DNA of 43,095 nt, from contig VHCI01000018.1 of assembly GCA_016871775.1 (NCBI GenBank), positions 1-43,095 on the forward strand, in the 5' to 3' direction. A model generated the notes under the pieces. The model had not been told where the DNA came from and ran no database searches. It saw only the letters and a list, made by a program, of their open reading frames with translations. The stretch comes from Verrucomicrobiota bacterium. GTDB taxonomy: Bacteria > Verrucomicrobiota > Verrucomicrobiia > Opitutales > Opitutaceae. Position numbers and translations under genes: made by a program. Below, in pieces: positions 1 through 43,095 of this stretch (position 1 is its first letter; the number at the start of each line of letters is the position of its first letter).

Positions 1-2940
1 ACGGACGAGGCGGGAATCTACCGGATCGCCGAGGTGCCCGCCGGTTCCGCGCGGGTCGAGGCGTTCTACACCGGGCTCGACGCGCAGGTGGCGGAGGTCG
101 CGGTCCGGCCGGGCAGGGTCGCCGAGACCAACTTCGAATTGTCGAGCGTCACGCGCTACGGCGGGAAGGCGGAGGTGGTGCGGCTGGACCCGTTCCAGGT
201 CGCGGCGGCCCGCGAGACCGACATCGAGTCCATCGCGATCAACGAGCAGCGATTCTCGCCCAACCTGAAGAACGTGATCTCGACCGAGAGCATGGGCGAT
301 GCGGTGGGCGGGAGCGCGGGCGACTTCCTGCGTTTCCTGCCGGGCGTCGCTGGGACCTTCGCCGGGGAGCTGGAGACCGAGGCCGTGCAGATCCGCGGCT
401 TTCCGAGCAACTACTCGGTGGTCTCCTACGACGGAGTGCCGCTGGCCGGCAACGCCCTGCAGGGCGGGCGCGAATTTTCCACCTCGCGCATGTCGGTGAA
501 CAGCGTCTCCCGCGTCGAGGTGACCAAGGTGCCGCTGCCCTCCAACCCCGCGGACACCATGTCGGGCTCGATCAACCTGGTCAGCAAGAGCGCGTTCGAG
601 CGCAGCACCGCCGAGTTCAAGTACCGGGCCGCGCTGACGACGAACGGCAAGCCGCTTTCCCTCCGGAAAACCGGGATGCCCGGCAACGAGCAGGCCTACA
701 ACTTCGCCCCCGATTTCAACTTCGACTACACGCTGCCGGTCAGCCCGGGGTTCGGGCTGGTGTTCACGGGCCTCTACTCCACCACCCTCTTCCGGACCGA
801 CTCGTGGTACACCGACTACCTCGCCGCGGGGACGGGGACCGGCGCGACGCCGGCCAATCCCTACCTGTGGCGGACGCGGAACGTCGAGTTCCTGCGCGGG
901 AACCAGCGCCACGGCGGCTCGGTGCGGGCCGACTGGCGCCTCGGCCCGCACGGCGTGATCTCCGCCGGGTACGTGCTCACCTACTACAATTCGCGCAGCA
1001 ACCAGTCGGTCTTCACGCCCACGGCCGGCAACAACGGCACCGCGAGCGTCGCGGGCGGGCGCAGCCTGAGCTACACGCCCGACCAGGTCCTGGGCGCGAC
1101 GGGGCGCGGCGACACCCCGCAGACCTTCAGTTTCGCGGACAACAACAGCGTCACCCAGAACGGCAACGTGCGCTACCGCTTCAATGACAGCACGTGGAGG
1201 ATCGAGTCGCTCGTCAGCCATTCGGATTCGAAGTCGTGGCGCCGCAACTCCAGCCGCGGGTTCTTCAACGGCCTCAATGTCGCCCTCGCCACGCCCTCGC
1301 GCGTGAACCTCCTGCGCATCGGTGGCGGCCGGGTCGGAGACTTCGAGGTGTTCGACAACGGCAACCGGCCGGTGGACCCGTTCGACATCGCCAGCTACAT
1401 CCTGAACACCGCCTCGACCAACCCGGAGCTGGATATGCGCACGAAAATCACGGTGGGCGAACTGGACTTCCGCCGCGAACTCACCGCGTTCGCGTTCCCC
1501 GCCGGACTGCAGATCGGCGGGTTGCACCGCGTCGAGGCCAACGACGAGCGCCGCCGCAACGGCCGCACCTACAATTTCGCCGGCATCAACGGCTCGCGTT
1601 CCGCGGCGCCGTTCCTCAACGAGCGCTACTACGGGGCCCATCGGCTGGAGGCCTTCCCGGACAAACCCCCGGTGCCGTGGGTGTCGCCCCACCGGGTCCT
1701 CGCCGCCTTCGCCTCGAACCCCGCTTGGTTCACGCAGACGCTGGCGCAGCAACGCACCACGGCGAGCAACAACCTGCTCGACTCCAAATACCTGAAGGAA
1801 ACCGTGTCCGCCGCCTATGTGCAGGCGGAGGCGCGCCTGCTCCGCAACCGGCTCCACGTCGTCACCGGAGTGCGTTACGAGGAGACGACGGACCTCGGGC
1901 TCGGGCCGCTGCAGGATCCCGATGCCGTGTTCACGCGCAACGCGAACGGCACCTTCGCCCGCACCCCCGCGGGGGCGCGCATCCGAAAACCGGAGGCCGG
2001 GGCCGCCGGCTCCCTCGAGGAGGTGCCGCTGATCTTCCGGGAGCGGGCCTCGCGCGCGGAGCGCTCCTACCGGGGCGCCTACCCGAGCCTCCACCTGAAC
2101 TTCAATGCGACGGAGAACCTCGTGGTGCGCGGCGCCTACGCCCGGACCTACGGGCGGCCCGACTACGCCAACATCGTGCCCAACACGAGCGTCACCCAGG
2201 ACGACGACCTCAACGCCGCCCCGGGCACCACGCTGGGCCGCATCACCTACAGCAACATCGGCCTGAAGCCCTGGACCGCGGACAACTATGACCTTTCGCT
2301 GGAGTACTACACGCCGCAGGGCGGCATCCTGAGCGGGGGCGTGTTCTGGAAGGAGGTGAGCAACTTCTTCGGCACGGTGGTGAAGGACGCCACCGCGGAG
2401 GACCTCGCGCTGCTCGGCCTCGATGGGCGTTACCTCGGCTGGCGGTTGACCTCGCAATTCAATTCCGGCGCGGCGCGCATTTTGGGCACCGAGATCAACG
2501 TCCGGCAGTCGCTCGCCCCCCTCGGGGGCTGGGGCCGCCACGTGACCGTCTTTGCCAACGCGACGAAGCTGGATCTCAGCGGCAGCGGCCTCGCGGATTT
2601 CACCGGCTTCCTGCCGGAATCGGTCAACTGGGGCGCCACCGTCCTGCGGAACCGCGCTACCCTGAGCGCCAAATGGAATTACCGCGGCACGTCGAAGGGC
2701 GTGCAGTTCCCGAATGTGGGCCCCGAGGCGTTCCGCTATCCGCAGGCGCGGCTCCAGTTGGACGCGAGCTTGGCCTACCAACTGGGCCGGCGCAACTCGC
2801 TGTTCCTCAACGTGCGCAATGTCACCAACGCGCTGCAGGAAGAGCACATCTACCAGGCCGCGACCCCCGGCCACGCGCGCGAGTTCCTCCACGGCCGCCT
2901 GGGCCGGATCATCTCGCTCGGGGTCAAGGGATCCTTCTGA
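1..2940 (+). CDS. TonB-dependent receptor, 5' end cut by the window
   Basis: Outer-membrane receptor for TonB-driven uptake, most likely of a glycan fragment. The reading frame is open from base 1, so the signal peptide and the start of an N-terminal carboxypeptidase-like regulatory domain are outside the window; 979 residues are visible. Residues 1-50 are the end of that beta-sandwich domain. A putative TonB box, VVRLDPFQV, lies at 59-67. The plug follows, with GDFLRFLPGV, an IRGF stretch and VEVTKVP. The rest is a long beta barrel ending in an aromatic residue (GVKGSF), as expected for BamA-assembled proteins. Layout and plug resemble the receptor encoded at 8412-11465 and the Xanthomonas/Caulobacter-type TonB receptor family. 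No SusD partner follows; a sialate O-acetylesterase starts 21 nt downstream, so the genes are probably co-transcribed. The substrate cannot be read from the sequence. Confidence 0.95.
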   Translation, partial: TDEAGIYRIAEVPAGSARVEAFYTGLDAQVAEVAVRPGRVAETNFELSSVTRYGGKAEVVRLDPFQVAAARETDIESIAINEQRFSPNLKNVISTESMGDAVGGSAGDFLRFLPGVAGTFAGELETEAVQIRGFPSNYSVVSYDGVPLAGNALQGGREFSTSRMSVNSVSRVEVTKVPLPSNPADTMSGSINLVSKSAFERSTAEFKYRAALTTNGKPLSLRKTGMPGNEQAYNFAPDFNFDYTLPVSPGFGLVFTGLYSTTLFRTDSWYTDYLAAGTGTGATPANPYLWRTRNVEFLRGNQRHGGSVRADWRLGPHGVISAGYVLTYYNSRSNQSVFTPTAGNNGTASVAGGRSLSYTPDQVLGATGRGDTPQTFSFADNNSVTQNGNVRYRFNDSTWRIESLVSHSDSKSWRRNSSRGFFNGLNVALATPSRVNLLRIGGGRVGDFEVFDNGNRPVDPFDIASYILNTASTNPELDMRTKITVGELDFRRELTAFAFPAGLQIGGLHRVEANDERRRNGRTYNFAGINGSRSAAPFLNERYYGAHRLEAFPDKPPVPWVSPHRVLAAFASNPAWFTQTLAQQRTTASNNLLDSKYLKETVSAAYVQAEARLLRNRLHVVTGVRYEETTDLGLGPLQDPDAVFTRNANGTFARTPAGARIRKPEAGAAGSLEEVPLIFRERASRAERSYRGAYPSLHLNFNATENLVVRGAYARTYGRPDYANIVPNTSVTQDDDLNAAPGTTLGRITYSNIGLKPWTADNYDLSLEYYTPQGGILSGGVFWKEVSNFFGTVVKDATAEDLALLGLDGRYLGWRLTSQFNSGAARILGTEINVRQSLAPLGGWGRHVTVFANATKLDLSGSGLADFTGFLPESVNWGATVLRNRATLSAKWNYRGTSKGVQFPNVGPEAFRYPQARLQLDASLAYQLGRRNSLFLNVRNVTNALQEEHIYQAATPGHAREFLHGRLGRIISLGVKGSF

Positions 2941-2961
2941 AGCAGGCCCCCCCGAATCCCG

Positions 2962-4503
2962 ATGCACGCCGATCCCCGCGACCGCCGGTTCCTTCTCCTG
3001 CTCCTGGCGTTGGCGCCTTCCCTCCGCGCCGTCGAACTGCCGGAGATGTTTCGCGATCATATGGTTCTCCAGCGCGATGCCCGCGTCTGCGTCTGGGGCC
3101 GGGGCAGCCCGGGGGAGACGATCACCGTCGCCTTTGCCGGCCAGGCCGCCACGGTCACGGCCGACGCCCGCGGCCAGTGGCACGCCTATCTCGCGCCCCT
3201 GCCCGCGAGCGCGGAGCCCCGGTCACTTGTGGTCCGCGGCCGCGAGACGCGCGAGGTGCGCGATGTCCTCGTCGGCGACGTGTGGCTGGCGGGTGGGCAG
3301 TCGAACATGGGCAGCAAGATGCGCGAGTACCTCGCGACCGTCGCGCCCGAGGTGCCGCGCGCCGATCTTCCGCTGCTGCGCTACTACAATGTGGCAAAGC
3401 GACGGCTGCCCGGGGAGCCGGCCCCGGCGGAAAACTGGGCCGCGGTCACCCCCGGAACGGTGCTGGACCTGTCGGCGACAGCGTACTTCTTCGGCCGCGA
3501 CCTGCAGCGGCATCTGCAGGTGCCGATTGGGATCGTGGTCTGCGCCTGGGGCGGGACCCTCGCCGAGAACTGGATCAGCCGCGAGACACTGCTCGCCGAC
3601 CCCGAGACCCGACCGATCATCACGCGCTACGAAGCGACCGTCGCGGGCTACGGGGACGAGGCGAGTTATCAGGCCCGCCTGGCCCGGCACCGGGAGGAAC
3701 TCGGCCGTTGGAAACAGAAGCGGAAGGGCGGCGAGAAGGGGGTGCCCGCGCCCAAGGAACCGATGGGGCGTGAGCACTTCCAGCGGCCGGCCGGTCTCCA
3801 CGAGACGATGTTCCGGACCATCGTGCCGTTCACGTTCCGGGGGATCATCTTCTACCAGGGCGAGAGCAACGTGGCGGACGGCCGCAGCCACCAGTACCGC
3901 CACCTGCTGCCGATGCTGGTGCACGAGTGGCGGCGGGATCTCGGGGCGGAACTCCCGTTCCTCCAGGTCCAGCTGCCCGTGATCAAGGGTCAGCACGACG
4001 ACGAGTGGGCGGAGATGCGCGAGTCGCAGCTCGTTGGCGCCCGGACCGTGCCCGGCTGCGAGACGGCCGTGGTCGTCGAGTACGGCGAGTTCAACCGGCT
4101 CCATCCCCATCTGAAGGAAGGCGTGGGCGCCCGGCTGGCGCTGCTCGCGCGGGGCGCGGTATACGGGGAGAGGATCGTCTTTCGCGGGCCGACGCTGCGC
4201 CGCCAACGCGTGGAGGGTGGGCGCGTGCGGCTCGAATTCGACTCCGGCGGCTCCGGCCTGCTGGCCCGGGGCGGCGAACTCAAGGACTTCGCGGTCGCTG
4301 CTGCCGGGGGCCAGTTCCGGCCGGCACGGGCGGTCATCGACGGTGACACCGTGCTCGTGTGGTCCGACGAGGTCGCGTCGCCCGTGGCCGTGCGTTACGG
4401 CTGGAGGAACTTCTTCGAACCAACCCTCTTCAATCGCGAGGGGTTCTCCGCCTCGCCCTTCCGGACCGACACGTTCAAACTCCGGACGGAGGACCAGCGA
4501 TGA
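2962..4503 (+). CDS. Sialate O-acetylesterase family protein (first of a tandem pair)
   Basis: Predicted periplasmic SGNH-type carbohydrate esterase that removes O-acetyl groups from sialic acid or other glycans. The 513-residue protein has a signal peptide (about 1-23). It then shows the family opening MFRDHMVLQRD (29-39), the nucleophile block GGQSNM with Ser114, the FYQGESN block near 297-303, and an LHPH motif with His381/His383 as candidate for the catalytic His. A basic insert (KQKRKGGEKG) precedes the QGESN block. The ATG is preceded by a pyrimidine-rich stretch, not a Shine-Dalgarno sequence. The stop overlaps the start of a second esterase (ATGA). Many members of this family act on plant or algal polysaccharides, so sialate specificity is suggested by the locus, not proven. 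Confidence 0.93.
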   Translation: MHADPRDRRFLLLLLALAPSLRAVELPEMFRDHMVLQRDARVCVWGRGSPGETITVAFAGQAATVTADARGQWHAYLAPLPASAEPRSLVVRGRETREVRDVLVGDVWLAGGQSNMGSKMREYLATVAPEVPRADLPLLRYYNVAKRRLPGEPAPAENWAAVTPGTVLDLSATAYFFGRDLQRHLQVPIGIVVCAWGGTLAENWISRETLLADPETRPIITRYEATVAGYGDEASYQARLARHREELGRWKQKRKGGEKGVPAPKEPMGREHFQRPAGLHETMFRTIVPFTFRGIIFYQGESNVADGRSHQYRHLLPMLVHEWRRDLGAELPFLQVQLPVIKGQHDDEWAEMRESQLVGARTVPGCETAVVVEYGEFNRLHPHLKEGVGARLALLARGAVYGERIVFRGPTLRRQRVEGGRVRLEFDSGGSGLLARGGELKDFAVAAAGGQFRPARAVIDGDTVLVWSDEVASPVAVRYGWRNFFEPTLFNREGFSASPFRTDTFKLRTEDQR

Positions 4504-6041
4504 GGGCTTCCCGCCGGGGCGCAGCCCTGCTGGCCACGCTCTTGGTCGTCGTCGGCGGGGCGATCGCCGAGGAGGCTCCGACGGTGGCGGAGATCTTCGG
4601 CCACCATATGGTGCTGCAGCGGGATCGGCCGGTCCCGGTCTGGGGCAACGCGCCCCCCGGCCTGCGCGTGAGCGTGGAATTTGCCGGACAGCAGCGCACC
4701 GGGCGCGCGGGAGCGGACGGACGCTGGCAGGTGGCGCTGGACGCGATGTCCGCGAGCGCGGCGTCCCGCGACCTCGTGATCCGCTTTGGCGATGGTGGCG
4801 GGGAGGCGCGCATCATCCGGGACGTGCTCGTGGGGGAAGTCTGGCTCTGCGGCGGGCAGTCGAACATGTTCTGGCCCCTGGGGCCGATCGCCAACCAACG
4901 CGGCCGCTGGCCCGGCGTGAAGGACGGCGAGGAGGAGGTGACGCGCGCCCGCTGGCCCGCGCTGCGCCTGAACTTCGATCCGGAGCACGAGCTGGGGCTC
5001 TCTGGCTGGCAGGTGTGTTCACCCGAAACGGTGCGCGGATTTTCCGCCACGGCGTACTTCTTCGGGCGCTCCCTGCACGAGACGTTGCGGGTGCCGATCG
5101 GCTTGGTGCTCCGCAGCCGGGGCGGGTCGAGCATCCAGGCCTGGACGCCTGGACCGGAGCTCGAGGCGCTGCCATTTGTGCAGGAGCAGCGGACCCGGCT
5201 GGAGCAAGGCCGCGAAGCCATCGTGGCGTGGAACCGTCGGATGGCGGAATTCCGCCAGGGCCGAGCCGCGGAGGAGACCGGGGCGCCGGCCCGGCCGGCA
5301 CCTTTACCCGATGAGCTCGAGACCGCCCGCAAGCTCCAGAGCCGGGGCGAACTCCACGAGCGGCTGGTCGCGCCCGTCGTGCCCTTCGCCCTGCGCGGCG
5401 CCATCTGGTACCAGGGTGAATCCAACACCAATCCCCGGGCCCTGGCTGCGGCTTATGGCGATATGCTCGGGGCGTTGATCGAGGGGTATCGCCGGCTCTG
5501 GCAAGATCCCACGCTGCCGTTCTACCTCGTGCAACTGCCGGTCTTCGAACGGCCGGCGGCGGGCGAGCACTGGCACATCGTGCGGGAAGGAATGCGCCGG
5601 CTGCATCAGCGCACGCCGCACACGGGCCTGGTGGTCACCTACGACTTCTCCGACCCGACGAACCTCCATCCGCCGGAAAAGCAGGAGGTCGGCCGGCGCC
5701 TCGCGCTCTGGGCCCTCGCGCATGCCTACGGCCGAGCGGTGCCTCATTCCGGGCCTCTCGTGCGGGAAGTCCGCTTCAGCGGGGCAAAGGCCGTCGTCTC
5801 GTTCCACCACGACGAGGGCCTGCGGTCGCTCGATGGTCACCCGCTGCGGGGTTTTGAGATCTCCGGGGCCGACGGCCGGTTCTTCCCGGCGGACGCCGAG
5901 CTCGCGGGCCAGGTCGTCCTCGTGAGCTCCGCGGCGGTGGCGGAACCCCGCCTGCTCCGCTTCTTCCACGGCGGATCGCGGATACCCAATCTGGGCAATG
6001 CGGCCCGCCTGCCTGCATCCCCCTTCACCACCGAACCCTAG
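4500..6041 (+). CDS. Sialate O-acetylesterase family protein (second of a tandem pair)
   Basis: Second predicted exported carbohydrate O-acetylesterase, also 513 residues. The chosen ATG overlaps the upstream stop (ATGA) and gives a clean signal peptide (MRASRRG, hydrophobic core, cleavage near AIA-EE at 23-25). This start also has a GGAGG seven nt upstream, one of the few Shine-Dalgarno-like sites in the window. Longer in-frame starts upstream would run inside the previous gene and are unlikely. Motifs are MVLQRD (37-42), GGQSNM with Ser121, WYQGESN, and NLHPPEKQEVG carrying the candidate catalytic His. Compared with its neighbour it has a different, Ala/Pro-rich insert before the QGESN block, so the pair looks like diverged duplicates that may remove acetyls from different positions or substrates. 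Confidence 0.92.
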   Translation: MRASRRGAALLATLLVVVGGAIAEEAPTVAEIFGHHMVLQRDRPVPVWGNAPPGLRVSVEFAGQQRTGRAGADGRWQVALDAMSASAASRDLVIRFGDGGGEARIIRDVLVGEVWLCGGQSNMFWPLGPIANQRGRWPGVKDGEEEVTRARWPALRLNFDPEHELGLSGWQVCSPETVRGFSATAYFFGRSLHETLRVPIGLVLRSRGGSSIQAWTPGPELEALPFVQEQRTRLEQGREAIVAWNRRMAEFRQGRAAEETGAPARPAPLPDELETARKLQSRGELHERLVAPVVPFALRGAIWYQGESNTNPRALAAAYGDMLGALIEGYRRLWQDPTLPFYLVQLPVFERPAAGEHWHIVREGMRRLHQRTPHTGLVVTYDFSDPTNLHPPEKQEVGRRLALWALAHAYGRAVPHSGPLVREVRFSGAKAVVSFHHDEGLRSLDGHPLRGFEISGADGRFFPADAELAGQVVLVSSAAVAEPRLLRFFHGGSRIPNLGNAARLPASPFTTEP

Positions 6042-6049
6042 CCATTTTC

Positions 6050-6070
6050 GGGGCGGCTGAAAACCGCCTC
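6050..6070 (+). terminator. Weak stem-loop after the esterase pair
   Basis: A 7-bp stem with one G-T pair and a 7-nt loop (CTGAAAA) lies just after the second esterase. No clear T-run follows, only a mixed pyrimidine stretch, so it may be a weak or Rho-assisted terminator or have no role. The rest of the 82-bp gap (6042-6123) is pyrimidine-rich up to the next ATG. Confidence 0.25.
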
Positions 6071-6123
6071 GCCCCCGCTGCGGGTTCTTCCTTCGCTCAC
6101 CCCGTTTCTCCCCCATCCCCCTG

Positions 6124-7026
6124 ATGTCCCCGTCGTCCCCGCTCCCCCGGCGCGAATTCCTCCTCCGTGCCGCCTCCGCGGCCGCTGTCGCCACCATTCC
6201 CGTCCCGCTGCCCGCCGCGGCCGCCCACGGCCTGACGCTCGGTCTTTCCCAGTACTCGCTCAAGGGACTCTTCGCCGCCAAGACCCTCGACCCGCTGGAC
6301 TATCCGGCCTTCGCCCGGCGGGAGTTCGGCATCACCGAGCTCGATCTCTGGGAGGGCGGACTGCCCGCCGACCGGATCGACGATGAGCGCTACCTCGCCG
6401 CTCTGCGGAAACGCGCCGCCGACGCCGGCACGCACCTGTTCCTGCTCATGGCCGGCGTGGTCGACGCCACCGGCGGCGCAGGCAAGGCCAAGAAGAAGGC
6501 CAAGCCCGCCGACCACGCGCGTTCGATTGAGCGCTCCGCCCAACTCGGCTGCCGCTACGTCCGCTTTTTCGTCAGCGCCCCCGGGGGAGACCGCGCCGCC
6601 GCCGTGGCCCGCTGCGCCGAGGCGCTGGCGCCCCTCGCCGATCGCGCCCAGGCCCTTGGCCTCACGACCGCGATCGAGCCGGGGGCCTCGGCGCTCACGC
6701 AGGACGGCGCTTTCCTCGCCGAGCTGATGCGCGCGATGCGCCACCCGCACTGCCGGCTGATGCCCGACTTCGGCAAGCTGCGCGGCGACATCTACGCCGG
6801 CACGGAAGCGATGATGCCCCACGCGGCGGTCATCTCCGCCAAGACCCACGAGTTCGACGCCGCCGGCAACCAGATCGACTTCGATTACTTCCGCCTGATG
6901 CGGATCGTCGCGGCGGCCGGCTTCCGCGGCATCGTCGCCATCGAATGGGAGGGCAGAAAACTCGACCCCGTCGCCGGGGTCCGCGCCTCCCGGAACCTGA
7001 TCGAACGCGCCCTCGCCGCCCTTTGA
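6124..7026 (+). CDS. Tat-exported sugar isomerase/epimerase-like TIM-barrel protein
   Basis: Member of the xylose isomerase-like TIM-barrel superfamily (sugar phosphate isomerase/epimerase family), 300 residues. A twin-arginine signal (PRREFLL at 8-14, then an Ala-rich hydrophobic core) points to export in folded form. A metal-site set typical of the superfamily is visible: Glu185 (IEPG), Asp215 (MPDF), His242 (KTHEF) and Glu274 (IEWEG). A lysine-rich insert (KAKKKAK, 121-127) is unusual. It is followed 11 nt later by a Gfo/Idh oxidoreductase, a pairing common in PVC bacteria. An exported protein should not meet phosphorylated sugars, so a free keto-sugar or oxidised sugar is a more likely substrate; this is inference. 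The ATG follows CCCCCTG, with no Shine-Dalgarno sequence. Confidence 0.85.
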   Translation: MSPSSPLPRREFLLRAASAAAVATIPVPLPAAAAHGLTLGLSQYSLKGLFAAKTLDPLDYPAFARREFGITELDLWEGGLPADRIDDERYLAALRKRAADAGTHLFLLMAGVVDATGGAGKAKKKAKPADHARSIERSAQLGCRYVRFFVSAPGGDRAAAVARCAEALAPLADRAQALGLTTAIEPGASALTQDGAFLAELMRAMRHPHCRLMPDFGKLRGDIYAGTEAMMPHAAVISAKTHEFDAAGNQIDFDYFRLMRIVAAAGFRGIVAIEWEGRKLDPVAGVRASRNLIERALAAL

Positions 7027-7037
7027 AACTCCCCCCG

Positions 7038-8399
7038 ATGCCCCTCCCCTCCACCTTCACCCGTCGCGCCTTCCTGCGCTCCACCGGAACCGGCGTCGCC
7101 GCCCTCGGCCTCGCCCCCGCACCCGCACGCGCCGCGGCCGAACCCATCCGCCTGGGCCGCCTCATCGACCCCTCCCGGAAGCTCAACGTGGCCTGCATCG
7201 GCTGCGGGGGGAAGGGCGTTTCCGACGTCACCGGCGTCAGCGGGGAGAACATCGTCGCCCTGTGCGACGTCGACGCGGCGCAGGCCCGGCAGATCTTCGG
7301 GCGGTTCCCCGCCGTGCCGAAATACCAGGACTACCGGCGGATGCTGCGGGAGCTGGATGACCGGATCGACGCGGTGACCATCTCCACGCCCGACCACACG
7401 CACCACGCGATCGCGATGCTGGCGATCTCGCTGGGCAAGCACGTGTTCGTCCAGAAGCCGATGGCGCGCCTGGTCGGTGAGACGCGGGACTTGCTGCTGG
7501 CCGCGCGCCGACACCGGGTCGTGACCCAGATGGGCAACCAGGGCCACGCCGGCGAGGGCGTGCGGCTGGCGCGGGAATGGGTCCAGGCCGGGCTCATCGG
7601 CCCCGTGCGCGAGGTCCACGTCTGGACCAAGAAGATGGAGCTCGGGCCCTACAAGTCGGCGGTCAAGAGCCGTCCCGCGCCCGGCGAGCAGCCGCCGGCG
7701 ACGCTGGATTGGAACCTCTGGAACGGCCCCGCGCCGGCGCGTCCTTACAGCGCCGAGTACCATCCCCGGCGGTGGCGCAACTGGTGGGACTTCGGGGGTG
7801 GGGCGCTCGGCGACATCGGCTGCCACACGCTGGATGCCCCCTGCTATGCCCTCGACCTCGGGGCGCCCGAATGGGTGCAGGCCGAATGCGAGCCGACCAA
7901 CGGTGAGACGTTCCCGGACTGGTCGGTGATCACCTACCAGTTCGCAGCGCGCGGCGCCCGACCGCCGGTCCGCCTGACCTGGCACGACGGCGGGAAACTG
8001 CCGCCCCGCCCGCCGGGCCTTGAGCCGGACCGCGCCCTCGAGGAGCGCTACGGCTATTACTTCCTCGGCGACGCCGGGGTGATCTACGACCCGAGCGAGA
8101 AGTGCGCCAGCCCCCGCCTGCTGCCCGAGGCGCGGATGCGCGAGGCGAAGTTCCCGCCGAAGACGATCCCGCGCGTCCCCGGCGGCGACCCGTTCAAGGA
8201 GTGGATCGCCGCTTGCAAGGGCGGCCCGGTGCCCGGCTCCAACTTCGAGTACGCAGCCCCGCTCACCGAGATGGTGATGCTCGGAAACGTGGCCCTGCGG
8301 GCCCCGGGCCGGCGTCTGCGGTGGGACGAGGCCCACCTGCGCCTGCCGGACGCCCCGGAACTCGAGCGTCACCTCCACGCCGAGGCCCGGGTTTTCTGA
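7038..8399 (+). CDS. Tat-exported Gfo/Idh/MocA family oxidoreductase
   Basis: NAD(P)-dependent sugar oxidoreductase of the Gfo/Idh/MocA family, 453 residues. The start at 7038 gives a Tat signal (TRRAFLRS at 8-15) and AxA cleavage near 32-34; a longer in-frame start runs back into the preceding gene. The Rossmann fold shows VACIGCGGKG (51-60) and the acidic end of strand 2 (LCDVD). The usual EKP motif reads QKP (139-141), as is common among exported PVC members. GDIGCH (258-263) is the usual C-domain Asp/His motif. It probably works with the TIM-barrel protein just upstream on the same sugar. A Gfo/Idh enzyme (YjhC/NanOx) is known in bacterial sialic acid metabolism, but this exported form is a different subgroup, so that link is only suggestive. 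It converges on the next gene with 12 bp between stops. Confidence 0.9.
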   Translation: MPLPSTFTRRAFLRSTGTGVAALGLAPAPARAAAEPIRLGRLIDPSRKLNVACIGCGGKGVSDVTGVSGENIVALCDVDAAQARQIFGRFPAVPKYQDYRRMLRELDDRIDAVTISTPDHTHHAIAMLAISLGKHVFVQKPMARLVGETRDLLLAARRHRVVTQMGNQGHAGEGVRLAREWVQAGLIGPVREVHVWTKKMELGPYKSAVKSRPAPGEQPPATLDWNLWNGPAPARPYSAEYHPRRWRNWWDFGGGALGDIGCHTLDAPCYALDLGAPEWVQAECEPTNGETFPDWSVITYQFAARGARPPVRLTWHDGGKLPPRPPGLEPDRALEERYGYYFLGDAGVIYDPSEKCASPRLLPEARMREAKFPPKTIPRVPGGDPFKEWIAACKGGPVPGSNFEYAAPLTEMVMLGNVALRAPGRRLRWDEAHLRLPDAPELERHLHAEARVF

Positions 8400-8411
8400 G
8401 ACCGCTCCGCG

Positions 8412-11400
8412 TCAGAGCTGGCCCTTGATCCCGAAGATCACGGTGGCGCCTAGCTCCTGCTGGCGGCGCGTCCGCATCTGCTCGGGCGTGTCCGCGGCGT
8501 AGCGCCGGTTGCCGATGACAAAACCCCGCCCGTTCAGGTTGTTGATGGAGCCGTAGACGGCCAGCCGCGGGGAGAAGCTGTACTGGGCATTGAGCCCGAC
8601 CCGGAGCACGCGCGCCTTGTACTGGAACGTCCCGGGCGGGATCCCGTTCCCCACGTTGGCGGCGACGGCGTTCTGCTGCGTCTCGCCCTGGAAGGTGAAG
8701 CTCAGCTTCACGGAGTAGCGCGGCCGCACCAGGTTGACGCCGCCCGCGTAGTCGCGCGGCGCGTAGCCCTCGAAGTCCGCCGTGTTGCTCCCCGACAGCT
8801 CCAGCCGCGTGGCGTTGAGGAACACCTGCAGGCCGCTCGCCCAGGCCGGCAGGAAGAGCAGCGACTGGGTGTAGCCGAGCTCGTAGCCGATGATCCGCAC
8901 CCGGCCGACGTTGGTGCGCGTCGCCACGTCGTAATTCAGGTAGAGCGGGTCGGCCGGCAAACCGTAGAGGGCGACCAGCTCGGGCGTCGCGTCGGAGAGG
9001 ACGCTGCCGAAGAAGTCCCGAATGTCCTTGCGGAACACGCCGATCGAGCCCGAGCCCCCCTTGACCGCGTAGGTCTCGAGCGAGAGGTCGAAGTTGTCGC
9101 CCGTCCAGGGTTTCAGCCCCGTGTTGTTGACGGAGATGGTCGGTTGCGCCGCGGTGGGCTCGCTCACGCTGACCCCGGGGATGATCAGGCCGAGGTCGGG
9201 GCGCCCGATGGTGCGGGCGTAGGCCGCGCGCAGGAGCAGGTTCTCGGTGATCGTGTACGTCGCGTTCAGGCTCGGGTACCAGCCGTCGTAGTCCCGGGTG
9301 GCGCGCGCGCCGCGCTCGACATACCGGAGCTTCCGCAGGGCGAGCGGATCGGTGGTCACGAGCGTGGGCGCACCGTTGGTGAGCACGAGGTTGCCGCGGG
9401 CGTCCTTCACGTACTGGGCGGTCGGGTCGTTGAGCACCCCGCGGCCCGTGTCCCGGGTGTGCTCGTAGCGCACCCCGCCCACCAGCAGCAGCCGGCGATC
9501 GAGGAGCCGCACGTCGCCGCGCAGGTAGGAGGCGGTGATGGTCTCGGTGAGCGCGGTCGAGTTGTTCGCGAGGGCCTGGTGGTAACCGGGCTCGTCGAGC
9601 ACGAACCATTCGGGCCGCTGCCGGAAGAGGTCGTGGAACTTCACGCTGCTGAGCCAGCCCATCCGGCGGCCGAACACCGAGGGCGCGGTGGCCAGGAACT
9701 CCCCGTCGAACACGTCGAAGTTGCCCGCGGTGCGCGCCGCGGCGGTCGTCAGGCCGTTGGGCCGGAAAGTCCACGTGCGGTTGCGCACCCGGCGGTCGCG
9801 GTCCATCCGCATCCCGTGGAGCCCGGTTTTGAACGACCACGGGACCCCGCCGGTGAAATCCCGCGTGACGTCGAGCCGCGCCGTGGTCTGGTGCGCGTGG
9901 GTCTTCTGCTGGGAGGACGAGGGGTTGCCGAGGACGTAGTTGGCGCCCTCGAAGATGTCGACCGGGACGCCGCCCCGGGTCGCGGAGTAGCGCGCGGGTA
10001 TGACGCCCCCGCCCTCGCCCACCCCCTCGCCACGGAGGACGAGGCCGGTGATCGTCGCCGGCATATTGTTGAAGTGCCCGTTGTCCAGATCCGCCGAGAA
10101 GGAGGTGGAGTACGAGTGGGCGCCGAGGGCGTCGACGCGCCAGAGGCCGCCGCGGCGCTGGTACTTCAGGGTCGCGTGGGTGGTGTCGGCGCCCGAATCG
10201 CCGTTGTCGCCCGCGGCCTGCGTGACGGTGCCGTTGCCGGCGGCGGAGCCCTGGGTGAAACGGCGGTCCCCGGTGGCGCCGGCCCCGTAGTTCACGGCGA
10301 GGTCGACGCGCATGATGTTGTTGCGGATGCCCCGGTGCTGCACCGTGGCGTTGAGGGTGTCACGCGGGGAGAGGCGCCAGTCGGCGCCGAGCTGGAAGGT
10401 CCAGGTGCGGAAGATCTGGTCGAGGCTCTGCCACGTGACGGAGCGCTGGAAGCCGTTGACGAGGTTCCACTCCGCGAGGGTGTCGAGGTTGCGGTCGCGC
10501 TCCATCGGGTTGCGGCGCCAGGTCTGGTTGGCGGCGAGGTTGAACGCGAAGTTACGGCTCACCGGGACGAGGCCGCTCAGATCGATGGAGGCGGGTTGCC
10601 AGCGCGGGGCGAAGTCGGCCGAGGGCCCGCGGGGGCCGCCGGCGATGGTGATCCCGTCGCGGTCGTCGATCACGTGGTAGAGCTGGTAGGAGAAGGCGGG
10701 CCGGCGCGACTCGAAGCCGTTGCGGCGGATGATGTTCATCGAGCCGCCGAGGCTGTTGGCGGGCTTGTCGGGGGTGGGCACCTTGGAGACCTCGACGCGC
10801 GAGATGTTGGCGGTGGGCACGTCGAAGAGCGTGTTCGCCCGGCCGGCGCCCCGGGCCGTGGCCAGCTGCGCCCCGTCGAGCTCGAGGCCCGTCTGCGCCG
10901 CGGGCAGGCCGCGGATGATGACGTTCTGCGCCAGCTGGCCGCCACCCTCGTCGATGCTCACCCCGGGCAGGAACCGCAGGAAGTCGCCAATGTTCTCCGC
11001 CGAGCGGTCGCCGTACTCGTCGTAGGCGACGACGTTGATGAGGTTGGGCGCGAGGCGGCGCTCGTTCAGCGAGACCGCCTGCGCGCTCATCTCCCGGTCG
11101 GCCACGACCGTGAACTGGCCGAGCCTGACCGTCTGGTCCCCCGCGCGGGGCCGGAGCTCGAAGTCCCGCGTGACGGCGCCGCCGGGCGTGATCTCCACCG
11201 TCGCGGACTGCGGCAGGAAGCCGAGGTAGCTCACCTCCACCCGGACCCGTCCGGCGGGCACGCCTGGAATCCGGTAGCCGCCGTCGTCGTCGGTGACCGC
11301 GCGGCGGCCAAGGTCGTCGAGGGAGACGACGGCGTTGCGGAGGGCGACGCCCCCGGTCGCGTTGAAGACGCGGCCCTCGAGGATGCCGGAGGCGGTTTGG

Positions 11401-11465
11401 GCGGGGGCGGAAGCCGTGAGCAGGGCGGCGGCGAGGATCAGCCGGGGGTTGAGGCGGGGGTTCAT
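8412..11465 (-). CDS. TonB-dependent receptor with N-terminal carboxypeptidase-like domain
   Basis: Outer-membrane TonB-dependent receptor, 1017 residues, last gene of the 16-gene minus-strand cluster. The ATG at 11465 gives a signal peptide (about 1-23, ending SAPAQT). A carboxypeptidase-like regulatory domain follows (about 26-105), then a putative TonB box TVRLGQFTV (112-120), a plug with IGDFLRFLPGV, IIRGLP and VEVSKVP, and a large barrel ending GIKGQL. Longer in-frame starts lie inside the sialidase gene and are rejected. It resembles the receptor at 1-2940 in architecture and plug motifs, so the two may be paralogues flanking the esterase/isomerase genes. It lies 19 nt after the GH33 sialidase, suggesting uptake of sialoglycan fragments. 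No SusD is present. Confidence 0.95.
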   Translation of the reverse strand: MNPRLNPRLILAAALLTASAPAQTASGILEGRVFNATGGVALRNAVVSLDDLGRRAVTDDDGGYRIPGVPAGRVRVEVSYLGFLPQSATVEITPGGAVTRDFELRPRAGDQTVRLGQFTVVADREMSAQAVSLNERRLAPNLINVVAYDEYGDRSAENIGDFLRFLPGVSIDEGGGQLAQNVIIRGLPAAQTGLELDGAQLATARGAGRANTLFDVPTANISRVEVSKVPTPDKPANSLGGSMNIIRRNGFESRRPAFSYQLYHVIDDRDGITIAGGPRGPSADFAPRWQPASIDLSGLVPVSRNFAFNLAANQTWRRNPMERDRNLDTLAEWNLVNGFQRSVTWQSLDQIFRTWTFQLGADWRLSPRDTLNATVQHRGIRNNIMRVDLAVNYGAGATGDRRFTQGSAAGNGTVTQAAGDNGDSGADTTHATLKYQRRGGLWRVDALGAHSYSTSFSADLDNGHFNNMPATITGLVLRGEGVGEGGGVIPARYSATRGGVPVDIFEGANYVLGNPSSSQQKTHAHQTTARLDVTRDFTGGVPWSFKTGLHGMRMDRDRRVRNRTWTFRPNGLTTAAARTAGNFDVFDGEFLATAPSVFGRRMGWLSSVKFHDLFRQRPEWFVLDEPGYHQALANNSTALTETITASYLRGDVRLLDRRLLLVGGVRYEHTRDTGRGVLNDPTAQYVKDARGNLVLTNGAPTLVTTDPLALRKLRYVERGARATRDYDGWYPSLNATYTITENLLLRAAYARTIGRPDLGLIIPGVSVSEPTAAQPTISVNNTGLKPWTGDNFDLSLETYAVKGGSGSIGVFRKDIRDFFGSVLSDATPELVALYGLPADPLYLNYDVATRTNVGRVRIIGYELGYTQSLLFLPAWASGLQVFLNATRLELSGSNTADFEGYAPRDYAGGVNLVRPRYSVKLSFTFQGETQQNAVAANVGNGIPPGTFQYKARVLRVGLNAQYSFSPRLAVYGSINNLNGRGFVIGNRRYAADTPEQMRTRRQQELGATVIFGIKGQL

Positions 11466-11484
11466 CGGGGAGCGGCGGGCGGGT

Positions 11485-12687
11485 TCAGGGGGCCTCGCCC
11501 AACCAGGCGAGGGAAATGCGGGCGAGGGTGATCCGGGCGTAGGCCCAGTCCCCGCCCCGGCGGGGGTCCCCGGGGCGGCCGTTCTCGTAGAGACAGAGGA
11601 TCGTGCCGTCGGGCAGGACGGCGAGGTCGCTGTAGGCACTGGGGCCCTCCTGCAGGAGCTTCCGCACGGGCCACGTCCGGCCGTCGTCGCGGCTGACGTG
11701 GATCGACACGTGCTTGCGCTCGCGGTGCTCGCGGCTCGGCGTGTGCGGACTCGAGTGCAGGAGCAGCGGGCGGTTCCGGCCGGGGACGCCGGGATGGCTC
11801 ACGAGGCCGGCCATGCAGCCGGGTTCGAGGATCTCTGGGAGGAAACGCGGCGCGTTCCAGCCGGTGGCGCCGTCCGCGCTCTCGACCACCGCGCGGCGGT
11901 TGCGCGGGTCGGTGTTGCGCGAGCTGAGCAGGACGCGGCCGTCCGCGAGCTGCGCCACGCTCGTTTCCCCGCCGATGGTCATCGCGAGGTCGCCCCGTGA
12001 CCAGGTCGCGCCGTGGTCATCGCTGTAGATGACCGCGCATCCCCGGCGCCGGGGCGGCGCGGGATCCTTGTCGTAGTTGGCCAGCCAGACGGGCACGATG
12101 AGGCGGCCGTTGCGCAGCTGGATCCCGTGGCCGGGGCCGGTGGCGACCGCCTGCCAAGGCAACTCCGGCCGGAAGCGATCCAGGGTGGCCGTGATCTCCA
12201 CCGGGGACGACCACGAGACGCCGTCATCGTCGCTGCGGGAGTGGAAGACCCGCTGGTACTCGACGCAGTAGACGAGGTGCACCGGGCCCTCGCGCGTCGC
12301 GATGAGCATCGGATTGTTGACCGTCTGCTCCGCGGGGCCGCCCATATCCTTGCGCCGCTTGTCCTCGGGCATATGCGGGTTGCGTGGCAGCCGGGGGCCG
12401 AGGTGCGCGATCTGGCGGGCAGGGCCGAAGCTGCGTCCGCCGTCGGTGCTGCGGCGCAGGTGGATCTCCAGCTCCCCGCGGTCGGCGGCGGTGAACTTCC
12501 TCGCCTCCGCGTAGGCGAGGACGGTGCCGCGGGCGCTGACCACGATGCCCGGGATGCGGTAGGAGACGAAACCACCCTGCCCCTCGGTGAAGACGTCGAC
12601 CCGCTCCGGCCCGGCCGCGGCGGGGGCGGCGGCCAGCAGCAGGGAGAACCCGGGCAGCAGGACAGCGAGGAGGAGCAGGGGGCGCAT
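11485..12687 (-). CDS. Exo-alpha-sialidase (GH33)
   Basis: Secreted sialidase that would release terminal sialic acids. 400 residues with a signal peptide (about 1-25). The GH33 signature is unusually complete: YRIP with Arg44, a candidate acid Asp69, four Asp boxes (RSTDGGRSF about 79-87, RSDDDGVSW about 151-159, YSDDHGATW about 221-229, VSRDDGRTW about 331-339), Glu241 in GGETSV and Arg257 in SSRN (16 residues apart, as in characterised bacterial sialidases), Arg306 (GRNRPLLL) and a Tyr352 nucleophile in SAYSDLAVLPDG. It sits 7 nt after one TonB receptor and 19 nt before another. Substrate linkage (alpha-2,3 or -2,6) and sialic acid type cannot be told from the sequence. This is the strongest anchor for a sialic-acid theme in the locus. 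Confidence 0.92.
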   Translation of the reverse strand: MRPLLLLAVLLPGFSLLLAAAPAAAGPERVDVFTEGQGGFVSYRIPGIVVSARGTVLAYAEARKFTAADRGELEIHLRRSTDGGRSFGPARQIAHLGPRLPRNPHMPEDKRRKDMGGPAEQTVNNPMLIATREGPVHLVYCVEYQRVFHSRSDDDGVSWSSPVEITATLDRFRPELPWQAVATGPGHGIQLRNGRLIVPVWLANYDKDPAPPRRRGCAVIYSDDHGATWSRGDLAMTIGGETSVAQLADGRVLLSSRNTDPRNRRAVVESADGATGWNAPRFLPEILEPGCMAGLVSHPGVPGRNRPLLLHSSPHTPSREHRERKHVSIHVSRDDGRTWPVRKLLQEGPSAYSDLAVLPDGTILCLYENGRPGDPRRGGDWAYARITLARISLAWLGEAP

Positions 12688-12694
12688 GGAGGCT

Positions 12695-15052
12695 TCAGAA
12701 GCGGGTGGTGAGGTTGAACTCGACCTCGCGGCCCGGGTCCGGCGTGTAGCGGTCCTGGGTCACGACGAAGTACATCGCATTGTTGTCGAATACGTTCTTC
12801 ACCTTGACGGCGGCGTCGTAGCGGACCCGCGCGCCCCGCGCCGCGGGGAGCCGGTAGCCGAGGATGAGGTCGTGCCGGAAGAAGGCGGGCGCGACCCACA
12901 CCGGCTCATTGCGGGGGTTGGCGCCGCGGTCGCTGTCGCGCGCGCCGACGTAGATGGTGCCGAGGCTGGCGAACACGCCCCGGAGCCGGCCGGCGTCGAA
13001 GGTGTAGCGGTTGAAGAGCGTGAACTGGTCCTGCGCCTGCCGGGGCTGCGCGAGGCCGGTGCGCGTCTCCCGCGCATCCACGTAGGTGTAGCTGCCAAAG
13101 GCGAGCCAGCGGTCGGTGAGGCGCAGGTTGAGGTTGAGCTCGAGGCCCGTGCTGCGGAGCCCCTGCACCTGCCGGAAGTAGCCCGGATTGGCGGGGTCGG
13201 CCTCGGTGACGTTCTGCTGCCGGATGTCGAACGCGCAGAGCAGCCCCTGCAGCCGGCCGCCACGGAGGCTGAACTTGACGCCGGCCTCGCGCTGGGCGCC
13301 CTCCTCGGGATCGAGGCCGGAGCCGTCCGGCTGGGTGCGGAACTCGGGGAGGAACGAGTTGTTGGCGTTGGCGTAGACCGTCCACGTCTTTTCGGCCGTG
13401 AGGTGCCAGACGGCGCCGACGCTGTGGGTGGTCGAGGAGGCGGAGGCGATGGCCTTGGCCGCGGCGGGATTGAGCCGGCGATTGGGGAAGGTGCCCGTGA
13501 CCCGGTTCAGGTTGGCGCGGTCGGTCTCGGTGCGACGGAGGCCGAGTTGGAGGAAGGCGCGCTCGCCGAAGGCGGAGATGACGTCGTTGAGGTAGAGCTC
13601 GCGGTTGCCGATCCGGTTGCGGGTCCAGGTGTCGAGGTACAGCGGGGGCCGGTTGGCCGGGGCGGGCACGGGAAGCGAGTTGGCCGGCTGGAACACGTTC
13701 ACCGGGAGGAGCAGGTTGGGGTTGAAGCCGGCGAGCTTCGGATTCGCGAGGAACTGGGCGTAGGCCAGGTTGGGGAAACGGTTGAGAGTCACCCCGCTGG
13801 TGGTGTTGAAGCCCGAGCCCTCGAGCGCGGCCGAGCCAGGGGCGAGCCCGCCGTAGTTGTTCACCGAGCGGGAGGTCTTGTTGTCGTCGTACTGGAGATC
13901 CCAGGCGTGGCCGGCCAGCAGTTGGTGGCGGAGGGGGCCGGTGCGCACCCGGGCGACCAGCTCGTTGCGGGTGCGGAAGTTCTCCGTGCCCCGGGGCACG
14001 TCGCGCCAGCCGCGCGGGGTCAGCACCGCGTCGCGCAAGATCGTCATCGCCTCGATCCACGGCTGGGTCTCCACCTGGTGCTGATCGCGGTCGCTGTACT
14101 GGAACTGCGAGCGGAACTGCCAGTCGGCGCCGAACACGTGCCGGGCCTCCACCGCCGCGACCTGGCGGGTGTTCTGGCGGATGTCCCCGGGCCAGGTGTG
14201 GTTGTAGTCGCGCCGCCCGAAACGGTGGTAGACGCCATCGGGCGTGGTGATCCCGTCGGGGTCGCGGTTGACCATCGGGAAAGCCCACCCGCCGGGGCGG
14301 ACGTGGCGGTCCCGCGTGTACTCGAGGGTGAGCTGGGTGCGGTCGGAAACCACCCACGTGAGCGCGGGGGAGACGTTGAAGCGGTTGCTCGGCGTCCCGC
14401 GGTAGACCTCCGCGTCGTCCCACTCCACGTTCAGCCGGTAGAGCAGGCGCCCGCGGAACCACGGCAGCGGACCGGTGTGGTCGAAGGCCAGCCGGTAGGA
14501 GTCCTGTGGCCCCACCGAGGCGCGCAGGGAGCCCTGCGTCCGTGCGAGGGGCTTCTTCGTCACGCGGTTGATCGTGGCCCCGTAGCCGCCCTGCCCGTAC
14601 AGGACGGCCGCGGGCCCCTTGATGACCTCGACGCGCTCGACATTCGCCACCGACTGCGAGCCGAAGCCGGCCGGCTGCGGGAACCCGTTGAGCAGGTTGG
14701 CCGCCACGCTGCCGAAACCCCGCGCGAGGAACGCGTCGTTCTCCGTGGTCTTGCGGACCGACGCCTCGTAATCGAGCACGTCCGTGGTGTCGCGCGCGAG
14801 GATGTCCTCGAGGAACTGCTGGTTGAACACGGTCACGCTCAACGGGAGGTCGGCGATCGCCATATTCATCCGCGTGACCTCGGCGGAATTGGCCGACTGG
14901 TAGCCGATGTCGCGCGAGGTGGTGACCTCGAAGGCGGAGAGCGTCACGGGCGCGGCGGCGGCCGCCGGCGGGGAAGCCGGGGCCTGGGCGGCGCCCGCGG
15001 GGGCGGCGGCCAGCAGCAGGGACAGGATGGCGGGGAACAGGCGGGGGGTCAT
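12695..15052 (-). CDS. TonB-dependent receptor, siderophore-receptor type
   Basis: Outer-membrane receptor of 785 residues without the N-terminal carboxypeptidase-like domain. The ATG at 15052 overlaps the upstream sulfatase stop (ATGA) and gives a signal peptide (1-22). A TonB box PVTLSAFEV sits at 35-43. The plug carries IADLPLSVTVFNQQFLEDI (67-85), RGFGS and VIKGPAAVLYGQGG (144-157), then INRVTKKP. The barrel ends LTTRF. Tools often name this plug type a siderophore receptor, but in this family and context, between a sulfatase and a sialidase, a glycan substrate is at least as likely. Longer in-frame starts lie inside the sulfatase and are rejected. The stop is 7 nt before the sialidase start. 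Confidence 0.94.
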   Translation of the reverse strand: MTPRLFPAILSLLLAAAPAGAAQAPASPPAAAAAPVTLSAFEVTTSRDIGYQSANSAEVTRMNMAIADLPLSVTVFNQQFLEDILARDTTDVLDYEASVRKTTENDAFLARGFGSVAANLLNGFPQPAGFGSQSVANVERVEVIKGPAAVLYGQGGYGATINRVTKKPLARTQGSLRASVGPQDSYRLAFDHTGPLPWFRGRLLYRLNVEWDDAEVYRGTPSNRFNVSPALTWVVSDRTQLTLEYTRDRHVRPGGWAFPMVNRDPDGITTPDGVYHRFGRRDYNHTWPGDIRQNTRQVAAVEARHVFGADWQFRSQFQYSDRDQHQVETQPWIEAMTILRDAVLTPRGWRDVPRGTENFRTRNELVARVRTGPLRHQLLAGHAWDLQYDDNKTSRSVNNYGGLAPGSAALEGSGFNTTSGVTLNRFPNLAYAQFLANPKLAGFNPNLLLPVNVFQPANSLPVPAPANRPPLYLDTWTRNRIGNRELYLNDVISAFGERAFLQLGLRRTETDRANLNRVTGTFPNRRLNPAAAKAIASASSTTHSVGAVWHLTAEKTWTVYANANNSFLPEFRTQPDGSGLDPEEGAQREAGVKFSLRGGRLQGLLCAFDIRQQNVTEADPANPGYFRQVQGLRSTGLELNLNLRLTDRWLAFGSYTYVDARETRTGLAQPRQAQDQFTLFNRYTFDAGRLRGVFASLGTIYVGARDSDRGANPRNEPVWVAPAFFRHDLILGYRLPAARGARVRYDAAVKVKNVFDNNAMYFVVTQDRYTPDPGREVEFNLTTRF

Positions 15053-16569
15053 AACGGGGAAGTGGTGCCGGCACGCTTCTTCTTGCGCGCGGGCGCGGGC
15101 GCGGCGGACGCGGGCTCCGGCGCGACGACGGAGCGCTCCCGGAGCACGGCGTCCATCCGCGCGCGCAGGCCCGCGAGGAGCGGCGCGGCGGCCGGGTCGG
15201 CGGCGAGATTGCGGCGCTCGACGAAGGTGGACCAGCGCGGGGACGCGCTCGCGGCGTCCGTGTAGTCGTAGAGTTCCTCCGCCGTGGTCTCGCGCGCGGG
15301 CCAGCTGACCCAGCGGGTGTAACGGTGGGTGGCGGTGCGGATCGAGTAGCCCATCGCCTCGGGGGCGCCGGCGTTGAAGGGGCGGGAGAACTGGGAGAGC
15401 GCGAACTCGCGGCCGGGCGCCGCCGGGTCGCGCAGGATGGGGGTCAGGCTGCGGCCGGAGAGGTCGGCGGGGGCCGGCAACCCGGCGAGCTCGGCCAGCG
15501 TCGGGTAGACGTCGACGTACTCCACCAGCGCGCGGGTGGCGACGCCGGGCCGGGGCTGGCCCGGGACGCGGATCAGCAGCGGCACCCGCGTATCGAGCTC
15601 GAAGTTCGTGCCCTTGCACCAGCGCCCGGCGTCACCCAGGGCGAACCCGTGGTCGCCCCACAGCACGACGATCGTGTTGTCCGCGAGGCCGAGGCGGTCG
15701 AGGGCGCCGAGCACCTTGCCAATCTGGGCGTCAACGTACGAGACGCAGGCGTAGTACCCGTGCCGGAGGCGGGCGGTCCCGGCCGGGTCGACCCGCTCGT
15801 CCTTGGGCATCCCGGAGTAGCCACCCAACTCGCGGTGCGTGTGGTAGGCCGTGGCAGGCGCGCCCGCCACCCGCTCCGGCTCGCCGGGCAGCGCGAACTT
15901 GGCGGGATCGTGCAGGTCCCAGTAGCGCCGGGGCGCGTTGAACGGCAGGTGCGGCTTGAAGAAGCCGACCGCGAGGAAGAACGGTTTTGCCTCGGCGCGG
16001 AGGCGGCCGAGCGTCTCCACCGCGAGGGCCGCGAGCTTGCCGTCGCTGTAGCCCTCGTCGGGCACGTCCGCGGCCTCCCACGGGGCCTGCTTGCCGCTCC
16101 CCTCCCCGCGGGGCGAGGCGTAGTTCCGCCAGCCGTCCTGGCGCAGGATCTCCGGGGCGGACCACGACGCCGGGTCCAGCTCGCGCTCGTCCCCGCTGAA
16201 GATCTTGCCCATCGCCTGCGCGAAATAGCCGTGCTGCTTGAAGAGCTGCGGCAGCGTGACGAGACCGGGGTTGGTGGCGCGGAACAGATTCCGGTTGTGC
16301 CAGGCCCGGTTGTGGTCCGGCAGGCGCCCGGTCAGCATCGCGGTGCGCGCCGGCCCGCACACGGCCTGCATCGTGTAGGCGCGCTCGAAGACCCGCGCCC
16401 CGGCCGCGAAGCGGTCCAGATGGGGCGTGAGCGCGAGCGGATCCCCGTAGCAGCCGAGGGACACGCGCAGGTCGTCCACGGCCAGGAACAGGACGTTGGG
16501 CCGGGCCGCCGGCGCGGCGAGGGCCGGGACGGACACCAGCAGGGCGAGGGCAAGGCGGGGGAGGTGCAT
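15049..16569 (-). CDS. Sulfatase, iduronate-2-sulfatase-like
   Basis: Exported type I sulfatase, 506 residues, predicted to hydrolyse sulfate esters on a glycan. Signal peptide about 1-18. Metal ligands are Asp32/Asp33 (AVDDLR). The formylglycine site is CGPAR at 71-75, a perfect CxPxR, followed by TAMLTGR. MGKIFS and WGDHGFALGD are the further active-site segments. The opening (VDDLR.SLGCYGD) and GKIFS resemble iduronate-2-sulfatases. The C-terminus carries a basic tail (PAPARKKKRAG), shared in kind with three other sulfatases of this cluster. The stop overlaps the next TonB receptor start (ATGA), implying translational coupling. Exact substrate unknown. Confidence 0.93.
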   Translation of the reverse strand: MHLPRLALALLVSVPALAAPAARPNVLFLAVDDLRVSLGCYGDPLALTPHLDRFAAGARVFERAYTMQAVCGPARTAMLTGRLPDHNRAWHNRNLFRATNPGLVTLPQLFKQHGYFAQAMGKIFSGDERELDPASWSAPEILRQDGWRNYASPRGEGSGKQAPWEAADVPDEGYSDGKLAALAVETLGRLRAEAKPFFLAVGFFKPHLPFNAPRRYWDLHDPAKFALPGEPERVAGAPATAYHTHRELGGYSGMPKDERVDPAGTARLRHGYYACVSYVDAQIGKVLGALDRLGLADNTIVVLWGDHGFALGDAGRWCKGTNFELDTRVPLLIRVPGQPRPGVATRALVEYVDVYPTLAELAGLPAPADLSGRSLTPILRDPAAPGREFALSQFSRPFNAGAPEAMGYSIRTATHRYTRWVSWPARETTAEELYDYTDAASASPRWSTFVERRNLAADPAAAPLLAGLRARMDAVLRERSVVAPEPASAAPAPARKKKRAGTTSPL

Positions 16570-16581
16570 CTCAGGAAGGGT

Positions 16582-17643
16582 TCAGGGTTGCGCCGCGCGC
16601 CGGGTCCAGACCTCCGGCGTGCGCACGCCGGGCCGGAGCTCGCCGCTGGGGATGACGTGACGGCCTTCCCATTCGACGACGGGCACCGTCACCGTGGGCC
16701 GCGGCATCCGGCCGGTGGAGCGCCAGGCGTCAGTCGCCGGGTCATAGGTCCACGTCGCGCCGGGAAAACCGGGGTGCGCCGACAGGGGCGTCACGGTCAG
16801 CCGGGAGGCGTCGTCGCCGCCCAGCACCACGAAGCCACGCGCGCCTTCGGGGGGCGCGGGGGTCGGGGCCGCGACGGCCGGCTGCGGCAGGTCCGCGATC
16901 CGGCGCCAGCCCCGGCCCGGATCATACCGGTAGGCGTCCCGGAGGTAGGTCCGCGCCGGCTTGCCCTGCGCGTCCGGCGCGAGGGCGGCGCCGCTCACGA
17001 GGAAAAAGGCGCCATCCGCGACCGCGGCGACGGCGAGCATCCGGCCCGGACCCGGCCAGGAGGGCAGTTCGCGCCAGCGTCGTTCCGTCGCGGCGAGGTC
17101 CAGCGCCCAGAAGGTCGTGAGCGCGGCGGTGGCGTCGGGGGTGGCGATGCCGCCGGCGAGGTAGAGGGTGGAACCGAGCCGTGCGCCGCAAAGGTTCGCC
17201 ACCGGGCGCGGCAGTGCCGGGAAGGGCCGCGTGGTGACCCGGCCTTCCTCCCAGCGGAGGAGGAACGCGTCGGCGTGGTGGCCCCCGGCGTCGCTGCCCC
17301 CGAGGCAGAGCACCCCGTCGGCGGTCGGGATCGAGACCCCGTATCCGAGGGGCCGCGGCAGGCGGCCGCCAATCTTCCACGCGCCGTCGGGCCGCTCGAG
17401 CACGAAGACCGTGTCGTACCAGACCTTCTCGCCCCCGTCCCACGGACGCTTGCCCGGGAAATTGGCGCCGCCGGCGACCAGCAGCGCGCCACCGTGCACG
17501 CCGGCGAAGGGATAGGCGAAGCCCTCCGGATCCGGGAGCGGGGCCAATCGCTCCCAGCGCACGGGCTCCGCGGCGGCCGCGGGGAGGGAACTCAGGGCGG
17601 CGACCATCAGGGCCAACCGCCAGGAACGGGAGTTCGTCCTCAT
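16582..17643 (-). CDS. Kelch-repeat sialic-acid mutarotase-like protein (cyclically permuted NanM type)
   Basis: Exported six-bladed Kelch propeller, 353 residues with a signal peptide (about 1-24). It resembles the family related to E. coli NanM (YjhT), which speeds anomer interconversion of free N-acetylneuraminic acid. The segments that lie in the C-terminal half of NanM (PFAGVHGG..VAGGANFPG, YGVSIP, GGSDAGG) are here near the N-terminus, and the NanM motif around GEAKPGLRT appears near the C-terminus as GELRPGVRTPEVW. This order is that of the known cyclically permuted mutarotase family. The match was made by recall of NanM, not by search. The start overlaps the upstream sulfatase stop (ATGA) and longer starts are rejected. 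A weak GGAAGG-like site is upstream of the ATG. Together with the GH33 sialidase it supports sialic acid as a product of this locus. Confidence 0.85.
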   Translation of the reverse strand: MRTNSRSWRLALMVAALSSLPAAAAEPVRWERLAPLPDPEGFAYPFAGVHGGALLVAGGANFPGKRPWDGGEKVWYDTVFVLERPDGAWKIGGRLPRPLGYGVSIPTADGVLCLGGSDAGGHHADAFLLRWEEGRVTTRPFPALPRPVANLCGARLGSTLYLAGGIATPDATAALTTFWALDLAATERRWRELPSWPGPGRMLAVAAVADGAFFLVSGAALAPDAQGKPARTYLRDAYRYDPGRGWRRIADLPQPAVAAPTPAPPEGARGFVVLGGDDASRLTVTPLSAHPGFPGATWTYDPATDAWRSTGRMPRPTVTVPVVEWEGRHVIPSGELRPGVRTPEVWTRRAAQP

Positions 17644-19115
17644 TGGCCGGCCTTCCGTTTCTTGCCCTTCGGCACGGGCTGGAACGACGGGTCGTAACCG
17701 GGGTTTGGCGCCATCATCTCGGCCCCCACGGCACGGCGCCACTCCTCCAGCTCGCGCCGCAACTCCGCGAGGCGGGCCGGTTCGGCGGCCGCAAGGTTGC
17801 GTGTCTCCCCGAGGTCGGCGGCCAGGTTGTACAATTCGAACCCCGCGGGGTCGAAGGTCTCGATCAGCTTCCACTCGCCGCGCCGGATGACCCCCGAGGG
17901 CACGCTGTGCGGGTGGTCATTATAGTGCGGGAAATGCCAGAAGAGCGACGAGCGCCCCAGCGCCTTCCCCTCCGCGAGGACCGGCCGCAGGTCGAGGCCG
18001 TCCACGTGCTGGTGCGGGCGCGGGGGCAGGCCGGCGGCGGCGAGGCAGGTCGGGTAAAGGTCGGTGCTGGTGACCGGCTCGGCGCTGACGGTGCCGGGGC
18101 GCGCGATGCCCGGCCATTTGATCAGCAGGGGCACGCGGATGCCGCCCTCGTAGTACGCCCCCTTGTTGGCCCGGAGCGGCGCGTTGCTGGTCGCGTTGTA
18201 GAAGCCGCCGTTGTCCGAGGTGAAGATGACGAGCGTGTCCCGCTCGAGCCCCAGCTCGCGCAGGGTGTCCATCACGCGGCCCACGCTGTCGTCGAGGCTC
18301 TCGACCATCGCGGCGTACACCGGCTTGCCCTGCCGCTCCGCCTCGGGGACGCGCTCGTACCTCGCGACCACCTCGGGCTTGGCCTGGAGCGGCGTGTGCA
18401 CCGCGTAGTGCGGCAGGTAGAGGAAGAAGGGGCGGTCACGGTTCTCGCGGATGAACGTCACGGCCTCGTCGGTGATCCGGTCGGTGAGGTACTCGCCGGG
18501 CTTGCCCTCGCGGAACACGTTCCACCGCGCGCGCTGGCCGGTGGTCGGGATCGCCCAGTTGCCCTCGTAGGGGAAGAAGAAGTCGCCCGGCGCGCCGTGC
18601 GCGTTGCCGCCGACGTTGAGGTCGAAGCCGTGGTGCTCGGGCAGCGAGAACGGTTCCCCGCCGAGGTGCCACTTGCCAATGCTGGCGGTCCGGTAACCCG
18701 CCTCGCGGAGCGCCTCGGCGAGGGTGATCTCCTCGAGCGGCAGGCTGCGCACGAAGCGCGCGCTCCGCAGGCGCGACCGCGGATCCCAGCGCCCGTTCGG
18801 CAGCCAGTCGGTCAGCAGCAGGCGGGCCGGGTACTTGCCGGTGAGCACCGCCGCCCGCGTCGGCGAGCACACCGCGCAGGCCGCGTAGGCGTCGGTGAAG
18901 CGCACCCCCTCGCGGGCGAGCCGGTCGATGTTGGGCGTGCGGTAGTAGGTGCTGCCGTTCGCGCCGATGTCGCGCCAGCCGAGGTCGTCGACCAGAATGA
19001 GCACGACATTCGCGCGGCCGGCGCGCGGGGACGCCTCGGCAGCGGGAAGCAGGGCCGGTGGTGCCGGCAAGAGCGCGGCCAGGAGGGGCGCGAGGGGGAA
19101 GCGGGGGACTTTCAT
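17640..19115 (-). CDS. Sulfatase, arylsulfatase A-like
   Basis: Exported type I sulfatase of 491 residues. The ATG at 19115 gives a signal peptide (MKVPRFPLAPLLAALL, cleavage near 26-30); 20 extra residues from a longer in-frame start are unlikely. Metal ligands Asp43/Asp44 (LVDDLGW), formylglycine site CSPTR at 83-87 followed by AAVLTGKYPAR, then GKWHLGG, FTSDNGGF and KGAYYEGGIRVPL, so every canonical segment is present. The C-terminus ends in a basic tail (PKGKKRKAGQ). The stop overlaps the start of the mutarotase-like gene by 4 nt. Which sulfated sugar it acts on cannot be told without subfamily placement. Confidence 0.94.
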   Translation of the reverse strand: MKVPRFPLAPLLAALLPAPPALLPAAEASPRAGRANVVLILVDDLGWRDIGANGSTYYRTPNIDRLAREGVRFTDAYAACAVCSPTRAAVLTGKYPARLLLTDWLPNGRWDPRSRLRSARFVRSLPLEEITLAEALREAGYRTASIGKWHLGGEPFSLPEHHGFDLNVGGNAHGAPGDFFFPYEGNWAIPTTGQRARWNVFREGKPGEYLTDRITDEAVTFIRENRDRPFFLYLPHYAVHTPLQAKPEVVARYERVPEAERQGKPVYAAMVESLDDSVGRVMDTLRELGLERDTLVIFTSDNGGFYNATSNAPLRANKGAYYEGGIRVPLLIKWPGIARPGTVSAEPVTSTDLYPTCLAAAGLPPRPHQHVDGLDLRPVLAEGKALGRSSLFWHFPHYNDHPHSVPSGVIRRGEWKLIETFDPAGFELYNLAADLGETRNLAAAEPARLAELRRELEEWRRAVGAEMMAPNPGYDPSFQPVPKGKKRKAGQ

Positions 19116-19131
19116 CGGGAAGGAAAGGAGG

Positions 19132-20565
19132 TCAGAGGCGGGCGGAGCCGGGGGCCGGATAACCGCGGGCGGCATCGTCGAGCACGAGCACCCAGTCCTC
19201 GCCGGGCGGACCGGCGGGCGGCGTGAATTCGCGGGCGGCTTCCCGCGTCCAGCGCCCTAGTGCGGTGGCGCGGCCGTCGCGCGGGTTGAACCACCAGCCC
19301 GCCACTTCCGGGCCGGCCAGGATCCCGGTCGCCAGCGTGACGCCCCGGCGGGAGGGAAAGTAGGCGAGCAGATAGGAGGCGTCCGGACTTCCCGGGGTGC
19401 CATCCCGGGTGACTTGCACCCGCTCCATCCCCTCCCCTTGCCCGGCGAGGACCGGACGCTGGTCGGGGATCCGCGCCAGGAAGGGACGGCTCAGCAGCAG
19501 CGCCTTGAGGTGGACGAGTTGGACCGCCCCGGGCAGATCCAGCGCGTCGGGCCAGGGCGTCACGACGTCCCACAATGGTTTCCGCGGCGGGGCGTAGAAC
19601 TGCCAGATCGGATGGGTGCCGTAGGTGTGGCCGAAGGCGCCGGCGAAGACCGCCCAGTAGGCGTTGCGCCGCACCTGCAGGGCGCCGACGGGCCGCTTGG
19701 GCGGCAGGGCGTCGGGCGGATACTCGTAGGAGGGCTCGCCATCGAGGCAGGGCTTGGGGGGCGCCAGCGCGTAATCGCGTTCAATCCCGGCATAGTTGGC
19801 GCTCTCGGCGGTATGACCGCTCTGCAGCATATTGAAATCGAGCCAGCCGGCCTGATGAAACGGCTCCGCCGACGTCCGGCCGCCGCGGGGATGAAAGGTC
19901 CGCAGGTGCGCGCCGCCGTCCCCGGCCGCCAGGCCCCGCGCCATCGCCTCGAGGATCCGGCGATGCCGCTCGGTCTCGACTGCCCGGTCGCCGCCCAAAA
20001 TCCAGACGACCCCCGCGGCGCGATAGCGCGCGCCCAGCCAGCGCCCGTAACCCTCGGCGTTCTCCGGATTGAAGATCACGCGCCGCGAATGCCAGTAGCT
20101 GCCCCAGGTCGGCAGGAGGCCGACGTGCAGCCCCAACGCGTTGGCCCGCGCCACGATCCAGTCCACGTGCCGGAAATAGTCCTCGTTGGGCCGGGCGGGA
20201 TCACGGTCGTGCAGCGGCGTGTGGCCGTAGGCGTTCGGCGTGTCGAGGCCGTCCAGCTCCGCGAGCGCGACCGCCTGGATGACGGTGAAGCCCTGCGCCG
20301 CGCGGCGCCGGAGGTACTGGTCGGCCTCCTCGCGGTTGAGGCGGTGGAACAGCTCCCACGCGGTGTCCCCCAGCCAGAAGAAGGGGCGGCCCTCCGCGGT
20401 GACGAGGAAGCGCCGGTTCTCGCTGACCTGGAGGCGCGGCGGGACGCCCGCCGGTTCCGCGGGAGCGGCCGTCCCCGGCACGGCGGCGAGCGCGGCGGCG
20501 AGGAGCGCGAGGACGGCCCGGCGGCACGCGTGCCGGGGCGGAGGCGAATGGGGCGCCCGGTGCAT
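19132..20565 (-). CDS. DUF4038/GH140-like glycoside hydrolase with C-terminal collagen-binding-like domain
   Basis: Exported TIM-barrel glycosidase of the apiosidase-like DUF4038 family (GH140 in CAZy), 477 residues from the ATG at 20565; a TTG one codon upstream is possible. The ATG shares one base with the upstream stop (TGATG). Signal peptide about 1-33. Family hallmarks are FFWLGDTAWELFHRL (62-76), GFTVIQAVAL (92-101), the PNEDYFRHVDWIV segment (126-138), and WILGGDR (188-194). The last 90 residues (YLLAYFPSRRG, AGWWFNPRDGRA) look like the small beta domain called a putative collagen-binding domain in this family. Known members cut apiose or related terminal residues, but specificity varies, so the substrate here is open. 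Its place between a sialidase-fold protein and a sulfatase suggests a shared glycan. Confidence 0.85.
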   Translation of the reverse strand: MHRAPHSPPPRHACRRAVLALLAAALAAVPGTAAPAEPAGVPPRLQVSENRRFLVTAEGRPFFWLGDTAWELFHRLNREEADQYLRRRAAQGFTVIQAVALAELDGLDTPNAYGHTPLHDRDPARPNEDYFRHVDWIVARANALGLHVGLLPTWGSYWHSRRVIFNPENAEGYGRWLGARYRAAGVVWILGGDRAVETERHRRILEAMARGLAAGDGGAHLRTFHPRGGRTSAEPFHQAGWLDFNMLQSGHTAESANYAGIERDYALAPPKPCLDGEPSYEYPPDALPPKRPVGALQVRRNAYWAVFAGAFGHTYGTHPIWQFYAPPRKPLWDVVTPWPDALDLPGAVQLVHLKALLLSRPFLARIPDQRPVLAGQGEGMERVQVTRDGTPGSPDASYLLAYFPSRRGVTLATGILAGPEVAGWWFNPRDGRATALGRWTREAAREFTPPAGPPGEDWVLVLDDAARGYPAPGSARL

Positions 20566-21800
20566 CAACGGAGCTTGAACTTCCCGAACAGGATGTGCGT
20601 CCGGGGCGTCGTGGCGTCGCCGCTGTCCCAGACGGCGCGGAAGTCACCCGGCGCCACCTCGACGAGCGTCGGGTAGGAGTTCTTGGTCCCAGCGTCGAAG
20701 AAGGCCTGCTCCGCGCTCCAGGCGCCGCCGGGAGACTTGGTCTTGTAGCGCAGCGAGGTGCGGCCGCCATTCGGGAAGCCGGGCCAGGAGCGGTCGCGCT
20801 GCGCGGGGCCGTCATTGTAAACGTAGAGGTGGGTGCCGTTGGCGGCGCGGCCGAAGAAGCCCTTCGATTTGGCGTTATGCAGTTCGGGCTCCGGGGCCGC
20901 CGTGCTCCACGTGCGGCCGCCGTCGCGGCTCACGCTCGAGTACGCGCGCGGCGGGCTCGTGGTCTTCTCGGTGTCATCGTAGTCCGCGGTGCGCATCACG
21001 ATCCTCAGCTCCCCGGGGGCGTCCCCGGCGGCGACGTTGCCCTCGTGCAGGAAGACGCGCGGGCTCGCCGGCTGGGGGATGTAGGCCTCCAGTTTCCATT
21101 CGAGCAGGCTGGTGCTGCTGAGGACAAAGTGGTCCCGCGAGCCGCGCGGATCCGCCGCGAGCGTGTTGCGGTGGGCCGGCAGCAGGAAGCGTTTCCGGCC
21201 CTCGTGCTCGGCCACGACGATCCCCGCGTTGGTGATGAGCGGACCGGTGTAGTGCATCGCCAGCTCGACCGGCGTCCACGACCGCCCGCCGTCGGCGGTG
21301 AACGCGGCGACGAGCTGCGACTCCTCGCTGTTCTCATACGCGATCGGACAGCGCATCGCGAAGCACCAGATCACGTCCTGTCCCGGGGCGCGGAAGAGCA
21401 CCGGATTGGCGTAGGCGAACTGGATCGCGCCCTGCCAGCGGTGGTAGTCGAAGACCTTCACCGGCTCACCCCACGTCTCCCCGTCGTTGGTGGACAGGCT
21501 GGCGAGGATGTGGCCCATATCCTTCTTCCCGTTCGCCATCGCGCCGAAGGCGACGATCAGGTGGCGCGGGCGTTCCCCTTGCAGGATGAACGGCTGCCAG
21601 ACGCGCCACGCATCCGGGTGCTGCTCCACGCGCCGGACGACGCGGACATCGGTCACATCGCCCTGGTGCGGCGCCGGGGCAGCGGAACCGGCGCCCGCGG
21701 CCGCGGCCTTGCGGGGCTGGCCGGCGAGGGCCGCGAAGGGGAACCCGCCCAGGACGGCGAGCGCCAGCGCGGGCAGGAAAGGTCGGGGGAAGCGTGTCAT
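20565..21800 (-). CDS. Sialidase-fold (BNR/Asp-box) protein lacking the GH33 RIP motif
   Basis: Exported beta-propeller of 411 residues. Signal peptide about 1-26 (PALALAVLGG..ALAG). Three Asp boxes are visible (STNDGETWG, TADGGRSWT, SRDGGRTWS), typical of the sialidase superfamily. The RIP arginine motif and the SAY(S) nucleophile segment of the GH33 enzyme at 11485-12687 are absent; an aromatic WQPF stands near where RIP is expected. It may be a different hydrolase on the same fold or a glycan-binding protein, so I do not call it a sialidase. Both ends share a base with neighbours (TGATG at 21800 and at 20565), tying it tightly to the unclassified TIM-barrel protein upstream and the GH140-like gene downstream. 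Longer in-frame starts lie within the upstream gene. Confidence 0.8.
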   Translation of the reverse strand: MTRFPRPFLPALALAVLGGFPFAALAGQPRKAAAAGAGSAAPAPHQGDVTDVRVVRRVEQHPDAWRVWQPFILQGERPRHLIVAFGAMANGKKDMGHILASLSTNDGETWGEPVKVFDYHRWQGAIQFAYANPVLFRAPGQDVIWCFAMRCPIAYENSEESQLVAAFTADGGRSWTPVELAMHYTGPLITNAGIVVAEHEGRKRFLLPAHRNTLAADPRGSRDHFVLSSTSLLEWKLEAYIPQPASPRVFLHEGNVAAGDAPGELRIVMRTADYDDTEKTTSPPRAYSSVSRDGGRTWSTAAPEPELHNAKSKGFFGRAANGTHLYVYNDGPAQRDRSWPGFPNGGRTSLRYKTKSPGGAWSAEQAFFDAGTKNSYPTLVEVAPGDFRAVWDSGDATTPRTHILFGKFKLR

Positions 21801-23206
21801 CACGGGGAGGGGGTTGAAGGTGGGAGGGTGGAGAGAAAGAGCACGGCCGGGCCCTCGAACGGGGAACGCAGGGCGCGGCGGGCGCCTCCCGCGACGGCCG
21901 GGGCGGAACGCGGTTCCCCGCCGTCCGCGGCGCGCCACTCGGCCGCGAACCCGCCGGGCGTCCCGGCCAATTCGAGGCTGCACTCGCCGCCCGCCGGCAG
22001 GAAGACAAGGTAGCTGGCGCCCGGCTCGGCCAAGCAGAATCCGGTCGAGGCGAGGTCCCCCCGCGGCGCGGCCCGCGCGAGGTTCATCCGGCGCGTGAGC
22101 GCCAGCGCCGCGCCCATCGCGCGGCGGGGCCCGTCGTCCTGCGGGCGCACCCGGCCGAGCACCTTGCCATCGTAGGTGTCCATAAAGACCGGGTTGGCGC
22201 CGCGGGTGACGGTCATCCACACCCACGCCGCGTCGCCGCCCACGCCCCAGAGGTGATCGGTATCGCTGAGCACGACCTTGCGGCCGCCGAGGTCGGGCGG
22301 ATCGTCCTTCCAGCCGCCGTCCGGATTGGGCGACACCCAGTCGGCGGGACCCGCGTACAAGGTCTCGTTTTTCCCGCGCCGGTTCTGGTAGGTCATCCCG
22401 ACCGGATGCTGGAGCGGCAGGCCGGCCTCGACCTGCTTCACGAATCGGATCACGTGGTACTGGAAGTCCGTCGAGCTCGGGTGCGTCTCGTTGCCGACCT
22501 CGTAGAGGAGGTTGTCGAAGTCGTTCAGGCCGGTGACCAGCCAGCGCAGGTAGGTCTCCTGCACCGCGGTCACGCGCGGCACGGCGAGTTGGTGGACCTC
22601 GATCCCCTTGCCGTCGCCATTCAGGTCGCCATCGACGCCGTTGATGTTGTTGGCGGGGTTGAAGGGATGGTTGGGCCAGGCGTCGGCCTGGAACTGCACC
22701 CCGTAGCCCTCGAACAGCATCACGGAAACGTAAATCCCGGCCGCCCGCGCGAGGGCGAGGCGGGTGCGGATGCGTCCGAGGTACTCCGGGTTGGGCTGGC
22801 TGAGGTCGAACCTGGGCCGCCCGTCGAGCGCGAGACCGGGCCCGGTGCGCCGCCACGGGTGGGGCGCGACGGTGTGGGCCCCGTTCCGCCAGTCCGGGTT
22901 CCTCATCCTTGTATTGTCCCACTTGGTCGGTTCCCAGGTCCAACCGCGCGTGAAATTGTGCCCGAGGCGCGCGAGCCAGGCGAGGTGGGCGGCGAAGTCG
23001 AACGCGGGGGGCGGATCGGACGGGCCCATATCGACCAGGTTGGCCCAGGTGTGGGAGCCGGCGAGCAGGAGGGGTTGGCCGGCGGCGTCCGCGAAATAAC
23101 GGGGGTTCTCCGGATGCACCCGCAGCGGGCCCCGGGTCGCGGCCACGCCGGACACGGCGGCGGCGGCGAGGAAGGCGGCGAGCAGGAGCAGGCGGGAGGC
23201 GCGCAT
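21800..23206 (-). CDS. Predicted TIM-barrel glycosidase-like protein, family not recognised
   Basis: Exported protein of 468 residues with signal peptide 1-23. The N-terminal part (HPENPRYFADAAGQPLLLAGSHTW, given here as residues 31-54) recalls the start of DUF4038-type and clan GH-A barrels. LLYEVGNE (233-240) matches the Asn-Glu pair that carries the acid/base at the end of strand 4 in clan GH-A. A loop at 191-201 (VDGDLNGDGKG) looks like an EF-hand-type calcium site. The second catalytic Glu could not be placed with confidence. The C-terminal 90 residues look like a beta-sandwich. It shares a base with the sialidase-fold gene (TGATG) and begins 1 nt after the upstream sulfatase stop. Function: probably cleavage of a glycan; substrate unknown. 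Confidence 0.75.
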   Translation of the reverse strand: MRASRLLLLAAFLAAAAVSGVAATRGPLRVHPENPRYFADAAGQPLLLAGSHTWANLVDMGPSDPPPAFDFAAHLAWLARLGHNFTRGWTWEPTKWDNTRMRNPDWRNGAHTVAPHPWRRTGPGLALDGRPRFDLSQPNPEYLGRIRTRLALARAAGIYVSVMLFEGYGVQFQADAWPNHPFNPANNINGVDGDLNGDGKGIEVHQLAVPRVTAVQETYLRWLVTGLNDFDNLLYEVGNETHPSSTDFQYHVIRFVKQVEAGLPLQHPVGMTYQNRRGKNETLYAGPADWVSPNPDGGWKDDPPDLGGRKVVLSDTDHLWGVGGDAAWVWMTVTRGANPVFMDTYDGKVLGRVRPQDDGPRRAMGAALALTRRMNLARAAPRGDLASTGFCLAEPGASYLVFLPAGGECSLELAGTPGGFAAEWRAADGGEPRSAPAVAGGARRALRSPFEGPAVLFLSTLPPSTPSP

Positions 23207-23207
23207 C

Positions 23208-24683
23208 TCAGTCGGCTTTTTTCCGGCCCTTGCGGCCCAGCGGCGGGGCGTCCGTGCGGGGCAGCCAGCGCGCGTGCTCGGCGCGGACGGCGGCGTGCGC
23301 GGGGCTGCCGGCGAGGTTGTGCCATTCGTGCGGATCGCGCTCGTGGTCGTACAGCTCCTCGCCGCCATCGGCGTAGCGGATGTAACGCCAGCGCTCGCTC
23401 CGCACCGCGTGATTGCCCTGCCCGTGGGTCGTGAGCGCGGGCCGGTCCCAAGGATGGAGCGGATCGCGGAGCAGCGGCACCAGGCTGCGGCCGTCGAGGC
23501 CCGCGGCGGGCGGCAGGCCGCACAGCTCCGCCAGGGTCGGGAACAGGTCCGCGGTGCCTACCGGGCGCGCGGTGCGCCCGCCGGGCCGGGTCACCCCGGG
23601 GGCGACGATGATGAACGGGACGCGGGTGGAACGCTCCCAGAGCGTGAACTTGTGGAGGTGGTTCTTCTCGCCGAGGTGCCAGCCGTGGTCGGACCAGAGC
23701 ACCACGATCGTGTTCGCGGCGGCGGGGCTCGCGTCGAGCGCGGCGAGCAGCCGGCCGACCAGCGCGTCCCCGTAGGAGATGTTGGCGAGGTACGCCTGCA
23801 GCACCTCGCGGTACTTGCCGGTCCGGCGGATGAGCTCGAGGTCCTCGCGGCGGTCCGCGGCCATCCGCTGGCCGCCGGCCGGCACGTCATCGAGGTCGTC
23901 CGCCTTAACCGGCGGGATCGTGATGCGGTCCGGAGGGTACATCTCGAAGTACTTGCGCGGCGCGTACCACGGCAGGTGCGGGCGGTAGATGCCCGCCGCG
24001 AGGAAGAAAGGCTGCGCCGGCGGCCGGGCGAGGAAGTCCGCGACCCAGGCAGCGAGGCGCCCGTCGCCCATTTCCCCGTCGGCGGCGTCCCACGCGCCCC
24101 AGTCGAACTCGTTCGCGTTCTGAGGCGGCCGGCCGAGGGCGCGGACCTCGGGGAGGCCGTTGAGCGGGAACCCGTCCGGCCACGTGAAGGCGCGCACGTC
24201 CTCGCCGCGCGCCAGCCGCGCCTGGTAGTGGCTGTCGAAGACCTGGTCGAAGTACGTGTGCCAGTCGGAGCGCCGGTTGAAGCCCGGGGTGTGGTGGTTG
24301 ACCTTCCCCCCGCCGGCCACGTGGTAGCCGTGCGCCTTAAAGTGGGCGGGCAGCGAGTTGACCCCGGGCAGCGCCTCGTGCCAGCGCACGTCGTTGCCGT
24401 AGATCCCGGTGGTGCTCGGCTGCCGCCCCGTCATCAGCGTCACACGGGACGGGTTGCAGACCGGCGCGGCGACGTGGGCGTTGGTGAAGGCAAGGCCGCG
24501 GGCCGCCAGCGCGTCGAGGTGCGGCGTGCGCACGTCGGGGTGGCCGCCAAGGTAGCCCACCCAGTCGTTGAGGTCGTCCAGCGCGATCAGCAGGACATTC
24601 GGGCGCGCGGGCGCCGCGGCGGGCGCGGCCGGCGCAAGCGCGAGCAGGAGCGCGGGCAGCAGGAGGGAGCGGGAAGGTTTCAT
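23208..24683 (-). CDS. Sulfatase, iduronate-2-sulfatase-like
   Basis: Exported type I sulfatase of 491 residues. The ATG at 24683 shares a base with the upstream stop (TGATG) and gives a signal peptide (about 1-24). Metal ligands are Asp36/Asp37 (ALDDLND), formylglycine site CNPSR at 76-80 with LMTGRQPSTTGIYGN after it, then GGGKVNHH, YRPHLPW, WSDHGWHLGEK and a WERSTRVPFI segment. The GYLGGHPDVRTPHLD and GKVNH pattern is typical of iduronate-2-sulfatase-like enzymes of PVC and Bacteroidetes bacteria. The protein ends in a basic tail (LGRKGRKKAD). Longer in-frame starts inside the upstream sulfatase are rejected. Substrate position of the sulfate is not deducible here. Confidence 0.94.
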   Translation of the reverse strand: MKPSRSLLLPALLLALAPAAPAAAPARPNVLLIALDDLNDWVGYLGGHPDVRTPHLDALAARGLAFTNAHVAAPVCNPSRVTLMTGRQPSTTGIYGNDVRWHEALPGVNSLPAHFKAHGYHVAGGGKVNHHTPGFNRRSDWHTYFDQVFDSHYQARLARGEDVRAFTWPDGFPLNGLPEVRALGRPPQNANEFDWGAWDAADGEMGDGRLAAWVADFLARPPAQPFFLAAGIYRPHLPWYAPRKYFEMYPPDRITIPPVKADDLDDVPAGGQRMAADRREDLELIRRTGKYREVLQAYLANISYGDALVGRLLAALDASPAAANTIVVLWSDHGWHLGEKNHLHKFTLWERSTRVPFIIVAPGVTRPGGRTARPVGTADLFPTLAELCGLPPAAGLDGRSLVPLLRDPLHPWDRPALTTHGQGNHAVRSERWRYIRYADGGEELYDHERDPHEWHNLAGSPAHAAVRAEHARWLPRTDAPPLGRKGRKKAD

Positions 24684-26227
24684 CACTTGCGTTTCTTGCG
24701 TCCGGGGCGCGCTTCCTCCGGGCCCGCGGCCTCCGCCGGGGCCGGTTCCCGGCCGAAGAAGTACTCCGGGTAGCCCCAGCGCAGCTCGCGCCCGGCCGAC
24801 TTGGAGCGGACCGCGGTGACCTCCGCGGTCAGGCGGCGGAGATTCGCCGGATCCAACAGCGGGTCGCCGGTCTCGCGCCGCCACGCGTCGAGCCGGCCCG
24901 TGAGGTCGGCGAGGATCGCGGCGTGCGCCGGCGAGCCGGCGAGGTTGCGGAACTCGTGCGGGTCCTCCCGCAGGTCGTAGAGCTCGTGACGCGGGGGCCG
25001 CTCCATCACCGCGTAACCGGCGCGGACGGCGGGCGCGGCCGTCTCGACCGCCCGCGCGATCCCGCCGCGGAAACCCTCCTCGCCCCGCTCGACCGCGTCG
25101 GCCTCCAGCTTGCGGATGGTGTCCGCGTAGTCGGGGTTCACCACGCCGGGCAGCAGGTTCTCGATCAGCTTGTACCGCTCGTCGCGGACCGCGCGCTGGG
25201 GATGGTAGTTGGCCGCCGCGGCGTGGGTGTGCCACTCGGTGAAGAGGTGCGTCCGCCACGGGGCGGGGCCGCCCGCGAGCAGGGGTTGCAGCGCCCGGCC
25301 CGCCGCGCCCGGGACCGGCGGGGCGCCGGCCGCCGCGAGCAGGGTCGGCAGCAGGTCCACCGTGGAGACCAGTTCCTCCCGCACTTGGGGGCGCGCCTGG
25401 CCGGGCCAGCGCACCAGCAGGGGGATCCGCACCCCGCCCTCGTAGCAGGTCCGCTTGCCGCGCAGGAAATCGGCCCCGTGGTCCCCGAGGTAAACGACCA
25501 GCGTGTCCCGCGCCTTGCCCGAGCGTTCGAGCGCGTCGAGGAGGTCCCCCACCAGATGATCCAGCCGGCTGAGGCAATTGTAGTAATCGGCGACCATCTC
25601 CCGCATCCCCGGCGGGTCGATGCCGAAGTAAGGCAGTGCGCGGACGTCGCGGCCCGTCCGCGGATTCGCGGGCAGGCCGTCGACCTGGCGCAGCCACGGG
25701 TCGTGCGCCTCGGGGTAGTTGACGCTGAGGAAGAAGGGTTCCGCGCCCGCGGCGAAGAAGCCTTCCGCGGCCCGGGCGTACTCCCCGAGGTTGCGCCGGG
25801 CGAAGTTCGCCGTCGGCAGCGCGCGGAAGTCGAACGGGAAGGCGGACTCCGGGTTCACGTGGAGCTTGCCGAGGATCCCGGTCCGGTAGCCCGCCGCCTT
25901 CAGCTGGCGCGGCAGGTTCGGGGTGTCCTCGCGGTAGAGCCGGTAGCCCCAGGTCGCCAGGCCGATCTGCCCGTGCTGGTGCGGGTAGAGGCCGGTGAGG
26001 AAACTCGCGCGCGACTGGCTGCAGCCCGCCTGCGCCACGAAGGCCCGGTTGAAGCGGACCCCCTCGGACGCCAACCGGTCGAGCCGCGGCGTGCGCGCGT
26101 AGGGGTCACCGTAGCAGCCCAGCTCGGGACCATTGTCCTCCGAGACGATGAGCAGGAGGTTGGGCCGCGGCTGCGCGGCGGCCGGGAACGCGAGGGCGAG
26201 GAGGGCCAGGAGGGCGGGGAACTTCAT
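24683..26227 (-). CDS. Sulfatase, heparan N-sulfatase (SGSH)-like, with atypical CSQSR site
   Basis: Exported sulfatase-family protein of 514 residues with a signal peptide 1-18 (FPAAAQ). The fold is clear: VSEDNGPELGCYGD (28-41), the SGSH-like run ASFLTGLYPHQHGQIGL after the active site, GKLHVNPE, YLGDHGADF and KRTCYEGGVRIPLL. The formylglycine site reads CSQSR (69-73), with Gln where the CxPxR/CxAxR consensus has Pro or Ala; the codons were checked on the minus strand (TGC AGC CAG TCG CGC). The C-terminus is strongly basic (ARPGRKKRK). Upstream is an 83-nt gap, the only sizeable break in the cluster, so an internal promoter could start here. It may act on N-sulfated or O-sulfated amino sugars, as SGSH relatives do; uncertain. 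Confidence 0.92.
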   Translation of the reverse strand: MKFPALLALLALAFPAAAQPRPNLLLIVSEDNGPELGCYGDPYARTPRLDRLASEGVRFNRAFVAQAGCSQSRASFLTGLYPHQHGQIGLATWGYRLYREDTPNLPRQLKAAGYRTGILGKLHVNPESAFPFDFRALPTANFARRNLGEYARAAEGFFAAGAEPFFLSVNYPEAHDPWLRQVDGLPANPRTGRDVRALPYFGIDPPGMREMVADYYNCLSRLDHLVGDLLDALERSGKARDTLVVYLGDHGADFLRGKRTCYEGGVRIPLLVRWPGQARPQVREELVSTVDLLPTLLAAAGAPPVPGAAGRALQPLLAGGPAPWRTHLFTEWHTHAAAANYHPQRAVRDERYKLIENLLPGVVNPDYADTIRKLEADAVERGEEGFRGGIARAVETAAPAVRAGYAVMERPPRHELYDLREDPHEFRNLAGSPAHAAILADLTGRLDAWRRETGDPLLDPANLRRLTAEVTAVRSKSAGRELRWGYPEYFFGREPAPAEAAGPEEARPGRKKRK

Positions 26228-26265
26228 CGGGGCGAACGGAGACTAGGGTGACGCCGCGCCCGGTC

Positions 26266-26291
26266 GAACCGGAATCCCGGCCCGCCGGTTC
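26266..26291. other. Inverted repeat GAACCGG/CCGGTTC in the 83-bp gap
   Basis: A 7-bp perfect inverted repeat with a 12-nt loop lies in the only sizeable gap (26228-26310) of the minus-strand cluster, between the serine hydrolase and the SGSH-like sulfatase. No T-run follows on the minus strand. It could be a weak terminator, an mRNA-processing stem or a protein site. The rest of the gap holds no recognisable promoter. Confidence 0.3.
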
Positions 26292-26310
26292 CAATTCAGG
26301 ACCGCCGGAG

Positions 26311-27456
26311 TCAGGGCGCCGCGAGCAGCCGGTCGATCGCGGCATCCAGGCTCCGGGTGAAGGCCGGGCGCTGCTTGGTCGGAACCTGGGTGAGGGCCAC
26401 GACCAGGGTCTGCCGCTCGCGGTCGATCAGCGCGAGCGTGCCCGAGGCGCCGTTGTGCCGGAGGCGCACGCCCCGGCCGTCCGGGCCGGCGCGGACGACG
26501 TTGAAACCGAGCGCGTACCCGTCGCGCGCGGTTCCCGGCTGCACGGTCTGCAGTTCGGCGAGGACGGCGGCCGGCAGGAGGACCCGCTTCCCCACCCGCC
26601 CCTCGTCCAGGTGCAGGCGCAGGAGTGCGGCCACCTCGTCGGCGGTCGCGACCAGCCCGCCGCCCGGGTTGGGGAACGCGAAGGCCGGACCCCCGGCGTC
26701 GGGGACGAGGGAACCACCGCTCCGGTCGTAGAAGGTGGGCAACCGGGCGCCGCGCTCCGGCGCGAGGCCGGCCGGGAAGGCGACGCCGGGGATCCCGAGG
26801 GGTCCGAGCAACCGGCGCGCCAGCAGGACGGAGAACTCCTCCCCCGCGACCACCTCCGCCACGCGCCCGGCAACGAGGTAACCGAGCCCGGAGTAGGCGT
26901 AACGCGCGCCGGGCTCCGCGGCCAGACCGGCCCGCGCGAGGTCCTCCACCGCGTCGGCCAGCGTGCCGCCGGTGCGGATCCGCCAGCGTTCCTCCCCCCG
27001 GGCGGACTGGCCCGCGAAGCCGGCGGTGTGCGCCAGCAACTCGCGGACGCGGGGGACCCGCGCGGCGGGCGCCCCACCCGCGAGCCGGACGCCCCGGAAA
27101 GCCGGCAGGTGCCGGTCCAGCGGATCGTCCCAGCCGAGCCGGCCCTCGGCCACCAGCAGGCCGAGCAGCGCGGCGGTGAAGGGCTTCGTGACGGACGCGA
27201 TCCGGCAGGGGGCATCGACGGCGAAGGGGTTCCCGCGCGCGAGGTCGGCCACTCCGAAGGCCTCCCGGAAGACGACCTCGCCTCGGCGCGCCACGAGCAT
27301 CACGCCACCCGGGACCTGCCCCTCGGCGATGCCCCGGCGCCAGACCTCGCGGAGCGCCTCGGCTTGGTCCGGGGCGAGGGCCGGCGCGGCCATCCCCGCG
27401 GGCAGGAGCAGGCCGACCAACAGGACGAGGAAAGCGAGCGGACGGTACTTCAACAC
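26311..27456 (-). CDS. Serine hydrolase of the class C beta-lactamase/esterase family
   Basis: Exported serine hydrolase of 381 residues with a signal peptide about 1-23. The SxxK motif is SVTK (Ser88, Lys91). The second motif is YSG at 188-190 where class C enzymes usually have YxN. HNG (334-336) stands for the KTG box. These changes are common in esterases and peptidases of the family, so beta-lactamase activity is unlikely. Inside a sulfatase cluster a role in removing an acyl group from a glycan is plausible but unproven. The start is GTG at 27456 (a TTG follows directly), 6 nt after the upstream sulfatase stop; no ATG is available near. An 83-nt gap follows the stop. Confidence 0.88.
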   Translation of the reverse strand: MLKYRPLAFLVLLVGLLLPAGMAAPALAPDQAEALREVWRRGIAEGQVPGGVMLVARRGEVVFREAFGVADLARGNPFAVDAPCRIASVTKPFTAALLGLLVAEGRLGWDDPLDRHLPAFRGVRLAGGAPAARVPRVRELLAHTAGFAGQSARGEERWRIRTGGTLADAVEDLARAGLAAEPGARYAYSGLGYLVAGRVAEVVAGEEFSVLLARRLLGPLGIPGVAFPAGLAPERGARLPTFYDRSGGSLVPDAGGPAFAFPNPGGGLVATADEVAALLRLHLDEGRVGKRVLLPAAVLAELQTVQPGTARDGYALGFNVVRAGPDGRGVRLRHNGASGTLALIDRERQTLVVALTQVPTKQRPAFTRSLDAAIDRLLAAP

Positions 27457-27462
27457 GCGTGG

Positions 27463-29079
27463 TTAGCCGAAGCTGCCGTCCAACGCAACCGGCCACGGCA
27501 GGACGCCCGTGCGGCGTGCCCACCCCTCGTAGGCGGCCACGAGCGCGGCAAGGCGCGCCGGCTCGCGCGCGGCGAGGTTGTCACCCTCGGCGCGGTCGCG
27601 GCTGACATCATAGAGCTCCCACGGGCCACCATCGGCCGCGACCAGCTTGTGGTCGCCGTCCCGGTAGGCGCGGTTGCCCATATGCTCCCAGCCGCAGGTG
27701 AAGGGCGCTCCCGCGGGCGGCGGGGTGCGCAGGTCCCTTCCGGGCAGGGCCTCGCCGGACGCGGGGGCAATCCCCGCCGCGGCGAGGCAGGTGGGGACGA
27801 CGTCGAGCACGGTGGCCGGGTCGCGCCGCCAATCGCCACCTGACACGAAGCCGGGGCCATTCGCCAGGAACGGGATCGCGATGCCTCCCTCGTGGGCGAA
27901 GCGTTTGTGGCGGCGGAAGGGCGTGTTGCTCACCTGCGCCCAGCCCGGCCCGTAACCGGTGTAGGAAAGCGGGCCCCCGAGCAGCGCCGGGTCGTACCGC
28001 TGCAGGGACGGATCCGTGACCGGCGGCAGGGAGGGGTCGCCGCCATTGTCGGAGACGAAAAGGATGAGCGCGTTGCCGCGGCGGCCGGCGCGCGCGAGGG
28101 CGTCCAGCACGCGGCCCACCTGATGGTCGAGGCGGTGGAGTTGCGCGGCGTAGACGGCCATATGGTGCGCGCGCTCCTCGGGGTCGGGGACGGCGGACCA
28201 GGCCGGAACGCCGGGATCGCGCGGCGCGAGCCCCCACGCGGGATCCACCAGCCCGAGGCGAACCTGGCGGCGATGGCGCTGCGCGCGCACCTCGTCCCAA
28301 CCGGCGCGGTAGCGGTTGCGGTAGAGGCCGATGTCCTCGGCGCGCGCGTGCAGGGGCCAGTGCGGGGCGGTGAAGGCGAGGTAGAGAAAGAGCGGGCGCG
28401 GGTCCGCGGCGCCGGCCTCGATCTGGCCGACGGCGGCGCGCGCGATCTCGTCAGTGAAGTAGAAGTCCCGGCCGGGATCCAGGCTGATCTCCCGGTCGTC
28501 GCGGAACAGGCGGCGCCGGCGGCTCTGGGCGCGGCTGCCCGAGGGGTCGAAGTAGCTGGCCGCGCCGCCGAGCAGGCCGAAGCTGGACTCGAACCCGCGG
28601 TCGCAGGGCCAGTGGGGGCGGTGCTCCCCCACGTGCCACTTCCCGGAGAGGCAGGTCCGGTAGCCGGCCGCGCGGAGGCGTTCCGCCAGGGTCGGCACCC
28701 CGGCGCGGAGGAACCCCTGGTAGGCGGGCGGGTTCGCGCGCGGCGGCTGCTCGTGCGTGACCATGAACCCGAGTCCGGCCTCGTGCGGGGTGCGGCCGGT
28801 GAGCAGCGCGGCGCGCGACGGGCAGCAGCGCGGAAAGGCGTAGCCCTGGGCGAAGCGGGCGCCGCCCGCGGCCAGCCGGTCGAGGTTCGGCGTGTGGATT
28901 TCCGAGCCGTGGCAGCCGAGATCGGCGAAACCGAGGTCATCGGCCGCGATCACCACCAGGTTGGGCCGTTCCGGAGCGGGGAGCGCGGGCAGGCGGGCCG
29001 TCGCCATCCACGCGGCGCCGGCGGAGGTGGTGCGGAGGAAACGGCGGCGCGGCAGGGGATGGGAAAACAGCGGGGTCAT
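27463..29079 (-). CDS. Tat-exported sulfatase (arylsulfatase)
   Basis: Type I sulfatase of 538 residues. Unlike its Sec-type neighbours it starts with a twin-arginine signal (PRRRFLRTT at 10-18), so it is probably exported folded, after formylglycine formation in the cytoplasm. Metal ligands Asp47/Asp48 (AADDLGF), formylglycine site CCPSR at 85-89 followed by AALLTGRTPHEAG, then SGKWHVGEH, APHWPLHA, FVSDNGGD and AHEGGIAIPFL. It is the longest sulfatase in the window and lacks the basic C-terminal tail. It begins 1 nt after the upstream sulfatase stop and ends 6 nt before the serine hydrolase. Substrate unknown; the overall pattern is that of broad arylsulfatases. Confidence 0.93.
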   Translation of the reverse strand: MTPLFSHPLPRRRFLRTTSAGAAWMATARLPALPAPERPNLVVIAADDLGFADLGCHGSEIHTPNLDRLAAGGARFAQGYAFPRCCPSRAALLTGRTPHEAGLGFMVTHEQPPRANPPAYQGFLRAGVPTLAERLRAAGYRTCLSGKWHVGEHRPHWPCDRGFESSFGLLGGAASYFDPSGSRAQSRRRRLFRDDREISLDPGRDFYFTDEIARAAVGQIEAGAADPRPLFLYLAFTAPHWPLHARAEDIGLYRNRYRAGWDEVRAQRHRRQVRLGLVDPAWGLAPRDPGVPAWSAVPDPEERAHHMAVYAAQLHRLDHQVGRVLDALARAGRRGNALILFVSDNGGDPSLPPVTDPSLQRYDPALLGGPLSYTGYGPGWAQVSNTPFRRHKRFAHEGGIAIPFLANGPGFVSGGDWRRDPATVLDVVPTCLAAAGIAPASGEALPGRDLRTPPPAGAPFTCGWEHMGNRAYRDGDHKLVAADGGPWELYDVSRDRAEGDNLAAREPARLAALVAAYEGWARRTGVLPWPVALDGSFG

Positions 29080-29080
29080 C

Positions 29081-30565
29081 TCAGCGGGCGAGGCGGATCG
29101 GATTGTTGGGCAACCAGTGCTTCGGGGATGGGAAACGGTGCCCGCCCCGCCCCCCGGGGCCCTCCTGCTCCTGCTGCGCGAGCCAGCCCCGCATCCGTCC
29201 GAGGAGATCCCCGCGCAGCGCGGCGGCGGCGGGCTCGGCCCAGAGGTTGCGCGTCTCCGCCGGGTCCGCGGCGAGGTCGTACAGTTCCCCCTCGTCCGCG
29301 GCCGACGGCGGGCCGTCGTGGTAGACGGTGAGCTTGTGCGGCCCGCGCACGATCATCGTGCAGTGGATCGGCGGGTCCCAGAACACCTTCCGCCGGTTGA
29401 TGCAGCTGTTGCGATAGACGCCGAACGCGCAGTCGCGGCCCGGGCCGGAGCCCTGCAGCGGCAAGGCGTCGGGCAGCTCCGCCCGCCGCGTCGCGGGGTC
29501 CGCCCCGGCCGCCGCGAGCGCGGTGGCGGCGAGGTCGTGCAACTGCACCAGCGCGGGGGAGCGCGCCCCGGCGGCGATGCCCCCCGGCCAGCGCGCGAGC
29601 AGCGGCACGCGGGCGCAGGCTTCATAGAAGTGGGCACCCTTCCCGAGCAGCCGGCGTTCGCCGAGCATCTCGCCGTGGTCGCTGGCGAAGAGCACCAGCG
29701 TGTCCCCCGCCACGCCCGCCGCCGCCAGCGCGTCGAGCACCCGGCCGACGCACGCGTCGAGGAACCCCACCGAGGCGTGGTAGCTGCGCCGCATCCGCCG
29801 GATCTCGTCGTCGGTGTAGTCACCGAGCGCGCCGAGCACGCCCTCCGCCTCCTCGCGCCGCACCCCGGCGGGACGGTCCGGCGGGCCGGCCCGGCGGTCG
29901 ACGGTCTCCATCGCCCCGAGGCGCACGCGGTCGAGCCACTCGGGCGGGTGGTCATCGAACGGGTCGTGCGGGTCGACGAAGCTGGCGCAGCAGAAGAAGG
30001 GACCCCGGGCCGCCTCCGCGCGGATGAAGGCGCCGGCCCGCTCGGCCACCCAGGTCGAGAAGTGCAGCGCGTCCGGGATGTGCCCCACCGCGCTGCCCTC
30101 CCGCGCGAGGCGCGCGAGGAAGGCGGGATCGCGCTCCCGCAGCCAGTCGCGGTAGGCGTGGAAGCGGCAGTCGTGGTTGTAGGGGGAGAGCGCGTTCTCG
30201 TAGACGTCGAAACCGGCGTGGGCCGGGACCTCATTCTGGTCGACCACCCGGGCGCTCACGTGGAGTTTTCCGAACAACGCCGTCCGGTAGCCGAGCCCGC
30301 GCAGCGTCTCCGGGAACAGCCGCTCGGTGGCCGGGAGCACGTCGTGCAGGTTGTGGACCCCGTGGCCGTGCACGGTCTTCCCGGTCCAGAGGCAGGCCCG
30401 GCTCGGGGTGCAGACGGGGTTGTTGACGTAGCAGCGGTCGAACACCGTGCCCCCGGCGGCGAGGGCATCGAGGTGCGGCGTGGGCACGCGCGTGCCGCCG
30501 TAGCAGCCGAGGGCGTCGGCGCGCAGCTGGTCGCTGAGGAGGAGCAGGATGTTCGGGCGGGGCAT
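29081..30565 (-). CDS. Sulfatase without a signal peptide, possibly cytoplasmic
   Basis: Type I sulfatase of 494 residues whose first residues (MPRPNILLLLSDQLRAD) are already the start of the catalytic domain, so no Sec or Tat signal exists. The ATG shares a base with the stop of the upstream symporter (TGATG). Metal ligands lie in SDQLR, the formylglycine site is CTPSR at 52-56 followed by ACLWTGKT, and GKLHVSAR, SFVDPHDPF, ASDHGEMLGE and FYEACARVPLL complete the active site. Of the eight sulfatases only this one lacks an export signal. Its direct coupling to a transporter gene suggests that it desulfates an imported mono- or oligosaccharide inside the cell; this is inference. It has no basic tail. 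Confidence 0.92.
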   Translation of the reverse strand: MPRPNILLLLSDQLRADALGCYGGTRVPTPHLDALAAGGTVFDRCYVNNPVCTPSRACLWTGKTVHGHGVHNLHDVLPATERLFPETLRGLGYRTALFGKLHVSARVVDQNEVPAHAGFDVYENALSPYNHDCRFHAYRDWLRERDPAFLARLAREGSAVGHIPDALHFSTWVAERAGAFIRAEAARGPFFCCASFVDPHDPFDDHPPEWLDRVRLGAMETVDRRAGPPDRPAGVRREEAEGVLGALGDYTDDEIRRMRRSYHASVGFLDACVGRVLDALAAAGVAGDTLVLFASDHGEMLGERRLLGKGAHFYEACARVPLLARWPGGIAAGARSPALVQLHDLAATALAAAGADPATRRAELPDALPLQGSGPGRDCAFGVYRNSCINRRKVFWDPPIHCTMIVRGPHKLTVYHDGPPSAADEGELYDLAADPAETRNLWAEPAAAALRGDLLGRMRGWLAQQEQEGPGGRGGHRFPSPKHWLPNNPIRLAR

Positions 30566-32931
30566 CAGGCGGGGCCCGCGGGTCCGCGGGGCGGCAGGGT
30601 CCAGAGCGTGAGGCCCGTGAGCGGGCGGCGGGCGCCCCCCGCCGCGGCAACGGCGAGCGCCACGGCGGCGCAGGTCGCGAAGCCGACCAGGCCGTACCAG
30701 AAGAAATGCAGCCGCGTCGCCTGCTGCACCCAGAGGAGCACGGCGCCGCTCGCGACCACCCCGGCGAGGGCCCCCGCGGCGTTCGCCCGCGTCGTGAAGA
30801 TCCCCAGCGCGAAGACCGCCGCCAGGCCGGTGCCCATCAGCCCGACCAGGGAGATGTAGGCGTCGAGGAACGACCGGATGTCGAGGGTGGTGAGCAGCAG
30901 CGCCAGGCCCGTGGTCGCGACGCCGAGACCCGCCGTGGCGCCCCGCGCCCAGCGCAGGCGCGCGCGCGCCGACAGGCCGGGCCGGCCGCGTTCCACGAAG
31001 TCCGTGACCAGCGCCGTGGCCCCGCTGTTGAGGTCACTGGAGACGTTGGACTGCGCCGCCGCGAAGATGCCGGCCACCACGAGGCCGGCCAGCCCCGCCG
31101 GGAGGTGGTCGGCGACGAAGAACGGCAGCAGCGACTCGCCGGCGATCGCCGGGTGCAGGGCCTCCGGGTGGTGCTTGAAGAACAGGTAAAGACCCGTCCC
31201 GAGGGCGAAGTAGAGCGTGGCCGAGGGGAAGGCAATCAGCCCGTTCAGCCAGATCGCGCGCCGCGCCTGCGCCTCGTCGGTGGTCGTGAGGTAGCGCTGG
31301 ATCACGGACTGGTCCGAGGTGTAGGGCACCAGGTTGTTGATGAGGTTGCCGAGCACGATGATCCAGGTCGTCGCCTGGACCGCGCTCCACGACCAGTCGA
31401 CGAGCCGCAGCTTGCCGTCGGCGGCAGCCTCGGCCGCGAGCGCCGCGACGCCGCCCCCCGCGCCGCCCAGGAGCGCGCCGAGGCAGAGCAGCGCGGCGCT
31501 CAGCATCACCCCCGCCTGCAGCACGCTGGTCCAGATCGAGCCCTCGATCCCGCCGAGCACGGTGTAGACCGTGCAGAGCCCGCCGATCAGGAGCACACAG
31601 GCGACCACGTCGAGGCCGCACACCGTGGCCAGGGCGAGCGAGGGCAGGTACGTGACGATCGCGACGCGGCCGAGCTGGAAACACACGAACACCACGCTGG
31701 CGTAGGCCCGCAGCGCGAAGCTGAAGCGCCGCTCCAGGTACTCGTAGGCGCTGGCGACCTCAAGCCGGCGGAAGAACGGCAGGTAGAAGCGCGTGATGAC
31801 CGGCGCGAGCAGCAGGATGGTCAGCGGCGCCAGCAGGAAGGTCCAGTCGGTGGCAAAGGACTTCGCGGGCATCGCCAGCACCGTGATCGAGCTCAGGGTG
31901 GTCGCGTAGACGCTGATGCCTGCCGCCCACCACGGGATGCGGCCACCCGCGAGGAAATAGCTGCGGGCATCGCGCGCCCGCCGCATGAAGTAGGCGCCCA
32001 GGCCCATCATCGCCACCAGGTACGCGCCCAGCGTCGCGTAGTTGATGGCGCCGAACTCCGGCCGGCGCGGCGCCAGCGCGAGCGCGCCCGCGGTGCGGGC
32101 ATCCGCCGGTCCCGCGATCACCGCCAGACCGGCCCCCGCCGCCGGCCCCGCCGGCACCACTCCCTCGCCCGGAGACGGCGCCGCCCAGGCCCGCGTGACC
32201 GGATGCCAGAGCCACAGCGGCCCGGGCTCGCCGGGAACCGCGAACCCGAGATGCGCCGCGCCCACCCGCGCCGCCACGAGCGCCACCGGCGTCGGGCCCG
32301 CGCCGGGCCCGGCGTGTTCCCGCCAACCGGCCCCCGCGCGCTGCCACAGCGACCAACCCGACGCGGTGCCCACCGCCAGCACCAATCCCTCGCGCCCCGC
32401 CACGAGCGCGAGCGGCCGCGCGCCGGCGGGCACGGCAGGCCGTGGTTCCTCCGCCCAGCCCGCGCCGGCACGGCGCCAAATCCGGAGGGCACCTTCGTGG
32501 AGCGCGGCCGCAAACCATTCCCCGGCGGCGCCCGCCGCGACGACGGGGGCCCGCGCCCCGGAGACCGGCACCGGTGCACCGGGCCCCGCCGTCGCGTGCA
32601 AAGCGCTCCAGACCCCCGCGGCGTCGGACTCGGCGAGCAGGAAACCCCCGGCCAGCGGCAGCACGGCGGGAAGGCCGGCCGGGCCGCTCCGCACTTCCCG
32701 CGCCGGCCCGCCAGGAGGGGAAACGCGGGCGCTCCAGCCCTCCGGGGTGGCCACCAGTTCAAGGCGCTCGCCCCTCCCGTCCAACGCGAGACGGGGGCCA
32801 CCGGACCAGGGAGCGCCGGCCACGGAGAAGGCCGGCGGACTCGCCGCAGCCGGGATGAGGCCAAGGCCCAGGGAAAAGAGCGCGGCCCGCAGGGGACCGC
32901 GCCGCCGGGACGCGGGGGCGGACGCCGCCAC
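30565..32931 (-). CDS. Sodium:solute symporter with N-terminal beta-propeller domain
   Basis: Inner-membrane SSS-family transporter, 788 residues, in two parts. Residues 1-31 are a signal peptide or anchor. Residues about 32-290 form an exported propeller-like domain with a repeating W..AGAGW unit (Trp152-Trp159, Trp196-Trp203, then Trp242-Trp249), a blade period of 44-46 residues. From about 298 on come 13-14 membrane segments with SSS motifs (YFLAGGRIPWW, YATTLSSITVLAMPAKS, GGIEGSIWTSVLQ, SDQSVIQRYLTT, AQSNVSSDLNSGAT). SSS transporters import sugars, sialic acids and other solutes with sodium. Fusions of SSS with NanM-like propellers are known, but this propeller shows no clear Kelch motifs. 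The start is a GTG that directly follows the TonB receptor stop (TGAGTG). Confidence 0.9.
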   Translation of the reverse strand: MAASAPASRRRGPLRAALFSLGLGLIPAAASPPAFSVAGAPWSGGPRLALDGRGERLELVATPEGWSARVSPPGGPAREVRSGPAGLPAVLPLAGGFLLAESDAAGVWSALHATAGPGAPVPVSGARAPVVAAGAAGEWFAAALHEGALRIWRRAGAGWAEEPRPAVPAGARPLALVAGREGLVLAVGTASGWSLWQRAGAGWREHAGPGAGPTPVALVAARVGAAHLGFAVPGEPGPLWLWHPVTRAWAAPSPGEGVVPAGPAAGAGLAVIAGPADARTAGALALAPRRPEFGAINYATLGAYLVAMMGLGAYFMRRARDARSYFLAGGRIPWWAAGISVYATTLSSITVLAMPAKSFATDWTFLLAPLTILLLAPVITRFYLPFFRRLEVASAYEYLERRFSFALRAYASVVFVCFQLGRVAIVTYLPSLALATVCGLDVVACVLLIGGLCTVYTVLGGIEGSIWTSVLQAGVMLSAALLCLGALLGGAGGGVAALAAEAAADGKLRLVDWSWSAVQATTWIIVLGNLINNLVPYTSDQSVIQRYLTTTDEAQARRAIWLNGLIAFPSATLYFALGTGLYLFFKHHPEALHPAIAGESLLPFFVADHLPAGLAGLVVAGIFAAAQSNVSSDLNSGATALVTDFVERGRPGLSARARLRWARGATAGLGVATTGLALLLTTLDIRSFLDAYISLVGLMGTGLAAVFALGIFTTRANAAGALAGVVASGAVLLWVQQATRLHFFWYGLVGFATCAAVALAVAAAGGARRPLTGLTLWTLPPRGPAGPA

Positions 32932-35085
32932 TCAGAACCTCCAGGAGAGCGACATCTGCATCGTCGGGGGCACGCTCGGGTCGATGTTGTTCGCACCGGT
33001 CGAGCCGATGTTGTACAGCTCATCCGTCAGGTTGCGCGCGGAGACCGCGGCGGACCAGCGGGCCCCGGCGTAGCCCACCGTGGCGTCGAGCGTCGTGTAG
33101 CCCGGCGCATCGACCCCGGTCGAGTAGTACAGGGTCCCGCGGTGGAAGGCGCCCGCGCCGAAGTACAATCCCTTGAGCGCACCCCGGCCGACCGAGTACT
33201 TCGCCCAGAGGCTGGAGGCCTGGCGGAACGACTGGTTGACCCGGGTGCCGCCCGGACCCTCGACCTGCGCCGTGAAGATCGTGCCGATCAGCTGCAGCCC
33301 GCGCACGGGCTCGTACCACAGCTCGAGCTCGGCCCCCCGGTTCGCGGTGTCCGTCACGACGAACGCGTTGACGGTGGAGTTGAAGGTCGCGAAGCCCTTC
33401 AGGTCGAGCTGGTACAGGGTCACGCCGCCCCAGAGGCGGTCCTCGAGCAGGTTGAACTTCAGGCCCGCCTCGCGGGAACGGCCGGTCACCGGGGGCGGCC
33501 GCAGGCCGGCGGGCGTGGAGGCGTTCGCCTGGTTGGGCGAGAAGGTGGTCCCCGTCTGGACGAACAGCTTCACCCGCGGGGTGAAGCTCCAGACCGCCGC
33601 GATCGAGTGCACCAGGTCGTCGGAGGAGTCCGTGCGGCGCGCCTCGCGCTGGGTCGCGTCGGGCAGGTCGTGGACGCTCGATTTTTCCGCCGCGTAGCTG
33701 CCGCCGAGCGTTACGGCGAGCCGGCGTGGCACCACGTCGAACGACTGGGTGGCGTAGACGGTGGTGCCGGTGACGACCGTGCGGGTGTCATTGAAGCGGC
33801 CGAGGATGATCCGGTCGGGCGCCCCGGGGAGGCGGACATTGGCGAGGTTGGGCGTGACGATGTTGAGCTGCCCCTGCGCGGCCGTGGCGACGGTGGCCCG
33901 GCTGTAGGCGCCGATCGCGCGGCCGGTGGCGAGGTCCACCTCCTGGCGGTCCTGGTTGAGGATCTCCCGGTTGCGGGACCAGCCGAGGTTGGTGAGCACC
34001 TTCACGCCGCCGAGGGTGTAGGCGCCGGCGATGTCCTGCTGCAGCGAGCCGAAGCGGCGCAGCTCGGTCTGCCCGAAGTAGCGCTGGGGGGAGAGCAGCG
34101 TGACGAGGTTGGCGGCGCCCTGGCGGCGGTGCTCCTCATCGTCCCGCTCGGTCCGCTCGGCCATATAGGCGACGCGGGACTCCCAGTCGCCGAGGCGCTG
34201 GATCCAGGTGAAGACCTGCTGGCCGGTCTCCTTGCGGGTGAAGGACCACGGGGCCTTGTAGTCGGTGCGGCGGCCGCCGCCGAGGTAGACGGTGCCGTCG
34301 GGCCGCGCGATGCCGCCCGGGAACTCGCCGGCGGTGAAGGTCTCGGACCAGATGTACTGGAAACGCACCGTCGTGCCGCCGCGCGCGTACTGGAACATCG
34401 GCGCGAGCGCCTCCTGATTTTGGCGGCCGCGGTACCCCGGGTCGTCCTGCTTCGCGGCGACGACGCGGTAGGCGAAGGCGGAGGCGGCGCCGGGCAGCGC
34501 GGACGTCGAGTCGAGCTCGGCACGGCGGAAGTCATAGCTCCCGAACTGGGCGCGCAGGGTGTGGCGCGGCGCGTTCTGGGGCTTCTTGGTGATGCGGTTG
34601 ACGAGCCCGCCCGCCGGCACGCGTGAACCGTAGAGGACCGAGTTCACGCCCTTGAGGACCTCGATGCTGTCGAGCACCGACAACTCGTTGGGCGAGTTGC
34701 TCACGCGGATGCCATCCTGCCAGGGCGACTCGAACCGCTGACCCCGGAGCTGCAGGAAGTTATTGCGGTTGGTCGAGGGCGGCGCGCCCGCGACGGCGTA
34801 CTTGAGGATGTCCCCGATGGTCTGCCGCGAGATCATATCGTCGATGAAGTCGCGGGTGACGAGGGCGACGCTGGCGGGCAGGTCGATGAGGGGGCGAGCG
34901 CTCTTGGTGCCGGAGGCCGTGTTGGTGGAGCGGTAGCCGAGGCCGGCGGTGCTCCGGACCTCGAAGGCGGACAGCTGGACGGTCTCCGCCGGCGGCGGGG
35001 CGGCGGGCGGCGGGGTCGCGGCCGGCAGGGCGGCCAGCGCGAGGACGAGGGCGGGCGGGACGAGGCGGGCGGGGTTACGGGTCAT
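32932..35085 (-). CDS. TonB-dependent receptor, siderophore-receptor type, first gene of the cluster
   Basis: Outer-membrane receptor of 717 residues. Signal peptide about 1-23 followed by a Pro-rich linker. The TonB box VQLSAFEV is at 36-43, the same position as in the receptor at 12695-15052. The plug shows IDLPASVALVTRDFIDDM (67-84), LQLRGQRF and VLKGVNSVLYG (143-153), then LVNRITKKP. The barrel ends SLSWRF. It heads the minus-strand cluster and faces a GntR/LacI-type regulator across 78 bp. It is adjacent to the symporter gene with no gap, so outer-membrane and inner-membrane uptake of the same compound is a reasonable inference. The siderophore label comes only from the plug family. Confidence 0.94.
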   Translation of the reverse strand: MTRNPARLVPPALVLALAALPAATPPPAAPPPAETVQLSAFEVRSTAGLGYRSTNTASGTKSARPLIDLPASVALVTRDFIDDMISRQTIGDILKYAVAGAPPSTNRNNFLQLRGQRFESPWQDGIRVSNSPNELSVLDSIEVLKGVNSVLYGSRVPAGGLVNRITKKPQNAPRHTLRAQFGSYDFRRAELDSTSALPGAASAFAYRVVAAKQDDPGYRGRQNQEALAPMFQYARGGTTVRFQYIWSETFTAGEFPGGIARPDGTVYLGGGRRTDYKAPWSFTRKETGQQVFTWIQRLGDWESRVAYMAERTERDDEEHRRQGAANLVTLLSPQRYFGQTELRRFGSLQQDIAGAYTLGGVKVLTNLGWSRNREILNQDRQEVDLATGRAIGAYSRATVATAAQGQLNIVTPNLANVRLPGAPDRIILGRFNDTRTVVTGTTVYATQSFDVVPRRLAVTLGGSYAAEKSSVHDLPDATQREARRTDSSDDLVHSIAAVWSFTPRVKLFVQTGTTFSPNQANASTPAGLRPPPVTGRSREAGLKFNLLEDRLWGGVTLYQLDLKGFATFNSTVNAFVVTDTANRGAELELWYEPVRGLQLIGTIFTAQVEGPGGTRVNQSFRQASSLWAKYSVGRGALKGLYFGAGAFHRGTLYYSTGVDAPGYTTLDATVGYAGARWSAAVSARNLTDELYNIGSTGANNIDPSVPPTMQMSLSWRF

Positions 35086-35163
35086 ATCCGGGGGAGGGGC
35101 GGACGCGGGGCGGCCACGGGGTTAGGGCTTGCGGGGCGGGTGACGGTGGCGCAGAGCCGGGAA
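35086..35163. promoter_or_regulatory. Divergent intergenic region between the 16-gene cluster and its likely regulator
   Basis: These 78 bp separate two divergent starts and must hold, or adjoin, both promoters. The region itself is almost all G/C and shows no clear -35/-10 pair. The nearest AT-rich patch is just to the right (35161-35200), inside the regulator if the ATG at 35164 is used, or in its leader if the GTG at 35221 is the true start. Confidence 0.4.
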
Positions 35164-36315
35164 ATGCCTCAAAGCGAATCCACCGGCCCAAAGATTGTAC
35201 CGGGGCCGGGGGGGCCGCTGGTGCCGGTGCGCCAGAGCCTGCCGGCGCTGGCGGCGGCGAGCCTGCGGGAGCAGATCCGGCAGGGAAGGTGGCGCGACTG
35301 GCTGCCGGGCGAGCGGCGGCTGAGCGGGGAGTTGCGGGTGAGCCGCGGCACGGTGCGCGCGGCGCTCGGGATCCTCGCGCGGGAGCAGGTGGTGCGGGGC
35401 GTCTCGAGCCGGGGCCACCGGGTGCTGCCGCGGCGCGCGCGCGGCACTGGGGCCGCGCGCGCGACCGTGATCGGCCTGCTCTCGCCGGAGCCGCTGGAAA
35501 CGCGGCGCCCGTACTTCGCCCTGCTTGTGGCGCACCTGCGGGAGGCGGCCGCGGCGCGCGGCTGGAGCCTCCAGCGCCACGCGGGCGCGAGCTACTTCGG
35601 CCCGCAGGCGGAGGCCCACCTCACGCGCCTGACCGCGCAGGCAGGCTGCCGCGCCTGGGTCCTGTTCCAGTCCACGCTGGAGGTCCAGGCCTGGTTCGGC
35701 ACGCGGGGGCTGCCGGCCATATTGTCGGGCCACCCCTACCCCGGGGTCCGCCTGCCGTCGCTCGACGTCGACCAGCGCGCCGCCGGCCGCCACGCGGGGC
35801 TGCTGCTCGCGCGGCGCGGGCACCGCCACGTGGCACTGCTCGCCTCCCGGAAACGGCTGCCGGGGCTGGTCGAGGGGGAGGCGGGCTTCGAGGTGGGATT
35901 CCGCGCTGGGGCCGGCGAGGCGGGGAGGCTGGCGCGAGTGCCGTGCGACGCCGATCCCGCCGCCCTCGCCGCCGCCGTCCACCGCTGCCTCGCCGGCCGG
36001 CCCCGGCCCACCGCCGTGGTGGTCGAGACCCCCAACCAGTACCTCACCGTCTTCAGCGTCGCCGCCGCCTTGGGGCTCGCGGTCCCGCGCGACCTTTCCC
36101 TGCTGAGCCGGCTGGACGACCCGTTCCTCGCGCACGTCCGCCCGGAACCGGCCCGATATCGCGCCGACCCGGCGGCCACCGCGAAGGCGATGATGACCGT
36201 GCTCGCCCGCCTCGCGACCGGCGAGCCCGTCCCGAGCGGCGGGCGGAAGATGGTGCCAGAGTTCCTGCCCGGCGGTTCCCTCGCCGCCCCGCCGCCCGCA
36301 AAAGCTCAGCGGTAG
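35164..36315 (+). CDS. GntR-type HTH / LacI-type sensor transcriptional regulator
   Basis: Cytoplasmic regulator, 383 residues from the ATG at 35164. A winged-helix GntR domain lies near residues 30-90 (LREQIRQGRW, WLPGERRLSGEL, VSRGTVRAAL). A LacI/periplasmic-binding-protein-like sensor domain fills the rest (VIGLLSPEP, RLPSLDVDQRAAGRHA, RRGHRHVALL, PTAVVVETPNQY). A GTG at 35140 is also possible. A GTG at 35221 would match the N-terminus of the paralogue at 41212-42297 better, and the codons between (CAA, ATT, GTA) are rare elsewhere in this gene, so the true start may be 35221. It probably responds to a sugar and controls the divergent cluster. Its 3' end overlaps the convergent sulfatase by 10 bp. 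Confidence 0.88.
   Translation: MPQSESTGPKIVPGPGGPLVPVRQSLPALAAASLREQIRQGRWRDWLPGERRLSGELRVSRGTVRAALGILAREQVVRGVSSRGHRVLPRRARGTGAARATVIGLLSPEPLETRRPYFALLVAHLREAAAARGWSLQRHAGASYFGPQAEAHLTRLTAQAGCRAWVLFQSTLEVQAWFGTRGLPAILSGHPYPGVRLPSLDVDQRAAGRHAGLLLARRGHRHVALLASRKRLPGLVEGEAGFEVGFRAGAGEAGRLARVPCDADPAALAAAVHRCLAGRPRPTAVVVETPNQYLTVFSVAAALGLAVPRDLSLLSRLDDPFLAHVRPEPARYRADPAATAKAMMTVLARLATGEPVPSGGRKMVPEFLPGGSLAAPPPAKAQR
35170..35198 (+). promoter_or_regulatory. AT-rich direct repeat, candidate operator
   Basis: Two similar decamers, CAAAGCGAAT (35170-35179) and CAAAGATTGT (35189-35198), start 19 bp apart in the most AT-rich patch of the region. They would suit a dimeric regulator binding two turns of DNA. 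If the regulator starts at 35164 they are inside its coding sequence; if it starts at 35221 they lie in the shared control region. Confidence 0.25.
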
Positions 36316-37751
36316 TCGGCCCCCTTCGCCGAGGCCTCGCACCTGCGCCGCCAAGCCTCCAGCGCGGACCGCAGCGCGCGCGCGAGCTCCGGCTCGGCCG
36401 CAGCCAGGTCCCGTTCCTCCCGCGGGTCCGCCGCGAGGTCGTGCAGGGTCCACGTCGCGCCGGAGTCGACGGTGATCAGTTTGCGGCGGTCCGTCTGCAC
36501 CGCCGCCTGGAACGTTCCCGGCTTGGCCCAGGGGTCGCCATCGTTGCGCAGGGGCGCGTGGAAGAAGACCGGTTCGCCCCGCTCCGCCCGCTCACCCGCG
36601 AGCAGCGCGCGCACGTCGCGGCCATCGAGCGGGGGCTGCTTTTCCGGGCGCACGCCGGCGAGGGCAAGGAGGGTCGGGTAAAGGTCCGACGTGACCAGCG
36701 GGGCGGTGACGACCCGGCCGCCGGGGAAACCGCGGGGCCATTCGACGATGCCGGGCACGCGGACGCCGCCCTCGAGCAGGCTGCCCTTAAGCCCGCGGAA
36801 CGGACCGGCGCTGCCGTGCGGATGAATGTAGCTCGGGCCGTTGTCGCTGCAGTAAACCACCACGGTGTCTTCCGCCCGGCCCAGCCGGCGCAGCTCGGCG
36901 CGCAGGCGCCCGACCTGCGCGTCGAGCGCGGCAAGGGAGCCGAGGAAGTGCTGCTGGGCCAAAGGCAGATTGGCGTACGGCTGCCGGTCCGCGCGGCCCG
37001 CGGCCACGGGCGTGTGCGGCGCGTGGAACCACACGCAGGCGAGGAAGGGCTGGTCGCTCGCGGCGCGGATGAACTCCAGCGTGCGTTCCGTGATCAGCGC
37101 GGAATCGTCGCCGGGCAGGTCCTCGTCGACGAACCGGCCCGGGCCGGTCCAGTAGCTCTCGTTCCACCGGTGCTCCCGGCCGACGTCCTCGGCGTCGCGA
37201 CCGAGGATGGGTTCCACCTTCTGGGAAGTGTCGGTGTAATAGTAGGGATTGAAGGTCGGGACGCTCGCCTCCGTCGAGAAGCAGGTCTCGAACCCATTCG
37301 CCCAAGGCGGGGAATACCGCGCCGGGTCGACCTTGTTCTTGCGGCCCTGGCGGAGGGTGCGGCTGAGCTGGCCCAGGTGCCATTTGCCGAAGTGGCCGGT
37401 GCGGTAGCCGGCGGCGCGGAGGGCCTCCGCGAGCGTGACCTCCGCCGCGGGCAGCTGGCCGTCGAAGGCCCAGTCGATGCCGTAACGGCTCGGGTGCCGC
37501 CCGGTGAGCACGGAGCCGCGCGTGGGCGAGCAGACGGGGGCGGCGGCGTAGAAGCGGTCGAGTCGGACGCCCGCGCGGGCCATCGCATCGAGGTGCGGCG
37601 TGCGCAGCCGCGGGTGGCCGTTGTAGCCAACGTCGCCCCAGCCCTGGTCGTCGGCCATCAGCAGGACGAAGCTTGGGCGGGCGGCAAGGGGTGCGGAGCC
37701 GAGGAGACACAGGAGGGCGAAACGGGCGAGCCGGCGGGGGACGAGTTCCAT
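36306..37751 (-). CDS. Sulfatase, arylsulfatase-like
   Basis: Exported type I sulfatase, 481 residues from the ATG at 37751, with a signal peptide about 1-24 (FALLCLLGSAPLAA; no good lipobox at the Cys). Metal ligands Asp34/Asp35 (MADDQGWGDVGYNGH), formylglycine site CSPTR at 74-78 followed by GSVLTGRHPSRYG, then FGKWHLGQ, WFHAPHTPV, YCSDNGPSY and KGSLLEGGVRVPGIV. All active-site segments are present and there is no basic tail. It is divergent from a second sulfatase across 131 bp and converges on the regulator with a 10-bp overlap of coding ends. It lies outside the main minus-strand cluster. The pattern is like enzymes removing sulfate from sulfated polysaccharides; exact substrate unknown. 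Confidence 0.94.
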   Translation of the reverse strand: MELVPRRLARFALLCLLGSAPLAARPSFVLLMADDQGWGDVGYNGHPRLRTPHLDAMARAGVRLDRFYAAAPVCSPTRGSVLTGRHPSRYGIDWAFDGQLPAAEVTLAEALRAAGYRTGHFGKWHLGQLSRTLRQGRKNKVDPARYSPPWANGFETCFSTEASVPTFNPYYYTDTSQKVEPILGRDAEDVGREHRWNESYWTGPGRFVDEDLPGDDSALITERTLEFIRAASDQPFLACVWFHAPHTPVAAGRADRQPYANLPLAQQHFLGSLAALDAQVGRLRAELRRLGRAEDTVVVYCSDNGPSYIHPHGSAGPFRGLKGSLLEGGVRVPGIVEWPRGFPGGRVVTAPLVTSDLYPTLLALAGVRPEKQPPLDGRDVRALLAGERAERGEPVFFHAPLRNDGDPWAKPGTFQAAVQTDRRKLITVDSGATWTLHDLAADPREERDLAAAEPELARALRSALEAWRRRCEASAKGADYR

Positions 37752-37882
37752 CGGGGATGGGGGTTGCCGGAAGCCTGCGCCTGCGCGGGGCCGGGGCAAC
37801 GGGCGCCCGCCGGTTTGGAAAGAGGACCACCGAACGACGCTTCCCCGCCCGACGGGCGCAAGCCAGCTTCCCACCCGCCCCC
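37752..37882. promoter_or_regulatory. 131-bp divergent spacer between two sulfatase genes
   Basis: Largest gap in the window. It must carry promoters for two divergent sulfatases. The least GC-rich part is around 37815-37835 (GGTTTGGAAAGAGG), but no convincing promoter boxes or perfect palindrome were found. Confidence 0.35.
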
Positions 37883-39313
37883 ATGCGCGCCCCGCCCCGC
37901 CTGCTCGCCCTCGTCTCCCTCATCGCCGCGGCATCCCTCGCGACCGCCGCCCCGGCCCCGGCCCCGGGATTCATCATCATTCTCGCCGACGATCTCGGCT
38001 GGGGCGACCTCGGGTGCCAAGGCAACCCCCACGTCCAGACCCCGCATCTTGACGCCCTCGCGCGGGAGGGCGTGCGCTTCATCCAGGCCTACGCGCCCTC
38101 GCCCGTCTGCTCGGCCTCGCGCGCCGCGCTCCTCACCGGACAATGGCCCGCGCGGCTCGGGATCACGGACGCGATCGGCGACGCCGGGGACCGTTGGAAC
38201 CGCGGCCGCCGCCTCCGCACCCCGCCCAACCCGGGCGCGCTGGACCTGGCGACCGTCACGCTCGCGGAGGCCCTCCGCGCCGCCGGCTTCGCCACCGCCA
38301 GCATCGGCAAATGGCACCTCGGAGGGAAGGGCTCGCTCGCGGAGGACCACGGTTTCGAGGTGAATTATTACGGCAACAACCTGGGGAGCCCGAAGACGAT
38401 GTTCGGGCCCGACCACGGCCTTGGCCTCGCGCCCACGCCCCCCGGGGAATACCTCACCGACCGGCTCCAGGACGAGGCGGAGCGCTGGCTCGCCGCGCAG
38501 GGGGAGCGCCCGTTCCTCCTTCTCTTGGGCCATTTTGCCGTGCACCGCCCGCTCGGGGCGAAGGAGGAGACGATCCGCCGCCAGCCGGCGCGCGGACCCG
38601 CGCCGTGGGGCCTGCTCCCGGAGTACGCCGCGATGATCGAGGACCTCGACGCGACCGTGGGCCGGCTGCGCGCCTTCCTTGCCGCCCGCGGGCTCGACCG
38701 CCGGACCACCGTCGTCTTCACCTCCGACAACGGGGCGGTGAAATGGTGGGGCTCCAACGGCGGGCTGCGCGAAACGAAGGGCACCCTCTACGAGGGTGGC
38801 ATCCGGGTGCCCCTGATCGTTTGGCAGCCCGGTGGCGCCAGCCGAGGTCGCGTCCTGGACGTGCCGGTGCACGGCATCGACCTTTTCCCCACCCTGCTCG
38901 ATCTCGCGGGCGCCGGGCCCGGCCCCGCGGTAGACGGCCGGAGCCTCGCGGCGCTGTTGCGCGGCGGGCGCGGGCCGGCCGCGGACCGCCCGCTCTTCTG
39001 GCACTTCCCACACTACAATATGCACGGCGCGCGGCCCTCCGGCGCAGTTCGGGCCGGGGACCTCAAGCTGCTCGAGTTCCTCGAGGACGGCCGCCGCGAG
39101 CTTTACGACCTGCAGGCGGATCCCGGCGAGACCACCGACCTCGCGACGCGCCGGCCCGCCGATGTGCGGCGCCTCGCCGACCTGCTCGCCGCGCACCGGC
39201 GCGAGGTCGGCGCGCGGATGCCGGAGCCGAACCCGGCCTTCGACGGCACCGAGCCGGAGGTGGTGCCGCTGCGCCCGTTCGAGTCCACCCGCACCGTGCC
39301 GGGCGGCCGCTGA
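37883..39313 (+). CDS. Sulfatase with CSASR-type site
   Basis: Exported type I sulfatase of 476 residues; the ATG at 37883 gives a signal peptide about 1-23. Metal ligands Asp36/Asp37 (ADDLGWGDLGC). The formylglycine site is CSASR at 76-80, followed by AALLTGQWPARLG; Ala in place of Pro is the accepted minor form of the motif. SIGKWHLGG, HFAVHRPLG, FTSDNGAVKWWG and KGTLYEGGIRVPLIV follow. Overall it resembles the sulfatase at 17640-19115 (both carry a LFWHFPHYN segment and an R..P.PNPAFD/GYD end). No basic tail. It is followed 25 nt later by a DMT permease on the same strand. Confidence 0.94.
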   Translation: MRAPPRLLALVSLIAAASLATAAPAPAPGFIIILADDLGWGDLGCQGNPHVQTPHLDALAREGVRFIQAYAPSPVCSASRAALLTGQWPARLGITDAIGDAGDRWNRGRRLRTPPNPGALDLATVTLAEALRAAGFATASIGKWHLGGKGSLAEDHGFEVNYYGNNLGSPKTMFGPDHGLGLAPTPPGEYLTDRLQDEAERWLAAQGERPFLLLLGHFAVHRPLGAKEETIRRQPARGPAPWGLLPEYAAMIEDLDATVGRLRAFLAARGLDRRTTVVFTSDNGAVKWWGSNGGLRETKGTLYEGGIRVPLIVWQPGGASRGRVLDVPVHGIDLFPTLLDLAGAGPGPAVDGRSLAALLRGGRGPAADRPLFWHFPHYNMHGARPSGAVRAGDLKLLEFLEDGRRELYDLQADPGETTDLATRRPADVRRLADLLAAHRREVGARMPEPNPAFDGTEPEVVPLRPFESTRTVPGGR

Positions 39314-39338
39314 GCGCGACGCCAACCGGGACCGACGG

Positions 39339-40211
39339 ATGGGCGGCGCAAATGCGGGCGGGGCGCGGGCGGCGGAGGATACCCGGCGGGGGGCCGCGTG
39401 GATGGCGCTCTCCCTCGCCGGCTTCACCGCGAATTCCCTGCTGCTGAAGGGATTCTCCGACGCCGGCGGCGACGCTTGGCTGGCGCTCGCGGTGCGCAGC
39501 GGCGGGGGCCTCGTGGTCCTCGCAGTCTGGTTCGCGCCGGACCTCGGCCGCTGCCTGCGCCACCCTCCCCTCATCGCCCGCGGCGTGCTCGGCGGCCTGT
39601 CCACCGCCTGCTTCTACCTCAGCATCGGCCCGCTCGGCGCCGGCAAGGCGACCCTCATCGGCACCACCTGGCCCGCCTTCGCCGCCCTCGCCGCCGTAGT
39701 CCTAATCGGTGAGCCCCTCGGCGCCGCCCGCGCGGCCGGGATCGCCCTCGCCTTGGCCGGCCTCGCGCTCCTCACCGGCACCGCGGGCGCCGCCCTCACG
39801 GCCCCCGGCCTCTGGGAGGCCGTCGGGCTGGCCGGCGCAGTGATGGCCGCGGCGGTCATCCTCCTCATCCGCCAGTTGGTTCGCGCCGAATCCAGCGCCA
39901 CGATCTTCGGCGCACAGTGCGTCTACGGCCTGCTCCTCGGCGCCCCCGTCGCGGCCTGGGGCTGGCGCGGCCTCTCCCACGCCGACGCGGCGATGCTGCT
40001 CCTCGCCACGTTGGCGGCGATCGCCGGGCAACTCGCGATGACCGAGGGGTTCCGCCACCTCAGCGTCGCCGCCGGGGGCGCGCTGCAACTGCTCGCGCCC
40101 CTCGCCGTCACCGCGGGCGGCGTGCTCTGGTTCGGCGAAGCATTCGCCCCCGCCCAGGCCGCGGGCGCGGCCCTAATCTTGGCGGGGACCTTTACCGCGC
40201 TGCGCCGCTGA
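39339..40211 (+). CDS. EamA/DMT-superfamily permease
   Basis: Inner-membrane protein of 290 residues with about ten membrane segments in two homologous EamA halves (first half from WMALSLAGFTANSLLLKGF, residues 21-39; second from EAVGLAGAVMAAAVILLI). ACFYLSIGPLGAGKATLI in the first half and TEGFRHLSVAAGGALQLLAPL in the second are typical DMT motifs. The family moves metabolites such as amino acids, nucleotides or sugars, often outward; the substrate is unknown here. The ATG at 39339 gives the usual family length; longer in-frame starts lie in the sulfatase. It could be co-transcribed with that sulfatase (25 nt apart). It converges with the FGE gene, 6 bp between stops. Confidence 0.9.
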   Translation: MGGANAGGARAAEDTRRGAAWMALSLAGFTANSLLLKGFSDAGGDAWLALAVRSGGGLVVLAVWFAPDLGRCLRHPPLIARGVLGGLSTACFYLSIGPLGAGKATLIGTTWPAFAALAAVVLIGEPLGAARAAGIALALAGLALLTGTAGAALTAPGLWEAVGLAGAVMAAAVILLIRQLVRAESSATIFGAQCVYGLLLGAPVAAWGWRGLSHADAAMLLLATLAAIAGQLAMTEGFRHLSVAAGGALQLLAPLAVTAGGVLWFGEAFAPAQAAGAALILAGTFTALRR

Positions 40212-40217
40212 GCGCGC

Positions 40218-41171
40218 TCAACCGGCGACGTCCCGGGCGCAGCGGAACCCGGTGTGGGTGGCAGCGGACACGGGATCGGTCCCGTTGCGCGCGTCCGTGC
40301 GGTAACGGTTGCAGTAACTCGCGTGGCAGAGGTGGCTGCCCCCGCGCTGCACGCGCCGGCCCCCGGTCGCCGGTCCGGCCGGATCGGCCCGCGGCGAGAC
40401 GCGGTAGTAGCCGGGATCAAACCAGTCCCAGCACCATTCCCAGACGTTGCCGGTAATCTGGTACAGGCCGAAGCCGTTCGCTCGGTAAGCGCGCGCGGGG
40501 GCGGTGCCACGGTGGCCGTCCGCGCCGGTGTCGCGCGCCGGGAACTCGCCCTGCCAGACGTTCATCCGGTGGCGTCCCTCGGGCTCCAGGTCGTCGCCCC
40601 ACGGGAAACGGTGGCCCTCGCGGCCGCCGCGGGCCGCCCGCTCCCACTCGGCCTCGGTCGGCAGGCGCTTGCCGGCCCACGCCGCGTAGGCGCAGGCGTC
40701 GTGCCACGACACCTGCACCACCGGGTGGTCCCACCGGCCCCGCACCGAGGAGCCCGGTCCCTCGGGGTGGCGCCAGTCCGCCCCCTCGATCCGCACCCAC
40801 CACTCGGAGCCGCGCACCCGGGGCCGCGCCGCGGCGACGCGGGAGTCTAGGTGGCCGCCGAAAACGAAACTCCAGCCGAAACGCTCCGCCTCGGTGCGGT
40901 AACGGGTCGCATTCACGAAGGCGTTGAACGCCTCGTTGGTCACGGTGGTCGCGTCGAGCAGGAACGGGCGCAGCTCCACCTCGTGGACCGGGCCCTCGCC
41001 ATCGGCGGGGAAGCCGTAAGCGGCCTCGTTGCCCATCCGGAAGACCCCGCCCGGGATCAGCACCATCTCCGGGGCCGCGGGCCCGGGCACGCGCCGGAAG
41101 ACGCCCGGCGCCGGCCCCGCGCCCGCGCCGCGGCCCGGCCCGCAGCAGGCTGGGGATCCGTGCTTGTCCAC
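40218..41171 (-). CDS. Formylglycine-generating enzyme (sulfatase-modifying factor)
   Basis: Copper-dependent oxidase that turns the active-site Cys of CxPxR sulfatases into formylglycine. The FGE-sulfatase fold runs from MVLIPGGVFRMG to the end, with SWHDACAYAAWAGKRLPTEAEWE and TGNVWEWCWDWF, given here as landmarks. The active site RGGSHLCHASYCNRYR keeps both catalytic cysteines in the CHxSYC form of proven FGEs, about 30-36 residues from the C-terminus, followed by THTGFRC. This separates it from the many SUMF-fold proteins with no FGE activity. An N-terminal CC pair (PACCGPGR) is also seen in bacterial FGEs. Start uncertain: GTG at 41171 chosen (317 residues), TTG at 41183 possible. No signal peptide, so it acts in the cytoplasm before sulfatase export. 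Confidence 0.92.
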   Translation of the reverse strand: MDKHGSPACCGPGRGAGAGPAPGVFRRVPGPAAPEMVLIPGGVFRMGNEAAYGFPADGEGPVHEVELRPFLLDATTVTNEAFNAFVNATRYRTEAERFGWSFVFGGHLDSRVAAARPRVRGSEWWVRIEGADWRHPEGPGSSVRGRWDHPVVQVSWHDACAYAAWAGKRLPTEAEWERAARGGREGHRFPWGDDLEPEGRHRMNVWQGEFPARDTGADGHRGTAPARAYRANGFGLYQITGNVWEWCWDWFDPGYYRVSPRADPAGPATGGRRVQRGGSHLCHASYCNRYRTDARNGTDPVSAATHTGFRCARDVAG

Positions 41172-41211
41172 GCGCCGAGCCAACCGCTTCGGCGCCGCGG
41201 GGCAAGCGCGC

Positions 41212-42297
41212 TCAGCCGCGCGGGGGCGGACCGAGGGAGGCGCCCCGCACCAGCCGCGGCAGCAGCGGGCGGGAGTCGACGGGCACGGACCGGCCCGCCA
41301 GCAGGTCCCCCGTGATCCGGGCCAGCCGCCGCGCGAAATGGAGCGGATCGGCCACGTAGCGCGCCGGCTCCGGTTCGAGGTAGGACAGGAAACGGTCCTC
41401 GTCCCGGCAGACGAGCGACACGTCGGCGCCGACGCGACGGCCGAGTTGCGCGAGCACGCTGCAAGCCGTCAGGTAGGCATACGACTCGCCGATCAGCACC
41501 CCGGTCGGCGGGCGGGTGGAGTGGAACAGCTGGCGCAGGACGCGGGCCACTTCGGCGGGACTAGGCCCGTGGCGGACCACGGCGGCCTCGATCGTCTCCG
41601 TAAAGCCCCGCGCCCCCTCGCGGAACCCCTCCTCGCCGCGCAGGTCGCCGGCAGCGCCCTCCCGGGGCGAAAGCAGCGCGATCCGGCGGTGGCCGGCCCG
41701 CAGCAGCGCCACCGCCGCGTGCCGGCAGAGGGCCCGGTAATCGAGGTCGACCGAGGGCAGGCGGATCCCCTCGTGGCAGGAGCCGGCCACCACGCAGGGC
41801 AGCCCCTGCCGCTGGAACCACGCCTGCACCGCGGCGCTGGCCCGCACCAGCACCCAGCAGCCCGAGGATTCCTGGCGCCGCAGCCGGGGGAGCGCCGCCG
41901 CCGGGGACGCGCGCAGCCCGGGGGGTAGCACGACGAACCGCAGGCGGCAGCCCGCCTCGGCGAGCATCCCGCGGTAGGCGTCGATCCACAGGCCCTGCTG
42001 CGGCCGCAACTGGTCGAGGCGCACCGGCGACAGCAAGGTGACGACCCGGGGAGGCGCGGCGGCGGCGGCCAGGGGAGGCGCGAGGCTTCTGGTCCCCTCC
42101 CCCGGCACAATCGCGATCAGCCCCTCAGCGGCGAGCCGCCGCAGCCCCGCGCGCAGCGAGTTGCGGCCGACGCCCAGTTCCGCGCCCAGCCGCCGCTCGC
42201 CTGGCAACCACTCCGGCCACGCCCCGGCGCGCAGCCCCTCCCGCAGGGCGACGCAGACCTGGTCGATCAGGGAGCTCCGCTGGAGCCGCAGCTGCAT
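41212..42297 (-). CDS. GntR-type HTH / LacI-type sensor transcriptional regulator (paralogue)
   Basis: Regulator of 361 residues with an N-terminal winged helix (LREGLRAG, WLPGERRLGAEL, VGRNSLRAGLRRLAAEG, about 18-62) and a LacI/periplasmic-binding-like sensor domain. It is clearly paralogous to the regulator at 35164-36315: shared stretches include WLPGERRL, WVL..S..VQAWF, GLP, RLPS.D.D.RA..RHA and the GHR..ALL segment. It starts 16 nt after the lactonase stop and ends 40 nt before the FGE, so the three may form one transcript. The ligand is unknown. Its product could control its own operon, the sulfatase pair or the main cluster. Confidence 0.9.
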   Translation of the reverse strand: MQLRLQRSSLIDQVCVALREGLRAGAWPEWLPGERRLGAELGVGRNSLRAGLRRLAAEGLIAIVPGEGTRSLAPPLAAAAAPPRVVTLLSPVRLDQLRPQQGLWIDAYRGMLAEAGCRLRFVVLPPGLRASPAAALPRLRRQESSGCWVLVRASAAVQAWFQRQGLPCVVAGSCHEGIRLPSVDLDYRALCRHAAVALLRAGHRRIALLSPREGAAGDLRGEEGFREGARGFTETIEAAVVRHGPSPAEVARVLRQLFHSTRPPTGVLIGESYAYLTACSVLAQLGRRVGADVSLVCRDEDRFLSYLEPEPARYVADPLHFARRLARITGDLLAGRSVPVDSRPLLPRLVRGASLGPPPRG

Positions 42298-42313
42298 CGC
42301 GCGGGGCCGCCGG

Positions 42314-43095
42314 TCAGGGACGCGTGAAGACGATGCAGATCGGGGCCGGGACGTTGATGACGCCCTTGGTCTGGTACGTCAGCCGTCCCGTCGCGGGATC
42401 CACACGGTGCACCGCGAGGGTGTTCGAATCCGCGCCCGCCGCCAGTAGCCAGCCGCCGCCCGGCGCGAGGTTGATGTTGCGGGGGAACGCCCCGCGCACC
42501 GGCTGCACCTGGATCACCTCGGCCACACCGGTCGCGGGCTCGAGCCGGTAGACCGTGACCGAGTCGTGGCCGCGGTTGGAGAAGTAGCCGGAACGTCCGT
42601 CGGGGCTCAGCACGATCTCCGCGCCAGAGTTGAAGGCCTCGCCCGCCTTCGCCGCCTCGGAGAGCGAGGGGACCGTGCCCAGCAGGCGCGCCGTGCCCGC
42701 GGCAGCGTCCCACGCGAAGGTGCTCAAGGCGAGGCTGAGCTCGTTGAGGAGGTAGATGAAGCGCCCATCAAGTGAGAACTTCAGGTGGCGCGGCCCGCCG
42801 CCGGCCGGACCCGCCGCGAGGCCGTGGCGCTCCAAGAACGGGGCGGCTGGCAGCACCCGGTAGATGACGATCGCGTCGAGCCCGAGGTCAGGCACGAGCG
42901 CGAACCCCCCGTCCGGCGACCAACCGACGTAATGCGGATGCGGGCTGTCCTGGCGGCGGTCAACCACCCGGGAGCCGCCGGTGTGGCGGTGCAGGACCGC
43001 GGCGCCGAGCCCTCCGCCCTCGCCGAGCGGGAAGACGGCGACCGAACCCGCGCCGTACTGCGCCGTGGCGGCGAACCGTCCGGAGGGGTGGACCG
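42314..43095 (-). CDS. Lactonase-family beta-propeller protein, 5' end cut by the window
   Basis: Partial gene; the frame is open to the right edge, so the start and first blades are missing. The visible 260 residues begin VHPSGRFAATAQYGAGSVAV and include the family segments SPHPHYVGWSPDG, LVPDLGLDAIVIY, GPRHLKFSLDGRFIYLLNEL, EIVLSPDGRSGYFSNRG, PRNINLAPGGGWLLAAGADSN and the final PICIVFTRP. This is the seven-bladed propeller family of 6-phosphogluconolactonase (YbhE/Pgl type), whose members hydrolyse sugar lactones; many exported homologues act on unphosphorylated lactones. Export cannot be judged without the N-terminus. It heads the visible part of a likely lactonase-regulator-FGE transcript. 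Confidence 0.88.
   Translation of the reverse strand, partial: VHPSGRFAATAQYGAGSVAVFPLGEGGGLGAAVLHRHTGGSRVVDRRQDSPHPHYVGWSPDGGFALVPDLGLDAIVIYRVLPAAPFLERHGLAAGPAGGGPRHLKFSLDGRFIYLLNELSLALSTFAWDAAAGTARLLGTVPSLSEAAKAGEAFNSGAEIVLSPDGRSGYFSNRGHDSVTVYRLEPATGVAEVIQVQPVRGAFPRNINLAPGGGWLLAAGADSNTLAVHRVDPATGRLTYQTKGVINVPAPICIVFTRP

Follow-up and report, generated by a model that had tools for sequence, protein, structure and literature searches.

A SiaT-branch SSS symporter with a probably compacted, NanM-derived N-terminal propeller in a Verrucomicrobiota bacterium

We analysed a 43,095-nt stretch of DNA, called the window below, from Verrucomicrobiota bacterium assembly GCA_016871775.1 (contig VHCI01000018.1, positions 1 to 43,095, forward strand). 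Positions 30565-32931 of its minus strand hold an open frame of 788 aa, whose GTG start directly follows the stop of the TonB receptor gene upstream of it (Table 1). The order of SSS gene and sulfatase gene is conserved in three of the four loci of the window clade, including L039 and L040. A separate NanM gene lies about 13 kb from the symporter. BNR and SASA genes in the window are family-level hints only, and the genome contains 18 BNR_2 match rows.

Table 1. Features of the symporter locus, in window positions.
Feature	Positions	Strand	Remark
Second sulfatase in run	27463..29079	-	
Sulfatase	29081..30565	-	Start overlaps last base of symporter gene
SSS (SLC5-type) symporter domain, residues about 295-770	30622..32049	-	Nearest solved structure SiaT (5nv9)
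Asn629 = SiaT Ser343 (Na2 site)	31045..31047	-	Substituted in 4/4 window-clade proteins
Ser469 = SiaT Asp182 (Na3 site)	31525..31527	-	Substituted in 4/4 window-clade proteins
Arg422 = SiaT Arg135 (carboxylate salt bridge)	31666..31668	-	Conserved
N-terminal propeller domain, residues 31-292	32056..32841	-	Probably divergent, compacted NanM/Kelch-type, probably six blades
Residues 274-280 (GPADART)	32092..32112	-	At NanM motif G-E-x2-P-x2-R-[ST] position of intact fusions (alignment)
Trp242-Trp249 unit	32185..32208	-	Counterpart of YHTITDTW in relatives
Trp196-Trp203 unit	32323..32346	-	Next blade; W203 = Kelch-blade Trp (alignment)
Trp152-Trp159 unit	32455..32478	-	Strands 3 and 4 of a blade (model); W159 = Kelch-blade Trp (alignment)
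Signal peptide, about residues 1-30	32842..32931	-	Cleavage by eye
TonB-dependent receptor	32932..35085	-	Directly upstream of symporter
Separate NanM-type Kelch protein, 430 aa	16582..17874	-	Glu...Arg motif retained

The initial annotation placed an SSS symporter in this frame, and the family models bore this out. PF00474 (SSF) matches residues 325-726 (E 3.6e-30), TIGR00813 reaches 188.1 bits (cut-off 184), and both exceed their curated cut-offs across the membrane domain. The closest solved transporter is SiaT, the Na+/sialic acid symporter of Proteus mirabilis (5nv9; E 5e-106), whose solved chain (496 residues) has no N-terminal domain, unlike the window protein. Membership in the SiaT branch is probable and shares the figure given below for the explanation as a whole. 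Thr58, Ser60, Thr63, Phe78, and Arg135 of SiaT are retained in the window protein, whereas in the window clade Gln82 is replaced by Pro, Asp182 by Ser, and Ser343 by Asn. Ser342, the other member of the Na2 Ser-Ser pair, is retained, and an Asn at this site could still coordinate Na+. Outside the outgroup, 64 of 65 relatives conserve Arg135; being nearly universal among them, it is not a specific sign of sialic acid. NanE was not found in the window genome (about 96% complete), and the two matches to the NanA model there both fell under the cut-off. As an indirect sign, this weakens sialic acid uptake as a proposed function, and the gene content of this genome gives no support for classical sialic acid catabolism.

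The predicted signal peptide, read by eye, combines RRR, a hydrophobic run, and AAA. The domain of about 260 residues that follows contains Trp pairs 152/159, 196/203, and 242/249, which are 44 and 46 residues apart and sit where the initial annotation had put them. The AGAG portion of the repeat unit described there is present in two repeats (GAGW159 and GAGW203), but the third reads TRAW249. When residues 31-292 were shuffled 200,000 times, three W-x6-W pairs at 43-47 spacing arose in 6 shuffles, and at least three such pairs at any spacing arose in 1,892. All pairs are kept in the full-length ortholog L038 (141/150, 187/194, and 233/240), where the first is two residues longer. Between the window protein and L038, dN/dS is about 0.22 for the N-terminal domain and 0.085 for the SSS part, and the SSS part gives 0.074-0.13 among window-clade orthologs, with dS in these comparisons being high (0.66-1.0). 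Judged from these sequence comparisons, the N-terminal domain is still under selective constraint. For the window pair, N-terminal divergence is 3.7 times SSS divergence; the ratio is 1.7-2.8 for the 14 listed of 28 intact pairs and 3.7-11 for the 14 listed of 61 short pairs.

An AlphaFold model of the N-terminal domain shows four-stranded blades, but it is weak (mean pLDDT 51, pTM 0.53), with just two full-length sequences available as input. Propellers make up most of the top structural matches, including the one with the highest Z (12.2); many are of the Kelch type, and the Kelch and WD40 matches to this weak model are tied. The initial annotation had suggested structure prediction of the full protein as a check; the full-length model (four sequences; mean pLDDT 37) was unusable and was discarded. 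Together with the signal peptide read by eye, the weak domain model supports the earlier proposal of an exported propeller joined to the transporter. The domain is built of repeats and probably six-bladed.

Searches of the N-terminal domain against Pfam and NCBIfam at E up to 10, including PF24996 and TIGR03547/TIGR03548, returned no match, and a sequence search of the PDB returned none either, whereas fused relatives from the same phylum do match NanM models. These NanM-SSS fusions (mostly 850-950 aa) have the same domain order as the window protein and a close SSS domain, but they carry an intact Kelch domain with its motif in 22 of 22 cases. Of 14 intact-fusion loci, seven have a BNR hydrolase and seven a sulfatase within about 10 kb. 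Other relatives, about 700 aa long and from the same genome family, retain a last-blade remnant with a YHTITDTW-like motif before TM1. These short-domain proteins, with about 190-230 residues before TM1 including the signal peptide, form a separate clade in the SSS tree. The classes (intact, long, short, very short, and none) were assigned by us according to length and appearance; 5 of the 22 "intact" domains were scanned against Pfam/NCBIfam, and 14 intact-fusion loci were scanned with a home-made profile derived in part from those same loci. Four of the 22 intact proteins (L012, L021, L034, and L106) and two of the four window-clade proteins (L039 and L040) are 5'-incomplete. In the titles and abstract openings covered, which take in few subscription journals, no NanM-SSS or Kelch-SSS fusion is described.

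In a 43-row tree of SSS domains, the window clade falls within a group made up of proteins with an intact domain and proteins with none (support 98/91), and a 68-row tree gives the same nesting (SH-aLRT 95). The larger tree excludes 8 of 76 rows, namely duplicates (L009, L010, L103, and L107), partial proteins (L012, L034, and L106), and one in the wrong frame (L008); the smaller tree comprises 43 of the 68 rows, with L007 outside the set. The nearest row outside the window clade is an intact fusion (L011). By descent, then, the window SSS domain belongs to the NanM-SSS lineage, nested among fusions with an intact NanM domain, although on a long branch (about 1.0). Among 252 genomes of the family, the N-terminal domain search found one full-length ortholog (G062) and two partials at contig ends (G174 and G207), the remaining rows being local matches (E 0.002-0.1). 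The four window-clade frames contain no internal stops, and two of them end at contig ends.

Profile comparison connects residues 159-252 of the window domain with the short class of about 200 residues (E 5e-6, probability 86; the best of 20 column shuffles of the profile reached 0.036), and the short class in turn with intact NanM domains (E 1.5e-15). Single-sequence phmmer searches with the window domain returned L037 (1.9e-5) and L036 (3.6e-5). Direct profile comparisons were not significant against intact NanM domains (E 0.074, with 20 shuffles giving 0.098 at best), the long class (E 0.055; best shuffle 0.097), or the very short class (E 0.19), and no NanM kin were found for residues 31-150. 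A clade joining the window proteins with the short, long, and very short classes is rejected by the tree (p-AU 0.001, for a group defined after the tree had been seen). Since the profile link nevertheless runs through the short class, the likeness would reflect a shared core plus parallel trimming. In an alignment of 14 chosen sequences, W159, W203, and W249 line up with the Trp residues that intact domains carry in three successive blades. The window domain has in common with the N-acetylneuraminate mutarotase NanM/YjhT (PF24996, TIGR03547/TIGR03548, PDB 2uvk) a probable six-bladed Kelch-type layout and blade Trp positions, but it is shorter and has 3 Gly-Gly doublets versus 9-13 in four intact domains. 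Given the SSS nesting, the Trp register, and the link of residues 159-252, the label "non-Kelch" and the claimed unlikeness to known fusions are probably wrong. The Kelch homology that the initial annotation regarded as decisive against it appears indirectly, by way of the intermediate class, but not in any direct match of the domain to Kelch or NanM.

The motif Glu is missing from residues 274-280 of the window protein. Arg279 may be the old motif Arg, with gap placement being uncertain, and both Arg279 and Thr280 are conserved in all four clade members. The motif is found by pattern in 21 of 22 intact fusions, and the remaining one (L105) also has the Glu and the Arg, whereas it is present in 0/4 proteins of the window clade, 0/7 long, 0/24 short, and 0/3 very short. 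The conserved Glu and Arg are E209 and R215 of 2uvk, on whose roles Severi reportedly obtained a result in 2008. Lack of the catalytic Glu motif argues against mutarotase activity of the N-terminal domain. A NanM match is present in all four window-clade genomes (G000, G062, G174, and G207). In stretches of up to 20 kb, a separate NanM lies near the locus in 2 of 14 intact fusions, 4 of 10 domainless proteins, and 1 of 4 window-clade proteins, and 16 of 24 short-domain genomes are without any NanM match. The idea that a separate NanM made the fused domain redundant is weakened by this distribution across classes, which leaves redundancy as possible.

We consider it probable, at roughly three in four (0.74), that the window protein is a compacted, probably non-catalytic descendant of a NanM mutarotase fused to a SiaT-branch symporter. 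The N-terminal domain would go back to a NanM-type mutarotase domain (Kelch, PF24996) fused to the transporter on the periplasmic side, and would have shrunk from about 340-360 residues (the tightest complete frames of relatives minus the signal peptide) to about 260. Most Kelch Gly-Gly doublets would have disappeared, as would the long loops and, from the Glu...Arg motif, the Glu, while the blade core with its Trp pairs on the final two strands was retained. We infer from these comparisons that the domain shares its descent with NanM over its full length, which is in part shown for residues 159-252. The domain would be folded, face the periplasm, and no longer mutarotate, persisting as a module that caps the transporter, serves assembly, or binds weakly. 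The transporter may import a sugar freed by the neighbouring TonB-receptor/sulfatase/BNR-hydrolase locus, any remaining mutarotation being left to the separate NanM.

An unlikely alternative, though the strongest of those weighed here, is that the symporter lost all, or the first half, of its NanM domain and afterwards gained a different propeller, one with 44-46-residue repeats. The missing database matches, the lack of NanM kin for residues 31-150, and the domainless symporters in the same clade, which suggest that loss is easy, all fit such a replacement. So does the best match of residues 54-184 outside the clade, G578/L148, which was the single match at E ≤ 1e-4 apart from the window among 273 genomes sampled from the order. 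This match is weak (E 4e-5; 4e-6 pairwise) and concerns a secreted repeat protein that has no SSS domain and matches no NanM profile; by eye, its repeats are BNR/Ycf48-like, another propeller type. Because of this match, our estimate for the main reading fell from 0.76 to 0.74, and that for replacement rose by as little. The blade Trp residues, however, stay in register with intact domains all the way to TM1, profile comparison ties residues 159-252 significantly to the intermediate class, and relatives of intermediate domain length exist. Slightly less likely again is a domain that still converts anomers, acting on another substrate and with a shifted active site and feeding the correct anomer to the transporter. 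The selective constraint, the conserved Arg279 and Thr280, and the resemblance of intact relatives to a fused mutarotase plus transporter would suit this, but the motif Glu is missing, the loops are trimmed, and a separate motif-bearing NanM lies in the same window.

Improbable, and least likely of the three, is a dying gene in which domain and transporter are both losing function. Asp182 is Ser and Ser343 is Asn in all four clade members, and SiaT mutants Asp182Ala and Ser343Ala lose uptake (PMC5931594); the long branch and fast evolution point the same way. Against decay stand the low dN/dS of the SSS part among orthologs, four members (two of them contig-end partials) without inner stops, and the conserved sulfatase order. 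We also tentatively suggest an enzyme-to-receptor conversion, in which the fused mutarotase became a non-catalytic propeller lid, still under selection, for binding or gating substrate. The cation coupling of the symporter would also have changed, given the loss of the Na3 Asp and the Na2 Ser-to-Asn substitution; we rate this conversion as a doubtful possibility.

Compaction of a fused NanM domain in the window protein looks like one of several cases of fused-domain wear in related bacteria. Within one transporter family, and on separate branches, relatives carry anything from a fused mutarotase-type domain that is intact, through trimmed versions and remnants, to no such domain. This spectrum lets one ask what use the fused enzyme is to the transporter and what use the remainder is after catalysis has gone. 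It also advises caution, as a "new" repeat domain that matches no database entry can be a worn old one, identifiable through the neighbouring domain of the same protein.

The symporter gene begins immediately after the stop codon that ends a TonB-receptor gene, its last base is the first base of the sulfatase gene on its 3′ side, and a second sulfatase gene lies one base beyond the first. The source genome is a 3.78-Mb draft in 274 contigs, of which the window is contig 18, and the named orthologs of the window protein come from metagenome-assembled genomes of Opitutaceae or Opitutia. The initial annotation described a repeat of tryptophan pairs fused to the symporter, and both the repeat and the fusion are real; three such pairs are improbable by chance (6 of 200,000 shuffles).

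Coordinates of the symporter gene and other frames in the window
Feature	Position	Strand	Remarks
SSS symporter gene	30565-32931	-	788 residues: putative signal peptide, ~260-residue N-domain, SSS symporter domain
Separate NanM-type gene	16582-17874	-	Glu...Arg motif present; flanked by two sulfatase genes
Two SASA-family esterase frames	2962-4503 and 4359-6041	+	145-base overlap as listed; starts provisional
Sulfatase-like frame	37508-39310	+	Overlaps minus-strand sulfatase 36306-37874; matched only by the profile built here
443-aa frame	35122-36453	-	Unmatched in Pfam and NCBIfam; possibly not a real gene

The best whole-protein relatives within the family of the source genome were sorted by their N-domains. 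Intact fusions carry 365-435 residues before TM1 and short ones 187-229 (complete frames in both cases), long ones 308-375 (one 532) without clear Kelch repeats, and very short ones 145-164; a further class has no N-domain. All five intact fusions scanned matched PF24996 NANM, TIGR03548, and PRK14131. Intact fusions occur across the phylum: 24 of 288 sampled genomes, including that of the window, hold a match to one such protein at E ≤ 1e-130, and 23 of the 26 matches in this sample extend into both domains. The window-type domain was found whole in two genomes and truncated by contig ends in two more. Two symporters with eroded domains of the long class (L081 and L093, contig 189 of genome G032) lie ~2 kb from each other in the same orientation.

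In trees of the SSS domain, the window clade (the window protein, its full-length ortholog L038 from genome G062, L039, and L040) is nested among intact and domainless proteins, with the intact fusion L011 nearest (95 SH-aLRT in a quick tree of 68 rows; 98/91 in a careful tree of 43 rows). A tree in which this clade joins the short, long, and very short classes was rejected (p-AU 0.001). Two domainless symporters of the group in which the window clade nests, L014 and L020, have N-terminal stretches of 69 and 43 residues that start like signal peptides, possibly the scar of a domain deletion.

When 14 chosen sequences were aligned, W159, W203, and W249 matched the conserved tryptophans of three consecutive Kelch blades, W249 being the Trp of YHTITDTW in relatives. 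In profile comparisons, residues 159-252 matched the short class at E 5e-6, and the short class matched the intact one at E 1.5e-15. Direct comparisons of the window domain gave no significant match to the intact (0.074), long (0.055), or very short (0.19) class, and 20 of 20 shuffles scored worse than the window domain in the intact and long comparisons. The nesting, the blade-Trp register, and the profile link via the short class indicate that the domain was probably misplaced when it was set apart from the Kelch fusion family. For residues 31-150, we infer NanM descent from position and predicted fold. For this half, the order sample gave a single match below E 1e-4 outside the clade: a different type of repeat protein from genome G578 (L148, 1-1830, minus strand; 610 residues, truncated at a contig end), which would mildly favor a different origin for residues 31-150. 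The match is weak and covers residues 54-184 of the window domain; the protein looks secreted, and by eye its repeats resemble those of BNR/Ycf48 proteins.

A model of the N-domain built from two sequences (mean pLDDT 51, pTM 0.53; block means 74-85 for model residues 111-180) has strands in runs of four, with every Trp pair on strands three and four of one run. Among the 50 Foldseek matches listed, most are propellers judging by title, and the one at E ≤ 0.001 is a microtubule-complex chain. In a second structural comparison the highest Z, 12.2, was to a propeller, with Kelch domains at ~11, tied with WD40. The model thus supports a propeller without discriminating among propeller classes.

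Glu209 and Arg215 of NanM, which we take to be functionally important, fall within the motif G-E-x2-P-x2-R-[ST] (positions from the 2uvk alignment). This pattern occurs in 21 of 22 intact fusions, and the remaining one also has Glu and Arg; the search found it in none of the window-clade (0/4), long (0/7), short (0/24), or very short (0/3) proteins. Gly-Gly doublets number 3 in the window domain versus 9-13 in four intact domains. Despite the absence of the motif, substitution patterns indicate that the N-domain is under constraint: dN/dS between the window protein and L038 (NG86) is 0.22 for the N-domain (dS 1.0; 0.13-0.32 across 44-codon slices) and 0.085 for the SSS part (dS 0.66). Among the pairs listed, the N-domain/SSS divergence ratio of this pair lies at the border of intact and short pairs.

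The closest solved structure to the SSS domain is the sialic acid symporter SiaT. Of the Neu5Ac-binding residues named in PMC5931594, Thr58, Ser60, Thr63, Phe78, and Arg135 are retained in the window protein and Gln82 is replaced by Pro. All 4 window-clade members carry Ser for Asp182 (Na3) and Asn for Ser343 (Na2), whereas Asp182 is retained in 61/61 other relatives (outgroup excluded); the alignment of TM6 positions in this comparison is uncertain. Cation coupling is predicted to be altered in the window clade. Overall, the protein is probably a compacted NanM-derived propeller, predicted to be non-catalytic, on a SiaT-branch symporter.

The window encodes at least seven sulfatases, a sulfatase-activating enzyme, four TonB receptors, two BNR hydrolase-like proteins, two SASA esterases, a separate NanM, and an apiosidase-like protein. 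L039 and L040 also keep symporter and sulfatases together; in genome G062 they are not together, and the symporter's neighbors there include myo-inositol oxygenase and an apparent TonB-receptor remnant. In this genome (L038, or L108 for the same region; ~7400-7760 of L108, minus strand), a TonB-receptor 3′ end continues in frame into the symporter with no stop codon; a look upstream of this stretch found no receptor plug, and it is apparently what is left of a receptor. Because NanE is missing from the source genome and NanA has no match there above the cut-off, the sugar is probably not processed by the classical sialic acid route. In L130 and L131, a BNR-family gene, a symporter of the same kind, and NanM adjoin as three separate genes, an arrangement that fits a functional link of NanM-type proteins with such transporters.
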